From contig NC_014623.1 of assembly GCF_000165485.1 (NCBI RefSeq), forward strand, positions 2,871,501 to 2,935,500: a stretch of 64,000 bases of DNA, given 5' to 3'. The notes beneath the pieces were generated by a model, which worked only from the letters and a program-made list of their open reading frames with translations, searched no databases and was not told the DNA's origin. The translations under genes were made by a program, and so were the position numbers. Shown here piece after piece: positions 1-64,000 of the stretch. How positions within the stretch are numbered: position 1 is the first letter of the stretch; each line of letters starts with the position of its first letter. The stretch is from Stigmatella aurantiaca DW4/3-1 (lineage in GTDB: Bacteria > Myxococcota > Myxococcia > Myxococcales > Myxococcaceae).

Positions 1-1
1 C

Positions 2-3000
2 TACGCGGAGGTGAATGATCCCGGCCGCTCGCTCGTGGTGGACGCGGATCAGAACGTCTGGGCCGCGGGCTACGCCTCCTCGAAGCTCTACCAGATCAAC
101 GGCAAGACGGGCGCGGTGCTGAAGACCCTCGACCTCAAGGCCGAGACGGGCATCGAGACCCAGATCCAGGGGCTGGCCATTGGGCCGGGCGGGTTCCTCT
201 ATGCCACGGATACGTCGGCGCAGCGGCTGGTCCGGAAGATCGATCCCTCCGCGGCAACCGGCCACCATGTGGTGGCCTCGGTTTCCACGCCGGCGCCCAC
301 CTATGGCATCTCCGTGGATCCCCAGGGCAGGGTGTGGGCGGGTGCTGAATCCGACTCGGCCCCGGGGCCTCTGCGGGTGAACTTCGAGACGAGGGTGGCC
401 GAGCCCATGGGCAGTGGTTGCACGGGCCGTTCACGAGGAATCGCGGTGGATGTTCAAGGCCGCGTCTGGGTGGCGTGCTGGTCCAGCCGCCGGCTGATGG
501 GCTTGGGGCCGAACGGCAACGTGCTGGGCACGTGGATGTTGAGCGAGCGCCCCGAGGGGGTGGCCGTGGATGCGAGTGGGAAGATCTGGCTCAACTCCAG
601 CAGCAGCTCCCTCGTGTGGCGGGTCGATCCGGCGGTGCCGTCGTCCAGCCAGAGCTTCTCGGGGGGCACCTCCCCGCTGTCGCATGGGGACGCGACGGGC
701 TACCAGCACCACAAGTTCATCCTGAGCGAGGGCACCTGGAGTGTGATCCACCAGGGGAGCCGGGAGTCGATGCAGTGGGGCCGCGTCGCCTGGAATGCAG
801 AGTCCAATCCGTCCGACAGCCGCATTGCCGTTCGGGTGAGGGCCGCGAACACCCTTCAGGAGCTGTCGGCGCAGGCCTTCTCGGCCGTGCCGAACAACCA
901 GCCCTTCTCCGGACCCAAGGGGCGCTACATCGAGGTCAAGGTCTTGCTGCGCGCGGTGAACTTCAGCGGCAGTCCGGTGCTCAGTGACCTGACGCTCTAC
1001 TCGTACAACAACCCGCCCGTGGCCCAGTGCCAGGGCCAGAACGTCTGCGCCGATTTGACCTGCACGGCCGACGTCAGTGTGAACGACGGCTCGTATGATC
1101 CTGATGGCGAGAGCCTCTCCTTCTCCTACTCGCCTGCGGGGCCCTACTCGATCGGCCAGCGTTCCGTGGCGATGACGGTCTCCGACAAGCTCGAGAGCGC
1201 GAGTTGCAGCGCCACGGTGCGCGTGCGGGATTGCGAGCCACCGGCCATTGCCTGCGCGGCGCCCTCGGTGTTCGAGTGCACGGAGAACGGCTCCGCCCGG
1301 GTGACGCCCCCGGTCGCCCAGGCCACCGACCGGTGCTCCGCGGTGAGTGTGAGTGGACCGGGGACGGCGCTGTATCCCCTGGGCACAACGCCTCTGACGT
1401 ACACGGCGGCGGACGCCGCGGGAAACACCGCCACCTGCAGCACCTCCATCGAGGTGCGGGACACGCTCGCCCCCTCCATTTCCTGCCCCGCCCCCGTCAC
1501 CGCCGAGTGCGTGGCGGGCGGGGCCACCAGTGAGGGGGTGGGCACCGCGAGTGCTTCCGACAGGTGTTCCGCCGCGCAGGTGGTGGCCCCCGCACCCGTC
1601 CGGGTCCCGGTTGGCAATGAGGTGCTCTTGACGTTCACGGCGCAGGACGCGTCCGGGAACAGGGCAAGCTGCTCCACGCCGTTCAAGGTCGTCGACACCC
1701 GGGCGCCCACCCTCCAACTCAAGGGGGCGGCCCTCGAGCGCTTGGAGTGCGGTTCTCCCTTCGGGGACTCGGGGGCGGAGGCGAGCGATGTCTGTGCGGG
1801 AGACCTGAGTTCCCAGGTGGTGGCCACGGGCACGGTCAACCCTGGCCAGCCAGGGAGCTATGCCGTGCGCTACGGCGTGACGGATCCGGCTGGCAATCCG
1901 GCTGCATTCCTCTCGCGCACCGTGGTGGTGGAGGACACCCTGGCTCCCACGATCGTGCTCAACGGTCCGGCGTCCCAGGCACTGGAGTGCGGGGACACCC
2001 ATCTGGATCCGGGCGCCACCGCCACCGACGTCTGCGCGGGGGACCTGACCGGGGCGGTGGTTCGCAGCGGCGCGTTCGATCCCATGCAGCCCGGAAGCTA
2101 CTCGCTGCAATACACCGTGTCGGATCCCTCTCAGAACAAGGCGGTCCCGGTCTCGCGGGCGGTCTCCGTGTCCGACACCCAGCCTCCCGTGCTGCTCCTC
2201 ACTGGCGCGGGCAATGTGTCCCTGGAGTGTGGCTCCGCGTACATGGACCCCGGGGCCCAGGCGAATGATCTCTGCGTGGGAGATCTCACGGCCGCCATTC
2301 AGGTCTCGGGCGCCGTGGATCCCTTCGCGCTGGGGTCACAGACCCTGACCTACCGCGTGGCGGATCCCTCGGGCAATCAGGCTCCGCCGGTGAGCCGGGT
2401 GGTGACGGTGGACGACTCGCAGCCTCCCGTGGTGGCGCTTCATGGCCCGGCCCATCCCTCGGTGGAGTGTGGGGAGGCTTTCGGCGATCCGGGGGCCAGC
2501 GCGCACGATGCGTGCTCGGGGGACCTGAGTGGGCAGATCTCGCGAACGGGCCAGGTCGACACGGGCCTGCCCGGCGCCTATGTCCTCGACTACGGGGTCG
2601 TGGATGCCGCGGGCAACCACGCCGTGGCGACGCGAACGGTGACGGTGACGGATTCGGCGCCGCCGGTGCTCCAGCTTCAGGGGGCGACCACCCTCGCGCT
2701 GGAGTGCGCCGCGCCTTTCGCGGATCCTGGGGCCACGGCGATCGATGCCTGCCTGGGAGATGTGAGCCACCGCATCACCGTCTCGGGCGCGGTGGACACG
2801 GCCCATCCGGGAGCCTACGTGCTGACGTACAACGCGGCGGACACCGTGGGAAATGCCGCGGCGCCCGTGCAGCGCACCGTGCAGGTGACGGACACCGAGA
2901 AGCCCTCCCTCGTCCTCAAGGGGGCCAACCCCATGGCCCTGGAGTGCAAGCGGGATGGGTACTCCGAGCCGGGCGCGACGGCGCTGGACCGGTGCACCGG

Positions 3001-4543
3001 AGAGCTCTCGGCGTCCATCGTCATCCAGGGCAATGACATCGCCTCGGACATCCCCAAGGACTACGCCGTCCGCTACAGCGTGGTGGATGGGAGCGGCAAT
3101 GCCACCACGGCCGTGCGCCAGGTCCGCGTCCAGGACACGTTGGCGCCTTCCCTGGTCCTGAAGGGGGCGTCCGCGCCGGTGCTGGAGTGCAACGCGAGCA
3201 CCTACACCGAGCCGGGCGCCACGGCGGAGGACCTGTGCTCTGGGGACCTCTCGAACGCCATCACCGTCACGGGGACGGTGAACACGGCCCAGACGGGCGC
3301 CTATCCGGTGACCTACCGCGTGCAGGACGGCCAGGGGCTTTGGGCGGAGAAGACGCGGAACGTGCGGGTGGCCGACACACGCAGGCCGGTGATTACCCTC
3401 CTGGGCAGCAGCACGCCCGTGGTGGAGTGCGTCCGCGGCACGTTCGTGGATCCGGGCGCCAAGGCGACGGACCTGTGCGCGGGAGACCTGTCGAGCCAGA
3501 TCCAGATCGCGGGCGCCTCGAACATCACTGGGCCGGGCACCTATCCGGTCACCTACAACGTCCGGGATCCCTCCGGCAACGCCGCGCTGACCGTGACGCG
3601 CACCGTCAAGGTGGAGGACACCCAGCCCCCGGTGCTCACGGTCAACGGTCCGGACAAGATGACGCTCGAGTGCAAGCAGGACGCGTACACCGAGCTGGGC
3701 GCCAATGCCCAGGACGCCTGCGATGGGGCGTTGGCGGTCACCATTTTTGGCAATGGCGCCAACACCCAGGCCGTGGGGACCTACTCCATCGAGTACCTGA
3801 CCCATGACGCGGGCCATCGCTACGTCAAGGCCACGCGGACGGTGGAGGTGGTGGACCGGCTGGCGCCAGTGTTCACGCTCAAGGGGGCTGACACCGTGCA
3901 TCACGAGTGCGCCAGCGGCTCGTACTTTGATCCGGGCGCCACCGCGATCGACGTCTGCTACGGGGACCTGTCGTCCTCGGTGGCCATCGACAGCAACGTG
4001 AATGCCTGGCTTCCCGCCACCTATCAGGTGACCCTCAATGTGCAGGACGGCTCGGGCCACAAGGCGCCCACGCTCACCCGGACGGTGAACGTGGCCGATA
4101 CCCAGGCGCCCACGCTGGAATACCGGCAGGTGGTGCTGTCTCCCGCGACCCATGGTTTGCACAACCTCACGCTGGACAACTGCGCGACCGCGAATGATCG
4201 GTGCGACGGCTGGGCGGACATCAACAACGGGACCATTGTTTCCATCTACAGCGACGAGCCGGAGGAGGCCCCGGGAGAGGGTGACGGGACGACCCTGCAG
4301 GACATCGTCATCACCGGGAAGAACGCCTTCAGCGTGCGCGCCGAGCGGCAGACGGGCGGCAATGGACGGGTGTACGGCGTGAACTTCACGCTGAAGGACC
4401 GGGCCGGCAACACCCGCGAGGGCCTGTGCAAGATCCAGGTGCCCGCCACCGAAGGGAGCACGGCCACCGATGACGGACCGAGTGGTGGCTACACCGTGAA
4501 GGCTCCTGCCGCGTCGAAGATGGCTCGCCTCATGACACCTTGA
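2..4543 (+). CDS. Giant secreted beta-propeller/HYR/DUF5011 repeat protein, 5' end outside window
   Basis: The frame is open from the first bases of the window, so the start and any signal peptide lie upstream; the GTG at 11 is unlikely to be the true start. Residues 1-215 look like an NHL/Vgb-type beta-propeller, with repeated GIAVDxxGRVW-like units. About 410-560 are HYR domains with conserved Cys. About 560-1365 hold ten DUF5011-type Ig-like repeats of roughly 78 aa, each with an xLEC...DPGAxAxDxCxGDL signature carrying two Cys, presumably disulfide-bonded. The last 130 residues match the C-terminus of the next gene (DIVI...VRA...RVYxVxFT...C...VP) and are not DUF5011. It probably acts outside the cell as a structural or adhesive protein; no catalytic motif is visible. 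It is followed by a strong terminator. Confidence 0.85.
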   Translation, partial: YAEVNDPGRSLVVDADQNVWAAGYASSKLYQINGKTGAVLKTLDLKAETGIETQIQGLAIGPGGFLYATDTSAQRLVRKIDPSAATGHHVVASVSTPAPTYGISVDPQGRVWAGAESDSAPGPLRVNFETRVAEPMGSGCTGRSRGIAVDVQGRVWVACWSSRRLMGLGPNGNVLGTWMLSERPEGVAVDASGKIWLNSSSSSLVWRVDPAVPSSSQSFSGGTSPLSHGDATGYQHHKFILSEGTWSVIHQGSRESMQWGRVAWNAESNPSDSRIAVRVRAANTLQELSAQAFSAVPNNQPFSGPKGRYIEVKVLLRAVNFSGSPVLSDLTLYSYNNPPVAQCQGQNVCADLTCTADVSVNDGSYDPDGESLSFSYSPAGPYSIGQRSVAMTVSDKLESASCSATVRVRDCEPPAIACAAPSVFECTENGSARVTPPVAQATDRCSAVSVSGPGTALYPLGTTPLTYTAADAAGNTATCSTSIEVRDTLAPSISCPAPVTAECVAGGATSEGVGTASASDRCSAAQVVAPAPVRVPVGNEVLLTFTAQDASGNRASCSTPFKVVDTRAPTLQLKGAALERLECGSPFGDSGAEASDVCAGDLSSQVVATGTVNPGQPGSYAVRYGVTDPAGNPAAFLSRTVVVEDTLAPTIVLNGPASQALECGDTHLDPGATATDVCAGDLTGAVVRSGAFDPMQPGSYSLQYTVSDPSQNKAVPVSRAVSVSDTQPPVLLLTGAGNVSLECGSAYMDPGAQANDLCVGDLTAAIQVSGAVDPFALGSQTLTYRVADPSGNQAPPVSRVVTVDDSQPPVVALHGPAHPSVECGEAFGDPGASAHDACSGDLSGQISRTGQVDTGLPGAYVLDYGVVDAAGNHAVATRTVTVTDSAPPVLQLQGATTLALECAAPFADPGATAIDACLGDVSHRITVSGAVDTAHPGAYVLTYNAADTVGNAAAPVQRTVQVTDTEKPSLVLKGANPMALECKRDGYSEPGATALDRCTGELSASIVIQGNDIASDIPKDYAVRYSVVDGSGNATTAVRQVRVQDTLAPSLVLKGASAPVLECNASTYTEPGATAEDLCSGDLSNAITVTGTVNTAQTGAYPVTYRVQDGQGLWAEKTRNVRVADTRRPVITLLGSSTPVVECVRGTFVDPGAKATDLCAGDLSSQIQIAGASNITGPGTYPVTYNVRDPSGNAALTVTRTVKVEDTQPPVLTVNGPDKMTLECKQDAYTELGANAQDACDGALAVTIFGNGANTQAVGTYSIEYLTHDAGHRYVKATRTVEVVDRLAPVFTLKGADTVHHECASGSYFDPGATAIDVCYGDLSSSVAIDSNVNAWLPATYQVTLNVQDGSGHKAPTLTRTVNVADTQAPTLEYRQVVLSPATHGLHNLTLDNCATANDRCDGWADINNGTIVSIYSDEPEEAPGEGDGTTLQDIVITGKNAFSVRAERQTGGNGRVYGVNFTLKDRAGNTREGLCKIQVPATEGSTATDDGPSGGYTVKAPAASKMARLMTP

Positions 4544-4597
4544 GTCAGCCTTGCGGCAGCGCGTCACGTCTCATGGCGTGATGACACGGTGTGAACG

Positions 4598-4627
4598 GGG
4601 CCGGTGTTCGTCTCAGAACGCCGGCCC
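4598..4627 (+). terminator. Rho-independent-type hairpin after the first giant gene
   Basis: GGGCCGGTGTTC pairs with GAACGCCGGCCC across a 6-nt loop, giving a 12-bp stem with one G-U pair, 55 nt past the stop codon. The run after the stem is only weakly T-rich. Confidence 0.75.
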
Positions 4628-4994
4628 TTCGTGTCTTCGTTGAGTGGAAAACCCTGGAAGGTGCGTCCACACGGTTCATCCGGGCCGGGTCAGGCTCCGG
4701 AGAGGATCCACTTTCGTATAAGACAGCCAATCCACCTGAAAAGCGGTGCAATGCCGCTGAGGTGTGAATGTGTGTGGAATTGTGCTGGTCAGGCGGGAAA
4801 TTCGATTTAACCCCGAAATATTCTGCTTGCCTGCCTCCAGCAAAGGAGGAAAATTGCCAGACTATTGAAGAGCTATCGCTCGATATGAGAATACTTGCAA
4901 ATCCGCCTCAGCACATTGCGCCCACATGCTCGACTGCGGGTGAATCCATTCATCAGTTGAAGCCTTCGTACTTCCGTCCTGGGGGACGTTCCGC
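4628..4994. other. Gene-free leader region of the 2861-aa lipoprotein gene
   Basis: No convincing ORF is present. Composition is clearly less GC-rich than its surroundings between about 4730 and 4920, as expected for a promoter/leader. I could not assign a specific -35/-10 or sigma-54 box. A GGGGG run at 4981-4985 sits 9 nt before the ATG and may serve as ribosome binding site. Confidence 0.5.
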
Positions 4995-7900
4995 ATGAAA
5001 CCAATAGGCGTATGGGGAGCTTCGCTGGTGCTGGTCGCGCTGGCGACCAGTTCCTGCGAAAAGGAGCAGAGTGCGCCGCTGACCAAGCCGACCCCGGCGA
5101 CAGCGCGCACTGTCCGGCAAGAGGCCAATACCACCGGAAGGGTGCTGGTGCTCGGCTCGACCGTCACCGGTGGCCAGTCCAGCCGGGAGGCTCAGGCCGC
5201 GCTGAGCCTGGGCTATCCGGTGACCGTCGTCACGCCCACGCAGTGGAAGGCGATGACGCCGGAGGATTTCCAGAAGTACAACGGCATCATTATCGGGGAT
5301 GCAGCGTGCCAGGGCGATACCAGCGCCATTCAGGCCGCCATCGACAACAGCAACATCTGGGGCGCGGCCGTTGACGGCAACGTCGTCATCACCGGCTCGG
5401 ACACGACCAACAATGGGACGCCGCAGTTCATTGAGAACGCGGTCTCCTACATCGTTGCCCGGACTCGTAACACCGGTATGTACATCTCGTTGGGCTGTGC
5501 CTATCAGAACGCGGCCCCCAATACTCCAGTGCCCCTGTTGAAGCCGTTCGGCGACTTCACGGTGGCCGGTACAGGGTGCTACACCAGCGGTGGTCACATC
5601 TTCCAGATGGAGCCGCCTTTCTTGTCGGATGGTCTCGTCTTGAACGATGGTGCCCTGGCCGGTACTAAGGGCTGTGTGACACGCGCGGTGTTCAGCAGCT
5701 ATCCGCAGAACACCTTCGCCCCGGTTGCTGTGGCGGTAGACGCGTCGGGAACGCTGCCCAACACGAGTTCGTACTTTGAGTGGCTTGAGACGGACAACGA
5801 TGGGAATCCGAAAGTCTACACCGGTACTCCCTACATCGTGACCCGCGGTTCCATGGCGCTCAGCTCGGGCTGCGGCATCGGCTTGGCTGGGCTGACATGC
5901 GAAAATGGCACCGAGGGTAATGGTTATCCGGCGACACCGGGAACGCCGCCCGATCAGACGTGCTCGTTCTCCTGCCACGCTCAGTGGTGTGGCGACGGTC
6001 ATGTGGACATGGAATACGGGGAAGAGTGCGACAATGGCATCCTCAATGGCCGCGCTGACGACGCCAACGGCACCATCGGGACTTGCTCCTCGTTCTGCAA
6101 GGTCCCCGTCCTTGAGACGGATTCGCCCCCGGACGCTATCTGCAAGAATCTCGAACTCATCGCCGACCTCACTTGCGGTGCCAATGGCTCCGTCAACAAT
6201 GGGTCTTGGGACCCGGATGAGGACCTCATCGACTGCCAGCAGCGCCCCATTGGTCCTTACCCGGTTGGGACCACCACCGTCACCCTGACTTGCACCGACT
6301 CCAAGGGCAATACTGACTCGTGCACCGCGACCATCACGGTGCTCGATAAGGACAAGCCCACGCTGACCCTGGTGGGAGGCAACGAGCAGCTCGAGTGCGC
6401 TCCGGGCACGTACGCCGATCCGGGTGCCACCGCCGCCGATGTCTGCGAGGGAAATCTGTCCAGCAAGGTGGCCGTCACCGGCTCGGTGAACCCGGGCGCG
6501 GTGGGCAGCTACGAGCTGACCTACAACGTGAAGGACTCCTCGGGTAACGCGGCCACTCCCGTCAAGCGCACCGTGGCCGTGTCGGACACGCAGAAGCCGA
6601 CCTTGGCGCTCAATGGTCTGGCCAACATCACCGCCGAGTGCGCCTCGCCGTACACCGATCAGGGCGCCACCGCCAGCGACGTGTGCGCGGGCAACCTCAC
6701 CTCCGCCATCGTCAAGACGGGCTCAGTGGACACCGCCGTGCTGGGTACCTACTCCGTCAAGTTCAACGTGCAGGATCCCGAGGGGAACAAGGCCACGGAG
6801 ATCAGCCGCGTGGTCCAGGTGAAGGACACGTTGAAGCCCACGGTGACGGTGAACGGTCCCGCCAACGTGAGGTTCGAGTGCGGCAACGGCGAGTACAACG
6901 ATGAGGGGGCCACGGCCACCGATGCGTGCGCCGGTGTCCTGTCGACGGACCAGAGCACCACCGTGAATCCGAATCAGCCGGGCACGGTGACCATCAGCTA
7001 CAGCGCCACGGACCCCTCGGGGAACACGGGTGTCTCGGCCACGGGCCGCACCGTCACGGTGGAGGACACCCTGCCTCCGACGCTGAGCTTGGTGGGGGGC
7101 GCGCAGAACCTGGAGTGCGGTTCTCCGTACAACGATCCGGGCGCCACGGCCAATGACCAGTGCGCCGGAGACCTGACGGCCTCCATCCAGAAGACGGGTA
7201 CCATCGACAACCGCAACCTCAGCACCCAGACGCTCCACTACACCGTGCAGGATCCGAGTGGCCGCAGTGCCTCGGCCGACCGCGCGGTGACGGTCCGGGA
7301 CACGCTGGCGCCGTCCGTCACGGTGCAGGGCGAACTGTCGCAGCAGATCGAGTGCGGCAGCGGCGACTACACTGATGAGGGGGCCACCGCCAATGATGCA
7401 TGCGAAGGCCCGCTGGCCGCAGTGCCGAGCACCGCAGTGGATCCGAACGTGCCGGGCACAGTGACCGTCACCTACAAGGCCACCGACTCCTCGGGCAACG
7501 AGGGGACTTCGGCCACGGGCCGCACCGTCACGGTGGCGGACACGCTGCCGCCGACGCTGGTCCTGACGCCTGGCCCGCAGAACTTGGAGTGCGGTACGCC
7601 GTTCACGGACCCGGGCGCCACGGCCAACGACCTGTGCTTCGGCAACCTGACGGCCGCCATCCAGAAGACGGGCTCCATCGACAACAAGCAGTTGGGTGCT
7701 CAGAGCATCTCCTACACCGTGCAGGATCCGGGCGGCCGCACCGCCGGGCCCCTCACCCGTACGGTGACGGTGGATGACACCCTGGCGCCGGCCATCACGG
7801 TTAACGGCCCGCTCGACCAGACGTTCGAGTGCGGCTCGGCCTACGTGGATCCGGGCGCCGAAGCCAACGACCTGTGCGCCGGCAACCTGACGCCGGAGAT

Positions 7901-10900
7901 CGTGTCCACGCGGACGCCGATCCCGGGCCAGCCGGGTGCTTTCTCCATCACCTACAGCGTGACGGATCCGTCGGGCAACACGGTCACGTCGCCCACCAGC
8001 CGCACGGTGAAGTCGGACGACAACACGCCGCCGGTGCTGGCGCTCAACGGGCCTGCGGTTCAGGCCCTGGAGTGCGCCACGCCGTACACGGACCTGGGCG
8101 CCATCGCCAGCGACGTGTGCACCGATGACATCAACGACCGCATCACGGTGACGGGCACGGTCAATCCGAACGTGCCGAATACCTACACGGTCACCTACAA
8201 CGTGACGGACGTGGCGGGCCTGAGCGCGCCGCCGGTCTCCCGCCAGGTGAACGTCTCCGACACCCAGAAGCCGGTGGTGACGGTGACGGGGCCCACCTCC
8301 GTGAACATCGAGTGCAACGGCGGTCCGTTCAACGATCCGGGCGCCACGGCCAACGATGCGTGCGCCGGTGCACTGCCGACGGTGGCCAGCCCCGCGGTGA
8401 ACCCGGGCCAGCCCGGAGCGGTGACCGTCACCTACAGCGCCACGGACCCCTCGGGGAACACGGGCGTCTCGGCCACGGGCCGCACCGTCAACGTGCAGGA
8501 CACCCTGCCTCCGGCGCTGACCCTGTTGGGCGATGCCGCCATGGGGCTCGAGTGCGCCTCGCCGTTCAACGATCCGGGCGCCACGGCCAATGACCAGTGC
8601 GCGGGCGACCTGACCGATGACATCGTCAAGACGGGCACGGTCAACAACAAGCAGCTCGGCAACCACGTGCTGGGCTACAGCGTGACGGACCCGTCGGGCC
8701 GCACCGCCTCCGCCAGCCGCACGGTGGAAGTGGACGACACCCTGGCGCCGGTCATCACCATCACCGGGCCGCTTGAGGACACCTTCGAGTGTGGCTCGCC
8801 CTACACGGATCGGGGCGCCACGGCGGAGGACGCCTGCGTCGGCGCTGTGCCTGTCACGGCCACCCAGGTGGGCGACGCCAACCAGCCGGGCTCCTTCATC
8901 ATCAGCTACAGCGCGACGGACCCGTCGGGCAACAGCGTCACCTCTCCGGTCACCCGCCACGTGACGGTGGACGACAACGCGCCGCCCACGCTGGCGCTCC
9001 GGGGCCTGGCCACCGAGGCGCTCGAGTGCGGCAATCCCTACGCGGACCCGGGCGCCATCGCCAACGATGCGTGCTTCGGGGATGTGACCAACCGCATCAC
9101 CGTGACGGGTTCCATCAACAACAAGCAGCTCGGCAGCCAGACACTCACCTACAACGTGACCGACCCGGCCGGGCAGAGTGCTCCGGCGGTGACCCGCACG
9201 GTGAACGTCGGCGACTCGCAGGCCCCCGTCATCACGGTGACCGGCCCGCTGGCCGCCACCATCGAGTGCGGTGGCGATGACTATGTGGATCCGGGTGCGA
9301 CCGCCAATGACGTGTGCGTCGGGCCTGTTCCCGCGGTGGCGACCACGGTCGTCAACCCGGGCCAGGAAGGCACCTACAGCATCAAGTACACGGCGCAGGA
9401 CTCCTCCGGGAACACCGCCACCTCGGCTGCCAGCCGCATCGTGACGGTGGCCGACACCCTGCCGCCGACGCTGGCACTCAACGGCGCGGCCAACCTGCCG
9501 CTGGAGTGCGCCACGCCGTTCAACGATCCCGGCGCCAACGCCTTCGACCAGTGCGCGGGCGACGTGAGCAACCGCATCCAGACCGCGGGCAGCATCGACA
9601 ACAAGCTGCTCTCCATCCCCCAGACGATCACCTACTCCGTGACGGATCCGGGTGGCCGCGCGCCCGCGCCGGTCAACCGCACGGTGACGGTGTCCGACAC
9701 GCTGGCTCCGACCCTGGCCCTCAACGGCGGCTCCACCGACACGTTCGAGTGCGGTGGTACCTACGTGGATCCGGGCGCCTCGGCCAACGACGCGTGCGCT
9801 GGAGATGTGTCCAACCGCGTGGTGCCCACTCGGACCTCCGTGCCGGGCGGATTCACCATCACCTATACTGTGACGGATCCGTCGGGCAACAGCGCCACCG
9901 CGCCGGTGACCCGCACGGTGACCTCGGATGACAACACGCCGCCGGTGCTGGCCCTCAACGGTCCGGCCAACCTCCCGCTGGAGTGCGGCACCTCGTTCAC
10001 GGACCCGGGCGCCATCGCCGAGGACGTGTGCGACGACAACCTGAACATCACCGTGACGGGCACGGTGAACCCCGCGGTGCCGGCTCAGTACACGCTCACC
10101 TACAACGTGACCGACTCGGCCGCCAACGCCGCCGCGCCGGTCAACCGCACGGTGACGGTGCAGGACACGCAGGGCCCGACGCTGGTCCTCAATGGTCCGG
10201 CCACGGCAGGTCTGGAGTGCGGCACCCCGTTCAACGACCCGGGTGCCACGGCCGACGACCTGTGCGAGGGCGATCTGTCCGGCGCGGTGGTTCGCACCGG
10301 CACGCTCAACCAGGGCGCGGTGGGCAACTACACGCTGACCTACAACGTGGCGGACCAGGGAGGCCACACGGCCGCACCGGTCAGCCGCACGGTGGCGGTG
10401 AGCGACACGCTGGCCCCGGTGGTCACGGTCAATGGTCCGGCCTCGCTGGCCGTGGAGTGCGGTGACGACGGGTTCCAGGATCCGGGCGCGACGGCGGAAG
10501 ATGCCTGCGCCGGGACCCTGCCCGCCGTGCCGAGCACCGAGGTGGATCCGGCCGTGCCGGGCGTGGTGGCCATCACCTACAGCGCCACGGACCCATCCGG
10601 GAACACGGGCGTCGGGAACACCGGGCGCACCGTCACGGTGGAGGACACCCTGCCGCCGGAGCTGGCCCTGCTGGGCCCCGCCAACCAGCCGCTGGAGTGC
10701 GGTACCCCGTACAACGATCCGGGCGCCACCGCGGATGACCAGTGCGCCGGCGACCTGACGGGCTCCATCCAGAGGACGGGCTCCATCAACAACAAGCAGC
10801 TCGGCGCCCAGACGGTCTCCTACACCGTTCAGGATCCGGGCGGCCGTACTGCCGGGCCGGTCAGCCGCACGGTGACGGTGGACGACTCGCTGGCGCCGGC

Positions 10901-13580
10901 CATCACGGTCAATGGTCCGCTCGACCAGGTGTTCGAGTGCGGCTCGACCTACGTGGACCCCGGTGCCACGGCCAACGACCTGTGCGCCGACGATCTGACG
11001 GCGAACATCGTGGCCACGCGCACGCCGATCGCGGGCCAGCCGGGCTCCTTCACCATCAGCTACAGCGTGACGGACCCCTCGGGCAACACGGCCACGTCGA
11101 CCTCGAACCGCACGGTGCACGTGGAGGACAACGAGCCGCCCGTGCTGGCGCTCAATGGTCCCGCCACGCAGGCCCTGGAGTGCGGCACGCCGTACACCGA
11201 CCCAGGCGCCACGGCGCAGGACGCGTGCGTGGGAGACCTGACGGCCAGCATCACCCGCTCGGGCGAGGTCAACCCGAACGTGCCGAACCTCTACACGGTC
11301 ATCTACAACGTGTCGGATCCGTCCGGTCAGAGCGCGCCGTCGGTCACCCGCCAGGTGAACGTCAGCGACACGCTGGCCCCGGTCATCAATGTCCAGGGTC
11401 CGCTCAACGACACCTTCGAGTGCGGCGGCGAGTACACCGACCCCGGCGCCACGGCCAATGACCAGTGCTACGGCAACCTGACGGGCGCGGTCGTCGCCAC
11501 GCGCACCACGGTCCCGGGCCAGCCGGGCAACTTCACCATCACCTACAGCGTGCAGGATCCGGCTGGCAACACGGCCACCTCGCCGGTCAGCCGCACGGTG
11601 AAGGTGAACGATGATACGCCCCCGAGCATCTCGCTCAATGGTGCGAACTACATCACCGTCGAGTGCTCGGAGCCCTTCGTGGATCCGGGTGCCAGCGCGA
11701 TCGACCTGTGCGCGGGTGACCTGCCCGTGACGGTGACGGGCACGGTGGACACGACCAAGGCAGGCAACTACGTCCTGAGCTACAGCGCCCAGGACACGGC
11801 CGGGAACACCTCGCCGACGGTCACCCGCACGGTGCAGGTGAATGACTCCGTGGGGCCGGCCATCACCCTGCTGGGTGACAACCCGATGAACCTGGAGTGC
11901 AAGCGTGACGCGTACGTGGAGCCCGGTGCCACGGCCAACGACCTGTGCTCTGGCTCGTCGACCGTCGTCGCGGACTCCTCGACCGTCAACCCGGCGATCC
12001 CGGGCTACTACGCGGTCAACTACACCGCCACGGACAAGAGCGGTCGGCAGACCTTCGCGATCCGCGACGTGAACGTGGTGGACACCCTGCCTCCCGCCTT
12101 CGAGACGCCGGCTCCGATCACGCTGGAGTGCGCCATCGACCCGCTCAACGATTCGCTCCCCAAGCTGATCGACCTGTGCAAGGGCGACATCTCCGCCAAC
12201 GTCATTCGCATCAAGACGTTGTCCGCCGACGACCTGCGGCACGAGGGCAACTACACCATCGTGTACCAGGGCGACGACTTCCGGAATGGAGGATCGCCGG
12301 TCACCATCGAGCGCGATGTGAAGGTGCAGGACACCACGGGCCCGGTGATCTCGCTCACGGGCGAGCCCAACCCGATCATCGAGTGCGGCAGCCAGCCCAA
12401 CCTGGACGCGATCGCCACCGATGCCTGCTACGGCTCCGTGCCTGTGACGCAGATCCCCGCGACGCTGCCGAAAGTGCCGGGCGACCACGTGGTGACGTAC
12501 TCGGCCACGGATCCGGTCGGCAACACCTCGACGGGCAACGGCCTGTCGCGCACGGTGACCATCGTCGACACCAAGGAGCCGACCCTGTGTGTTGTTGAGC
12601 CGGGCGGGCCGGGCGAGCCGGACAAATGTGTTGCTGGGGACCAGAACATCACCTACGAGTGCTCTGGCCACGCGGCGGGCAACGAGTGGGTGCCCCCGGT
12701 CGTCAAGGCGACGGACCTCTGCGAGGGTAACCTGCCGGTGCACAAGTACAACACGGGCGACGACGATGGCGACGGCATCCCCGGCGACATCGACGAGGAC
12801 GACTTCGGCCCTGGCCCGACCACCGAGGTGGAAGGTCTCTACTATGTGCAGTACCTGGCGTGGGACGAGGTCTACAACCTCACGGGTGCCATCCTCTCCG
12901 TGTACGTGAAGGACACCATCAAGCCGAACCTGGCCATCCTCGGCGAGGAGTCGGTGCAGGTGCAGTGCTTCCGTCCCATGGGTGACGAGGAGGATCCGGA
13001 CCCGTACGTCGACGAGGGCGCCATCGGCGAGGACATCTGCTACGGCGACGTGACGCCGTCCGTGCAGACCTTCGGCAGCGTGAACAAGCAGATCCCCGGT
13101 ACCTACACGCTGGAGTACCAGGTGCGTGACGGTGCCTACAACGCCGCGGATCCGCTGTCCCGCACGGTGGAAGTCATCGACAGCATCGCGCCGTCGGTGG
13201 TGGGCCGTCCGGCCATCATCCAGCAGCCGGACCCGAACTTCATGCGGCCGGTGGACCTGAGCGAGTGCGCCGAGGCGGTGGACTCCTGCGAGGGTTACCT
13301 GAACATCAATGGCGATGGCTTCATCGAGTCCATCACCAGCAACGAGCCGGGCGACGACTCGAACGACATCGTCATCGAGTCCAACAGCCGGTTCTTGGTC
13401 CGCGCGAAGCCGAACACCAACGGCACTGACCGTGTGTACGACGTGCACTTCACCATCGGCGACACCTCGGGCAACGTGACGTCGGCTCCGTCTGGCACCT
13501 GCCAGGTCCGCGTGCCGGCCAACCCGTTCGCTCCGGTCACGGTTCAGAAGAAGGGCTCGGGCGTCCTGGCCGGCCGCTAG
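4995..13580 (+). CDS. Giant DUF5011-repeat lipoprotein with cysteine-rich motif
   Basis: The 2861-aa product starts with a lipoprotein signal peptide whose lipobox is LATSSC, with Cys at residue 20, so it is probably anchored in a membrane. Residues 45-310 form an alpha/beta-like N-terminal domain beginning RVLVLGS, perhaps of the GATase/ThuA type, with no confirmed catalytic residues. About 330-370 carry the Myxococcales cysteine-rich pattern CGDG...GEECDNG. Residues 375-450 are HYR-like. About 28 DUF5011 Ig-like repeats follow, most with the pair ECG...D.C. The C-terminal 125 residues match the end of the preceding gene product. The role is inferred as a surface fibre, adhesin or matrix component. 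Terminators on both sides indicate a separate transcription unit. Confidence 0.88.
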   Translation: MKPIGVWGASLVLVALATSSCEKEQSAPLTKPTPATARTVRQEANTTGRVLVLGSTVTGGQSSREAQAALSLGYPVTVVTPTQWKAMTPEDFQKYNGIIIGDAACQGDTSAIQAAIDNSNIWGAAVDGNVVITGSDTTNNGTPQFIENAVSYIVARTRNTGMYISLGCAYQNAAPNTPVPLLKPFGDFTVAGTGCYTSGGHIFQMEPPFLSDGLVLNDGALAGTKGCVTRAVFSSYPQNTFAPVAVAVDASGTLPNTSSYFEWLETDNDGNPKVYTGTPYIVTRGSMALSSGCGIGLAGLTCENGTEGNGYPATPGTPPDQTCSFSCHAQWCGDGHVDMEYGEECDNGILNGRADDANGTIGTCSSFCKVPVLETDSPPDAICKNLELIADLTCGANGSVNNGSWDPDEDLIDCQQRPIGPYPVGTTTVTLTCTDSKGNTDSCTATITVLDKDKPTLTLVGGNEQLECAPGTYADPGATAADVCEGNLSSKVAVTGSVNPGAVGSYELTYNVKDSSGNAATPVKRTVAVSDTQKPTLALNGLANITAECASPYTDQGATASDVCAGNLTSAIVKTGSVDTAVLGTYSVKFNVQDPEGNKATEISRVVQVKDTLKPTVTVNGPANVRFECGNGEYNDEGATATDACAGVLSTDQSTTVNPNQPGTVTISYSATDPSGNTGVSATGRTVTVEDTLPPTLSLVGGAQNLECGSPYNDPGATANDQCAGDLTASIQKTGTIDNRNLSTQTLHYTVQDPSGRSASADRAVTVRDTLAPSVTVQGELSQQIECGSGDYTDEGATANDACEGPLAAVPSTAVDPNVPGTVTVTYKATDSSGNEGTSATGRTVTVADTLPPTLVLTPGPQNLECGTPFTDPGATANDLCFGNLTAAIQKTGSIDNKQLGAQSISYTVQDPGGRTAGPLTRTVTVDDTLAPAITVNGPLDQTFECGSAYVDPGAEANDLCAGNLTPEIVSTRTPIPGQPGAFSITYSVTDPSGNTVTSPTSRTVKSDDNTPPVLALNGPAVQALECATPYTDLGAIASDVCTDDINDRITVTGTVNPNVPNTYTVTYNVTDVAGLSAPPVSRQVNVSDTQKPVVTVTGPTSVNIECNGGPFNDPGATANDACAGALPTVASPAVNPGQPGAVTVTYSATDPSGNTGVSATGRTVNVQDTLPPALTLLGDAAMGLECASPFNDPGATANDQCAGDLTDDIVKTGTVNNKQLGNHVLGYSVTDPSGRTASASRTVEVDDTLAPVITITGPLEDTFECGSPYTDRGATAEDACVGAVPVTATQVGDANQPGSFIISYSATDPSGNSVTSPVTRHVTVDDNAPPTLALRGLATEALECGNPYADPGAIANDACFGDVTNRITVTGSINNKQLGSQTLTYNVTDPAGQSAPAVTRTVNVGDSQAPVITVTGPLAATIECGGDDYVDPGATANDVCVGPVPAVATTVVNPGQEGTYSIKYTAQDSSGNTATSAASRIVTVADTLPPTLALNGAANLPLECATPFNDPGANAFDQCAGDVSNRIQTAGSIDNKLLSIPQTITYSVTDPGGRAPAPVNRTVTVSDTLAPTLALNGGSTDTFECGGTYVDPGASANDACAGDVSNRVVPTRTSVPGGFTITYTVTDPSGNSATAPVTRTVTSDDNTPPVLALNGPANLPLECGTSFTDPGAIAEDVCDDNLNITVTGTVNPAVPAQYTLTYNVTDSAANAAAPVNRTVTVQDTQGPTLVLNGPATAGLECGTPFNDPGATADDLCEGDLSGAVVRTGTLNQGAVGNYTLTYNVADQGGHTAAPVSRTVAVSDTLAPVVTVNGPASLAVECGDDGFQDPGATAEDACAGTLPAVPSTEVDPAVPGVVAITYSATDPSGNTGVGNTGRTVTVEDTLPPELALLGPANQPLECGTPYNDPGATADDQCAGDLTGSIQRTGSINNKQLGAQTVSYTVQDPGGRTAGPVSRTVTVDDSLAPAITVNGPLDQVFECGSTYVDPGATANDLCADDLTANIVATRTPIAGQPGSFTISYSVTDPSGNTATSTSNRTVHVEDNEPPVLALNGPATQALECGTPYTDPGATAQDACVGDLTASITRSGEVNPNVPNLYTVIYNVSDPSGQSAPSVTRQVNVSDTLAPVINVQGPLNDTFECGGEYTDPGATANDQCYGNLTGAVVATRTTVPGQPGNFTITYSVQDPAGNTATSPVSRTVKVNDDTPPSISLNGANYITVECSEPFVDPGASAIDLCAGDLPVTVTGTVDTTKAGNYVLSYSAQDTAGNTSPTVTRTVQVNDSVGPAITLLGDNPMNLECKRDAYVEPGATANDLCSGSSTVVADSSTVNPAIPGYYAVNYTATDKSGRQTFAIRDVNVVDTLPPAFETPAPITLECAIDPLNDSLPKLIDLCKGDISANVIRIKTLSADDLRHEGNYTIVYQGDDFRNGGSPVTIERDVKVQDTTGPVISLTGEPNPIIECGSQPNLDAIATDACYGSVPVTQIPATLPKVPGDHVVTYSATDPVGNTSTGNGLSRTVTIVDTKEPTLCVVEPGGPGEPDKCVAGDQNITYECSGHAAGNEWVPPVVKATDLCEGNLPVHKYNTGDDDGDGIPGDIDEDDFGPGPTTEVEGLYYVQYLAWDEVYNLTGAILSVYVKDTIKPNLAILGEESVQVQCFRPMGDEEDPDPYVDEGAIGEDICYGDVTPSVQTFGSVNKQIPGTYTLEYQVRDGAYNAADPLSRTVEVIDSIAPSVVGRPAIIQQPDPNFMRPVDLSECAEAVDSCEGYLNINGDGFIESITSNEPGDDSNDIVIESNSRFLVRAKPNTNGTDRVYDVHFTIGDTSGNVTSAPSGTCQVRVPANPFAPVTVQKKGSGVLAGR

Positions 13581-13609
13581 GCCCCCACGAAGTCCTCGCT
13601 TCGAAGTTC

Positions 13610-13652
13610 AGACGGCCGGTGCCCTCTTTCTGGGGCACCGGCCGTCTCTTTT
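13610..13652 (+). terminator. Rho-independent terminator of the giant lipoprotein gene
   Basis: AGACGGCCGGTGCCC and GGGCACCGGCCGTCT form a perfect 15-bp stem with an 8-nt loop, followed directly by CTTTT. It lies between the giant lipoprotein gene and mazF and separates them transcriptionally. Confidence 0.9.
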
Positions 13653-13673
13653 GAGGAGCTCGCGAGCACCACC

Positions 13674-14069
13674 ATGGAGACGAACCCAGGAGAACCCGCG
13701 GGCACCCCCCCCGGGAGGATCAACCGCGGCGACGTGTTCTGGATCGGGCCGGACGACTCGCGAGGGCCTGTCCCGGCGTACTCTCATCCCCACGTGGTGG
13801 TTCAGGAGGACGTCTTCAACCATTCGCGCATCACGACCGTGGTCGTGTGCGCATTGACGTCGAACCTGCACCGGGCGAACGAGCCGGGGAACGTCCTGCT
13901 CGAGGTGGGCGAGGGCAACCTTCCCAAGCAGAGCGTGGTGGTCGTGTCGCAGATCGCTTCGGTCGACAAGGCCCGCCTGGGGGAACGCATCGGGTCGCTG
14001 TCCGGCGCGCGGGTGGAGCAGATTCTGGCCGGCTTGCGGTTCCAGCAGGTGTCGTTCTTCGAGCGGTAG
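13674..14069 (+). CDS. mazF: Solitary MazF/PemK-family endoribonuclease toxin
   Basis: The 131-aa protein has the MazF/PemK fold signatures: an INRGDVFWIGPDDSRG-type N-terminus, HPHVVVQ, and the central VVVCALTSN strand-loop, followed by LPKQSVVVVSQ. Family members are sequence-specific mRNA interferases. No antitoxin-sized ORF lies beside it: upstream is a terminator and a giant lipoprotein gene, downstream a convergent adhesin gene. This matches the known situation in Myxococcus xanthus, where a solitary MazF was reported to be controlled by the developmental regulator MrpC. Orthology to that gene is my inference from the similar architecture. A GAGGAG sits 15 nt before the chosen ATG, which is rather far, so initiation might be inefficient. 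Confidence 0.85.
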   Translation: METNPGEPAGTPPGRINRGDVFWIGPDDSRGPVPAYSHPHVVVQEDVFNHSRITTVVVCALTSNLHRANEPGNVLLEVGEGNLPKQSVVVVSQIASVDKARLGERIGSLSGARVEQILAGLRFQQVSFFER

Positions 14070-14155
14070 CGAACGGCTCCTGCTCGACGGCCGTGGACAC
14101 AGCTCCACGCGCGAGGGGGGCTCGACCGCTTGCCGCAAGGCCCGGCTGGCGGGAA

Positions 14156-14186
14156 GGCCGCGTGTGCTGCCCTGCCACACGCGGCC
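14156..14186. terminator. Perfect hairpin between convergent mazF and adhesin genes
   Basis: GGCCGCGTGTG and CACACGCGGCC form a perfect 11-bp stem with a 9-nt loop, in the 138-nt gap between the two convergent stops. It could end transcription from both sides, although no T-run follows on either strand. A smaller CGTGGA/TCCACG hairpin lies at 14092-14109. Confidence 0.6.
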
Positions 14187-14207
14187 CTGCGGAACCTCGG
14201 GAAGGGC

Positions 14208-17200
14208 CTACCGTCGGCGCTTCCGGGCCAGCGCGGCCGACAGGGCCAGGCCGATCATCGCCAGCGAAGCAGGCCCCCCACGGGTGGAGGCGCACCCTCC
14301 GCCGAGGAGCGCCCAGTCGCTGGGGGGAACAGGCGGCGGCTGAACGTTCCAACTGGCCGAGGCGGGGGTCGGATCCACGTTGCCGGCCTGGTCCCGGGCG
14401 CGCACCTGGAGGGTGTGAGGGCCTTCGGCGAGCCCCGGGAAGGTGGGGGCCTCGGAGCACGGGGCGAAGGCGGCGTTGTCGAGGCTGCACTCGTACGTGA
14501 CGTTCGGCTCATTGGAGCTGAACTTGAACGAGGCATCGGGCTCGAAGGTGTCACCCGAGGGGCCTGAGACGATGGTGGTGTCGGGGGCCGCCGTGTCGAC
14601 CACGAAGCTCACGGGCGCGGAGGGTCCGCTGACGTTGCCAGCCAGGTCCGAGGCGGTGGCGGTGACGGTGTAGGGGCCATCGGGCAGTGGGGAGGACGGG
14701 GTGATCGTCCAGAGGCCCGCTGCATCCGTGGCGGTGGTGCCCAACACCGAGCCATTGAGGGTCACTTCCACCGTGCTGAGCGGCTCGGCGGTTCCTGTGA
14801 TGGTGGGCGTGTTGTCGCTCGTCACCGTGCCATCAGCGGGGCTGGTCACCACCGGGGCCGGCGGGGGGGTGGTGTCGATGGTGAAGGTGTTGATGTTGGA
14901 CTGGGGGCTGGCGTTCCCGGCGGCGGTGGTGGCCACGGCGCTCACGTCATAGGTCCCTGGCAGCAGCGGGGCTGTCGGCGTGAAGCTCCAGGCCCCGCTG
15001 GCATCCGCGGTGATGGAGCCCAGCTCGGTGGTGCCCAGGTAGAGCGTCACCGTGATGTTGGGATCGGCGGTTCCCGTGAACACGGGGGTGGTGTTGCGGG
15101 TCACCGAGAGGTGCTCCGGTGTCACCACGACCGGCGCCGCGGGCACGGTGGTGTCGACGATGAAGGTGTTGGTGTTGGACTCGGGGCTGATGTGCCCCGC
15201 TGCGTCCGTGGCGGTGGCCTTCACCTGGTGGGTGTCCGCGGAGAGCCCCACGGTGGGGGTGAAGCTCCAGGCGCCGCTGGCGCTGGCGGTGGTGGTGCCG
15301 ATGGGGTTGCCATCCACGATGACGGTGACGGTGGCGCCCGCCTCCGCGGTACCGGAATAGGTGGGCGTGTTGTCACTGATGGTGGACCCATCGGCGGGGG
15401 TGACCACGACCGGAGCGGCCGGAGCGGTGGTGTCGACGATGAAGGTGTTGGTGTTGGACTCAGGGCCGGTGTTGCCCACGGCGTCGGTGGCGGTGGCCTT
15501 CACGGTGTGAGGGCCATCCGCCAGGGGCACGGTGGGGGTGAAGCTCCAGGCGCCGCTGGCGTTGGCGGTGGTGGTGCCCACCGGGACGCCATCGACGATG
15601 ACGTTGACCGTGGCCCCTGCCTCGGCGGTGCCGGAGTAGGTGGGCGTGGTGTCGGTGAGAACGGCGCCGTTGGCGGGGGCGGTGACCACGGGGGCCGCTG
15701 GGGCCGTGGTGTCGATGATGAAGGTGTTGGTGTTGGACTCAGGGCTGGCGTTGCCTGCCGCGTCCGCGGAGGTGGCCTTCACGGTGTGGGAGCCGTCCGC
15801 CAGGGGCACGGTGGGGGTGAAGCTCCAGGTCCCACTCGTGTTGGCCGTGGCGCTGCCCACGGGGATGCCGTCGACGATGACGGTGACGGTGGCCCCGGCT
15901 TCGGCGGTGCCGGAGTAGGTGGGCGTATTGTCCGTGAGGGTGGCGCCGTTGGCGGGGGTGATGACCACCGGTGCGGCGGGGGCGGTGGTGTCGACGATGA
16001 AGATGTTGGTATTGGACTCGGGGCTGGTGTTGCCCACGGCGTCGGTGGCGGTGGCCTTCACGGAGTGAGAGCCGTCCAGCAGGGGCGCGGTGGGGGTGAA
16101 GCTCCAGGCGCCGCTGGCGCTGGCGGGGGTGGTGCCGATGGGGACGCCATCGACGATGACGGTGACGGTGACACCCGCTTCGGCGGTGCCGGAGTAGGTG
16201 GGCGTGGTGTCCGTGAGGACGGCCCCGTTGGCGGGGGTGGTGACCACGGGGGCGTCCGAGGCGGTGGTGTCGACGGTGAAGGTGTTGGTGTTGGACTCGG
16301 GGCTGAGGTTGCCCACGGCGTCGGTGGCGGTGGCCTTCACGGTATGGGAGCCGTCTGCCAGGGGCACGGTGGGGGTGAAGCTCCAGGCGCCACTGGTGTT
16401 GGCGATGGTGGTACCCACGGGTGTGCCATCGACGATGACGGTGACGGTGGCGCCCGCTTCGGCGGTGCCGGAGTAGGTGGGCGTATTGTCACTGATGGTG
16501 GAGCCCTGGGAGGGAGCGATGACCACGGGGGCCGCTGGGGCCGTGGTGTCGATGATGAAGGTGTTGGTGTTGGACTCAGGGCCGGTGTTGCCCACGGCAT
16601 CGGTGGCGGTGGCCTTCACGGTGTGAGAGCCGTCCGCGAGAGGCGCGGTGGGAGTGAAGCTCCAGGAGCCGCCGGCGCTGGCGGTGGTGGTGCCCACGGG
16701 AGCGCCGTCGACGATGACGGTGACGGTGGAGCCCGCTTCCGCGGTGCCGGAGTAGGTGGGCGTGGTGTCGGTGAGAACGGCGCCGTTGGCCGGAGTGGTG
16801 ACCACCGGAGCGGTGGGAGCGGTGGTGTCGACGATGAAGGTGTTGGTGTTGGACTGGGCACTGGTGTTTCCCGCCGCATCGGTGGCGGTGGCCCTCACGG
16901 TGTGAGAGCCACCCAGCAAAGGAGCAGTCGGCGTGAAGCTCCAAGAGCCGCTGGCGCTGGCGGGGGTGGTGCCCACCGGGACGCCATCCACGATGACGGT
17001 GACGGTGGAGCCCGCTTCGGCAGTGCCGGAGTAGGTGGGCGTGGTGTCCTGGGTGGTGGACCCATTGGCGGGGGTGACCACGACTGGAGCTGCGGGAGCG
17101 GTGGTGTCGACGATGAAGGTGTTGGTGTTGGACTCAGGGCCGGTGTTGCCCACGGCGTCGGTGGCGGTGGCCTTCACGGAGTGAGAGCCATCCAGCAGGG

Positions 17201-20200
17201 GCACGGTGGGGGTGAAGCTCCAGGAGCCGCTAGCGCTGGCGGTGGTGGTGCCCACGGGAGCGCCGTCCACGATGATGGTGACGGTGGAGCCCGCTTCGGC
17301 AGTGCCGGAGTAGGTGGGCGTGGTGTCCTGGGTGGTCGAGCCGTTGGCGGGGGTGACCACGACCGGAGCTGCGGGAGCGGTGGTGTCGACGATGAAGGTG
17401 TTGGTGTTGGACTCAGGGCCGGTGTTGCCCACGGCGTCGGTGGCGGTGGCCTTCACGGTGTGAGAGCCATCCAGCAGAGGCACGGTGGGAGTGAAGTTCC
17501 AGGAGCCGCTGGCGCTGGCGGTGGTGGTGCCCACGGGAGTGCCGTCCACGATGATGGTGACGGTGGAGCCCGGTTCGGCAGTGCCGGAGTAGGTGGGCGT
17601 GGTGTCCTGGGTGGTGGACCCATTGGCGGGGGTGACCACGACCGGAGCTGCGGGAGCGGTGGTGTCGACGATGAAGGTATTGGTGTTGGACTGGGCACTG
17701 GTGTTGCCCGCCGCATCGGTGGCGGTGGCCTTCACGGTGTGAGGGCCGTCCAGCAGGGGCACGGTGGGGGTGAAGCTCCAGGAGCCGCTGGCGCTGGCGG
17801 TGGTGGTGCCCACCGGGACGCCATCGACGATGACGGTGACGGTGGAGCCCGGTTCGGCAGTACCGGAGTAGGTAGGCGTGGTGTCCTGGGTGGTGGACCC
17901 ATTGGCGGGGGTGACCACGACCGGAGCTGCGGGAGCGGTGGTGTCGACGATGAAGGTGTTGGTGTTGGACTCAGGGCCGGTGTTGCCTGCCGCATCGGTG
18001 GCGGTGGCTTTCACGGAGTGAGGGCCGTCCAGCAGGGGCACGGTGGGGGTGAAGTTCCAGGCCCCGCTCGTGTTGGCGGTGGTGGTGCCCACGGGCGTGC
18101 CATCGACGATGACGGTGACGGTGGAGCCCGGTTCGGCAGTGCCGGAGTAGGTAGGCGTGGTGTCCTGGGTGGTGGACCCATTGGCGGGGGTGACCACGAC
18201 TGGAGCTGCGGGAGCGGTGGTGTCGACGATGAAGGTGTTGGTGTTGGACTCAGGGCCGGTGTTGCCCACGGCATCGGTGGCGGTGGCCTTCACGGAGTGA
18301 GAGCCGTCTGCGAGAGGTGCGGTGGGAGTGAAGCTCCAGGCCCCGCTCGTGTTGGCGGTGGTGGTGCCCACGGGAGCGCCGTCCACGATGATGGTGACGG
18401 TGGAGCCCGGTTCGGCAGTGCCGGAGTAGGTGGGCGTGGTGTCCTGGGTGGTGGACCCATTGGCGGGGGTGAGCACCACGGGGGCCGCCGGAGCGGTGGT
18501 GTCGACGATGAAGGTGTTGGTGTTGGACTCAGGGCCGGTGTTGCCCGCCGCATCGGTGGCGGTGGCCTTCACGGTGTGAGAGCCATCCGCCAGGGGCACG
18601 GTGGGGGTGAAGCTCCAGGCCCCGCTCGTGTTGGCGGTGGTGGTGCCTACCGGGACGCCATCGACGATGACGGTGACGGTGGAGCCCGCTTCGGCAGTGC
18701 CGGAGTAGGTGGGCGTGGTGTCGGTGAGAACGGCACCGTTGGCCGGAGTGGTCACCACAGGAGCTGCGGGAGCGGTGGTGTCGACGATGAAGGTGTTGGT
18801 GTTGGACTGGGCGCTGGTGTTGCCCACGGCGTCGGTGGCGGTGGCCTTCACGGTGTGAGAGCCATCCAGCAGGGGCACGGTGGGGGTGAAGCTCCAGGCC
18901 CCGCTCGTGTTGGCGGTGGTGGTGCCCACCGGGACGCCATCGACGATGACGGTGATGGTGGAGCCCGCTTCGGCGGTACCCGAGTAGGTGGGCGTGGTGT
19001 CCTGAGTCGTGGACCCATTGGCCGGGGTGACCACCACGGGGGTCGCCGGGGGAGTGCTATCGACGGTGAAGGTGTTGGTGTTGGACTCGGGACTGAGGTT
19101 GCCCGCCGCGTCGGTGGCGGTGGCCTTCACGGTGTGCGTGCCATCCGCCAGGGGCACGGTGGGGGTGAAACTCCAGGCCCCGCTCGTGTTGGCGGTGGCG
19201 GTGCCCACCGGGACGCCATCGACGATGACGGTGACGGTGGAGCCCGCTTCGGCGGTACCCGAGTAGGTGGGCGTGGTGTCCTGGGTGGTGGACCCATTCG
19301 CGGGGGTGAGCACCACGGGGGCCGCCGGAGCGGTGGTATCGACGATGAAGGTGTTGGTGTTGGAAGGAACGCTGGAGTTGCCCGCCGCATCGGAAGCAGT
19401 GGCCCTCACGGAGTGAGAGCCGTCCAGCAGGGGCGTGGTGGGGGTGAAGCTCCAGGAGCCGGAGGCGCTGGCGGTGGTGGTGCCCACGGGACTGCCATCG
19501 ACAAAGATGGTGACGGTGGAGCCCGCTTCGGCGGTGCCCGAGTAGGTGGGCGTGTTGTCGCTGGTGACGGAGCCGTTGGCAGGGGTGATGACCACCGGGG
19601 CCGCCGGGGGGGTGGTGTCGAGGATGAAGGTGTTGGTGTTGGATTCGGGGCTGGTGTTGCCCGCCACATCGGTGGCGGTGGCCTTCACCGAGTGAGGGCC
19701 ATCCAGCAGGGGCACGGTGGGCGTGAAGAGCCACGCCCCACTCGAGTTCGCGATCGTGGTGCCCACGGGAACGCCATCGACGATGACGGTGACGGTGCTG
19801 AAGGGCTCGGCCGTGCCGGAGTAGGTGGGCGTGCTGTCCGTGATGGTGGTGTTGTGAACCGGGGTGCTGACCACCGGAGCGGCGGGAGGGGTCGTGTCCA
19901 CCACGAAGGTGTTGGTGTTGCTGACAGGTCCCAGGAGCCCATCGGTGTCCGCCCGGGCGTTCACGGAGTGAGTGCCCTCCGCAAGGGGCGTGGTGGGGAT
20001 GAACGACCAGTTGCCACTGGCATCGGGAGTCGTCCGTCCCACTTCGACGCCATCTACATAGATGACCACCTCGGTGCCTGGAGCTGAGTCTGGAATCGTG
20101 CCGGAGTAGGTGGGCGTCGTGTCGTTGGTGCGCGAGTTATGCGCCGGCGTTACCACCACCGGGGTGGGCACGGGCGAGTAGCAGCCTGGAACGATGGTGA

Positions 20201-21512
20201 GAACACCATCGGCGCCAGGCTCCGCACCGTAAGGATCCTCGAGTGACAGTTGCACGCCGCTGGCTCCACCGCTGACGGAACCGATGGGCGGAACGCACGG
20301 GCCGCCGCAGGACTGGAAGACGATCTGGCCGCCACCGCCACCGCCTCCCGGGCCGGCGGGGTAATTCGTGCTGGCACCTTTGCCACCGACAGCATGGATG
20401 CGGGTGTAATTGCAGGTCGCATTTTCCGTGAAACGCAGGTGGATGGTACCGCCGCCACCCCCGCCGCCAGCACCATCCGTGGAGGCATTCGATGCCTCGA
20501 AACCATCGGCGAGGATGGAGCCATTGCCAAAGAGAGAGTGCGCCCGGATGAAGATGATGCCTCCCCCCGCACCTCCGGCGGCGGTCGAGGGGCCCTTGAC
20601 GTGGCCCGGTGCCGCGCCACCACCCAGGGTCAAACGCGCAAGCGGCGGATACACCAGGGCCGCTCCTCCTTCGCCGCCCACCTCCCGGCCATCATCACTG
20701 TTGCCGCCACGGCCGCCGACGCCGCCGTTGCCACCACCGCCGCCGCCAGACAGCACACAGACACCGCCGCCGGCGCCGTTGGCCATCCGGCCGCGCCCCG
20801 CGACAGCGGGCACGAAGCGGGTCTGGGCAATGCCCTCGCCTTTCTGAGCGCCCGCGGGTGCCGGCTGATCGAGAGCCGAGCAGTTGGTGGTGGAGGACGT
20901 GTCCTTCACGACCTGCCCACCGCGAAAGCCTCGGCTCGTGACGGTGATGGAGCCGCTGTTCGTCACCATCCCCTGGGCCAGGAAGGCCAGGACGCCTCCC
21001 GTGTTGTTGTTCCCATCCCAGGCGCGGGCGGTGATGTTGCCGCTCGCGGCGATGGTGACCGTCGTGTACTCCGGCACCCGGATGACCTGGGAGACGTTGG
21101 ACGCGTAGGAGTAGCTCAGCGGCTCCTCCAGGGTCAGCGTCGTTGCGGTGACGGAAATGACCCGCGCGAGCTCCCACCGGCCCACCGGATCGTTGGAGAG
21201 GTCGATGGTGGTCGGCCCACCCGAAGCGGGCTCGGGAACGATGCCCGTCGTCTGGATCACCATCACCAGGTCGCCCGCCCCCGCCGACCAGCCCGAGGTG
21301 GCGGTGATCGGGATCGTGGTGTCCCCGGGGGCCAGCGGAGCCCGCACCCGGGCGTACCGGTTGATCATCTGGTTGTTCGTGGTGATGGTGAGGGCGCCAT
21401 CCCTCCCGGTTCCGACGCCGAACAGGTCCTGTGCCGCCCAGGCCGGCAGCGCGCACACGAGCACCGCCAGCAGGGCGGTGCGCAGGAGGTTCCTCATGGA
21501 TGGAGTCTTCAT
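14208..21512 (-). CDS. Giant Ig-like-repeat adhesin with MYXO-CTERM-like anchor
   Basis: The 2434-aa product has a signal peptide (hydrophobic LLRTALLAVLVCALPAWA, cleavage near residue 27). A glycine-rich N-terminal region follows (about 190-400), then about twenty tandem Ig-like (Big_6/BapA-type) repeats of 93 aa with the core TPTYSGTAEAGSTVTVIVDG. A final Ig-like module with one Cys pair precedes the C-terminus GGGCASTRGG, a hydrophobic stretch and RKRRR. That end fits the MYXO-CTERM sorting signal, which in this phylum directs proteins to the cell surface. Its start lies 15 nt downstream of the stop of the OmpA gene, so the two form an operon. The proposed role is cell-cell or cell-substrate adhesion. 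The ATG at 21512 is preferred over one six codons later because only it has an upstream GGGGA. Confidence 0.9.
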   Translation of the reverse strand: MKTPSMRNLLRTALLAVLVCALPAWAAQDLFGVGTGRDGALTITTNNQMINRYARVRAPLAPGDTTIPITATSGWSAGAGDLVMVIQTTGIVPEPASGGPTTIDLSNDPVGRWELARVISVTATTLTLEEPLSYSYASNVSQVIRVPEYTTVTIAASGNITARAWDGNNNTGGVLAFLAQGMVTNSGSITVTSRGFRGGQVVKDTSSTTNCSALDQPAPAGAQKGEGIAQTRFVPAVAGRGRMANGAGGGVCVLSGGGGGGNGGVGGRGGNSDDGREVGGEGGAALVYPPLARLTLGGGAAPGHVKGPSTAAGGAGGGIIFIRAHSLFGNGSILADGFEASNASTDGAGGGGGGGTIHLRFTENATCNYTRIHAVGGKGASTNYPAGPGGGGGGGQIVFQSCGGPCVPPIGSVSGGASGVQLSLEDPYGAEPGADGVLTIVPGCYSPVPTPVVVTPAHNSRTNDTTPTYSGTIPDSAPGTEVVIYVDGVEVGRTTPDASGNWSFIPTTPLAEGTHSVNARADTDGLLGPVSNTNTFVVDTTPPAAPVVSTPVHNTTITDSTPTYSGTAEPFSTVTVIVDGVPVGTTIANSSGAWLFTPTVPLLDGPHSVKATATDVAGNTSPESNTNTFILDTTPPAAPVVITPANGSVTSDNTPTYSGTAEAGSTVTIFVDGSPVGTTTASASGSWSFTPTTPLLDGSHSVRATASDAAGNSSVPSNTNTFIVDTTAPAAPVVLTPANGSTTQDTTPTYSGTAEAGSTVTVIVDGVPVGTATANTSGAWSFTPTVPLADGTHTVKATATDAAGNLSPESNTNTFTVDSTPPATPVVVTPANGSTTQDTTPTYSGTAEAGSTITVIVDGVPVGTTTANTSGAWSFTPTVPLLDGSHTVKATATDAVGNTSAQSNTNTFIVDTTAPAAPVVTTPANGAVLTDTTPTYSGTAEAGSTVTVIVDGVPVGTTTANTSGAWSFTPTVPLADGSHTVKATATDAAGNTGPESNTNTFIVDTTAPAAPVVLTPANGSTTQDTTPTYSGTAEPGSTVTIIVDGAPVGTTTANTSGAWSFTPTAPLADGSHSVKATATDAVGNTGPESNTNTFIVDTTAPAAPVVVTPANGSTTQDTTPTYSGTAEPGSTVTVIVDGTPVGTTTANTSGAWNFTPTVPLLDGPHSVKATATDAAGNTGPESNTNTFIVDTTAPAAPVVVTPANGSTTQDTTPTYSGTAEPGSTVTVIVDGVPVGTTTASASGSWSFTPTVPLLDGPHTVKATATDAAGNTSAQSNTNTFIVDTTAPAAPVVVTPANGSTTQDTTPTYSGTAEPGSTVTIIVDGTPVGTTTASASGSWNFTPTVPLLDGSHTVKATATDAVGNTGPESNTNTFIVDTTAPAAPVVVTPANGSTTQDTTPTYSGTAEAGSTVTIIVDGAPVGTTTASASGSWSFTPTVPLLDGSHSVKATATDAVGNTGPESNTNTFIVDTTAPAAPVVVTPANGSTTQDTTPTYSGTAEAGSTVTVIVDGVPVGTTPASASGSWSFTPTAPLLGGSHTVRATATDAAGNTSAQSNTNTFIVDTTAPTAPVVTTPANGAVLTDTTPTYSGTAEAGSTVTVIVDGAPVGTTTASAGGSWSFTPTAPLADGSHTVKATATDAVGNTGPESNTNTFIIDTTAPAAPVVIAPSQGSTISDNTPTYSGTAEAGATVTVIVDGTPVGTTIANTSGAWSFTPTVPLADGSHTVKATATDAVGNLSPESNTNTFTVDTTASDAPVVTTPANGAVLTDTTPTYSGTAEAGVTVTVIVDGVPIGTTPASASGAWSFTPTAPLLDGSHSVKATATDAVGNTSPESNTNIFIVDTTAPAAPVVITPANGATLTDNTPTYSGTAEAGATVTVIVDGIPVGSATANTSGTWSFTPTVPLADGSHTVKATSADAAGNASPESNTNTFIIDTTAPAAPVVTAPANGAVLTDTTPTYSGTAEAGATVNVIVDGVPVGTTTANASGAWSFTPTVPLADGPHTVKATATDAVGNTGPESNTNTFIVDTTAPAAPVVVTPADGSTISDNTPTYSGTAEAGATVTVIVDGNPIGTTTASASGAWSFTPTVGLSADTHQVKATATDAAGHISPESNTNTFIVDTTVPAAPVVVTPEHLSVTRNTTPVFTGTADPNITVTLYLGTTELGSITADASGAWSFTPTAPLLPGTYDVSAVATTAAGNASPQSNINTFTIDTTPPPAPVVTSPADGTVTSDNTPTITGTAEPLSTVEVTLNGSVLGTTATDAAGLWTITPSSPLPDGPYTVTATASDLAGNVSGPSAPVSFVVDTAAPDTTIVSGPSGDTFEPDASFKFSSNEPNVTYECSLDNAAFAPCSEAPTFPGLAEGPHTLQVRARDQAGNVDPTPASASWNVQPPPVPPSDWALLGGGCASTRGGPASLAMIGLALSAALARKRRR
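14590..20170 (-). repeat. About twenty 279-bp tandem repeats within the adhesin gene
   Basis: Each unit encodes 93 aa (TAPAAPVV to NTNTFIVD). Units between about 17,000 and 18,600 are almost identical at the nucleotide level and recur at an exact 279-bp spacing. Outer units are more diverged, which suggests that the array grew by unequal crossing over in its middle. Such an array can change length by recombination and is hard to assemble from short reads. Confidence 0.92.
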
Positions 21513-21527
21513 GTGTGGTCCCCGCGG

Positions 21528-23360
21528 TTACGGCTGGCCGCCCTCGCGGGGCGTGGTGAGGAATTCGACCCGGCGGTTGGCCGCCCGGCCTTCGACGGTG
21601 TCATTCGATGCGACGGGGTACTGCCGCCCGTAGCCTTTGGGCACCAGGCGCCCGATGGGCACGCCGCGGGTGACGAGGTAGTCGCGCACCTCCTCGGCGC
21701 GCTTCTGGGACAGCTCGCGGTTGTAATCCTGGCTGCCGCGCTCGTCCGTGTGGCCCTCGATCCAGATCTTCTCCAGCTCCGGGTGCTCGATGATGATCCG
21801 CGCCACCTGGTCCAGCAGCTTGTTGCTGCGGGGCAGGATGGTGGCCTTGTCGGAGTCGAAGTAGACCTTGTCCTTGATCTCGATGCGGTCCCGCTGGATC
21901 TCCACCAACTGCGGCTGCTGCACTGGGCAGCCCTGGTTCGCGGCCGGACCCGGCTCGTTCGGGCAGTTGTCGCGGTGATCCGGCAGCTGGTCCTTGTCCG
22001 TGTCCTTCGGGGGGCAGCCCTTCAGCTCGTGGATGCCGGGCACCGACGGGCACTTGTCCGACGCGTCCTCGATTCCATCGCCATCCGTGTCCGGGCAGCC
22101 CTGGAAGCGCTCCACGCCGGGCACCGACGGGCACTTGTCATCCGGATCCACGAGGCCATCGCCATCCGTGTCCGGGCAGCCCTGGAACCGCGCCACGCCG
22201 GGCACCGACGGGCACTTGTCATCCGGATCCAAGATGCCATCGCCATCCGAGTCCTTCACCGGGCAGCCCTGGGCATCCACCCGGACGCCCTGGCCCACGC
22301 CCTGGCAGGTATCGGCGACGTTCGCGATCCCGTCGTTGTCGTCATCCAGATCCGGGCACTGCTCGGCGGTGTGCTTGCCTCCCGCCACGCACCGGAACGG
22401 CGTGTTCACCAGGGCCACACCCAGCAGGCCCCGGAAGGCCGGCGTGCCCGGCCCGTCGCCCATGCCACCGCCCACCAGCGCATAGCCCTCGAACGCGGGG
22501 CTCAAGGGCACGCGCACCCCTGCCAGTGCTTCCACCGAGTTGCCGGAGCGCTTGAAGGGAACGGAGGCCAGGACGTTCAGCTCTCCGCGCACGCCCTCGT
22601 TCGTGGTGGCCAGCACCGCGCCCAGGCGCAGCTCCGGGCCCAGCTCGTCCTGGATGTTCTCGTCCTCCACCAGGATGGTGCTCGAGCGGATCGTGAGGCC
22701 CGCATCCAGCGCGGCGCGCAGCAGGCCGAAGCGGCGGCCCACCATCACGCTGGGGATAAGGCGGGGCGAGCCGTCCTTCGCCAGGGACGTGGCGCTGCCC
22801 AGCGGCAGCCCCACCTGTGCACCGATGGCGAGATCCACGGGCTGTTCATCGGCCTGGGCCAGCAAGCCGAACCGCACCGAGAGGTACGGGGTGCCAAGCG
22901 CCAGCCCCTCGGCGGGCTGATCCAACCCATAGGGTGTGAGATCATCTCCTCCCTGGGTCAGCAGCAATGGCACCTGCACGCCCAGTTCCAGCCAGTTGAA
23001 CAGGCCGTAGGCCGCTGCCAGGTGGGCCGTGACGCGCTGGCCCACCAGCGCGCCCAGCTTCTCTCCGTCCTTGAAGAGGACCAAAGGGTCTTTCTGGTAG
23101 TGGCCGGTCAGCGAGAAGCGGTAGCCGCCCCGGTTCAGCACCTCGCCCGTGCCCAGGAGCAGGGAGCCCTTGCCGCTGGGGTTGAGCGTCAGGCGCTCCA
23201 GTTCGATCTCCGGCAGCCCCTGCGGTTGCGCGAGCGCGGCGGTCCCCGTGAGCACCGCGGCGAGCGCGAGCACCCGGACCCAGCAGACGGGGCTCCGCGT
23301 CAGGGCCACGCGTCGAGAGGTATCAGCCGGCGATCCTGCGAGCGGTGTGGCTTCGGTCAT
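21528..23360 (-). CDS. OmpA-family outer-membrane protein with thrombospondin type 3 repeats
   Basis: The ATG at 23360 gives 610 aa and has an AGGA 10 nt upstream; a longer frame to 23438 adds an unlikely leader. Residues 1-44 form a signal peptide ending ALA. About 50-340 look like a beta-barrel domain. About 340-475 are thrombospondin type 3 calcium-binding repeats (DTDGDGLVDPDDKCPSVPG). The C-terminal 105 residues are an OmpA peptidoglycan-binding domain with YFDSDKA, EGHTDERGS and NRRVEF. It should span or line the outer membrane and grip peptidoglycan. It is the first gene of an operon with the giant MYXO-CTERM-like adhesin, which suggests that it helps display or anchor that protein. 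Confidence 0.9.
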   Translation of the reverse strand: MTEATPLAGSPADTSRRVALTRSPVCWVRVLALAAVLTGTAALAQPQGLPEIELERLTLNPSGKGSLLLGTGEVLNRGGYRFSLTGHYQKDPLVLFKDGEKLGALVGQRVTAHLAAAYGLFNWLELGVQVPLLLTQGGDDLTPYGLDQPAEGLALGTPYLSVRFGLLAQADEQPVDLAIGAQVGLPLGSATSLAKDGSPRLIPSVMVGRRFGLLRAALDAGLTIRSSTILVEDENIQDELGPELRLGAVLATTNEGVRGELNVLASVPFKRSGNSVEALAGVRVPLSPAFEGYALVGGGMGDGPGTPAFRGLLGVALVNTPFRCVAGGKHTAEQCPDLDDDNDGIANVADTCQGVGQGVRVDAQGCPVKDSDGDGILDPDDKCPSVPGVARFQGCPDTDGDGLVDPDDKCPSVPGVERFQGCPDTDGDGIEDASDKCPSVPGIHELKGCPPKDTDKDQLPDHRDNCPNEPGPAANQGCPVQQPQLVEIQRDRIEIKDKVYFDSDKATILPRSNKLLDQVARIIIEHPELEKIWIEGHTDERGSQDYNRELSQKRAEEVRDYLVTRGVPIGRLVPKGYGRQYPVASNDTVEGRAANRRVEFLTTPREGGQP

Positions 23361-23706
23361 GTCGTCATCATCCTGCGAGGGCGGCAAGGAGGGGGCGAGG
23401 TGGGTGCGGACTGCTCCGGGCCGGGCGCTGTCTGGCACGAGCGTCCAGGGCTCGCGTTACCCCTTCAGCTTGCCACGGGGGCAGGGGAAGAAGCAGCGCG
23501 GAGGCCAAGAAACAGGGCCGGCGTGGCTTCACGCATCTTCGCACACGGGACGCGTTCAGCCACTAGGGGCATCCAGGCTGCACGTCTCTGATGGGGGTGA
23601 ATCTGGGCGGTGCTCCCGGGAGCGGCAGGCAAGCGCGCGGCCACCGGAGAAGTGGGAGAGTGCGGCACATGAGAAATGAAGGGGGATCCTGAAGTAGAAC
23701 AGGACC
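23361..23706. other. Divergent intergenic region, gene-free
   Basis: These 346 nt separate the divergent OmpA and ELWxxDGT genes and must hold both promoters. I see no convincing palindrome or sigma box. An ACAGGACC lies just before the ATG at 23707. Confidence 0.5.
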
Positions 23707-25983
23707 ATGGTGTCCCCACGGCCTTCGTTCCCGATGCTGTTCCTTCTCTCCGTGATGGGGATTCTCTCTCGCCAGGCGTATGCGGAGGTCTCCGAGAATC
23801 CAGGGCTCGCCGATGACTGCGGCGACAAGGTGTACCTGGTCAAGGACATCGCCGAAAGCTGCAACAGCCCCACCAACGACTGCGACAGTTCGGTTCCCTC
23901 CCACATGGTAGGGATGGGAGGGGTGCTCTACTTCCAGGCATTTGATGGGGAGCAGAAGCCCGGCGGACCCCATGGCGTCGAACTCTGGAAGAGCAATGGC
24001 CAGGCGGGGGGGACCACCCTTGTCAAAGACATCGCGGAAAATTCGGATCCCAAGGAACTCACGGTCGTTGCGGACACGCTGTTCTTCGTGGCCCGTGAGA
24101 CCGGTGGTGTGTACGCGCTGTGGAAAACCAATGGCTCGGAGGACGGGACCAAGCCGGTCAAGACGCTCACCTCGGCCTCGTCGGAGTTCGAGCTCACCGC
24201 GCTGGGCAATACGCTGTTCTTCAAGTGGGAAGGCCAGGGCAACGGCACCAGCAAGAAGCTGTGGAAGAGCGATGGGAGCAAAGATGGAACCGTCGAGGTG
24301 AAGGCGGCGGGTGGGGTGGAGTACTCGAATCCCATGTTCCTGACGGCCCTGGGCAATCAGCTCTATTTCCAGGCCGACAACCCCGGTTCGGGCGTCGAAC
24401 TCTGGAAGAGCGACGGGACGGAGGCGGAGACCCGCATGGTGGCGGACCTCGTTCCCGGGCTCGGGCGGGGGTCGAACCCCTCGGAGCTGACCGTGGCGAA
24501 CGGACGGCTCTTCTTCCTGGCCGCCGATCCGGCGGACACCTTGGGCAACAACGGTCTGTGGAAGACCTCTGGCTCGGAGGCGGACACAGAGCTCATCGTT
24601 TCGGCCAAGAACTCCAGCACGCTGGGGTCGCTCACCGCCGCGGACGACAAGCTCTTCTTCACCGTCGATGACAACAAGGAGTTGAGGGTGTACCGCGACG
24701 GGGTGGGCGCGGAGCTCATCCGTCGGTTCTCCGCGCCCATCTCGCAATTGACCTATGTGAATGGGGTGCTGTTCTTCTCTCGGGCGAACGAGTTGTGGCG
24801 GAGCGATGGCTCCAAGGTGGGCACCCGGCTGGTGAAGGAGTTTGACACCACCCATGTCATTACCCGGATCGCACCGGGGCCTGGCCTGGCCATTCTCGTC
24901 GTGGACAGAGGGACGGACTACGCGCTGTGGAAGAGCAATGGGCAGACGGAGGGGACGCAGTTGCTCCATGCCTATCCTCGCCGGAGTGCCGTGCCCCCCA
25001 CGGATGCCATCGTGAGCACGGCGAACAAGCTCTTCTTCGTGGCCACGCAGTTCCGCGAAGGAAGCTCGCAGTACACCGTGGGAGACGAACTGTACGCGGT
25101 GGACTTCAAGGATGTGGATTGTACCCCTCCGGTGGTCACCCCCTGCGCGGACTCCATGACGGTGGAGGCGCTCACCCCCGAGGGGGCTCAGGTGGATTAC
25201 CTGGGCACGCCCGTGACGGACAATTCGCTGGCGCCCACCTCGATGACCTACACGCCTCCCTCCGGCAGCCTCCTTCCCTGGAGTAACACGAAGCCCTTTC
25301 GCGTGAGTGCGGTCGCGCGGGATGGGGTGGGAAACCAGACGCAGTGCACGCTGGACGTCTACGTGCGTGACACCCAGGCCCCCAAGATTCTGTGTCCGAC
25401 AGAGCCCCTCGTCAGGGAAGCGGAGCATCTCGCGGGCACCCCCGTCACCTATGAGGTGCCGGTCAGCGATGCCGTCTCCATGAAGAAGGTGAGCGTCAGT
25501 GCCCCCTCGGGGAGCCTGTTTCCGCTGGGGAAGACGGACGTCACGATCACGGCGGAGGATGGGGCAGGGAACCTCTCGAAGTGCACCCTCACGGTCGATG
25601 TGCGGGACCGGGTGGCGCCTTCCATCGAGTGTCCCGGGCCCCAGACGTTCATGGTCTCGGGGACGAATGGCGGGCGGCTCGAACTGCCGGAGGCGTTCGC
25701 ACAGGACAATCTGGCCCCACCCGAGGTGAGCTACAGCCCGGCGCGCGACAGCGTCTTCCCCGAAGGAGAGACGGTGGTGACCGCCACCGCGACGGACCTG
25801 GGGGGCAACACCGCCCACTGTACCTTTGGGGTCACCGTGGTGCGGGACGGCGAGGGGGTCCCCCCAGAAGAAGAGAAGGGGTGTGGTTGCCACTCCGGTC
25901 CCCTGAGGGGAGGCGCTGTCTGGCTGCTGCTCGCGCTGTTGCCCGCCTGGGCGCGCCGGAGGGCCGCTAGACTGGAGGCGTGA
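23707..25983 (+). CDS. ELWxxDGT-repeat/HYR secreted protein with MYXO-CTERM-like end
   Basis: The 758-aa product has a signal peptide (cleavage near QAYA, residue 26). It contains seven ELWxxDGT-type units (for example VELWKSDGTEAETRMV) spread over about residues 90-440, which probably form a beta-propeller. Two to three HYR domains with Cys pairs follow (about 475-715). The C-terminus has GCGC, a hydrophobic stretch AVWLLLALLPAW and ARRR, resembling the MYXO-CTERM surface-sorting signal. No enzyme motif is visible. It is divergent from the OmpA-adhesin operon and overlaps the next gene by 4 nt, so it is probably co-transcribed with the aminotransferase. Confidence 0.87.
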   Translation: MVSPRPSFPMLFLLSVMGILSRQAYAEVSENPGLADDCGDKVYLVKDIAESCNSPTNDCDSSVPSHMVGMGGVLYFQAFDGEQKPGGPHGVELWKSNGQAGGTTLVKDIAENSDPKELTVVADTLFFVARETGGVYALWKTNGSEDGTKPVKTLTSASSEFELTALGNTLFFKWEGQGNGTSKKLWKSDGSKDGTVEVKAAGGVEYSNPMFLTALGNQLYFQADNPGSGVELWKSDGTEAETRMVADLVPGLGRGSNPSELTVANGRLFFLAADPADTLGNNGLWKTSGSEADTELIVSAKNSSTLGSLTAADDKLFFTVDDNKELRVYRDGVGAELIRRFSAPISQLTYVNGVLFFSRANELWRSDGSKVGTRLVKEFDTTHVITRIAPGPGLAILVVDRGTDYALWKSNGQTEGTQLLHAYPRRSAVPPTDAIVSTANKLFFVATQFREGSSQYTVGDELYAVDFKDVDCTPPVVTPCADSMTVEALTPEGAQVDYLGTPVTDNSLAPTSMTYTPPSGSLLPWSNTKPFRVSAVARDGVGNQTQCTLDVYVRDTQAPKILCPTEPLVREAEHLAGTPVTYEVPVSDAVSMKKVSVSAPSGSLFPLGKTDVTITAEDGAGNLSKCTLTVDVRDRVAPSIECPGPQTFMVSGTNGGRLELPEAFAQDNLAPPEVSYSPARDSVFPEGETVVTATATDLGGNTAHCTFGVTVVRDGEGVPPEEEKGCGCHSGPLRGGAVWLLLALLPAWARRRAARLEA

Positions 25984-27122
25984 GCCCTTCGATCGAAACC
26001 TACCGCGCCCAGTTTCCCGTCCTCGCCCAGCAGCTCTACTTCAACCACGCGGGTGTGGCGCCCACCAGCCTCCGCGCCGCCGCCGCCGTGCGCGAGTGGA
26101 TGGAGGACGTGGTGAACCACGGCGTGAAGTACGAGCGGGGGTGGGAGGCGCGGGCCGAGCACACCCGGGCGCTGGCGGCGCGCATCATTGGCGCGGCCCC
26201 CGGGGAGATCGCCTTCGTGCGCAACACCAGCCACGGGTTGGGGCTGGTGGCCGAGGGCTTGGACTGGAAGCCAGGGGATGAGGTGGCGGTGGCCACCTCC
26301 ATCGAGTACCCCTCCAACGTGTACCCCTGGCTCCACTTGAAGGACCGGGGGGTGGAGGTGCGGGAGATCGTCTCCTCCCCGGAGGGCGGGGTGACGCCGG
26401 AGGCAGTGGCCGCGGCGCTCACTCCGCGGACACGGTTGGTGGCACTCAGCTCCGTTCAGTTCGCGAGCGGCTTCCGGACCGACCTGGACGCCGTGGGCGC
26501 GCTGTGCGAGCGCCAGGGCGTGCTGCTGTGCGTGGATGGCATCCAGAGCATTGGCTGCTCGCCCGTGGACGTGAAGCGCAGCCGGATCCACTTCCTGAGC
26601 GCGGACAGCCACAAGTGGATGCTGGGCATCTCGGGGATTGGCTTTCTCTATGTGGCCAAGGACGTGCTGCCCCGGCTGCGGCCAGCGCTCGTGGGGTGGA
26701 GAAGCACCACGGACGCATGGAACTTCAACCGCTCCCACTTCGAGCTGCGTCCGGACGCGGGCAGGCTGGAGGAGGGCAGCCACTCCTTCACCGGCATCTA
26801 CGCGCTGGGGGCCGCCTTGGAACTGCTGCTGGAGGTGGGAATGCCGGACATCGAGTCGCGAATCCGGGCGCTGCTGACGTCCCTGGACGAGGGGCTGCGG
26901 GGCCTGGGATGCGACACGGGGCCCTCACCGGAGCACCGGGCGGGCATCCTCACCTTCCTGCCGCCGAAGGGAGAGTCGCGGACGCTGTCAGCCTGGCTGG
27001 GGGAGCGGGACGTGAGCCTCTCGTTGCGCCGAGGCCGCATCCGCTTGTCTCCCCACTTCTATAACCAGCCCGAGGAAATCGAGCGTTTCCTCGGGCTGGT
27101 TCGCGACTTCCTGGGCAGGTGA
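25980..27122 (+). CDS. Aminotransferase class V (cysteine desulfurase/epimerase-like)
   Basis: The 380-aa PLP enzyme starts at a GTG whose GTGA overlaps the stop of the preceding gene, which implies translational coupling. Fold-type I motifs are present: FNHAGVAP near the N-terminus, RNTSHGLG (81-88), VDGIQSIG (185-192) and the PLP lysine in SADSHKW (K212). The family includes isopenicillin-N epimerase-like enzymes, kynureninase-like proteins and cysteine desulfurases. I see no clear catalytic Cys loop of the SufS/NifS type, so the substrate is undetermined. The last 20 codons contain a perfect 16-bp inverted repeat, described separately. Confidence 0.85.
   Translation: MSPSIETYRAQFPVLAQQLYFNHAGVAPTSLRAAAAVREWMEDVVNHGVKYERGWEARAEHTRALAARIIGAAPGEIAFVRNTSHGLGLVAEGLDWKPGDEVAVATSIEYPSNVYPWLHLKDRGVEVREIVSSPEGGVTPEAVAAALTPRTRLVALSSVQFASGFRTDLDAVGALCERQGVLLCVDGIQSIGCSPVDVKRSRIHFLSADSHKWMLGISGIGFLYVAKDVLPRLRPALVGWRSTTDAWNFNRSHFELRPDAGRLEEGSHSFTGIYALGAALELLLEVGMPDIESRIRALLTSLDEGLRGLGCDTGPSPEHRAGILTFLPPKGESRTLSAWLGERDVSLSLRRGRIRLSPHFYNQPEEIERFLGLVRDFLGR
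27063..27101. terminator. Perfect 16-bp hairpin inside coding sequence at a convergent junction
   Basis: AACCAGCCCGAGGAAA and TTTCCTCGGGCTGGTT pair perfectly around a 7-nt loop. The hairpin lies inside the last codons of the aminotransferase gene (the N-Q-P-E-E-I-E-R-F-L-G-L-V part). It also starts 35 nt beyond the stop of the convergent cysK gene, where a terminator would be expected. No T-run follows on either strand. Confidence 0.65.
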
Positions 27123-27135
27123 GGCGCGCGGGAGC

Positions 27136-28047
<912 letters not shown>

Positions 28048-28081
28048 GCGGTGAGCCTCGGGATGGCGGAACTGCGCGGTT

Positions 28082-28927
28082 TCAGATGTGGAACTCCAAC
28101 TCCCCCAGATCGGAGTCAGAGCCCCGCTGCCGCACCTCGGTACGGCGGGTGACAACGGACTGAGGCGGCACGCTCTGCGTCAACCAGGCGTTGCCGGCGA
28201 TGATGCTGCCCCGGCCGACGACGGTGTCGCCGCCGAGAATGGTGGCGTTGGCGTACACCACCACGTCGTCCTCGAGCGTGGGGTGGCGCTTGCTGTTGGC
28301 CAGGCTCTTCTGGACCACCAGCGCGCCCAGCGTCACGCCCTGGTAGAGCTTCACGCGCTCGCCGATGACGGTCGTCTCGCCAATCACCACGCCGGTGCCG
28401 TGGTCGATGGCGAAGCGCCGGCCGATGGTGGCCCCGGGATGGATGTCCACCCCGGTGCGCTGGTGGGCGAACTCGGTGAGCAGGCGCGGCAAGAGCGGAA
28501 AGCCGAGGCGGTGCAGCGAGTGGGCCACGCGGAAGATGGCGATGGCGTAAAAGCCCGGGTAGGTGAGGATGACCTCGTCCACGTTGCGCGCTGCGGGATC
28601 CGCCTCGAAGATGGCGTCGGCGTCCTGCCTCAGCGCGGCGTAGATGTCCGGCAACTCGGTGATGAAGCGCTGGGGGATGGACTCCTCTGTGTCGGGATAG
28701 AGGGTCTTGAGCAGCCCCTGCAGCCGGACCAGGTTGGCCTCCACGGCGATCACATCGCGCCGGATGGCGGAGGCGGTACACTCCAGCCGGTCGGCGAAGT
28801 GGGGAAAGAGCAAGCCGAGGACCTGCTTGACGAACTCCGGGGCCGCCGTGGCGATCTCGGAGGGGAAGCATTGGCGCTGGCGGCTTTCCAGCAAGAGCGC
28901 GAGCAGCCTGTCGTAGGAGGCGTCCAT
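28082..28927 (-). CDS. cysE: Serine O-acetyltransferase
   Basis: The 281-aa enzyme transfers acetyl from acetyl-CoA to L-serine, the first step of cysteine synthesis. The N-terminal 120 residues are the helical SAT domain. The C-terminal half is a left-handed beta-helix with hexapeptide repeats: [22 protein letters not shown], then GALVVQKS and [20 protein letters not shown]. The catalytic-type DHGTG is present. It ends in a C-terminal isoleucine (ELEFHI), as needed for docking in the CysK active site. It heads the cysE-cysK operon. Confidence 0.94.
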
Positions 28928-29046
28928 GGAAGGGGAGCGGGAGGTTAACCCAACAGGGGAGGAGGGACGGAGGTTTTTCCACTATAACGGATGGCGTTTT
29001 CTCCAGCACGCTTGCGAGCCGTGAGGACTCGTGCGGAGGATCGGCC

Positions 29047-30690
29047 ATGTCCTTCGCGCCATCCTATGTCCACGGTACGAGCAGCACCCCGCTGCTGGGG
29101 GAGACCATCGGAGAGAACCTCCGCCGGACGGTGGAGCGCCATGGGGACCGCGAGGCGCTGGTGGCGCGCTCGCAGGGCTTCCGTGCCACGTACCGGCAGC
29201 TCTGGGAGCTGACCACCCAGGTAGCGCTCGGGCTGTTGGCACTGGGAGTGAAGAAGGGGGACCGGGTGGGGCTCTGGTCTCCCAACCGGTACGAGTGGGT
29301 GGTGGCCCAGTACGCCATGGCGCGCGTGGGCGCCATCCTGGTGAACCTCAACCCGGCCTACAAGACGTCGGAGCTGGAGTACGCGCTGCGCCAGTCCGGC
29401 ACGAGCGTGCTCCTGCTGTCGCGCGGGTTCCGCCAGACGGACTACCGGGCGATGGTGGAAGAGGTGCGTCCCCGGTGCCCGGAGCTGCGGACGTCGCTGG
29501 TGCTCGACGACGACTGGGAGCGGCTGGGCGCCCAAGGGAAGGCGGTGAGCGAGAACACCCTGGCCGAGCGCGAGGCCTCGCTCCAGTTCGATGATGCCAT
29601 CAACATCCAGTACACCTCGGGCACCACGGGCTTTCCCAAGGGCGCGACGCTGTCGCACCACAACGTGCTCAACAATGGCTTCTTCATTGGGGAGACGCTG
29701 CGTTACGGCGCGGAGGACCGGGTGTGCATCCCCGTGCCGTTCTACCACTGCTTCGGCATGGTGATTGGCAACCTGGCCTGTACCTCCCATGGTGCGTGCA
29801 TGGTCATTCCGGCCGAGGCCTTCGAGCCCCTGGCGGTGATGGAGGCGGTCCAGGCCGAGCGCTGCACGTCGCTCTACGGCGTGCCCACGATGTTCATCGC
29901 GGAGCTGGATCATCCCCGGTTCGGGGAGTTCGACTTTCGCACCCTGCGCACGGGCGTCATGGCCGGCTCTCCGTGTCCGGTGGAGGTGATGAAGAAGGTG
30001 CAGGCGCGGATGAACATGCGCGAGGTGACCATCTGCTACGGCATGACGGAGACCTCACCGGTGTCCACGCAGAGTTTCCTGGACGATCCCCTGGACCGGC
30101 GGGTCTCCACCGTGGGGCGGGTCCACCCCCACCTCGAAATCAAGATCATCGACGCGGAGACGGGCGCGGTGCAGCCCCGGGGCGCCCCGGGCGAGCTGTG
30201 CACGCGCGGTTACAGCGTGATGCTCGGGTACTGGAACAACCCGGAGGCCACGCAAGGGGCCATCGATCCGGCGGGCTGGATGCACACCGGAGACCTGGCC
30301 ACGATGGATGCGGAGGGCTACGTGAAGATCGTCGGCCGCATCAAGGACCTGATCATCCGGGGCGGGGAGAACGTGTACCCGCGTGAAGTCGAGGAGTACC
30401 TCCATACCCACCCGGGCGTGAGCGAGGCGCAGGTCATCGGCGTGCCAAGTGAGAAGTACGGCGAGGAGGTGATGGCCTGGGTGAGGGTCAAGCCGGGGGT
30501 AACGCTCACCGAGTCGGAGCTGGTGGCCTTCTGCACGGGCCGCATCTCCACCTTCAAGATTCCCCGCTACTGGAAGTTCGTGGAGGAGTTCCCCATGACG
30601 GTGACGGGCAAGGTGCAGAAGTTTCGGATGCGTGAGCTGTCCGTGGCCGAGCTGGGACTTCAGCGCGCCGCGGCCATTCAGACGGCGTGA
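29047..30690 (+). CDS. Acyl-CoA synthetase (AMP-forming, ANL superfamily)
   Basis: The 547-aa enzyme activates a fatty or other carboxylic acid to its CoA thioester via an acyl-adenylate. It carries the P-loop-like [16 protein letters not shown] (about 195-210), the YGMTETSP motif (about 338-345), the GWMHTGDLA motif and the C-terminal [11 protein letters not shown] with the catalytic Lys. Length and motifs fit medium/long-chain acyl-CoA ligases (FadD-like), but the chain-length preference cannot be read from sequence. An AGGA lies 8 nt before the ATG. It is followed after 20 nt by a VTT-family membrane protein, probably in one operon. Confidence 0.9.
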
Positions 30691-30710
30691 CGCCAGCGGC
30701 GTGAGAAGCC

Positions 30711-31181
30711 ATGGGAGATCCCGCCACATTGGCCACCTGGGGCCTTCCAGGGCTCTTCCTGATCGCGATGCTGGCGGGATCGGTGGTGCCCGTGCCTTCC
30801 GAGGCCCTGCTGGTGGCCATCATCTACGGAGGCGTGTCCCCGGGGCGCGCGGTCCTGGTGGCCACGGCGGGAAACGTCTTGGGGGCGCTCTCGCTCTATT
30901 GGTTCGGGAAGTGGGTGTCGCGAGGGGGCGGGGGACGTCTGGGCCAGTGGGTGGCCCGCCGCCGTGCCCGGGAAAGCCCCCGCATGGCACGGGCCGAGGC
31001 GCGGCTGCGCACCTGGGGGGCTCCGGCGCTGATTCTCTCGTGGATGCCCGTGGTGGGAGACGTCTTCGTCCTCGGCGCGGGGGTGGCTGGGATCCGGCCC
31101 TTGCCCTTCGTGGTGTTCACCTCGCTGGGCAAGGGGTTGCGGTACGGCCTCGTGGCCGCCTCGGCCGTGAGCGCGCTGTGA
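30711..31181 (+). CDS. VTT/DedA-like small membrane protein (YqaA type)
   Basis: The 156-aa protein has an N-terminal re-entrant/TM segment (GLFLIAMLAGSVVPVPSEALL), then AVLVATAGNVLGALSLYWFGKW, typical of the SNARE-associated/DedA (VTT) family. It is closer in size to YqaA than to full DedA. A basic loop and two C-terminal hydrophobic stretches follow. The family is linked to membrane lipid scrambling or homeostasis. Co-transcription with the acyl-CoA ligase would fit a lipid role, but this is inference. Confidence 0.8.
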   Translation: MGDPATLATWGLPGLFLIAMLAGSVVPVPSEALLVAIIYGGVSPGRAVLVATAGNVLGALSLYWFGKWVSRGGGGRLGQWVARRRARESPRMARAEARLRTWGAPALILSWMPVVGDVFVLGAGVAGIRPLPFVVFTSLGKGLRYGLVAASAVSAL

Positions 31182-31337
31182 GCGCGCACGCATTTCACCC
31201 TGATGGCACGCAACGCCCCTCGGAACCGGGCAGATAACAAACAAGGTGAATCAGGCCTTGAGCCTGTCTCACCGGGAGACGTGGTGTCTCCCCCATCCCC
31301 CCTTCACCTCGCCCTGCCCAGGGTAGGATCTGACACC

Positions 31338-33047
31338 GTGCGAATTCCCGAAAATCCTTTGAGGGATCTGCTCCCCAGCCGCTCGCTGGTCGCGGCTTTG
31401 CTGTCCCTGTCGTTCGTGGCCTGCGGTGAGACGGAATGGGAAGGAGGGGCCCAAGACGCCCTGGCGTCCCAGGAGTCGGAGCTGGCCAGCGTCCGGGTCC
31501 GCCTGATGGCCGCCAACATCACCAGTGGCAATGCCCAGAGCTACGATCAGGGCCACGGCACCCGTCTCTTCCAGGGGACGGATCCGGACGTCGTGATGAT
31601 CCAGGAGTTCAACTACGGGGACAACTCGGCGAGCGCGATCCGGCAATTCGTGAATACAGCGTTCGGCTCCAGCTTTTATTACTACCGGGAGGGGGGCGCG
31701 CAGATCCCCAATGGCATCATCAGCCGCTGGCCCATCATCGCCTCGGGCGAATGGGATGACCCCTCCGTCGACAACCGGGACTTCGCCTACGCGCGCATCG
31801 ATGTGCCGGGCCCGAAGGACCTCTGGGTGGTGAGCGTGCACCTGCTCACCGCCAATGCCTCGACGCGCAACACGGAGGCGGCCAGCCTCGTCAGCCGCAT
31901 CAAGGCCAACATCCCCACGGGCGACTACTTGGCGATCGGCGGCGACTTCAACACCGACAGCCGCTCCGAGTCCTGCTTCTCCACGTTTTCCCAGGTGGTG
32001 GTGACGAGCAGCCCCTACCCGGCGGACCGCAACGGCAACACCAACACCAACGCGGCCCGCGCCAAGCCGTATGATCACGTCCTCGTCGACAGCGACCTGC
32101 GCGCCTACCAGACGGCGACGGTCATTGGGAGCAGCAGCTTCGCCAACGGCCTGGTGCTGGACTCGCGGGTCTACTCGCCCCTGTCGGAGATCTCCCCGGC
32201 CCAGAGCGGTGACAGCGGCGCCACGAACATGCAGCACATGGCGATCATCAAGGACTTCCTCATCCCCGGGGACTCCAGCGTGACGGGCCTCTCGGTGAGT
32301 GCGCCCAACGGGGGCGAGAGCTGGGCGGGGGGCAGCAGCCAGGCCATCACCTGGACGGCCTCGGGGGTGACGAACGTGAAGGTGGAGTACACGCTCAACG
32401 GCTCGACCTGGACCACCTTGACCTCCAGTGTCTCGGCGTCCACGGGCCGGTACACCTGGACGGTGCCCAGCAGTGCCACGGCCAGCGCCCGGGTGCGCGT
32501 GAGCGATGCTTCCAATGCCTCCCTGAGCGACACGAGCGACGCGGCCTTCACCATCACGTCGGGCGGCGGGGGTGGGACGGGCACGGTGTTCATCAATGAG
32601 GTGCTGGTCAACGAGGCGGGCTCGGATGTGAATGGCGAGTTCGTGGAGCTGGTCAACCCAGGCAGCGCCGCGGTGAGCCTCTCGGGGTGGACGCTCTCCG
32701 ATTCCGCGAGCGTCCGGCACACCTTCGCGAGCGGCACGACCCTGGCCGCGGGCGCCTCGCTGGTGGTCTTCGGCGGAGCCTCGGGGATTCCGTCCGGGGT
32801 TGCCCAAGCCGTGGCGGCCTCCACGGGCACGCTCGGCCTGTCCAACAGCAGTGAAATCGTGACGGTGAAGAACAGCGCGGGGACGGTGGTGGACACCGCC
32901 ACGCTGAGCTCGGCCGTCTGTGGCACGGACGGGGTGTCGGCCAACCGCAGCCCGGACGGCAGCAGCGGCGGCTCCTTCGTCCTGCACACCAGCCTGTCGG
33001 GGACGGCCTCCTCTCCGGGTAAGAAGGCCAACGGGGCCAGCTTCTAA
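31338..33047 (+). CDS. Secreted endonuclease/exonuclease/phosphatase lipoprotein with lamin-tail domain
   Basis: The GTG at 31338 follows an AGGA at 9 nt and gives a lipoprotein signal ending in LSFVAC; upstream ATG extensions lack such features. Residues about 50-300 form an EEP (DNase I-like) domain with the expected catalytic set: IQEF, SVHLL, GGDFNTDS, PYDHVL and a late MQHM. About 305-400 are Ig-like (VSAPNGGESW). About 410-550 are a lamin-tail (LTD) domain (INEVLVNEAG..EFVELVN). Together this suggests an outer-membrane-anchored or released nuclease. In the absence of close relatives, phosphodiesterase activity on DNA or on another phosphoester is equally possible. Confidence 0.85.
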   Translation: MRIPENPLRDLLPSRSLVAALLSLSFVACGETEWEGGAQDALASQESELASVRVRLMAANITSGNAQSYDQGHGTRLFQGTDPDVVMIQEFNYGDNSASAIRQFVNTAFGSSFYYYREGGAQIPNGIISRWPIIASGEWDDPSVDNRDFAYARIDVPGPKDLWVVSVHLLTANASTRNTEAASLVSRIKANIPTGDYLAIGGDFNTDSRSESCFSTFSQVVVTSSPYPADRNGNTNTNAARAKPYDHVLVDSDLRAYQTATVIGSSSFANGLVLDSRVYSPLSEISPAQSGDSGATNMQHMAIIKDFLIPGDSSVTGLSVSAPNGGESWAGGSSQAITWTASGVTNVKVEYTLNGSTWTTLTSSVSASTGRYTWTVPSSATASARVRVSDASNASLSDTSDAAFTITSGGGGGTGTVFINEVLVNEAGSDVNGEFVELVNPGSAAVSLSGWTLSDSASVRHTFASGTTLAAGASLVVFGGASGIPSGVAQAVAASTGTLGLSNSSEIVTVKNSAGTVVDTATLSSAVCGTDGVSANRSPDGSSGGSFVLHTSLSGTASSPGKKANGASF

Positions 33048-33062
33048 AACCCCCGCGAAAGC

Positions 33063-33080
33063 CCCTCCGGGGCCGGAGGG
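33063..33080 (+). terminator. Short hairpin after the nuclease gene
   Basis: CCCTCCGG and CCGGAGGG pair perfectly with only 2 nt between them, 15 nt beyond the stop. No T-run follows, so its function as a terminator is uncertain. Confidence 0.35.
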
Positions 33081-33148
33081 CAGCCGCAAACTGGAACCCG
33101 AAGAGGACGGGTGTTAACTGCCGTGCTCCACCCTTTTTGGGAGCCCGC

Positions 33149-35278
33149 TTGAACGCCCTCCTCTTGGTCGTCGCGCTTGCCGCCGCTCCACAGGCGAAGG
33201 CGCCCCCTCCCGCCGCCAGTGCTCCCCTGGCGGCGAGTGATTTTCTCAAGTCGCGCTCCAAGACCACCGCCGTCGCGCAGCTCTTCGCGCCTGGGGTGGC
33301 GAATCTGACGGCGGACGAGAAGCGCGTCCTCTGGAATCTGACGCTCGCGGCGCATGCGGGCCAGGACATCGCCTACGACCAGCTGGGCTGGAGGCTGGTG
33401 GCCGTCAAGCGCCTCCTGGAGAACGTGTACCTCTTTGGCAAGGAGGGGCAGGGCGGCCCGGGCCTGTTCGACAAGCGGCTGACGGCCTATCTGGAGCGCT
33501 TCTACGGGCACATGGGCAACCATGACCATGTGACGGGCCAGAAGTTCGTTCCGGAGTTCACCGCGGGGGAGTTGGACGCCGCGGCCGTGCGCGCCTTCCG
33601 CGCCGGCGCATCCTTCGGGGTGAAGGACGAGGTGGCGCTGAGAGGGTGGCTCGCGGGCTTGCGGCCGACGATCTTCGATGCCTCCTTCGAGCCCTCCCTC
33701 ACGTCCAAGTCGCCCCCGCCGGGCCAGGACATGGTCACCGCGTCGGCGAATACCGCCTACGGGCCTGGGGTCACTCGGGCGGACCTGGAGGAGTTCAAGG
33801 AGAAGTACCCGCTCAACTCCCGGGTGGTGAAGGAGAACGGCAAGCTGGTGGAGCTGGTCTTCCGCTCCGGGGCACAGAAGATCCCTCCGGGGCTGTACGC
33901 GGTGGAGCTGGGCCGTGTCGTCGATCACCTGGAAGAGGCGATGAAGTCGGCCCCCAAGGACCAGAAGGCCGTGTTGGGCAAGCTGGCGCGCTATTTCCAG
34001 ACGGGAAACCCGAAGGATTGGGAGGCCTTCAACATCGCCTGGGTGAAGGCCAATCCCCGGGTGGATGCCACCCTCGGCTTCGTCGAGACGTACGTGGATC
34101 CGCTGGGCCAGAAAGGCCTGTGGGAAGGGCTCGTCAACTACCGGGATCCGCAGGAGAACCGGGTGATGGAGCTCATCGGCAAGCGGGCGCAGTACTTCGA
34201 GGAGCGGATGCCCTGGCCTCAGGCCTACAAGCGCAAGAGGGTGTCACTGCCGGTGGCCAAGGCCATTCACCTGGTGGCCACCTACCCGCAGCCGCCCGCG
34301 GGCATCAACCTGCCCAACGAGCAGCACATCCGCGAGAAGTACGGCAGCAAGAGCGTGCTCGTGGCCAATGTGATGGAGGTGGCCTCCGCGCTGCGAAGGT
34401 TGCCGCTGGCGGTCGAATTCTCCCGGACGGAAGAGGATCGCGCCCAGGCCCGCAAGCACTCCGCCACGGCGCGCAAGTGGCTGGTGGCCTTTCACGAGGT
34501 GCTTGGCCATGCCTCCGGCCAGGTGGACAAGAAGCTGGGAAAGCAGCCGCCCTCGCGCTTCCTGAAGGAGTACGACAACACCCTGGAGGAAGCGCGGGCG
34601 GACCTGGTGGCGCTCTGGCATGCCTTTGATCCGGCCCTCGCGGAGCTGTCTCCGGAGCACGAGCAGATCGCCCAGCAGATGTACCGCGACTTTCTCGTCG
34701 AGGGGCTTACCAACCTGCAGCGCGTGGAGAAGGGCGACGAGTTCGAGGAGGACCACCAGCGCGGCCACCACATGACCGTGAACTTCCTGATCGAGAAGGG
34801 GGTCGTGCGGCAGACGGTGGAAGGGGGCCGCACCTATTGGGGGGTGGTGGACTTCGCGAAGATGCGCGAAGCGGTCGGTGAACTGCTCTCGAAGCTGATG
34901 GTCATCAAGGCCACCGGGGATTACGCGGGCATCCGCGCCCTGGTGACGCAGAAGGGCATCAAGTTCGATCCGAAGCTCCGGGATGAAGTCGTCGCGCGGG
35001 TGAAGGCCGCCGATGTGCCTTCGGTCATCTTCGTCACCGCGCCGCGCCTCATTCCCGTCCTCGATGACAGGCGCAGGGTGGTGGACGTGAAGGTGGAATC
35101 CACACAGGGTTTCATCGAGCAGAACCTCGAACGCAGCCTGCTCGGAAGGCTCCCGCCCGCGGAGGCCACTCAGGCGGCGGTGCGGTTGGCCAGTGCGCCG
35201 GAGGCATTGAAGGAGATGTATCGCAAGCTCCTACAGGTTCCCGGAGAGCTACCCGCAGTGGCTCCCGCCGTACCCTGA
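33149..35278 (+). CDS. Peptidase family M49-like (dipeptidyl peptidase III) with signal peptide
   Basis: The product is about 709 aa, the usual size of DPP III. The zinc motif HEVLGH (449-454) and a second motif EEARAD (480-485) match the HELLGH and EECRAE motifs of M49 zinc peptidases, which remove N-terminal dipeptides. The start is a TTG with GGGAG 5 nt upstream. A TTG at 33137 would add MGAR and give a better charged n-region. Either way the N-terminus (LLLVVALAAAPQAKA) looks like a signal peptide, which is unusual because characterised DPP III enzymes are mostly cytosolic. No membrane segment follows. Confidence 0.8.
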   Translation: MNALLLVVALAAAPQAKAPPPAASAPLAASDFLKSRSKTTAVAQLFAPGVANLTADEKRVLWNLTLAAHAGQDIAYDQLGWRLVAVKRLLENVYLFGKEGQGGPGLFDKRLTAYLERFYGHMGNHDHVTGQKFVPEFTAGELDAAAVRAFRAGASFGVKDEVALRGWLAGLRPTIFDASFEPSLTSKSPPPGQDMVTASANTAYGPGVTRADLEEFKEKYPLNSRVVKENGKLVELVFRSGAQKIPPGLYAVELGRVVDHLEEAMKSAPKDQKAVLGKLARYFQTGNPKDWEAFNIAWVKANPRVDATLGFVETYVDPLGQKGLWEGLVNYRDPQENRVMELIGKRAQYFEERMPWPQAYKRKRVSLPVAKAIHLVATYPQPPAGINLPNEQHIREKYGSKSVLVANVMEVASALRRLPLAVEFSRTEEDRAQARKHSATARKWLVAFHEVLGHASGQVDKKLGKQPPSRFLKEYDNTLEEARADLVALWHAFDPALAELSPEHEQIAQQMYRDFLVEGLTNLQRVEKGDEFEEDHQRGHHMTVNFLIEKGVVRQTVEGGRTYWGVVDFAKMREAVGELLSKLMVIKATGDYAGIRALVTQKGIKFDPKLRDEVVARVKAADVPSVIFVTAPRLIPVLDDRRRVVDVKVESTQGFIEQNLERSLLGRLPPAEATQAAVRLASAPEALKEMYRKLLQVPGELPAVAPAVP

Positions 35279-35427
35279 CGGGCGAGGGAGAAAGTGCTCG
35301 CTGGGAAGATCGCCAGGTGTGGGGAGACCTGGCGCGAGTCCGGCGTGTTCGGGAGCGGACACCGGGGCGGCATGTGGATTGCTGTGCCTGCCGGGCGCCA
35401 CGAACCCAACGCAGAGGGAGCCATCGG

Positions 35428-35631
35428 ATGGCCACAGACGAGTGGGACACGGTCTTCGAGGGGAAACGGGTCTTTCTGTCACTGCCGCCCAGGCCGTGTC
35501 GCTGGGCCACCGAGGCCCGGTGCTTGAGTGAGGTGCTGGCCCGGCCTCGGGAGCCCGTCCTGGACAGGCCGGAGGCGTTCGTCGACCTGGACAGCATCTG
35601 GCAGGACGAGGAGCCGCCCGTCTCCTGGTAG
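35428..35631 (+). CDS. Small hypothetical protein (67 aa)
   Basis: The ATG has a GGAG 8 nt upstream. The acidic protein (ATDEWDTVFEGKRVFLSL..., ending DEEPPVSW) has no motif I recognise and no signal peptide or membrane segment. It lies between the M49 peptidase gene and a convergent permease gene. Codon use fits the surrounding genome, which is the main support for it being real. Confidence 0.5.
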   Translation: MATDEWDTVFEGKRVFLSLPPRPCRWATEARCLSEVLARPREPVLDRPEAFVDLDSIWQDEEPPVSW

Positions 35632-35658
35632 GGCGCCCGCCGCGCCGCGCTGCCCGGC

Positions 35659-36750
35659 TCAGGTAGGCGGGGTGGGCGGGGCGGAGGGTTGAGGGGAGGC
35701 TCGGCCGTAATCACGCTCGTAGATGCGCACGAGCGCCAGGAAGAACGCGACGATGAGGGGCCCCAGCAGCAGCCCCACCGTTCCGAAGGAGGCCAGTCCC
35801 CCCAGCAGCGCGAAGAAAATGATGGCGCCGTGCATGTCCATGCCGCGCTTGGCCAGCAGGGGCTTGACGATGTTGTCCACGAGCCCCACCACCACCACGC
35901 CCCAGATCGCCAGGAAAAGCGCGGCCCAGGGGTGGCCGGTGATGAGCAGCAGCAGGGCCGCGACGAAGCACACCACGGCCGCGCCAATGGCGGGGATGAG
36001 GGCCAGGAAGAACGTCACCGCGGCGAAGAAGAAGGGCACGGGCACCTGGGTGATGAGGTAGCCGACCAGGGCGGCCACCGCCTGGACGCCGGCCGTCACC
36101 ACCGAGGACACCAGGACGGCGATGGAGACGTGGCGGAACTCGAGGAGGATCTCTATCGTCTGCCCCTGTTTGAGGGGCGCCACGCTCTCGATCCACTCGA
36201 CGAGCCGCTTGCCGTCCACCAGGAAGAAGAAGAAGGCGATGAGCATCATCGTCGTCTGAAAGGCGAACGAGCCCGTGGCGGCCACCACGCCGGTCACGGC
36301 CCGGGCGGCGGTGCCCCCGGTGCTGCTCACCTGCTGCTGGAACTTGTCGTCCAGCTTCAGCTCCTCGATGGCAAAGCGTTCGAGGAGGTTCTGGACGGGC
36401 TGCCGCACCGCCCCAGGCAGTTGGTTCACCAGCCCTTCGGTTCCTTCGGTGCGCAGGGTCTCGCTGACGAAGCGCACCCCGTCGGCGGCCTCGGAAATCA
36501 GAAAGGCGGTGAAGCCGGTCAGTGGGATCAGCAGGGCGACGATGACCCCGAAGCACAGCAGGCCCGCGGACAGGTTGTTGCGGCCCCGCAGGAGCCGGGT
36601 GAGCCGCTTGTGGGTCCCATAAAGGGCGCCGGCGAGCACCGCGGCCAGGAAGAAGCCATTGGCGAAGGGCCAGACAATCACTCCAAGCAAGAAGATGGAG
36701 AGGAGGATGAGGCCGGTGAAGACCCGCCGGGCGACGAGATCCAAAGTCAT
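35659..36750 (-). CDS. AI-2E family transporter (TqsA/YdiK/PerM-like permease), copy 1
   Basis: The 363-aa integral membrane protein has an N-terminal hydrophobic pair (FTGLILLSIFLLGVIVWPF and GFFLAAVLAGALYG) and a central soluble helical segment. Several C-terminal TM helices carry the family motif FALIPAIG-like LALIPAIGAA and GLLLGPLIVAFF. Family members export autoinducer-2 or other small solutes, and some are Na+/H+ antiporters, so the substrate is open. The start is set at MTLDLVARRVF by comparison with the second copy at 49924. It is divergent from the DoxX gene. Confidence 0.87.
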   Translation of the reverse strand: MTLDLVARRVFTGLILLSIFLLGVIVWPFANGFFLAAVLAGALYGTHKRLTRLLRGRNNLSAGLLCFGVIVALLIPLTGFTAFLISEAADGVRFVSETLRTEGTEGLVNQLPGAVRQPVQNLLERFAIEELKLDDKFQQQVSSTGGTAARAVTGVVAATGSFAFQTTMMLIAFFFFLVDGKRLVEWIESVAPLKQGQTIEILLEFRHVSIAVLVSSVVTAGVQAVAALVGYLITQVPVPFFFAAVTFFLALIPAIGAAVVCFVAALLLLITGHPWAALFLAIWGVVVVGLVDNIVKPLLAKRGMDMHGAIIFFALLGGLASFGTVGLLLGPLIVAFFLALVRIYERDYGRASPQPSAPPTPPT

Positions 36751-36860
36751 AAGGCCCCAGACATTACGGGGCTTGTTCCGGGACGGAAGAGGAGAATTGG
36801 GGGGGAACGCTGACTTCCGCACGCTGGTGGGACGCGCAAGGACGGATAGAGTGGCCCCCG

Positions 36861-37277
36861 ATGCCTCCCTTTGCCTCGAGCCAGTTTCCCTCCTGGATGT
36901 TGCAGGTTCTGCCCGTTGCCTTCCTCGCCATCACCTTTCTCCAGTCCGGCCTGGACAAGGTCATCGATTGGAAAGGCAACCTGGGCTGGCTGAAGGGGTA
37001 CTTCGCCAAGACCCCGGTGCTCCGGAGTCTGGTGGTGCCCATGTTTCTCACGCTCACGGTGCTGGAGGTCGCGACCGGTGGTGTGTGCGCCGCGGGGGTC
37101 GTGGCCCTGGGGGTGACGGGGAATTCCGGGTTGGCCGCCCTGGGGGCCATGCTGGCTGGCATCACCTTCCTGGCGCTCCTTTTCGGCCAGCGCATCGTGA
37201 AGGACTACCCAGGCGCCGCGGGCTCGGTGCCTTACTTCCTGGTCAGTCTGGCGGCACTCTTCGCGACACGGGGGTGA
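36861..37277 (+). CDS. DoxX family membrane protein
   Basis: The 138-aa protein has four predicted TM segments, the first of which carries the DoxX-like FLAITFLQSGLDKVIDWKGN. DoxX-type proteins are linked to quinone/oxidoreductase modules or thiol redox. It ends 62 nt before xdhA in the same direction, so it may be co-expressed with the xanthine dehydrogenase-type genes. Confidence 0.75.
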   Translation: MPPFASSQFPSWMLQVLPVAFLAITFLQSGLDKVIDWKGNLGWLKGYFAKTPVLRSLVVPMFLTLTVLEVATGGVCAAGVVALGVTGNSGLAALGAMLAGITFLALLFGQRIVKDYPGAAGSVPYFLVSLAALFATRG

Positions 37278-37339
37278 GGCTGGGGACGCCGCAGGATAGA
37301 ATGTCCATGTCCGCCTCCCGTGGGGAGGCCAGGGGATCC

Positions 37340-38791
37340 ATGGACCGGCTGCGCTTCTACCTGAATGACCGGCTCATCGAGGAGTCGGCTCTCTCGCCCA
37401 CCCTGACGTTGCTGCGTTACTTGCGCGACCGGGCCCACTTGATGGGAACCAAGGAAGGGTGCGCGGAAGGCGACTGCGGCGCTTGCACGGTGGCCGTCCT
37501 GGAGCAGGACGGGAAGGGCGCTCCGGTCCTCCGGGCCATCAACTCCTGCCTGTTGCTGCTACCGATGGTGCAGGGCAAGCGCGTCTACACCGTGGAGTCG
37601 CTGAAGGAGGCGGGCAAGCCCCACAAGGTGCAGGAGGTGCTGGCGCAAGGGCTGGGCTCGCAGTGTGGCTACTGCACGCCGGGGGTGGCGATGGCGCTGC
37701 TGGAGGCCTGTCACCGCAAGGACATGGACGAGCCTTGGAAATGGGACGCACAGATGTGCGGCAACCTCTGCCGCTGTACGGGGTACCGGCCCATCCGGGA
37801 GGCGGTCGTCAGCGTGGCGGGCCTGGGACCGCGGGATCGCTTCGCCAAGGCCCTGTCGGAGACGCGGCCCGAGTCCATGGCCTTGGCCTACACGGCGGGG
37901 GCTCAGCGGTTCTTCACCCCGGCGTCCTTCCAGGAGCTGTGGGACGTGCTCGACGCGCACCCCGAGGCGCGCTTCGTGGTGGGTGGAACGGACCTGTCGC
38001 TGGAGGTGACGAAGCGCTTCACGGAGCCGCCGTTGCTCGTGTCGCTGGAGGCGTTGCCTGCGCTGCGGACCCTGGAGCCACGCAACGGGGGGCACCGGCT
38101 GGGGGCCGCCGTGTGGCTGACGGACCTGGAGGACTACGCCCACGCCACGTGCCCGCCCCTGGAGCGGATGCTGCGCTACTTCGGCGCGCGGCAGATCAAG
38201 AACCGCGCGACGGTGGGGGGGAACCTGTGCACGGCCTCTCCCATCGGAGATCTGGCCCCCGTGCTCATCAGCCTGGGCGCGGAGGCGGTGCTGCTCTCTC
38301 GCGCAGGGGAGCGCCGGATGGCGCTGGAGGACTTCTTCGTCGACTACCGGCGCACGGCCCTCCGGCCAGGGGAGCTCCTGGCCGCCGTGGATGTCCCGGC
38401 TCAGCCCGTGGGGGCTCGAAGCCTCGCGTACAAGGTCTCCAAGCGGCGGGAGCTGGACATCAGCGCCGTCTCCGCGGGCTTCCGCGTGGTGGTGGATGCG
38501 GCGGGCCAGGTGCTCGAGGCGCGGCTGGCCTATGGCGGCATGGGGCCCCGGCCCGCCCGTGCGCGGCACGTGGAGCAGGCGTTGGTGGGCCAGCCGTGGA
38601 CGGAGGAGCGCGTGGAGGCGGCCCTTCCCCGGCTGGACGAGGACTTCACCCCGCGGACGGACCACCGGGGTTCGGCATGGTACCGGGCCCAGGTGGCCAA
38701 GAACCTGTTGCGCGGCTTCTTCCAGGAGACGCTCGAGTCGCCCTCGCCCCGGCTCGAAGCACGCCACTCGGCCACGGTCCAGGTGAGGTGA
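37340..38791 (+). CDS. xdhA: Xanthine dehydrogenase small subunit (2Fe-2S/FAD)
   Basis: The 483-aa subunit moves electrons from the molybdenum site to FAD/NAD. The N-terminal plant-type 2Fe-2S domain has GCAEGDCGACTV and a later NSC. The second 2Fe-2S domain has CGYCTPG and CGNLCRCTGYRPI. From about 175 the FAD-binding domain has VVGGTDLSLEVTK and ATVGGNLCTASPIGDLAP, followed by the CODH flavoprotein C-terminal domain. The chosen ATG (MDRLRFYLNDR) fits the family N-terminus with AGGGG just upstream. ATGs at 37301 and 37307, one with AGGA, are alternatives adding 11-13 residues. It is directly followed by xdhB. Confidence 0.9.
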   Translation: MDRLRFYLNDRLIEESALSPTLTLLRYLRDRAHLMGTKEGCAEGDCGACTVAVLEQDGKGAPVLRAINSCLLLLPMVQGKRVYTVESLKEAGKPHKVQEVLAQGLGSQCGYCTPGVAMALLEACHRKDMDEPWKWDAQMCGNLCRCTGYRPIREAVVSVAGLGPRDRFAKALSETRPESMALAYTAGAQRFFTPASFQELWDVLDAHPEARFVVGGTDLSLEVTKRFTEPPLLVSLEALPALRTLEPRNGGHRLGAAVWLTDLEDYAHATCPPLERMLRYFGARQIKNRATVGGNLCTASPIGDLAPVLISLGAEAVLLSRAGERRMALEDFFVDYRRTALRPGELLAAVDVPAQPVGARSLAYKVSKRRELDISAVSAGFRVVVDAAGQVLEARLAYGGMGPRPARARHVEQALVGQPWTEERVEAALPRLDEDFTPRTDHRGSAWYRAQVAKNLLRGFFQETLESPSPRLEARHSATVQVR

Positions 38792-38795
38792 CGCG

Positions 38796-41153
38796 ATGAG
38801 CACCATGCCCCCCCCCTTCGCGGTTCCCCGGACGCTCGAGACGTCCAGCCCCTTGCATGCCCCCGCGCCCCACGAGAGTGGGCTGAAGCACGCCAGCGGC
38901 GAGGCCCTCTACGTGGATGATCTGCCCTCGCCGCCCGGGACGTTGGTGGGCCACATCATCGCCTCGCCCCATGCCCACGCGCGGCTGGTGCGCCACGACG
39001 CGGCGCGCGCCCGGGCCCTGCCGGGAGTTCACGCCGTCCTCTTCGCCGAGGACATCCCGGGGGAGAATGACATTGGCCCCGTCATCCACGACGAGCCCTT
39101 GCTCGCGGAGGGCGAGGTGCATTGCGTGGGGCAGGCCGTGGCCCTGGTGCTGGCGGAGAGCGCGGCCCTGTGCCGCGAGGCCGCCCGGCGGGTGGAGCTG
39201 GAGTACGAGGTCCTGCCCGCCCTGCTCTCCATCCGCGAAGCGGTGGCCGCCAATGCCTTTCTCTCGGAGCCGCACACCATCCGCCGGGGCGAGCCCGAGG
39301 CCGCGCTTGCCACCGCGCCCGTGCGCATCGAGGGCGAGTGCATGACAGGGGCGCAGGACCACTTCTACCTGGAGACGCAGGCGGCCCTGGCAGTGCTGGA
39401 GGAGGACGGCGCGCTGCGCATCTGGTCGTCCACGCAGCACCCCTCCGAGGTGCAGGCCAAGGTGGCGGAGGTCATGGGCCTGGGGCGGCACCAGGTGGTG
39501 GTGGAGGTGCCGCGCATGGGAGGAGGCTTTGGCGGCAAGGAGACGCAGGCGGCCCCCTTCGCGGCGCTGGCGGCGCTGGGCGCCACCCGGACCCGGCGGC
39601 CGGTGAAGGTGTGGCTCAACCGGGATCAGGACATGGTGCAGACGGGCAAGCGCCATCCGTTCTGGACCCGTTTCGAGGCGGGCTTCTCCGAGGACGGCCA
39701 TCTGCTCGGGCTGAAGGCCGAGCTGATCTCCGATGGGGGCTGGAGCAACGACTTGTCGCGCGCCATCCTGGACCGGGCGTTGTTCCACATGGACAACGCC
39801 TATTTCCTGCCGAACGTCCAGGTCACCGGGCGGGTGGCCCGGACGAACTTCGCGTCCAACACGGCGTTCCGGGGCTTCGGGGGGCCGCAGGGCATGTATG
39901 TGGTGGAGGAAGTCCTCAACCGCGGGGCCGAGCGGCTGGGCCTGGATCCCGCCGAACTGCGGCGGCGCAACTTCTACCGGGAGGCCCCCGCGCACCGGAC
40001 GCACTACGAGCAGCCCGTGGAGGGCAACCGCCTGCCCCGCATCCACGCGGAGCTGATGGCGTCCAGCGAGTACACGCGCCGCCGGGCGGAGATCGACCAG
40101 TTCAATGCCTCCTCGCGCTGGACGAAGCGAGGCATTGGCTACCAGCCGGTGAAGTTCGGCATCTCCTTCACCACCAGCTTCCTGAACCAAGCGGGAGCAC
40201 TCGCCGTCATCTACGCGGATGGGAGTGTCCAGCTCAATCACGGTGGGACGGAGATGGGGCAAGGCCTGCACACCAAGATGCGAGCGGTGTGTGCCCACGA
40301 GCTGGGCGTCTCCATCGATCGCGTGCGGGTGATGAACACCGCCACGGACAAGGTCCCCAACACCTCGGCCACGGCGGCCTCCAGTGGCTCGGATCTCAAT
40401 GGTCAGGCGGTGAAGGCCGCCTGCGAGACGCTACGTGAGCGGCTGCGGCCCATCGCCGCCCGGCTCCTGCAAGTAGAGCGGGGAGAGGCGGAGGGGCTTG
40501 CCTTTGCCTCGGGGCAGGTGTTCTACCCGGCGCGTCCCCAGCGCTCGGTGTCCTTCGCCGAGGTAACCCAGGCGGCTTACCTGGCGCAGGTGTCGCTGTC
40601 GGCGACGGGGTACTACCGGACGCCAGACATCAGCTACGACCGGGTCGCGGGACGGGGCAAGCCGTTCCACTACTTTGCCTTCGGGGCGGCCGTGGTGGAG
40701 GTGGAGATCTCCAGCCTCACCGGAGAGCATCGCGTCCGGCGCGTGGACATCCTGCACGATGTGGGCAACTCGCTGGTGCCCTCCATCGACCGGGGCCAGG
40801 TGGAAGGCGGCTTCGTCCAGGGGCTCGGGTGGCTCACGAACGAAGAGGTGCTCTTCGATGAGAAAGGGCGGCTGCTCACCCACTCCCCGGACACGTACAA
40901 GATCCCCGCGCTCGGGGACGTGCCCGAGGAGTTTCGGGTGGCGCTGTTGCAGCACGCTCCCCAGGAAGACACCATCCATGGGAGCAAGGCGGTGGGAGAG
41001 CCTCCGTTCATGCTGGCCATCGGGGTGGTGACGGCCCTCCGGCATGCCATTGCCGCTTTTGCGCCTCCTCGCACCGAGGTTCACTTGGCCTCCCCGGCGA
41101 CCCCCGAAGCCATTCTCCGGGCGGTGGAAGCGGCCCGGGCCACTCCGCGCTGA
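38796..41153 (+). CDS. xdhB: Xanthine dehydrogenase large molybdopterin subunit
   Basis: The 785-aa molybdenum-cofactor subunit hydroxylates purines or another N-heterocycle. It shows HASGEALYVDD (aldehyde oxidase/XDH a/b hammerhead), GGGFGGKE (about 244-251), TAFRGFGGPQG (about 351-361), NHGGTEMGQGLHTK (about 480-493) and the C-terminal catalytic-Glu context GEPPFM. It starts 4 nt after xdhA. No xdhC (cofactor sulfuration/insertion chaperone) is present in the window, so that function must be encoded elsewhere. Confidence 0.92.
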   Translation: MSTMPPPFAVPRTLETSSPLHAPAPHESGLKHASGEALYVDDLPSPPGTLVGHIIASPHAHARLVRHDAARARALPGVHAVLFAEDIPGENDIGPVIHDEPLLAEGEVHCVGQAVALVLAESAALCREAARRVELEYEVLPALLSIREAVAANAFLSEPHTIRRGEPEAALATAPVRIEGECMTGAQDHFYLETQAALAVLEEDGALRIWSSTQHPSEVQAKVAEVMGLGRHQVVVEVPRMGGGFGGKETQAAPFAALAALGATRTRRPVKVWLNRDQDMVQTGKRHPFWTRFEAGFSEDGHLLGLKAELISDGGWSNDLSRAILDRALFHMDNAYFLPNVQVTGRVARTNFASNTAFRGFGGPQGMYVVEEVLNRGAERLGLDPAELRRRNFYREAPAHRTHYEQPVEGNRLPRIHAELMASSEYTRRRAEIDQFNASSRWTKRGIGYQPVKFGISFTTSFLNQAGALAVIYADGSVQLNHGGTEMGQGLHTKMRAVCAHELGVSIDRVRVMNTATDKVPNTSATAASSGSDLNGQAVKAACETLRERLRPIAARLLQVERGEAEGLAFASGQVFYPARPQRSVSFAEVTQAAYLAQVSLSATGYYRTPDISYDRVAGRGKPFHYFAFGAAVVEVEISSLTGEHRVRRVDILHDVGNSLVPSIDRGQVEGGFVQGLGWLTNEEVLFDEKGRLLTHSPDTYKIPALGDVPEEFRVALLQHAPQEDTIHGSKAVGEPPFMLAIGVVTALRHAIAAFAPPRTEVHLASPATPEAILRAVEAARATPR

Positions 41154-41179
41154 GGCGGTGCTGGCATGCTGTGGGAGCC

Positions 41180-41728
41180 ATGGAACTGCTGACCGCTCGG
41201 TTGCGTCTGCGGGAGTTCGAACTGGAGGACTGGCGGGCCACCTGGCCCTACGAGTCCGATCCGGAAGTGGTCCGTTACCAGTCGCATGACGTCCGCTCTC
41301 CCGAGGAGAGTCAGAAGTACATCCAGGACTCCCGGGCCACGGTGAATGCGTCCCCCCGAAGCATCTACGACCTGGCGGTGGTCCTCCGCGAGGAGGAGCG
41401 CCTCATTGGCCGCTGTGGCCTGAAGGTGGCTGACGCCCAACAGCGCGAAGGGGCGCTCTGGTACATCCTCGACCGTTCTCAGTGGGGGCGGGGCTATATC
41501 CCCGAGGCCGCCCAGGCGCTGCTGGACTTCGGCTTTGGAACGCTGGGCCTTCACCGGGTCTGGGCGGACTGCGATCCCCGCAACCATTCCTCCGTGAGGG
41601 TGATGCAGAAACTGGGGATGCGCCAGGAGGCCCACTTCCGGGAGAATGCCTTCATCAAGGGCGAGTGGTGCGATTCGCTGATCTTCGCCACCCTCGATCG
41701 GGAGTGGGCGGCGCGGCCGCGCCAGTAG
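41180..41728 (+). CDS. GNAT family N-acetyltransferase (RimJ/RimL type)
   Basis: The 182-aa protein starts with TARLRLREFELEDW and has LIGRCGLKV, WYILDRSQWGRGYIPEAAQALLDFGF (acetyl-CoA binding motif) and CDPRNHSSVRVMQKLGM, typical of acetyltransferases acting on N-terminal or antibiotic amino groups. The substrate is unknown. The ATG has only a very close GGGAG, and a GTG three codons upstream is an alternative. It sits 9 nt before the pseudouridine synthase gene. Confidence 0.88.
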   Translation: MELLTARLRLREFELEDWRATWPYESDPEVVRYQSHDVRSPEESQKYIQDSRATVNASPRSIYDLAVVLREEERLIGRCGLKVADAQQREGALWYILDRSQWGRGYIPEAAQALLDFGFGTLGLHRVWADCDPRNHSSVRVMQKLGMRQEAHFRENAFIKGEWCDSLIFATLDREWAARPRQ

Positions 41729-41737
41729 CCCGGCACC

Positions 41738-42532
41738 ATGGGCCGGAAGAAGACACCCCGGTGGTTGCAGGCGGCGCGATTGCGCGGTGGGCCCGTGGAG
41801 GGGGACGAGCGCGCGGACTGGTTGGCCCGGGCGCTCGGGCGTGCGGGCGTCATGCCCCAGCAGGAGGCCGAGCAAGCCATTCGAGACGGGCGGGTGAAGG
41901 TGGAGGGCCGCCTGGAACTGGAGCCTTTCGCGCCGGTGCGCCTGGGCTCGAACGTCTTCGTGGATGGTTGGGCCCACCGTTTGGAAGCCCCGCTGCACGT
42001 GTTGATGTTCCACAAGCCAGAGGGCGTCATCGTGGCGGGGACGGATCCGGAGGGACGGGGAACGGTCTTCGAGCGATTGCGCGCCGTCCTGCCTCCGGAC
42101 ATGAGGAACTTCGAGTGGTACGCCGTGGGCCGCCTGGACCGGGACACGACGGGGCTGCTGCTCTTCACCAATGACGAGCGGGTGGTCCAGCACGGCACCT
42201 CCCCGGACAAACACTTGCCGAAGCGGTATGTGGCCCAGGTGGCCGGGAAGCCCTCGGAAGAGACCCTGGCACGGCTTCGGGAAGGGATTGTCTTGGAGGA
42301 TGGGCCTACGCGGCCCGCGGGGGCGCGGCTGCTCGCGCCAGAGTGCGTGGAACTGGTGCTCACCGAGGGGCGTCACCACCAAGTCAAGCGCATGCTCGCG
42401 GCGGTCGGCCACCCGGTCCGGACCCTGCACAGGCAAGCCGTGGGAACCGTGTCCCTGGACGTGCCCGTGGGAGACTGGCGCTCCCTGAGCCCCGGGGAAG
42501 TGACCGGGGGGCTGGGCTTTCAGGCCCCGTGA
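41738..42532 (+). CDS. rRNA pseudouridine synthase (RsuA/RluB/RluE family)
   Basis: The 264-aa enzyme isomerises uridine in rRNA. An S4-like RNA-binding region (about 25-75) is followed by the catalytic domain with the family signature GRLDRDTTGLLLFTND (131-146), where D134 is the likely nucleophile, and KRYVAQV plus EGRHHQVKRML near the C-terminus. The family comprises RsuA, RluB, RluE and RluF, and the exact rRNA site cannot be decided here. Its 3' end overlaps the convergent hydrolase gene by 13 nt. Confidence 0.92.
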   Translation: MGRKKTPRWLQAARLRGGPVEGDERADWLARALGRAGVMPQQEAEQAIRDGRVKVEGRLELEPFAPVRLGSNVFVDGWAHRLEAPLHVLMFHKPEGVIVAGTDPEGRGTVFERLRAVLPPDMRNFEWYAVGRLDRDTTGLLLFTNDERVVQHGTSPDKHLPKRYVAQVAGKPSEETLARLREGIVLEDGPTRPAGARLLAPECVELVLTEGRHHQVKRMLAAVGHPVRTLHRQAVGTVSLDVPVGDWRSLSPGEVTGGLGFQAP

Positions 42533-43095
42533 GCCAAGTGGGAGAGCAGGGTTTGCAGGACCGCGGGTTCGCTCGGGTTGTTGAAGTGCCGCCCTCCTGG
42601 GCTCAGGACGACTTGCGCGCCAAGACGCTCCTCCCACAGGCGCTGATTGCGCACGAAGTCGGAGGTGAACGGATCATTGTCCGAGAGCAGGACCACCCAT
42701 CGGCGGACCGCCGTGCGCACACGGGAGAGGTTCTCGATCGGAGCAAGCCAGGGAAGCAGGGTCTCCCAGGGCTTATCGACCTCCCACCAGGCCGCCACGA
42801 GCAGCGCCCCCTCCAGGGGTTCTTGGGGCGGGTGGGTGGCCAGGTAGCGGAGGATGGCCTGACACCCCACGCTGTGGCCCATGAGGACCGTGGAGGCGGG
42901 AGGGGTAGGACCCAGCGCGGTGGCCAGCGTGCCCACCCAAGCGTCGATGGTGGGCTGAGAGGGATGGAGCATGTCCAGCGTTTGGACGGACGAGAACCCC
43001 GACGGCGTCTGCCGAAGCTTCGATTCGAGCCAGACGTAGAAGTCGGTGTCGGGACGGCCCGCCCAGCGGGGGACGATGTAGAGAGAGCGCTCCAT
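42520..43095 (-). CDS. RBBP9/YdeN-type alpha/beta hydrolase
   Basis: The 191-aa protein has the serine-hydrolase nucleophile elbow GHSVGC, an acidic residue in SDNDPFT and the catalytic His in GGRHFNNP, in the short RBBP9/YdeN arrangement. Family members are small serine hydrolases of mostly unknown substrate. It is convergent with the pseudouridine synthase gene, and the stops overlap. Confidence 0.85.
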   Translation of the reverse strand: MERSLYIVPRWAGRPDTDFYVWLESKLRQTPSGFSSVQTLDMLHPSQPTIDAWVGTLATALGPTPPASTVLMGHSVGCQAILRYLATHPPQEPLEGALLVAAWWEVDKPWETLLPWLAPIENLSRVRTAVRRWVVLLSDNDPFTSDFVRNQRLWEERLGAQVVLSPGGRHFNNPSEPAVLQTLLSHLAHGA

Positions 43096-43183
43096 GGGAC
43101 AGGGGAGTCTGCACGTACATGAGAACAGGCGCCAGCCGGGCCCGGGTGGCCGGTCGGCAGTCCTGGGGCACTAGAGTGGCTGG

Positions 43184-43636
43184 ATGAGCCTTGAAGCCCT
43201 CTTCCACCTCTTCAACGGGTTGCCGCGCCAGGGACCTGGGCAGGATGCGTCGACCCGGGAGGCGCTCCATCGCTTGCCTCGCCAGCCCGAGGCGCCGCGT
43301 GTCCTCGATCTGGGCTGTGGTACCGGGAAGCAGACGTTGGTGCTGGCCCAGGAGCTGAAGGTCCCCATTCTGGCGGTGGACAGCCACGCTCCGTTCCTCT
43401 CGCAACTGGAGGCAGAGGCTGGATACGAGGTGCTGGACACCTTCCTATTGCCGCCCTCCGCCTGATGGGACGAATACTACCAGCCGCTTCGGGAGCGCAT
43501 GGCCGGGCTGAGGGACGAGGCTGAGAGCGACCCAGCACTCGCGGAGGCCCTCTCCTCGGTGCAGCGGGAACTCAGCCTCTATGAACGCTCGGGAAGCGGC
43601 TACGGCTGCGTCTTCTATCTTCTGCGCGTGTCCTGA
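43184..43636 (+). pseudogene. SAM-dependent methyltransferase, internal deletion plus nonsense codon
   Basis: The first 77 codons encode the start of a class I methyltransferase (EALFHLFNGLPRQGPG, VLDLGCGTGKQTLVLA). At about 43410-43420 the sequence jumps directly to the C-terminal part (GYEVLDTFLLPPSA), skipping the middle of the Rossmann fold, an estimated 100 or more codons. A TGA at 43463-43465 interrupts the expected SAWWDEYYQPLRER, consistent with a TGG to TGA change. The frame then continues intact to a final TGA at 43634-43636. The gene cannot make an active enzyme. It is divergent from the RBBP9-type gene. Confidence 0.85.
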
Positions 43637-43654
43637 ACGGCCTTCTCTCTGGGC

Positions 43655-44584
43655 TCATCGCCCCGGGGGCGGAGCCGCCTCCCGGAAGACGCGCAGCAGA
43701 CGCCCCTCATCGTAGGCGTACTGGAAGCCGGTGGCCTCACGGAACTGCCGTGTGTCCGCGACGATGGGGTATTTGATGTGATCCAGCGCGCCCTGCGAGA
43801 GCGTGGGAAGGCCCATGCGCCCCAGGAGCCAGGCGAGCAGGGTGCTGGGAAGGGGCACGGGCGTCCGGCCTGTCTCCCGGATGATGACGGAGAGCGGCAT
43901 GGGGGGAGGGCCCGCCACATTGAAGATGCCGCGGATGCGCTTTTCGAGGGCGAGCTGAAGCGCCGTCACCACATCCTCCTCCTGGAGGACCTGGAAGAGC
44001 GGGTCATAGCCGAGCACCATCGGGACGCGCCGTCCGCGCAGGAAGCTGACGAGGGTTCCGGTGCCGGGCGCCCCCAGCGTGTAGCAGAGGCGCAACACGG
44101 CGGTGGTCATCTCGGGGAACCGCCACAGGGCGGTGGCGGCATAGAGGTCGGCGGCGACAAGGTCGGCCAGCTCGGGGACTTTGTCCAGGGCGCGGGGGGG
44201 CTCGTCCTCGGTGTGGTAGAGCAGCGAGTCCGGAGCGGCACCGTAGAACGTGTGGCGCCCGACGAAGAGCACCTGCTTCACGCCGTGATCGCGGCAGTGG
44301 TCGAAGACGGTCTTGGTGCCGTCCAGGTTGATGCGCTCGCGTTCTCCGCCCTTGAGGGAGAAGGCTGTCACGGTGGCCATGTGCACCACGGCGTCCGGGC
44401 GGCGGCGCCGGAAGATGTCTTCCGCGGCGCGCTTGCGCACGTCCATGCGGTGAATCTCGATGCCTGGGGGCGCACCCGGCCAAGGGCGTGCGTCCAGCCC
44501 GAGCACCTCGTGCCCGGCCGCGAGCAGCCGCGTGGCCAGCTTCCGGGCAATGCCTCCCGCGATGCCGAGGATGAGCACCCTCAC
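43655..44584 (-). CDS. NAD-dependent epimerase/dehydratase (extended SDR)
   Basis: The 309-aa Rossmann-fold protein starts [17 protein letters not shown] with a GxxGGIAR dinucleotide loop and has [10 protein letters not shown] and [10 protein letters not shown], typical of extended SDRs. The expected catalytic YxxxK is not obvious: the segment at its place is LYAATALWR, without the Lys. It could therefore be a binding or sugar/lipid-modifying protein rather than a standard oxidoreductase. Its start overlaps the stop of the acyltransferase gene by 4 nt (ATGA), indicating coupled translation. Confidence 0.8.
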
Positions 44585-45387
44585 AGGAACAACCTTTCCT
44601 GCCGGCGGACACGCCCCTTCTCGATGAGCTCCGCGATGCGGGCCTTCACCTGCTCGACGTAACCAATGATGATCTCGTCATCCTCGTTTCCGGTCCCCGT
44701 GAAGGTGAGCGGCTCGCCATAGTGGATCTCCAAGGGCGCCGGCAGGGGGAGGGGCAGCACGTAGGGGGTGACGGGAATGTAGGGCACGCCCAGCAGCCGC
44801 CCCAGCTTGTACAGGTTGGCGATGGTGGGCACGGCCGTGCCGCCCCCGAGAAAAGCAAAGGGGATGATGGGAGAGCGTGTCTGGAGGGCCAGGCGCATGA
44901 ACCCGGTCCCGAAGTCCACGAGAGAGTACCGCTCGCTGTAGAGCTTCGCGGTGCCCTTGTACCCTTCGGGGAAGATCATCAGGAGCCGGTCATCCTCCAG
45001 GAGGCGGCGGGCATGCTCGGGCAGTCCGGTGAACTGGCCGGTGCGGCTCGTCCAGAGGGAGGCGATGGGGAAGCGGTTGATGAACTTCTCCGCCATGCCC
45101 TGGGCGAGCCGGGGCGGGTCCATCTCCAGGAACATGGAGGTGAGGACCATGGCGCCATCCACGGCGTACCCGCCTGAGTGGTTTCCCACCAGCATCCCCC
45201 GCCCCCGGGGTGGCACATGCTCGCAGCCAAAGCACCTGACCCGGAAGTAGTGCCGGTAGAAGAAGGCAAGGACGGGGGCCGCCCGGGCCAGGTGCTTCTT
45301 GGAGATGCCGTACGGGTCCACACCAAATTCATTGAACGGCAGCTCCAGCCGTTCCACCCGCGCTTCCAGAGAGTCATCGAGCGCCAC
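44581..45387 (-). CDS. Lysophospholipid/glycerol acyltransferase (PlsC/DAGAT-like)
   Basis: The 268-aa protein has the acyltransferase catalytic block [10 protein letters not shown], with His-to-Asp spacing of six residues, a variant of HX4D, and the acyl-acceptor-binding FPEGYKG. Further family signs are [16 protein letters not shown] and [12 protein letters not shown]. Enzymes of this type add acyl chains to lysophosphatidate or related lipids. It is coupled to the SDR gene by a 4-nt overlap, so the pair probably works on one lipid pathway. Confidence 0.85.
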
Positions 45388-45438
45388 GGGGGCACCGTAG
45401 CACTTCTCTGGAAGGCTGACTTGGGGGACTTGGGGGGC

Positions 45439-46677
45439 TTACGGGACGGTGACGGTGCCCTTGGCGAGCTCGGCCACGTAGGCGGCGGCCAGCTGGGTGA
45501 ACTTCACCGAGTTCTGCGCGCTGCCCGCGCTCTGCGCGAGGGTGTCACTGGAGGTGTGGATGGTGGGATTGTCCTGCCCCAGGATGGCCTCGAAGGGGAT
45601 GGAGGCCGGATAACCCTGGTTGTGCCAGGAGGCGTGGTCCGAGCAGGCATAGCCGCAGCGCGTCGTGCCCAGGACAGTCTCGGGCACGTACTGGCCGACG
45701 AGGTTGGTGAGGAACGTGTTCTGGGCGGCATTGGTGTAGTCGGACACCAGAACGATGTGGGGGGTGGAGCCGCGGTAGTTGGTCATGTCCAGTTGCAGCA
45801 CGCCCACCACGTTGACGCCGGTGCTCTTGTACTTCGCGGCGATGTCCTTCGAGCCCCGGAGCCCCCCCTCTTCGGCGGCATAGGCCATGAACTTCACCGT
45901 CCGGAGCGGACGATATCCCTTGGCGACAATCACGCGGATGACCTCGGTGATCGAAGCCACCCCGGAGGCGTCGTCGTCCGCGCCGGGCGCGCTGGCCGAG
46001 GAACTGCTGCCATTGATGGAGTCCAGGTGTCCGCCCAGGACGATCACCTCGTTGGAAGTGGTCGAGGTTCCCTGGAGGGTGAGGATGACGGAGGGCTGCG
46101 GAGAGACCGTGCTGGAGTGCGTGTAGAGCTCCACCGAGATGTCGCTGCGCCCATTGGCCAGGGCCGTCCACCGGTCCTTCAACCAGGTGGCGGCCTGCTT
46201 GCCCGAGGCGAGGGTGTAGCGGCGGGAGGTGAAGTTCGTCGACAGAGAGGTGATGGTGCTGCGGATTCCGGACTCCGTGACCGCGCCCACCAGCGACTTC
46301 GCCGCCGTGGGGTTGTCGATGGTGTAGCTGACCAGGGAAGGCGCGGCCTCCTGGGGCGTGAGGTGCTCGAGCGCCTCCCGGGCCTGCGCTTCGTTCTCAT
46401 GGGCCATGAACCCGGCGCAGCGGTTGAGCTTGCTGTGGATGACCGCGGACAACTTGTCGAGCTGGGACTCGCGCATGTGCATCACCGCGACGCCATCCTT
46501 CTCGTGGGCGACGGCGGGGAGCACCGTTCCCTCACGCAGGAGCGAGGCGCGCACGGGCTCCAGCGCGTCCGTCCCCACGGTGATCCAAACTTCCGTGTCC
46601 GTGTCCGTGTTGCCCGCGAACGCGGGCGTGGCAAAGGCCAACCACAGGGCAATGGCCCCCAGCTGCTTCGTTCTCAT
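45439..46677 (-). CDS. Secreted M28 family zinc aminopeptidase
   Basis: The 412-aa product starts at an ATG with GAGGAG 6 nt upstream. A signal peptide ends near ATPAFA (residue 21), followed by a propeptide-like region. The catalytic domain has the metal ligands and acid/base residues GGHLDS, ADDDASG, AAEEGGLRGS, LDMTNY and TIHTSSDT. This matches the leucyl aminopeptidases of the Vibrio/Aeromonas type, which remove N-terminal hydrophobic residues from peptides. A role in extracellular digestion of prey protein fits the organism type. Confidence 0.9.
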   Translation of the reverse strand: MRTKQLGAIALWLAFATPAFAGNTDTDTEVWITVGTDALEPVRASLLREGTVLPAVAHEKDGVAVMHMRESQLDKLSAVIHSKLNRCAGFMAHENEAQAREALEHLTPQEAAPSLVSYTIDNPTAAKSLVGAVTESGIRSTITSLSTNFTSRRYTLASGKQAATWLKDRWTALANGRSDISVELYTHSSTVSPQPSVILTLQGTSTTSNEVIVLGGHLDSINGSSSSASAPGADDDASGVASITEVIRVIVAKGYRPLRTVKFMAYAAEEGGLRGSKDIAAKYKSTGVNVVGVLQLDMTNYRGSTPHIVLVSDYTNAAQNTFLTNLVGQYVPETVLGTTRCGYACSDHASWHNQGYPASIPFEAILGQDNPTIHTSSDTLAQSAGSAQNSVKFTQLAAAYVAELAKGTVTVP

Positions 46678-46813
46678 GGAATGCTCCTCGGCGGTGATTC
46701 GATGAATGGCTCCCCAGGGCGGGGATTGCGAGGACTCCAGCAAAGACACCCCTGGAGCCCTATTCACGAATCTAGAGCGTTGGCAGGCACCTGGAAACGA
46801 TTTGCACGTCAGG

Positions 46814-46853
46814 CTTTGACCGGTGCGCCCATTCGTTGCTGCACCGGTCAAAG
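46814..46853 (-). terminator. 13-bp inverted repeat after the 489-aa lipoprotein gene
   Basis: CTTTGACCGGTGC and GCACCGGTCAAAG pair perfectly over a 14-nt loop, about 60 nt beyond the lipoprotein stop. No T-run follows, so it may be a terminator or a protein-binding palindrome. Confidence 0.5.
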
Positions 46854-46914
46854 AGCACTTCAACTTTGCGTTGGGGCCAATGTTTTACGAATGCGAAGGA
46901 TTCAGGTGAAAGCC

Positions 46915-48384
46915 TTACGGGCAGTCGCTCGACGCGAAGTGACCGAGCAGCGGGTGGCTGCCGTTGGCGGGGGGATTCTGGCCCACCAGGCACTTGCCGG
47001 CGGGGACAGTGACGGCCGCGCCGTCTCCTTCCAGCTTCAGCTCGCCGGACACGACCTGGAGTCCACCCGGGAAAGCCTTCGCGGCGTTGGCCGCCACGGG
47101 GCGGATGCTCGGCGTGCCCCCGCCGCTCAGCCGCACGCGGTAGCCCTGGTCCTCGTAGAAGGACGGCACCTCCGCCTGCGGATCCGCCTTGAGCGGGGCC
47201 AGGAAGAAGCTCGCCGCCAGGTCGAACTCGGGCTGGACGCGGATCAGCGGCAGTTCCCCTTCGCCCTGGGCGAGGCTCAGGTCGAAGTGCCGGCCGGACA
47301 GGGCGTTCAGGTCCGCGGTGAAGAGCTTCGTGCCATTCAGGCTCACGTAGCTCTGTGCCTCCCCCAGGCCCACGTGGGCGATGGCGAAGTCCTCCTGACC
47401 CTCCTGGGCGCTGAACTCATAGGACAGGCCGGACAAGGAATAGACCGCCTTCTGGCGGGACAGCGCCGAGGTGCCTCCGTACGGGCCGCTGTACTCGGTG
47501 GTGCCCAGGTTCAGCGCGAACGACACGCGCTGGTCCTGCGCGTTCATGCGCAGCTCGGCCAGGGGCGAGGCCCGGGCCGTGCTGAAGGTGTGGGTGTCCC
47601 CATTGCTCTCCAGCTCGAAGCGCAGGGCATCGAGGATGCTGGTGCTGAAGGTCACGTCCTGCTTGCCATTCTCCGTCAGGCGCAGCTCGACCTTGCCCAC
47701 CATCACGCGTGGCAGGGCCGGGAGCGCCTCGGGCGCCAGCGTCTGCACCATGCTCCGCGTCTCGGCGAGGTCCATCACCACGGCGATGCTCTTCTCGGCG
47801 AACTTCAGCACGAGCGGCTCATCCCGGTTCTGGCCGATCTGGAAGCCCAGGTCGATGCCCTCCTTGCCGGAACGGGTGGCGCGGATGCGCAACTGCAACT
47901 GATTGGCCGCCTGCACGCACGCCGGGCTCGCGGGGGCGCTTCCCGTGGAGCACAGCGCCTCGCCCTTGAGGCGGAAGAGGGTGGAGTCCCCATCGGTGCT
48001 CTCCACGTTCGCCTCGGTGAAGATGCGCTCGCGCAGGATCTTCTCGACGAGCGCCGCCTGGGCATCCACGGCAGCCGGGTCCATCTCGAAGGAGAATTCG
48101 GGCAGTTCCGAGGAGCAATCGCCGCCGGGTTCCGCGCAGGTTCCGGGCAGGCCCGCCAGAGGAACTCCCGCGAAGCTGTCCGAGAGCAGGGTGGCCGCGG
48201 AGCCCAGGTTCTTGATCGCGGACATCTCGTTCATCACCCGCGCGCTGGCCCCTACTGCGCGGACCATGTCGGCGGACCGGCTGGCGGTGACGTCGGCGAC
48301 CTCTTTCGCCTCCAGCTTGTCGTTGCAGCCCACGCTTCCCAGCGAGAGCACCAGGGTTCCGGCGAGCCAGAACTTCGTCTTCAT
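46915..48384 (-). CDS. Lipoprotein of unknown function (489 aa)
   Basis: The signal sequence ends in the lipobox LGSVGC, giving an anchored periplasmic or outer-membrane lipoprotein. The rest is rich in beta-strand-like alternation with no motif I recognise. Several Cys pairs occur (CAEPGGDC, and ALCSTGSAPASPAC), and the C-terminus is a short Cys-containing tail (SSDCP). It is flanked by inverted repeats on both sides and shows no operon partner. Confidence 0.8.
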   Translation of the reverse strand: MKTKFWLAGTLVLSLGSVGCNDKLEAKEVADVTASRSADMVRAVGASARVMNEMSAIKNLGSAATLLSDSFAGVPLAGLPGTCAEPGGDCSSELPEFSFEMDPAAVDAQAALVEKILRERIFTEANVESTDGDSTLFRLKGEALCSTGSAPASPACVQAANQLQLRIRATRSGKEGIDLGFQIGQNRDEPLVLKFAEKSIAVVMDLAETRSMVQTLAPEALPALPRVMVGKVELRLTENGKQDVTFSTSILDALRFELESNGDTHTFSTARASPLAELRMNAQDQRVSFALNLGTTEYSGPYGGTSALSRQKAVYSLSGLSYEFSAQEGQEDFAIAHVGLGEAQSYVSLNGTKLFTADLNALSGRHFDLSLAQGEGELPLIRVQPEFDLAASFFLAPLKADPQAEVPSFYEDQGYRVRLSGGGTPSIRPVAANAAKAFPGGLQVVSGELKLEGDGAAVTVPAGKCLVGQNPPANGSHPLLGHFASSDCP

Positions 48385-48469
48385 GCGTTTGCTCCAGGGT
48401 TGAAATCAGGTGCCGCAACATCAGCAAGGCCTGAGCCAACCGCTGGACAACGCAACCCCGCGAAATGCC

Positions 48470-48516
48470 GTGCTTCGTGACTGCTGCGTCACGAAGCACC
48501 CTGACAGCCATGTCAG
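48470..48516 (-). terminator. Tandem hairpins after the alpha-amylase gene
   Basis: GTGCTTCGTGAC and GTCACGAAGCAC form a perfect 12-bp stem with a 6-nt loop (48470-48499). A second small hairpin CTGACA/TGTCAG lies at 48501-48516. Both follow the amylase stop within 55 nt; the T-run is weak (ATTTCG). Confidence 0.7.
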
Positions 48517-48523
48517 GCTTGGG

Positions 48524-49789
48524 TCACTTCGTCCACACCGCGTAGTTGTTGCCGGACGTGGCGAGCGTCCAGCCCGAGCCCGAGGGCGACCAGTCACCCG
48601 GGCCGAGCTTCATCGCCAGGGTGCCGCTGGTGCCGGTGATGAGGGCGGCATACCGGCTGCTGTCGGCCACCTGGATGCTCACGGCCGATGAGGAGTGGAC
48701 CCCCTTGGACTTGCGGATGGCCATCAGCTTTTTGATGTCCGTGGCAAGGCCCCAATCATAGAAGTGGACCCAGTAGACACACGGAACCCCTGGGTGGGTC
48801 AGGATATAGGCATAGCCCTGCATGACCTTGTCACTGGGAAAGGGCCAGTGGTTCTGGCCTCCGCTCGGGGTGCTGGGGCCAGTGTCATGGTTGTCGATGA
48901 AGGTCACCGACTTGGCCGCCCACCAGCCGATGGCCCCGGCGGGCTTGCCCGAGCTGTCCTTCAGCCGCCAGAACTCGTTGTACTGGACGGCCTGCTGGAG
49001 GAGGCCCTTGGTGGTGAAGTCGAACGCCGTCGACTTGCCGCCCGTGGCGTCGATCCAATTCATGATCTGCTGACGGTGGGCGTCGGGATTGGCCAGGTTC
49101 AGGTCCGTCCACAGCTCGCCCACGGAGAAGTAGGGGACGGTGGCGGTGTTGTAATTGCCGACGTATGAGCCGTTGAAGCCCTTCACGTAGTCATAGCGCC
49201 AGCCGTCATAGCCGATGTTGGACTTGAGCCCGTTCATCCAGTTCTTGAGATCGCCCTGGACGGTGGCGTTGGTGTGGTCCAGGTCGCGGGCGGCGCCATA
49301 GCCATCCCCGGTGTCGGCGTTGCCCGTGGCGCCCGTCCACTCATCCCCTCGCGTGACAGCCCAGGAGCCCCAGGTGGGGTTGGTGAAGTCAGCCCAGTTG
49401 GCGGTCCCCACGCGGTGGTTGATGACAATGTCGGCGAGGGCCTTCACCTTGTAGGTATGCAGGGCGCCGATGGCCGACCGGAGCTGCGAGTCATTGCCGT
49501 ACCGGCTGGTCTGCACGCTGAGCTGTCTGGGCAGGTAGCCTTCGTTGGAAGCCGCATCGCTGCTGGGCGGCAGCCACACCATGGTGAAGCCGCTGGCGCC
49601 GATGTCGGAGGCCTTGTTCTGGATGACGCCCCACCAGGGGGACGTCTGGTAGGAATACCAGTGGAAGCCCTGGAGCATCACGTCGCCGCTGTTGCCATCC
49701 ATCGGCCCCGCGAAGGCGGCCGGAGACGCGGCGAGCCCCAGCGCCCACGACAGGAACAGCACTCCACCCAGGACCTTCTTCTTGAACAT
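48524..49789 (-). CDS. Secreted alpha-amylase (GH13, plant-type short form)
   Basis: The 421-aa product has a signal peptide ending near AFA (residue 27). The TIM-barrel signatures are all present: DIVINHR (120-126), GWRYDYVKG with nucleophile D200, GELW with acid/base E225, and FIDNHDTG with D302. The small C-terminal beta domain (YAALITGTSGTLAMKLG) resembles that of barley-type amylases (GH13_6-like). It hydrolyses internal alpha-1,4 bonds in starch or glycogen outside the cell. The size (about 390 aa mature) is typical of this subgroup. It is followed by two hairpins. Confidence 0.93.
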   Translation of the reverse strand: MFKKKVLGGVLFLSWALGLAASPAAFAGPMDGNSGDVMLQGFHWYSYQTSPWWGVIQNKASDIGASGFTMVWLPPSSDAASNEGYLPRQLSVQTSRYGNDSQLRSAIGALHTYKVKALADIVINHRVGTANWADFTNPTWGSWAVTRGDEWTGATGNADTGDGYGAARDLDHTNATVQGDLKNWMNGLKSNIGYDGWRYDYVKGFNGSYVGNYNTATVPYFSVGELWTDLNLANPDAHRQQIMNWIDATGGKSTAFDFTTKGLLQQAVQYNEFWRLKDSSGKPAGAIGWWAAKSVTFIDNHDTGPSTPSGGQNHWPFPSDKVMQGYAYILTHPGVPCVYWVHFYDWGLATDIKKLMAIRKSKGVHSSSAVSIQVADSSRYAALITGTSGTLAMKLGPGDWSPSGSGWTLATSGNNYAVWTK

Positions 49790-49923
49790 TGGCTTCTCCG
49801 GAAAATCAAAAAAAGGAGAAGAACCATTTACTGCTTTTGAGCCGGGCAGGCGAGCAAGCGGGTGTGTCGCGGTGTGTCAATTCACCCGGTGCGACAAAGA
49901 GGCGAAAGGCCCGGGGGGCGGCC

Positions 49924-51096
49924 TCAGTGGGAGGGCTTGGGGGGCTCATCCAAGTCCGTGAGGAGGTTGGACACCTTCCAGGCTTCCTCCTCGGGTGAGG
50001 GGGAAGGGGCGGCGGGAGGAGCCGCTTCCGCCAGACGGGCGGAAGTCCGGCCATAGTCTCGCTGGTAGATGCGCACCACCGAGAGGAAGAAGGCGACGAT
50101 GAGCGGCCCCAGCAGCAGGCCGATGGCGCCGAAGACGGCGAGGCCTCCGAGCAGGGCGAAGAAGACAATGGCCCCGTGCATGTTCATGCCGCGCCGCGCG
50201 AGCAGAGGCTTCACGACGTTGTCGGCCAGACCCACGACGATGATGCCCCAGAGGGCCAGCACGAGGGCGGCCACGGGATGACCGGTGGCGAGCAACAGCA
50301 CGGCCGCGGCCACACACACCACGGCGGCGCCAATGGCGGGGATCAGGGCGAAGAAGAACGTCACGGCTGCGAAGAACACCGGCACCGGGACGCCCGTGAT
50401 GAAGAAGCCCACCAGGGCCGCCAGGGCCTGGACACCGGCCGTGGCGAGGGTGGACGACAGGACGGAGCGGGTCACCCCGCGGAATTCGGTCAGCAGCTCC
50501 GTCGTCTGCCCGCGCCGCAGTGGGGACACGCTCTCAATCCACGCAACCAGCTGTTTGCCCTCCACCAGCAGGAAGTAGAAGGCGATGAGCATCATGACGG
50601 CCTGGAAGGCCAGGGAGCCCGTGGCGGCCACGAGTCCGCCGAACGTGTGGGCAGCCGTGGCGCCCTGGGACGACACCTGCTCCTGCAGCGTCTGCCAGAG
50701 GCCGGCACTTTCTGCCTGGAAGCGGTCGAGCAGCCGGCCGACCGGGCCCTGAAGACGCCCCGGGACGTAGGTCATCAGCCCTTCCAGGCCCCGGTTCTGG
50801 ATGATGCCCGCGACGAACTGCACGCCCTTGATCACCTCGGAGACAATGAAGGCCGTGAGGGCGGCGATGGGGGCCAGGAGGGCGAAAACGAAGCCCACGC
50901 AGATGAGCCCCGCCGACAGCCCTCTCCTTCCGCGCAGACGCCGCGTCAGCCACGTCTGCATGCCCTGAAAGGCCCCGGCCAGCACGGCGGCCAGGAAGAA
51001 GGCTTCGAAGAAGGGAGAGGCGACCAGCAGCAGCAGGGCGATGGACAGGAGAATGAGTCCCACAAAGACACGCCGGGCACCTTGTTCAGTGGCCAT
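49924..51096 (-). CDS. AI-2E family transporter, copy 2
   Basis: The 390-aa protein is clearly paralogous to the product at 35659-36750. It shares ARRVFVGLILLSI, the motif FALIPAIGAAVVC, the GLLLGPLIVAFF stretch and the C-terminal VRIYQRDYGR. Around eight membrane segments surround a soluble helical part. A C-terminal extension of about 40 residues is absent from copy 1. The start is placed at MATEQGARRVF, which aligns with copy 1, although no clear ribosome site precedes it. Substrate is unknown. Confidence 0.87.
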   Translation of the reverse strand: MATEQGARRVFVGLILLSIALLLLVASPFFEAFFLAAVLAGAFQGMQTWLTRRLRGRRGLSAGLICVGFVFALLAPIAALTAFIVSEVIKGVQFVAGIIQNRGLEGLMTYVPGRLQGPVGRLLDRFQAESAGLWQTLQEQVSSQGATAAHTFGGLVAATGSLAFQAVMMLIAFYFLLVEGKQLVAWIESVSPLRRGQTTELLTEFRGVTRSVLSSTLATAGVQALAALVGFFITGVPVPVFFAAVTFFFALIPAIGAAVVCVAAAVLLLATGHPVAALVLALWGIIVVGLADNVVKPLLARRGMNMHGAIVFFALLGGLAVFGAIGLLLGPLIVAFFLSVVRIYQRDYGRTSARLAEAAPPAAPSPSPEEEAWKVSNLLTDLDEPPKPSH

Positions 51097-51342
51097 GAGG
51101 GAAGATGGGGCCACTGGCAGGCAGGAGGAAGGAGCCCAGGAGGCTCTTCTCCCTCGCCTGCCATGGGAACCATGGCTGGCCGCTTGCTCTTCAGGTGGAC
51201 AGGCGCGTGGAGGAGGTTGTCGCGGGGTTCAGTCGATTCTTCCGATTCTTGAAAGAATGGCTTCCGGCGAGGAGCGATTCGAACGGGTTCTGCAAGAGCC
51301 TATACCTTGGGACGAGTCCGCACATTCTCAAGGAACCAACCC

Positions 51343-52260
51343 ATGCCTTCGTCTCAGTTGAGCCACCGCGCAGCCCTTCCTGCACCCTCGATCCCCACCA
51401 TCCGTTACCGGACGGCCAAGATTGACGGCGTCGAACTCTTCTACCGTGAGGCAGGCGCTGCCGAGGCGCCGGCCGTGGTGCTGCTGCATGGCTTCCCCAC
51501 GTCCTCGCATATGTTCCGCAACCTCATCCCAGCGCTCGCGGACCGTTATCGCGTGATTGCTCCGGATTACCCTGGCTTCGGCCAGAGCGCCATGCCGGAT
51601 CGCAAGCAGTTCACCTACAGCTTCGCGCGTTTCGCGGAGCTGATCGATGGTTTGCTGAGCCAGTTGGGGGCAAACCGCTACGCACTCTATGTCATGGACT
51701 ATGGCGCGCCCGTTGGCTTCCGGCTGGCCTTGAAGCATCCTGAGCGCATCTCTGCCCTCGTCATTCAAAATGGCAATGCCTATGAGGAAGGATTGACGGC
51801 ATTCTGGGATCCGCTCAAGGCCTATTGGGCGGACGGGTCGTCTCGGCACCGCGATGCCTTGCGCGCGATGTTGACCTTGTCCACAACCCGGTTTCAGTAC
51901 ACCGATGGTGTCCGGGATGTGTCACGGATCTCTCCCGACACGTGGGTGCATGATCAGGTGTTGCTGGACCGTCCGGGCAACGCGGAGATCCAGCTCGACC
52001 TCTTCTACGATTACCGCACGAACGTTGCGCTCTATCCTGCGATCCAGGCCTACTTTCGCGAGCACCAGCCACCGGCACTCATCGCTTGGGGGCAGAATGA
52101 CCAGATTTTCCCCGCCAGTGGAGCCCACGCCTATCTCAAGGATCTGCCCGGCGCGGAGTTCCACCTTCTTGATACGGGCCACTTCGCCCTCGAGGACCAA
52201 GGAGATGAAATCGCAGGGTTGATGCTCGACTTTCTCGGGCGGAAAGTTCCGGGAAGCTGA
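51343..52260 (+). CDS. Alpha/beta hydrolase, haloalkane dehalogenase/epoxide hydrolase-like
   Basis: The 305-aa enzyme begins at an ATG with AAGGA 8 nt upstream. It has the oxyanion-hole motif [14 protein letters not shown], an Asp nucleophile in the position [11 protein letters not shown] and the catalytic His in [10 protein letters not shown]. An Asp rather than a Ser nucleophile points to hydrolysis of C-Cl, C-F or epoxide bonds. The fold is also used by many promiscuous lipophilic hydrolases. Its 3' end is overlapped on the other strand by the last 130 nt of the dioxygenase frame. Confidence 0.82.
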
Positions 52261-53042
52261 CGTGCTTTTCCCATGAAACTGCGGCGGTTTGACACGAGCC
52301 CCCAGGTGCGATGGCTCGCTGGGTCATCAGGAGGAGGCTGCGCCATGAATCGTGGCCGTGTGCCGCGGTGGGGCTGGGCTGAATGAACGAGGAAAGGGTG
52401 ACACAGGTAGACGGTGCCAGCCTCGCCCGTGGCGAGTGATTCTGGGCAGTCCGCGGTTTCATGGAACCCGTTCATTGCCATCTCTCGCAGCGTGAGCCCA
52501 CCCTCCCCGAAGGGGGCCAGCAGGCGTGCCATGTGAAGGTGCGAGCCGGACCGGATGCGGGTGGGCGCGTCTGTCTCACCTACGTCCGAGAACAAGAAAA
52601 GCATCAAGAGCGCGCGCCCTTTCGAGGTGACGTTCGCCCGCCACGACATGAAATCCGGGCTCTCGAAGTCGAAGCTCACGTCGATATGCCACCCCGCATC
52701 GCCAGGGTCCTCCGGAGATGGAAAGCGCACCGGAAAATTTCCCATGCTGCGGCAGGGCAGCCAGCGGCCCTCTCCCGCGAGCTGGTCAAAAGCTGCGTGC
52801 AAAACGGGCGTGTTGGCAGCCTCGATGAAGGGCTTCTCTGCGTACATTCCCAGCCGGATAACTGGCTTCGTCCATGTTCCAGGATCGTCCGGATCGCAGC
52901 CTGTGTCTCGCCAGAGGCGGGTCCGCGCCTCATCCGCGAGGGTGCGCGGAAAGGCGTGGTCAATCCTGACAAAACCGTTCCGGACAAACTGATCCACGTG
53001 CGCGCCGGTCAGGACGCGCGGCTTCTTACCAGGGGTCGACAT
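52131..53042 (-). CDS. Phytanoyl-CoA dioxygenase family protein with altered C-terminus
   Basis: Residues 1-235 match Fe(II)/2-oxoglutarate-dependent phytanoyl-CoA dioxygenase-like proteins. The metal ligands are in GWHIDVSF (HxD) and the distal His in [13 protein letters not shown]. From residue 236 onward, about 67 residues are low-complexity basic sequence read from the antisense of the hydrolase gene. This means the native C-terminus and stop have been lost, by a frameshift or by a junction near 52330. The enzyme may therefore be inactive or changed. The start and ligands are otherwise good. Confidence 0.7.
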
Positions 53043-53051
53043 GATGAACGC

Positions 53052-53306
53052 TCACACGATTGAGGTCAGCAGCAACTCCCTCCTCGGGAGCGCTGGCCAT
53101 GAACCTTCCAGCGCGAAATGCGCCAGCTTCCAGCTTGACGAACGGGCGGGACCCGTCAGGCCAGGAAGAACGTGGAGGCGATGCAGAAAGAACTCATCAT
53201 CACGTTGACGTTCATACCATTCGAACGGGCTCACGGCAACGGCTGCGGCCGGGCCCTGTGGGCGGGCGATGCCCGGAAGCGCAGGATGCGTCGCGTGACG
53301 ACGCAC
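53052..53306 (-). CDS. Possible small hypothetical ORF upstream of the dioxygenase gene
   Basis: An 84-aa frame (containing EWYERQRDDEFFLHRLHVLPG) ends 9 nt before the dioxygenase start. I recognise no family. Its composition could reflect real coding or a gene fragment in this damaged region. It is listed with low confidence. Confidence 0.25.
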   Translation of the reverse strand: MRRHATHPALPGIARPQGPAAAVAVSPFEWYERQRDDEFFLHRLHVLPGLTGPARSSSWKLAHFALEGSWPALPRRELLLTSIV

Positions 53307-53414
53307 ACCACCCGCCCTTCCAGCGCATGAAGCCCGTGTTGCTGGCAGAACGCGTCATCAGCAGAAGGACGCTCGCCTTCCAGCGGGAATGAAGGGGCCT
53401 GTGGAGAAACTAAG
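53307..53414. other. Gene-free flank left of the insertion sequence
   Basis: No gene or strong signal is visible here, apart from the TAA triplet at 53412-53414 that touches the left end of the IS and recurs at its right end. Confidence 0.4.
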
Positions 53415-54295
53415 AGCGCCTAACAAAAGTAAGGTTTGAAAGGGAGGGTGGACGGAAGCCAGGCCCATGAACACTTGGGCTTCATGGTTCGCGATCTCGT
53501 ACCGGATGCGCTGTGGGAGCGAGTCGTTCCGCTGCTTCCAGCTCCCAAGAAGAAGAAGAAGCCCGGCCGCCCCCGGGTTGATGAGCGAGCCGCCTTGGAG
53601 GCCATCGTCTTCGTGCTCAGGACCGGCATTCCCTGGGAGATGCTGCCGACCAAGCAGTTCGGCCTGTCGGGGATGACGGCTTGGCGACGCCTGGAGCAAT
53701 GGACACGTGCCGGAGTGTTCGAGCAGCTCCAGCGACTGCTGCTCAACGAGCTGGGCCAGCGCGGCCAAGTGGACTTCAGCCGTGCCTCGATCGACTCCTC
53801 GACGGTGCGAGCCTCCAAAGGGGGGCCCTCACGGGCAAGAACCCGACGGACCGAGCGAAGGCGGGCAGCAAACATCATCTTCTTGTCGACAGAAGAGGGC
53901 TTCCGCTGGCCGAGAGTCTGACGGGAGCCAACGTCCATGACACGCGCGAGCTGTTCCCTCTGCTGGAGGCCGTGCCCAAGGTGAGGCAGCCGCGCGGTCC
54001 TCCCCGTCACCGGCCCGACAAGCTGCATGCCGACAAGGCGTACGCGTCGCGCAAGAACCGTCGCGGCCTGCGTCGGCGCGGCATCACTCCACGCATCGCA
54101 CGGCCCGGCATCGAGTCGAAGCAACGGCTGGGACAGCACCGGTGGGTGGTGGAGCGGACCAACGCGTGGCTTCACCGGCAGCGGCGTCTGCGCGTGCGCG
54201 ATGAACGGCGCGATGATGTCCACTTCGGCCTCCTTGTTCTGGGCTGCTGCCTGATCCTCTTCCGGGCCCTTAATCCTGACTTTTGTTAGGCGCTC
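53415..54295 (+). mobile_element. Complete IS5-family (IS427-group-like) insertion sequence, 881 bp
   Basis: The ends are imperfect inverted repeats starting GAGCGCCTAACAAAAGT on each side; the next bases are AAGG on the left and CAGG on the right. A TAA triplet flanks both ends (53412-53414 and 54296-54298) and fits a short target-site duplication. Inside is one transposase in two overlapping frames joined by a slippery run. All parts look intact, so the copy may still be active or recent. It has inserted beside a truncated CYTH-domain gene and a damaged dioxygenase gene. Confidence 0.88.
53484..54289 (+). CDS. IS5-family transposase made by a programmed -1 frameshift
   Basis: The first frame runs from 53484 to a stop at 53921. 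It carries the DUF4096-type N-terminal domain (LVPDALWERVVPLLP, GRPRVDERAALEAIVFVLRTG, WRRLEQWTRAG). At the A3G6 run AAAGGGGGG (53817-53825) a -1 shift joins ASKGG to ALTGKNPTDRAKAGSKHHLL in the second frame, which continues to 54289. The fused protein of about 269 aa has the DDE catalytic set: SIDSS, DKAY and VERTNAWLHR. Without the shift the first frame ends after an unrelated 30-residue tail. No inactivating mutation is seen. Confidence 0.87.
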
Positions 54296-54301
54296 TAAAG
54301 A

Positions 54302-54540
54302 GGTGTTGCAGGACGTCGTCTCCGACGGCAAACGCGCGGCACATCCTCCAGTCCGCGCCTCGAAGCGGTGGATGAAGGTCGCCAGACGGTCGGCGGTGAA
54401 ACACTCGCGTGGAATCCCCGTGGCGCGGATGGCGTGTTCGATGGTTTCGGGGGGCCCCTCCACCTCGACGAGCATGTCCATGCGTGGGAACTGCTCGAAG
54501 CGAAGTGTGGCATCACCATATGTGAACCGTTTGACACCAA
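54302..54540 (-). pseudogene. Truncated CYTH-domain (class IV adenylate cyclase-like) remnant
   Basis: The minus strand encodes RFTYGDATLRFEQFPRM, then DMLVEVEGPPETIEHAI and FTADRLATFIHRFEARTG. This resembles the C-terminal half of CYTH-type proteins (class IV adenylate cyclase/triphosphatase). The N-terminal half is missing where the crotonase gene begins. The sequence beyond EARTG is not recognisable up to the IS5 element, which abuts the 3' side. It is too short to be functional. Confidence 0.5.
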
Positions 54541-54625
54541 CCGGGGCAGATGGCAGACGGGCGTTCGCGCAACGGCCTGTAGGTAAGCTGTTCGCGCCGC
54601 CTCGCCCCAACCCTGGAGTGTCACC

Positions 54626-55405
54626 ATGACTTCGCTCGTGACTGAAGAGACCGATGGCCATGTCCGCAAGATCGGCCTGAACCGCCCCGAGAAGCGGAAC
54701 GCGATGAACATTGCCTTCTTCGAACAGCTCTCGGCGGCCTTCGCGCGGGCCGAGGCAGATGAAGCCGTTCGCGTGACGGTGCTCTTTGCCCACGGTCCGA
54801 TGTTCACCGCAGGCCTCGACCTCATGGATGTGTTCCCGCGCCTTGGCGAGGCCGATGTCTTGTTCCGCTCGGCAGGGGTAGATCCCTGGGGCACGCATGG
54901 CCCCTCGCGCACCAAGCCGCTCATCGTCGCGGTGCACGGCAAGTGCCTCACGCTTGGCGTCGAGCTGATGCTCGCCGGTGACATCTCCATTGCCTCCGAG
55001 GACGCCACGTTCGAGCAGATTGAAATTGATCGCGGCATCTTCCCGTTCGGTGGCGGGACGGCTCGCTGGGTGCAGACGATGGGGTGGGGAAACGCGATGC
55101 AGTACCTCCTCACCGGCGATGCACTCGATGCGCGCGAGGCGCACCGGTTGGGGCTCGTGCAGCGTGTCGTGGCCCGGGAGGCGCTCATGGAGACGGCGAT
55201 GGGGCTCGCCAAGCGCATCGCGTCGAAGCCTCCCCTGGCCATCCAGGCGACCCTCGAGAGCGCGCGTACCGCCGTGCTGGAGGGAGAACGCGCTGCGGCC
55301 GCGAAGCTGTTCCCCGCCGTCATGCGGCTCGCCGCGACCGAGGACGTCCAAGAGGCCCTCACGGCCTTCATGGAGCGGCGGCCCGCCACCTTCCGCGGCC
55401 GCTAG
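54626..55405 (+). CDS. Enoyl-CoA hydratase/isomerase (crotonase superfamily)
   Basis: The 259-aa protein has the crotonase oxyanion-hole segments MFTAGLDLMDVF (about 55-66) and KCLTLGVELMLAGDISIAS (about 110-128), and the later EIDRGIFPFGGGTARW. A GGAG lies 7 nt before the ATG. It acts on acyl-CoA double bonds. The oxyanion-region residues differ from classical hydratases (GLDLMDVF with no catalytic Glu164 seen by eye), so isomerase or lyase activity is possible. No beta-oxidation partner is adjacent. Confidence 0.85.
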   Translation: MTSLVTEETDGHVRKIGLNRPEKRNAMNIAFFEQLSAAFARAEADEAVRVTVLFAHGPMFTAGLDLMDVFPRLGEADVLFRSAGVDPWGTHGPSRTKPLIVAVHGKCLTLGVELMLAGDISIASEDATFEQIEIDRGIFPFGGGTARWVQTMGWGNAMQYLLTGDALDAREAHRLGLVQRVVAREALMETAMGLAKRIASKPPLAIQATLESARTAVLEGERAAAAKLFPAVMRLAATEDVQEALTAFMERRPATFRGR

Positions 55406-55426
55406 AGAGCGCACCTCTCGTCGGGC

Positions 55427-56393
55427 ATGGGAGACAGCCACAACGGGACTGCTGGAGTTCGAAGGGGCGTCTGGCCCTTGCTGGGGCTGGTTCCATGGCT
55501 TGCCGGAGCGTCCCCCGCGCCGGTGGAGCCTGCGGAGCAGTTGGTGGGAGTCTGGGGCAGCGAGCGCGTCCTCGGGCCACAGATCCGAGGGGAGCTGACA
55601 CTGGTGCGAGGTGAGGGCACCTGGCGCGCGCGCATCGCGGGATTCGACGTCCCGGCCCGGGTGGGTGGCGGGAAGATCGCAGTCGTCTTCCCGGGAGGCC
55701 AGGGCGAGTTCCAGGGCTCGCTGGAGGAGAACGGCCGACGCATCACCGGCCATTGGATTCAGCCGCGCGTGTTGATGAGCGGCATGAAGTTCGCCACGCC
55801 GGTGGAACTGCACGCGCTCCAAGCGGATGTCTGGCGGGGAGAGGTGGCGCCCCTGGAGGATCGGTTCTCGCTGTACCTGGCGGTCCAGAAGCAGCCGGAT
55901 GGCTCCGTGAGTGCGTTCATCCGCCACCCGGAGCGAAACTTCGGCAACCGGATGTTGTTCCGGGCTGCCCCTACGTCTACCAGCGGCCCATCGCAGAGGA
56001 AGACGGCTGGGTGACGGCCTCGCTTGCCGATGTCCACATGGACGTCCAGCCCATTCGCCAACTCGTGCAGCGCATCCTCGACCAGGAGCCCGGCCCGGAG
56101 GTTGATGGGCATCGCGCTGGACCAAGGGGCTCCCTTCACGGTGGACACGCCGGTCCTCTCGATGTTCCCCGAGTACAAGGGGAGGCTTTCGAACCTGGAC
56201 GTGCTCAAGCGCAAGCTCACCGTCGCCCACCTGATGACCATGTCGACGGGGCTGGCCTGTGACGATGAGGACCCGGCCTCTCGTCGTGATGTTTACCGCG
56301 GGCAACTCCAACCACGCGGCCATCTGGAGGAAGTTCCGGGAGGAACTCTTGCCCCAGTTCATCCTCGGCGCTGTGACCGCTCCTCGGCCATGA
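55427..56393 (+). pseudogene. Beta-lactamase-fold serine hydrolase broken by a frameshift and two internal deletions
   Basis: Codons from 55427 encode an N-terminal domain (AEQLVGVWGSERVLG) to about 55963, where a one-base frameshift is needed to continue as YQRPIAEEDGWVTASLADVH. Near 56100 the sequence jumps to GIALDQGAPFTVDTPVLSMF, skipping the segment that should hold the SxxK nucleophile motif. HLMTMSTGLACDDEDPAS follows. Near 56280 it jumps again to the C-terminal VVMFTAGNSNHAAIWRKF and REELLPQFILGAV, ending at 56391-56393. Each piece is coherent but lies in a different frame, so this is a decayed gene of a class C beta-lactamase-like esterase. Confidence 0.85.
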
Positions 56394-57576
56394 CCACGGA
56401 GGAGGTCAGGAAGCCTTCGAGCGCCAGAGCGATCCCGCCCATCGGAACGGCGTCTGCCCCCAAGGGGGACACTTCCAGGCGGACATCCTCGAGCAGGGGG
56501 CGCAGGGTGTGTTCCGCCAGGGCGCGCTTGAGCGTGGGCATGAGCAACTGGGCGATGACGGCAAGATTGCCTCCAAGGACGATGAGCTCGGGGTTCATGA
56601 GGTTGACGAGATGCGAGAGCGCGAACCCCAGGTGGGTGCCGACCTCGTCCAATACCTGGCGGACCTTCGGGTCGCCTTGCGCCTCGGCGACAGCCCAGAT
56701 GTCGGGCAGCGTGCGTCCAAGCTCTTCGAGGCGTGCCAGGATGGATGCCTCCGAGACATAGGTCTCCAGACAGCCCCGTTTCCCACAGCCGCAGGCGCGT
56801 CCTCCCGGAACGATGCTCAGATGGCCGACTTCGCCCGCGAACCCCCCCGTGCCCCGGTAGAGGCGGCCGTCGAGGACCAGCCCTCCTCCGACGCCGGAGT
56901 GCCCAGTGATGAAGATGAAGTTCCGGACCGTGCGGCAGATGCCGAAGAGACACTCGGCGACGGAGGCTGCGTTGGTGTCGTTGTCGACGTATACCGGAGC
57001 GTTCAGGTTTTCCTCCAGCATCGGGCGGATCTCCGAGTTCCGCCATCCCAGGTTGGGTGCAAGAACCAGCCGCCCCTCACGGTTCATCATTCCCGGGATG
57101 CCCACTCCGATCCCACGGACTTCGCGGTTCTCACCGGCTTGTGTGAGCAGCTCCTGGATTCCTTTCTGCAGCAGGGTGATCGCGCGCCGGACGTTCCGGC
57201 TCCCGTCTATCTGCATGTGCGCGAGGATCTCCCCAGCCAGGGTCGTTGCGACCATCCGGATCGTCTTGGGCTCCAATCTTGCGCCGACGAGCACGCCCGC
57301 TGATGCGGCAATGGTCAGCGCCGTCTCGGGCCGCCCCACGCGGCGCACGGAGGTGGACGCCATGCGCTCGATGAGCCCCTCCTGCTGAAGCTGGGCCACC
57401 ACCACCGAGACCGTGGCCTTGTCCAATCCCGTCAGCCGCCCCAACTCCCGCTGAGAGCTTCCTGGATTCTGACGCAACGCGTGGAACACGCGGACCCGGT
57501 TGAGCCTCCGAATGGAGGATGAGTTCATCTTCGTGGGCATTCCCGCAGTCTGCTCTACGGAATCTGGCTGGAGCAT
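56359..57576 (-). CDS. ROK-family transcriptional repressor, XylR-like
   Basis: The 405-aa regulator has an N-terminal winged HTH (SSQRELGRLTGLDKATVSVVVAQLQQEGL) and a ROK sugar-kinase-like domain with VDNDTNAASVAECLFG, GHSGVGGGLVLDGRLYRG and the zinc-binding ROK motif CGCGKRGCLET. It is transcribed divergently from xylA, so it probably represses xylA and responds to xylose. The ATG at 57576 leaves a 94-nt promoter gap; ATGs at 57618 and 57540 are alternatives. I could not find a clear operator palindrome in the gap. Its 3' end slightly overlaps the pseudogene next to it. Confidence 0.87.
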   Translation of the reverse strand: MLQPDSVEQTAGMPTKMNSSSIRRLNRVRVFHALRQNPGSSQRELGRLTGLDKATVSVVVAQLQQEGLIERMASTSVRRVGRPETALTIAASAGVLVGARLEPKTIRMVATTLAGEILAHMQIDGSRNVRRAITLLQKGIQELLTQAGENREVRGIGVGIPGMMNREGRLVLAPNLGWRNSEIRPMLEENLNAPVYVDNDTNAASVAECLFGICRTVRNFIFITGHSGVGGGLVLDGRLYRGTGGFAGEVGHLSIVPGGRACGCGKRGCLETYVSEASILARLEELGRTLPDIWAVAEAQGDPKVRQVLDEVGTHLGFALSHLVNLMNPELIVLGGNLAVIAQLLMPTLKRALAEHTLRPLLEDVRLEVSPLGADAVPMGGIALALEGFLTSSVVMAEERSQRRG

Positions 57577-57670
57577 GGTCGATTCTTGACTTCCTGGGTG
57601 ATGCCTCGTTACCGTCATATTGGTTCGACGGTCTATCTAATTCATGAACGCCATGCGGAGAGGAACGCCG

Positions 57671-58987
57671 ATGCGTGAACCCTTCTTTGCCGACATCGCC
57701 CCCGTTCGCTACGAGGGACTCAAGAGCACCCACCCGCTGGCCTACCGCTGGTATGAGCCCAACCGGCTCGTCCTGGGTCGATCCATGGCGGAGCACCTGC
57801 GGCTGGCCGTGTGTTACTGGCATACCTTCTGCTGGGCTGGGAGCGATCCCTTCGGCCCCGCCACGATGCCTCGCCCGTGGATGCAGCCGGGGGATGCAAT
57901 GGCCTTGGCCGAGCAGAAGCTCAGCGTTGCCTTCGAGCTCTTCGAGAAGCTGGGCGTGCCATTCTTCACGTTCCATGATCGGGACTTGGCGCCGGAACTG
58001 GGGAGCCTTCGGGCGAGTCAGCACGCGCTCAAGGTCATGCTCGACAAAGCCCAGGTCATGATGGAGCGGACCGGCGTGAAGCTGCTCTGGGGGACGGCGA
58101 ACCTGTTCTCCCACCCGCGGTACATGGCCGGTGCGGCGACCAATCCGGATCCAGAGGTCTTCGCCCATGCGGCTGCCCAGGTCCGTGACGCGCTCGAGGC
58201 CACGCATCGGCTCGGGGGTGCGAATTACGTGTTGTGGGGAGGCCGCGAGGGTTACGACACGCTGCTCAACACCCACCTGAAGCGCGAGATCGATCAACTG
58301 GGGCGCTTCCTCAACCTGGTGGTGGAGCACAAGCACAAGCTCGGCTTCAAGGGGACAATCCTCATCGAGCCCAAGCCCATGGAGCCGACCAAGCATCAGT
58401 ACGACTACGACGTCTCGACGGTCTATGGATTCTTGGAGCGTTCCGGCCTCGCGAAGGAGGTCAAGGTCAACATCGAGGTGAATCACGCCACCCTGGCGGG
58501 CCACACCTTCGACCATGAGGTCGCCACGGCCATTGCCCTGGGGATCTTCGGCTCGATCGACATGAACCGGGGCGATCCCCAGAATGGCTGGGACACGGAT
58601 CAGTTCCCCAACAATGCGCCGGAGTTGGTCCTCCCGCTCTACCGGATCTTACAGGCGGGTGGCTTCACCACGGGAGGCATCAACTTCGATGCCAAGGTGC
58701 GGCGCCAAAGCATCGAGCCCGTCGATCTGCTTCATGCGCATGTCGGCGCCATCGACGTCCTGGCGCGCGCCCTGCTTGCCGCCGCGGCGATGCTCGAAGA
58801 GGGCGCGCTGAGTCGGCACATCGACCAGCGGTATGCGGGTTGGGAGGGGGAGTTGGGCCGCAAGATCACCGAAGGCCAGATCGATCTGGCGGGTCTGGCG
58901 AACTTGGCCGTGGACGCCGATCTGGCGCCGAAGCCCCGGTCGGGACGCCAAGAGATGCTCGAGAATCTGGTCAACCGCTACATTTGA
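57671..58987 (+). CDS. xylA: Xylose isomerase (class II)
   Basis: The 438-aa enzyme interconverts D-xylose and D-xylulose with divalent metals. The start at 57671 has GGAGAGGA upstream and gives the family-typical [11 protein letters not shown]. The His base is in FFTFHDRD (H102), the metal-ligand region in [17 protein letters not shown], and [13 protein letters not shown] and [17 protein letters not shown] follow. The length is that of class II enzymes. It is divergent from a ROK regulator, but no xylB xylulokinase or sugar transporter is present within the window. Confidence 0.95.
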
Positions 58988-59110
58988 GCTGGGGGCGGCA
59001 TGTCCCTTCCGGAGGACGCTCTTCGGCTCTGGTTCGCTCACCGGCGAGGCCTTCCGAACATGCCGAGTCCCAGGAGTTTTTAGTGCGCTTCACCCCATTC
59101 ACCTCTGTCA

Positions 59111-59290
59111 TTCGAGGCCATCGGCGGCGATCGTTTCGTCAGCGACGCGCTGGGAACAGTCACCTTCACGCGAGCGGCGTCAGGCGAGGTGGACGGGCTC
59201 ACGATCAGCACCCTGCGTGTGCGCCACCTTCGCGCGGAACGGCTTGCAGCAGCAACGGGTACACCCACGGGGAAGGTGAAAGGCCGTTGA
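59111..59290 (+). pseudogene. C-terminal fragment of a second beta-lactamase-fold hydrolase
   Basis: In this stretch one frame reads FEAIGGDRFVSDALGTVTF, then TRAASGEVDGLTISTLRV, ending in a TGA at 59288-59290. This resembles the small beta domain at the end of serine hydrolases of the beta-lactamase family. The preceding catalytic domain is absent. The remaining gap between xylA and the SDR gene (58988-59110 and 59291-59359) shows nothing I can assign. Confidence 0.5.
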
Positions 59291-59359
59291 TGGCCGTGCG
59301 CTTGGTGGGAGCCCCTCCGGTCACGATCGAGCATTGCCTCGCGAGGCCGTTCGTCACGC

Positions 59360-60292
59360 TCACGGGGCTTCTTTTCGCGAGGCCCCCGGCGGCTCGAAGT
59401 AATGGCGCTCGGCGAGGTCGGCGAGCAGCCCCGGGTGTGTCGGCTGCCAGCGCAAGAGTTCCCGCGTGCGCACGCTGGAGGTGGGGTTGTCGAGCTGCGC
59501 GAACATGGCGAGGAATCCGAGGTGCTTGCCGGCGTCCTCGGCCGAGATACTGACAGCCGGCAGACCGAGGCCGCGGCCGATGGCTTCAGCGATGTCCCGG
59601 AAAGGGATGCCCTCCTCGGCGGCCCCGTGGAGGCGCGAGCCGGCCGGGGCTGTCTCCAACGCCAGGCGATAGAGGCGCGTCGCGTCGAGCGTGTGCACCG
59701 TCGGCCAACGGTTCGCCCCATCTCCGACATAGGCGGCAAAGCCGTTCTTGCGTGCCATCGTGATGAGCGACGGAACGAAGCCGTGGTGGTCCAGAGAACT
59801 GTGCACCGTCGGTGCGAGACGGATGACCGAGGACCGAACCCCGCGCTTGCCGAGCGCGATCACGGCGTTCTCCGAGTCGATGCGCGGCCCACCCTCGCGG
59901 GCGTCGTCTTCGGTCCCCATGCGACCGCTCCCCCCAAGCGCGAGCGCAAGCGTTCCAGCGGTGCTGACGAACGGTTTGCCGGAACCTTCGAGCGCAGCAC
60001 CGATCGCCTCGACGGCGCGGAACTCGGCTGCCGCTGCGCCTGCGTAGTCGCCGGTGAAAGCCACATCGTGCTTGAACGCGAGGTGGATGACGCCATCCGC
60101 GGCGGCAGCGGCCTGCCGGAGACCGTCGAGGTCGTCAAGATCGCCGCGTCGCACTTCGACGCCAGCGGACGAAAGCGCGGCAGCCGAGGTGTCAGAGCGG
60201 GCGAGGCCGATGACCTTGTGCCCTGCGGCGAGCAGCTCGGGAACGAGGGCGGAACCAATGTGACCGGACGCGCCGGTGACGAACACGCGCAT
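59360..60292 (-). CDS. SDR-family NAD(P)-dependent oxidoreductase
   Basis: The 310-aa protein has the Rossmann motif VTGASGHIGSAL and a DLDDLDGL loop, and VIHLAFKHD. It looks like an atypical/extended SDR of the NmrA-like or epimerase kind. The catalytic Tyr-x-x-x-Lys is not evident, which is common in this group. It faces a TetR regulator across an intergenic region with palindromic TGATGTCA sites, so it is very probably repressed by that regulator, which may respond to a small molecule. Confidence 0.85.
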   Translation of the reverse strand: MRVFVTGASGHIGSALVPELLAAGHKVIGLARSDTSAAALSSAGVEVRRGDLDDLDGLRQAAAAADGVIHLAFKHDVAFTGDYAGAAAAEFRAVEAIGAALEGSGKPFVSTAGTLALALGGSGRMGTEDDAREGGPRIDSENAVIALGKRGVRSSVIRLAPTVHSSLDHHGFVPSLITMARKNGFAAYVGDGANRWPTVHTLDATRLYRLALETAPAGSRLHGAAEEGIPFRDIAEAIGRGLGLPAVSISAEDAGKHLGFLAMFAQLDNPTSSVRTRELLRWQPTHPGLLADLAERHYFEPPGASRKEAP

Positions 60293-60302
60293 GGAAATCT
60301 CC

Positions 60303-60342
60303 TGATGTCAGCTTCTGACATCACGTATAGCATGTGATGTCA
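60303..60342. promoter_or_regulatory. TetR-type operator with inverted and direct TGATGTCA sites
   Basis: TGATGTCA (60303-60310), a 5-nt spacer, and its inverted copy TGACATCA (60316-60323) form a perfect palindrome of 8-bp arms. A third TGATGTCA half-site lies at 60335-60342. It lies between the divergent SDR and TetR genes, exactly where a TetR-family repressor should bind and control both. Confidence 0.88.
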
Positions 60343-60370
60343 GTCCCTGCAATCAGGTACGCTGGAACCG

Positions 60371-60952
60371 ATGGCACGCTGGGAACCCGACGCACGCGGA
60401 CGGCTCGAGAAGGCCGCGATGGAGCTCTTTCAAGAGCATGGTTATGCGCGTACGACGGTGGAGGAGATCGCCGCGCGCGCGGGGCTCACGGAGCGAACCT
60501 TCTTTCGCTACTTCGCCGACAAACGCGAGGTGCTGTTCTCCGGGTCGAAAGATCTCGAGAACGCCATCGTGGACATCATCGCGAGCGCGCCGGATGGGGC
60601 ACTGCCGTTCGATGCCGTCGCCGCCGCCTTCGAAGCCGCCGGAGTCACGCTCCAGGAGCGCCGTCACTTTAGCTACGTCCGCGCACGGCACGCGCTCGTC
60701 GCCGCGCACGCGGAGATTCAAGAGCGCGAGCTGATCAAGCTCGCGTCCCTTGCGTCGGCCGTCACGAGGGCGCTGCATGCACGTGGCGTCGCCGAGCCCG
60801 CGGCAAGCCTGGCTGCCGAGGCGGGGATCGCCGTCTTCAAGGTCGGGTTCGAGCAGTGGGTTGCTGGCAAGAAGCCGCGAGACCTTGCAGAGCACATTCG
60901 AGCCGCGACGGATGCACTCAAGGCCATTGCCGCTGGTACGCGCGCATCCTGA
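60371..60952 (+). CDS. TetR-family transcriptional regulator
   Basis: The 193-aa protein has an N-terminal HTH (AAMELFQEHGYARTTVEEIAARAGLTERTFFRYFADKRE, roughly residues 15-53) typical of TetR repressors, and a variable C-terminal ligand domain. It is divergent from the SDR gene and probably represses both itself and that gene through the palindromic TGATGTCA operator. No ligand can be inferred. Confidence 0.9.
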   Translation: MARWEPDARGRLEKAAMELFQEHGYARTTVEEIAARAGLTERTFFRYFADKREVLFSGSKDLENAIVDIIASAPDGALPFDAVAAAFEAAGVTLQERRHFSYVRARHALVAAHAEIQERELIKLASLASAVTRALHARGVAEPAASLAAEAGIAVFKVGFEQWVAGKKPRDLAEHIRAATDALKAIAAGTRAS

Positions 60953-60993
60953 ATGCTGGCCCCGCGATTTTCATCACGAGGGCCGTGTTAGAC

Positions 60994-61048
60994 AAAAAGG
61001 CCCTGCCGGTTGGGAGGCGGCGGGGCCGCGCCGGGGTACCCCCCGGCG
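60994..61048 (-). terminator. Rho-independent terminator of the PKD/F5-8C protein gene
   Basis: On the minus strand GGCCCCGCCG pairs with CGGCAGGGCC (60999-61008 with 61018-61027), followed by TTTTT at 60994-60998. A second perfect hairpin CGCCGGGG/CCCCGGCG lies just before it at 61029-61048. Confidence 0.88.
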
Positions 61049-61071
61049 ATCGGTGGACGCAATCAGCGGGG

Positions 61072-62676
61072 TCAGCGCACCTCGAATTCGTAGATGCGCG
61101 TCGCTGGGTCGCCGTTCTGGCTTGGGGTGGTCACGTTGAACTTGATGTAGCGCGCCGAGGTGGCGCTGATCGAGTGGGTCGAGGTGCTGGCGGTGTTGTT
61201 GGTCACCGTCACTGGGGTGCTCCAGGTGGTGCCGTTGCTGGAGGTCTGGATGGTGAAGGCCTTGGTGTTCCAGGTGCTCGACTCGCCACCCGCGCCGGCA
61301 TGCTTGACCACGAAGCTGCTGACCGTCTGCGCCGAGCCGAGATCAACCTGCAGCCAGGACGGGGCGGCCAACGAGCAGAACTTGTCGGTCGTGCCGCCGG
61401 AGACGCTGCCGTTGACCGCCTTGGCCGGCGTCTCGCTGGTGTTGCAGGCGGTGGAGCCAGTCGTCGGCTTGTTGAGCGCCAGGTTGGCGTAGCCAGCACC
61501 GACCGAGACGGTCTGGGTCTTGGTGTGGCTGGCGCCGCCGTTGTCGGTCACGGTCAGGTTGACGTTGTAGTTGCCGGCGCTGCCGTAGACACGGCTGGGG
61601 TTCGTCGCGGTCGAGCCGCTGCCGTCGCCGAAATTCCAGCTGCGCGAGGTGATGCTGCCGTCGCTGTCGCTGGAGGCGTCGCTGAAGGTCGCGGTCAATC
61701 CGCTCACGGTGACGTTGAAATTGGCCACTGGCGGGGTGTTGCCGCTGACCGCGGTGTTGATCGCCGCCGCGTACTGCGCGGCCGTGCCCTGCGACCCGCA
61801 CGCCTGGATATCGTCATACAGCCACATGAAGCCGCCAGAGATGCCGGCAGAGGCCTTCCAGTTGCTCATCTTGCTCTGCACCGTGGCCGGACTGTCGCCG
61901 CTGCCGCAGCCGCTGCCGTGGCGCGACCACAGGCCCGGGTCGACGGTCATGCCCATCGCGGTGTTCCAACTCGCCGGATTGTTGCCAGCGCCTCCGTCGT
62001 ACACCTGCAGGTAAATGGTGTCGACCGCGCTGCCGAGGTTGTCCTTGAGGCTCCTCCAGAAGCTCTGATTGGTGTAGGGCGCGAAGGTGATCTTGTAGCC
62101 CAGGCCGATCAGCATCTGCCCGAACTGGGTGGTGGGGGCGAGATTGTAGGCGCTCTCGTCATCGAAGTTGACCGCGGTGGCGCCCGTGACGCTCTTCAGC
62201 GCCTGGAAGTTGCGGTACAGGATGCTGTTGCTGCCAGTGCCGCAGACCAGGGTGCTGCCGCAACCGGCGGCGGTGCCGTTGACCAGCTTGATCATCCGCT
62301 CGAAATCGGGAACGCCCCAGGCGCCGATCGACACTTCGATGCGATTGACCGAGGTCGGCGCGGTCTTGAGCGAGGCCAAGCGCGTCGGCCAGGCTGGGTC
62401 GCCGATGTAGGCGCCGTTCTTGACCACGGGGATGTCGTTGTAGACGAGGTCGCCGTTGTCCTCGATGTGGAAGCTCCACAGCATCACGGTGGTAAAGCCC
62501 GAGTTGCGCAGGTCGTTCATCACCGCGGTGCCGCCGGAATAGAACGGGCCGCCGCCATAGACGGCCGAATCGGCATGGGCCGTCGGCGCAATGGCGGCCA
62601 TGGCGAGGGCGGCGAGCGCCGAACAGGCTTGGTGGGCAGGACGGAGGCGGGACAAGAGTTGCTTCGACTTCGGCAT
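61072..62676 (-). CDS. Secreted glycoside hydrolase-like protein with PKD and F5/8-type C (CBM32-like) domains
   Basis: The ATG at 62676 has AGGGG 8 nt upstream and opens a signal peptide (ALAALAMAAIAPTAHA). About residues 40-310 look like a TIM-barrel hydrolase related to GH18-type enzymes. The segment ATAVNFDDESAYN resembles the DxxDxDxE region and VDTIYLQVYDGG a later strand, but the catalytic assignment is tentative. About 320-400 form a PKD domain (WNFGDGSGSTATNPSRVYG). About 405-534 form an F5/8-type C/CBM32-like galactose-binding domain (WLQVDLGSAQTV, ARYIKFNVTTPS). Serine/threonine-rich repeats and codon use differ in flavour from nearby genes, and similar architectures are common in Xanthomonadales and actinobacteria. 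Its own terminator suggests an independent cassette. Confidence 0.72.
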   Translation of the reverse strand: MPKSKQLLSRLRPAHQACSALAALAMAAIAPTAHADSAVYGGGPFYSGGTAVMNDLRNSGFTTVMLWSFHIEDNGDLVYNDIPVVKNGAYIGDPAWPTRLASLKTAPTSVNRIEVSIGAWGVPDFERMIKLVNGTAAGCGSTLVCGTGSNSILYRNFQALKSVTGATAVNFDDESAYNLAPTTQFGQMLIGLGYKITFAPYTNQSFWRSLKDNLGSAVDTIYLQVYDGGAGNNPASWNTAMGMTVDPGLWSRHGSGCGSGDSPATVQSKMSNWKASAGISGGFMWLYDDIQACGSQGTAAQYAAAINTAVSGNTPPVANFNVTVSGLTATFSDASSDSDGSITSRSWNFGDGSGSTATNPSRVYGSAGNYNVNLTVTDNGGASHTKTQTVSVGAGYANLALNKPTTGSTACNTSETPAKAVNGSVSGGTTDKFCSLAAPSWLQVDLGSAQTVSSFVVKHAGAGGESSTWNTKAFTIQTSSNGTTWSTPVTVTNNTASTSTHSISATSARYIKFNVTTPSQNGDPATRIYEFEVR

Positions 62677-63117
62677 GGTGAGATCCCCTGCAATGAGCGT
62701 CGTGGACGCGATGGCATCGATGCGCGCCGGACGAGCTGCGGGTCTGCCCGCGGCGCGATTGCGCGCTTCCTGTCGCCGACCTTGGCGACGGGCCCACATT
62801 GCGAGCGCCGAAATCAGAGTGTCAATAGTTAAATCTGCTTAAGCAGGGAAATGATGTTTTGCCTGAGTGCTGGTCGGATGTGCACGCGCCCACATGGCGG
62901 AGTGGGTTGGGCGCGAGCCGCCCTGCCGCGTGAGGGGTAAGTCCTTGTCTTGCGAAGTGAGATGCGCGCTGGGTGGCGCGTTCCCGCGCCCTTGGGAGCC
63001 GTGACAGGGAGCGCACGTACTCTGGCGGGCTCACGAGACGTTGGCTCGTGGAGTGGCCGAGGGGGGCACATGTTCTTGAGTTCCGAAGTGGTGCACTCGA
63101 CTGCAAGGGATACCCCA
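62677..63117. other. Gene-free upstream region of the PKD/F5-8C gene
   Basis: No convincing gene is present. A 12-bp palindrome CTGCTTAAGCAG (62835-62846) and an AT-rich stretch (62821-62865) may belong to the promoter of the minus-strand secreted protein gene. An inverted CACGAG/CTCGTG pair lies near 63030-63050. Confidence 0.4.
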
Positions 63118-63617
63118 TGACGCTCACATGGGGGGGAGTGGTGCTGCTGACGCAGGTCCTCGGAGCGGAGGAGTCGGCTGCCGACGCGAGGCCTTCGGCC
63201 TCTACGGCCGAGGCTGTGCTGCCTGCACTGCCCGCGGCAACAGCCGAGGACGGACTGTGGCACTCCCTCCTCCGATTGGAGGCCAGCACGCTGGCGCTGC
63301 TGCCGCAAGGGGGAGGGGGAGAGCAGGAGGGCTAGGCGCAGCTGAGACCGACGCTGGTGGTGGATGACGGAGGAACATGGGGCCTGCAACTGGGCGCTGA
63401 GGTGCGAGTGAGGCTGTGGGGAGGAGAGGGGGGACCGGGGCGGGTGAGGAAGGAGGACTGGGACAGTCTGTCGGACTGGGGGCAGGTGGTGCGTGCGCTC
63501 AAGCTGGGCAGTGAGGCGTCCACAGTGGCGTTGTGGGTGGGGGCGATGGAGGACTACAGCTGTTGTCGGGGCACTTGGTGCGGCGCTACAGCAACCGGGC
63601 CCACCCTGACTACCTGA
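63118..63617 (+). pseudogene. Conserved secreted-protein remnant with amber codon and frameshift
   Basis: A frame starting MTLTWGGVVLLTQVLGAE (signal-peptide-like) reads to a TAG at 63333-63335, then continues in the same frame with LRPTLVVDDGGTWGLQLGAE and VRALKLGSEASTVALWVGAMEDY. Near 63555 a one-base shift is needed to continue as LLSGHLVRRYSNRAHPDY. It then joins unrelated sequence near 63617. The pieces together look like the start of a surface or outer-membrane protein. I cannot name its family. Confidence 0.6.
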
Positions 63618-64000
63618 CTCTTCGCCAGGGGCGTGAAAACTTCTCGCGCTATGGAGCCTGTTCAGAGCGTGCAATCTCATCAGGTTGGATTGATCCCGAG
63701 ATTCGAGACGCCTATGTGCGAGCCGTCACTGATATTAAAATTTGCCCTTCTTAAGCCAGCGGTACACAGTTGTGCTGTTTCTAAATAGCATGGTTGTCTG
63801 GTAATGGAACGGCTGGATGCTCTCCTTGCCAGTGCGGCACCTCATCCCTGGCACGCTGGGGGGCCCGAGTGCACCCGCTTGGCTGGAAGACGATCGTGGG
63901 TGGGTGTCCTTGGTGCGCGAGTATCAGCAGATCGCTTCGGAGACACGCTTGACCGGCTCTACGCGCAGGACCCCGTACTCAAGGCGGCACTGACAGCTCT
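63618..64000. other. Unassigned lower-GC tail of the window
   Basis: The region is noticeably less GC-rich around 63690-63800. The plus-strand ORF to 63754 (ending DAYVRAVTDIKICPS), a plus-strand open frame from 63804 to the window end, and a minus-strand frame ending LFRNSTTVYRWLKKGKF (about 63742-63925) compete. The last resembles a helix-turn-helix segment. None is clear enough to call a gene; a mobile-element junction or degraded gene is possible. Confidence 0.3.

Follow-up and report, generated by a model that had tools for sequence, protein, structure and literature searches.

The two genes described here, P0002 and P0001, lie in the window, a stretch of 64,000 nucleotides of Stigmatella aurantiaca DW4/3-1. 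With a probability that we put at roughly 60%, they form one unit in which P0001, a long surface adhesin, is held to the cell wall across the outer membrane, most likely serving surface or cell-cell adhesion and not exchange. Across myxobacteria the two parts are found repeatedly side by side or fused, and for this reason we consider them probably one anchored adhesin. The genes run in the same direction with P0002 upstream (Table 1), and in most relatives the gap between the orthologous pair is 9-19 nt. An earlier note, made from the letters of the sequence, had described an OmpA/TSP3 protein of 610 aa followed after 15 nt by a repeat adhesin of 2434 aa; coordinates, lengths and gap were all recovered, and Pfam names the domains as OmpA, TSP_3 and Big_13. 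Since both P0001 and P0002 are under purifying selection (dN/dS 0.20-0.31), we take them for real genes. A Sigma-70 promoter scan gave no match.

Table 1. Features of the P0002/P0001 locus (positions in the window, or residues of P0002).
Feature	Position	Strand	Basis or detail
P0002, TraB-like outer-membrane protein gene	21528..23360	-	ORF and translation, 610 aa
P0002 signal peptide	residues about 28-45		ends ...TAALAQ/PQG
P0002 predicted 12-strand beta-barrel	residues about 80-320		AlphaFold2
P0002 TSP3 Ca-binding repeats	residues about 335-480		Pfam TSP_3
P0002 OmpA peptidoglycan-binding domain	residues about 495-600		Pfam OmpA
P0002-P0001 intergenic gap, 15 nt	21513..21527	-	ORF coordinates
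P0001, AgmC-family MYXO-CTERM-type surface adhesin gene	14208..21512	-	NF047640 AgmC_N 529.6 bits; Big_13 x20; 2434 aa
P0001 AgmC N-terminal domain, residues 9-416, glycine-rich	20265..21488	-	NF047640
P0001 tandem array of 279-bp (93-aa) Ig-like repeats, 17.2 copies	15124..19920	-	TRF
P0001 C-terminal MYXO-CTERM-type sorting tag (GGGC motif, hydrophobic helix, RKRRR)	14208..14306	-	TIGR03901

P0002 is a homologue of TraB. Pfam detects its OmpA (E 6e-23) and TSP_3 (E 5e-16) domains, and the AlphaFold2 model (mean pLDDT 87) shows a barrel of 12 strands, then a TSP3 rod and finally the OmpA domain, so that the order of TraB, from barrel to TSP3 to OmpA, is present. Alignment with the TraB of the same genome by hhalign extends from the barrel to the C-terminal end, with a probability of 100 and an E of 1.1e-59. 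On the TraB model NF033763, P0002 obtains 244.8 bits, below the cut-off of 700; the true TraB, encoded elsewhere in this genome (L048), obtains 960.6 bits, its gene overlaps that of TraA by 4 nt, and the tail of this TraA is recognised by the TraA model. The TSP3 and OmpA part of P0002 also matches a solved structure, 5wtl, with 342 bits.

The neighbour of P0002 is AgmC-type and has no TraA match. The AgmC_N model NF047640 is covered from position 2 to 409 of 412 with 529.6 bits, well over the cut-off of 275; AgmC is an adventurous gliding motility protein and the family is named after a motility mutant. Pfam finds about 20 Big_13 Ig-like domains in P0001, the orthologues carry 21-24 Ig matches each, and the 279-bp DNA array, which encodes most of the domains of P0001, has repeats that match at 85% (TRF). 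The earlier note recognised the pair and missed both this AgmC_N domain and the TraB-type barrel of P0002. It was right in denying P0001 a PA14-like or Cys-repeat receptor domain, as neither a PA14 domain nor the TraA Cys-rich repeats gave a match in Pfam and NCBIfam at E 0.001. The AlphaFold2 model of AgmC_N is beta-rich and partly resolved (mean pLDDT 61.5, pTM 0.69, middle of low confidence), and because of this low confidence we claim no fold for the domain. The top Foldseek rows, beta-helix phage tailspikes and capsule depolymerases with a TM of only about 0.17, were discarded, as were those of VIA-align, which are unrelated and cover mainly residues 50-148.

P0001 ends in LLGGGCASTRGGPASLAMIGLALSAALARKRRR and has the layout of a MYXO-CTERM protein, with an N-terminal signal peptide, the Cys of a Gly-rich motif, a hydrophobic helix and an Arg-rich end, in agreement with the GGGC, hydrophobic and basic tail reported before. 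This tail reaches 17.0-17.4 bits on TIGR03901, just below the cut-off of 20; since even the tail of this genome's true TraA obtains less (15.9 bits), we regard that of P0001 as MYXO-CTERM-type in practice. All 28 partner tails match TIGR03901 at a permissive threshold (E up to 10), and the Cys and one of the Gly residues are the same in every one.

A lack of conserved adjacency in relatives had been named as what would count against the pairing. We found the opposite: the linkage of P0002/P0001-type genes shows strong conservation, and the partners have fused more than once. AgmC_N was surveyed in 39 genomes, namely that of the window and those of relatives. Among AgmC_N matches of at least 439 bits, 20 of 23 have a same-strand TraB-like ORF less than 1 kb upstream, against 2 of 29 among the weaker matches above the cut-off, which are mostly proteins of about 700-800 aa; stand-alone AgmC proteins of this size occur with no TraB-like neighbour. 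The reverse survey, a less biased direction, took 57 loci picked by similarity to P0002 only, and a MYXO-CTERM protein is adjacent or fused to the TraB-like ORF in 31 of them; in about eight more, the contig ends within a large neighbour. L152, whose MYXO-like motif is not at the frame end, was excluded from the 31. Genera with linked loci include Hyalangium, Archangium, Myxococcus (Myxococcus xanthus AM003) and Corallococcus. These counts are not independent trials, because the loci are orthologues and paralogues related by descent. In the window's own complete genome, eight TraB-like clusters include a barrel, and five of these have a MYXO-CTERM match on the same strand no more than 8 kb away; circular shifts gave a mean of 0.20 linked clusters, and 18 of 20,000 shifts reached the observed number. 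Among 10 control OmpA genes, only one lay within 8 kb of a MYXO-CTERM match (at a distance of about 5 kb, non-adjacent), a modest contrast with the TraB-like set in a single genome (Fisher p 0.03), so the weight rests on the multi-genome linkage.

It could be argued that there is no physical partnership and that two envelope genes merely share an operon because the same circumstances call for both. Nearly half of the TraB-like loci, some of them cut by contig ends, have no MYXO-CTERM neighbour and AgmC is also found alone, which agrees with this explanation and means that neither part strictly needs the other everywhere. However, at least three branches contain single-ORF fusions, the two genes occur in either order, the partner trees agree and paralogous modules stay together; we therefore hold the explanation to be unlikely. 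A mirror-tree comparison of 26 linked pairs gave a correlation of r 0.834 between the AgmC_N and TraB-like distance matrices, reached by 0 of 10,000 permutations (maximum 0.457); a common species history accounts for part of this correlation. Several genomes hold two modules, and in the second one two tandem TraB-like genes precede the AgmC gene (L047, L124-L129). The AgmC_N and TraB-like trees split these paralogous modules identically, which means that the genes of each module have been passed on together. Between close relatives the AgmC_N head keeps 74-81% identity versus 87-92% in the TraB-like partner, with a dN of 0.12-0.17 versus 0.04-0.08. Diversifying selection on the head was considered and rejected: its dN/dS of 0.24-0.31 denotes purifying selection, and dS is likewise elevated in it.

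The 15 fused ORFs examined encode one chain made of an adhesin, an internal MYXO-CTERM, a signal-peptide-like segment and a barrel, mostly followed by TSP3 and OmpA (L050 has no OmpA). In the TraB-like tree, some deep nodes of which are weakly supported, fusions appear in at least three separate branches, namely an ftsA-adjacent group, a group inside the window's own clade, and L132. One fused adhesin/MYXO-CTERM/barrel/OmpA protein, MXAN_5598, located beside ftsA and ftsZ, has been likened to TraA plus TraB (PMC11980579); the earlier note had seen the pairing and overlooked the wide family to which this already published member belongs. The ftsA-adjacent counterparts of MXAN_5598 in complete Myxococcus- and Corallococcus-type genomes (genus inferred from family tables) start with AgmC_N, followed by Ig repeats, so MXAN_5598 is probably a fused form of a P0002/P0001-type pair. 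In the ftsA-adjacent ORF of the window's own genome the adhesin half is another one, to which AgmC_N gives no match, and thus this half can be swapped.

Each of the 15 fusions has, behind the terminal Arg cluster of its internal MYXO-CTERM, another hydrophobic stretch and then a signal-peptidase-like site with AQ at its end, as in LLRRHRSSLRLAGTWKLLGVLAAVFVSVPALAQ. The site is placed about 43-57 residues past the Cys, just ahead of the barrel (L119 was read by eye), and the signal peptide of P0002 itself likewise ends in ALAQ. This arrangement suggests that the fused ORF is a predicted polyprotein that myxosortase and signal peptidase would cut into two outer-membrane proteins, the Arg cluster at the end of the MYXO-CTERM possibly doubling as the start of the internal signal peptide. 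A search of the fusion linkers for internal translation starts found none in which a Shine-Dalgarno match precedes the start codon, so that a polyprotein is preferred to an internal start, though only provisionally. The main text of PMC11980579 makes no mention of an internal signal peptide in the fusions. New in this analysis are the conserved linkage, the agreement of the trees, the recurrence of fusion in at least three branches, the AgmC_N start of the MXAN_5598 counterparts and the internal signal-peptide-like segments.

By analogy with Myxococcus xanthus TraA/TraB and with the MYXO-CTERM processing already described (PMC11980579), P0001 would be exported by Sec, and its tail would be lipidated and then cut by myxosortase, leaving on the cell surface an AgmC_N head carried on a stalk of about 20 Ig repeats. 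The P0002 barrel would sit in the outer membrane, from where the Ca-binding TSP3 rod and the OmpA domain would reach peptidoglycan; by binding the base of the adhesin, P0002 would give it mechanical purchase on the wall, as thought for TraB with TraA. TraA and TraB are present in a 1:1 ratio and TraB has been proposed to anchor their junction to peptidoglycan (PMC12045341), so in a similar 1:1 complex P0002 should anchor P0001. Given that P0001 has no BLAST similarity to TraA above chance apart from the tail, a TraB-type docking surface on it is an assumption. The role would most likely be surface or cell-cell adhesion during gliding or movement in groups rather than outer-membrane exchange. 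This role is the weakest step of the proposal, and the AgmC family name is the one bridge to gliding. Of the distinct two-component surface receptor or adhesion system imagined in the earlier note, the adhesion part fits the evidence, and the receptor part is not supported so far.

Another explanation, which we find quite improbable, is two-partner secretion, with the P0002 barrel as a dedicated export pore for P0001. The genes are indeed paired one-to-one, and the barrel is similar to FapF, an amyloid export channel, and to COG4313 channels, but this Foldseek similarity is moderate (TM by target 0.6-0.7) and a Pfam search found no POTRA domain in P0002. Least probable of all is a second system of outer-membrane exchange or kin recognition, in which P0001 would bind P0001 on a neighbour and the complex would fuse outer membranes like TraAB: although the part list is that of TraA/TraB, P0002 is homologous to TraB and the AgmC_N head diverges faster than its partner, the PA14-like variable domain and the Cys-rich stalk are absent, the head is under purifying selection (dN/dS 0.24-0.31) with dS raised too, a stalk of 20 Ig repeats would keep the membranes far apart, and forward screens are reported to suggest that TraAB alone is needed for exchange in M. 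xanthus (PMC12045341), even though Myxococcus-type genomes also carry TraB-like/AgmC operons.

A wall-anchored adhesin is the reading that we prefer. More widely, TraAB may belong, as one branch, to a large family of adhesins with wall anchors in myxobacteria, where TraB-like anchors would pair with a range of MYXO-CTERM adhesins that can replace one another. Several branches would make both halves as one polyprotein, from which myxosortase and signal peptidase would release two outer-membrane proteins, always in a 1:1 ratio. This wider proposal is tentative, and we would place it somewhat under even odds. If it is true, TraAB would be no one-off: myxobacteria would possess a general means of anchoring surface proteins of great length in the wall across the outer membrane, with consequences for how gliding and cohesive cells carry force. 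The AgmC family would also gain a likely partner. Furthermore, if one fused chain yields two outer-membrane proteins, a Gram-negative cell would be setting the stoichiometry of a surface complex in an unusual manner.

Among known systems, the OmpA of Capnocytophaga gingivalis (PDB 5wtl) has, like P0002, a periplasmic TSP3 plus OmpA, but it is a Bacteroidota protein, and to our knowledge no MYXO-CTERM partner of it has been described. The AgmC family (NF047640) mixes stand-alone, operon-linked and fused forms, P0001 being operon-linked. MXAN_5598 contains the same two halves as the window pair in one ORF, whereas the window pair consists of two separate genes in reverse order. The closest comparison is with TraA/TraB (NF033759/NF033763), also one operon of a MYXO-CTERM surface protein and a barrel-TSP3-OmpA protein; TraAB deprived of the OmpA domain is still an adhesin, with exchange lost (PMC8651087). 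TraA has a PA14-like domain and a Cys-rich stalk where P0001 has AgmC_N and Ig repeats instead, and the order of P0002 and P0001 is the reverse of that of TraA and TraB. As the earlier note had put it, the window pair is of TraAB-like design but is not TraAB: the parts correspond one by one, P0002 is homologous to TraB, and the genome has a separate true traAB.

The 3' end of the adhesin gene of the pair (P0001) is faced by a convergent gene on the opposite strand, P0003, and in one relative (locus L115) the C-terminal end of P0003 is kept next to the pair with 92% identity. Several genomes hold, besides the pair, a second AgmC module with two TraB-like genes in tandem upstream of it (L047, L124-L129). 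TraB-like genes were also observed with the MYXO-CTERM partner absent (L136 and L142), being followed next by a serine/threonine-kinase-like gene, clear in one locus and probable in the other. Additionally, a stand-alone AgmC class of ~680-860 aa, with mostly GCGC-type tails and lacking a TraB-like neighbour, occurs both in other loci (L264, L267, L271, L273) and in the genome of the window.

Features located in the genome of the window
Feature	Position	Strand	Description
P0003	window 4995-13580	+	2861-aa ORF; lipoprotein-like N-terminus, ~25 bacterial surface Ig-like domains
Stand-alone AgmC	C1:9860071-9863408		two copies side by side

In all 15 fused ORFs examined, a signal-peptide-like segment with an AQ end immediately follows the internal MYXO-CTERM. 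These were L046, L050, L054, L119, L120, L132, L150 and L164, together with the giant ftsA-adjacent ORFs of the MXAN_5598 type from Myxococcus- and Corallococcus-type genomes (L261, L263, L266, L269, L270, L272, L274), which start with AgmC_N. The ftsA-adjacent ORF of the window genome (L054/L055) differs from these AgmC_N-starting counterparts in its adhesin half.
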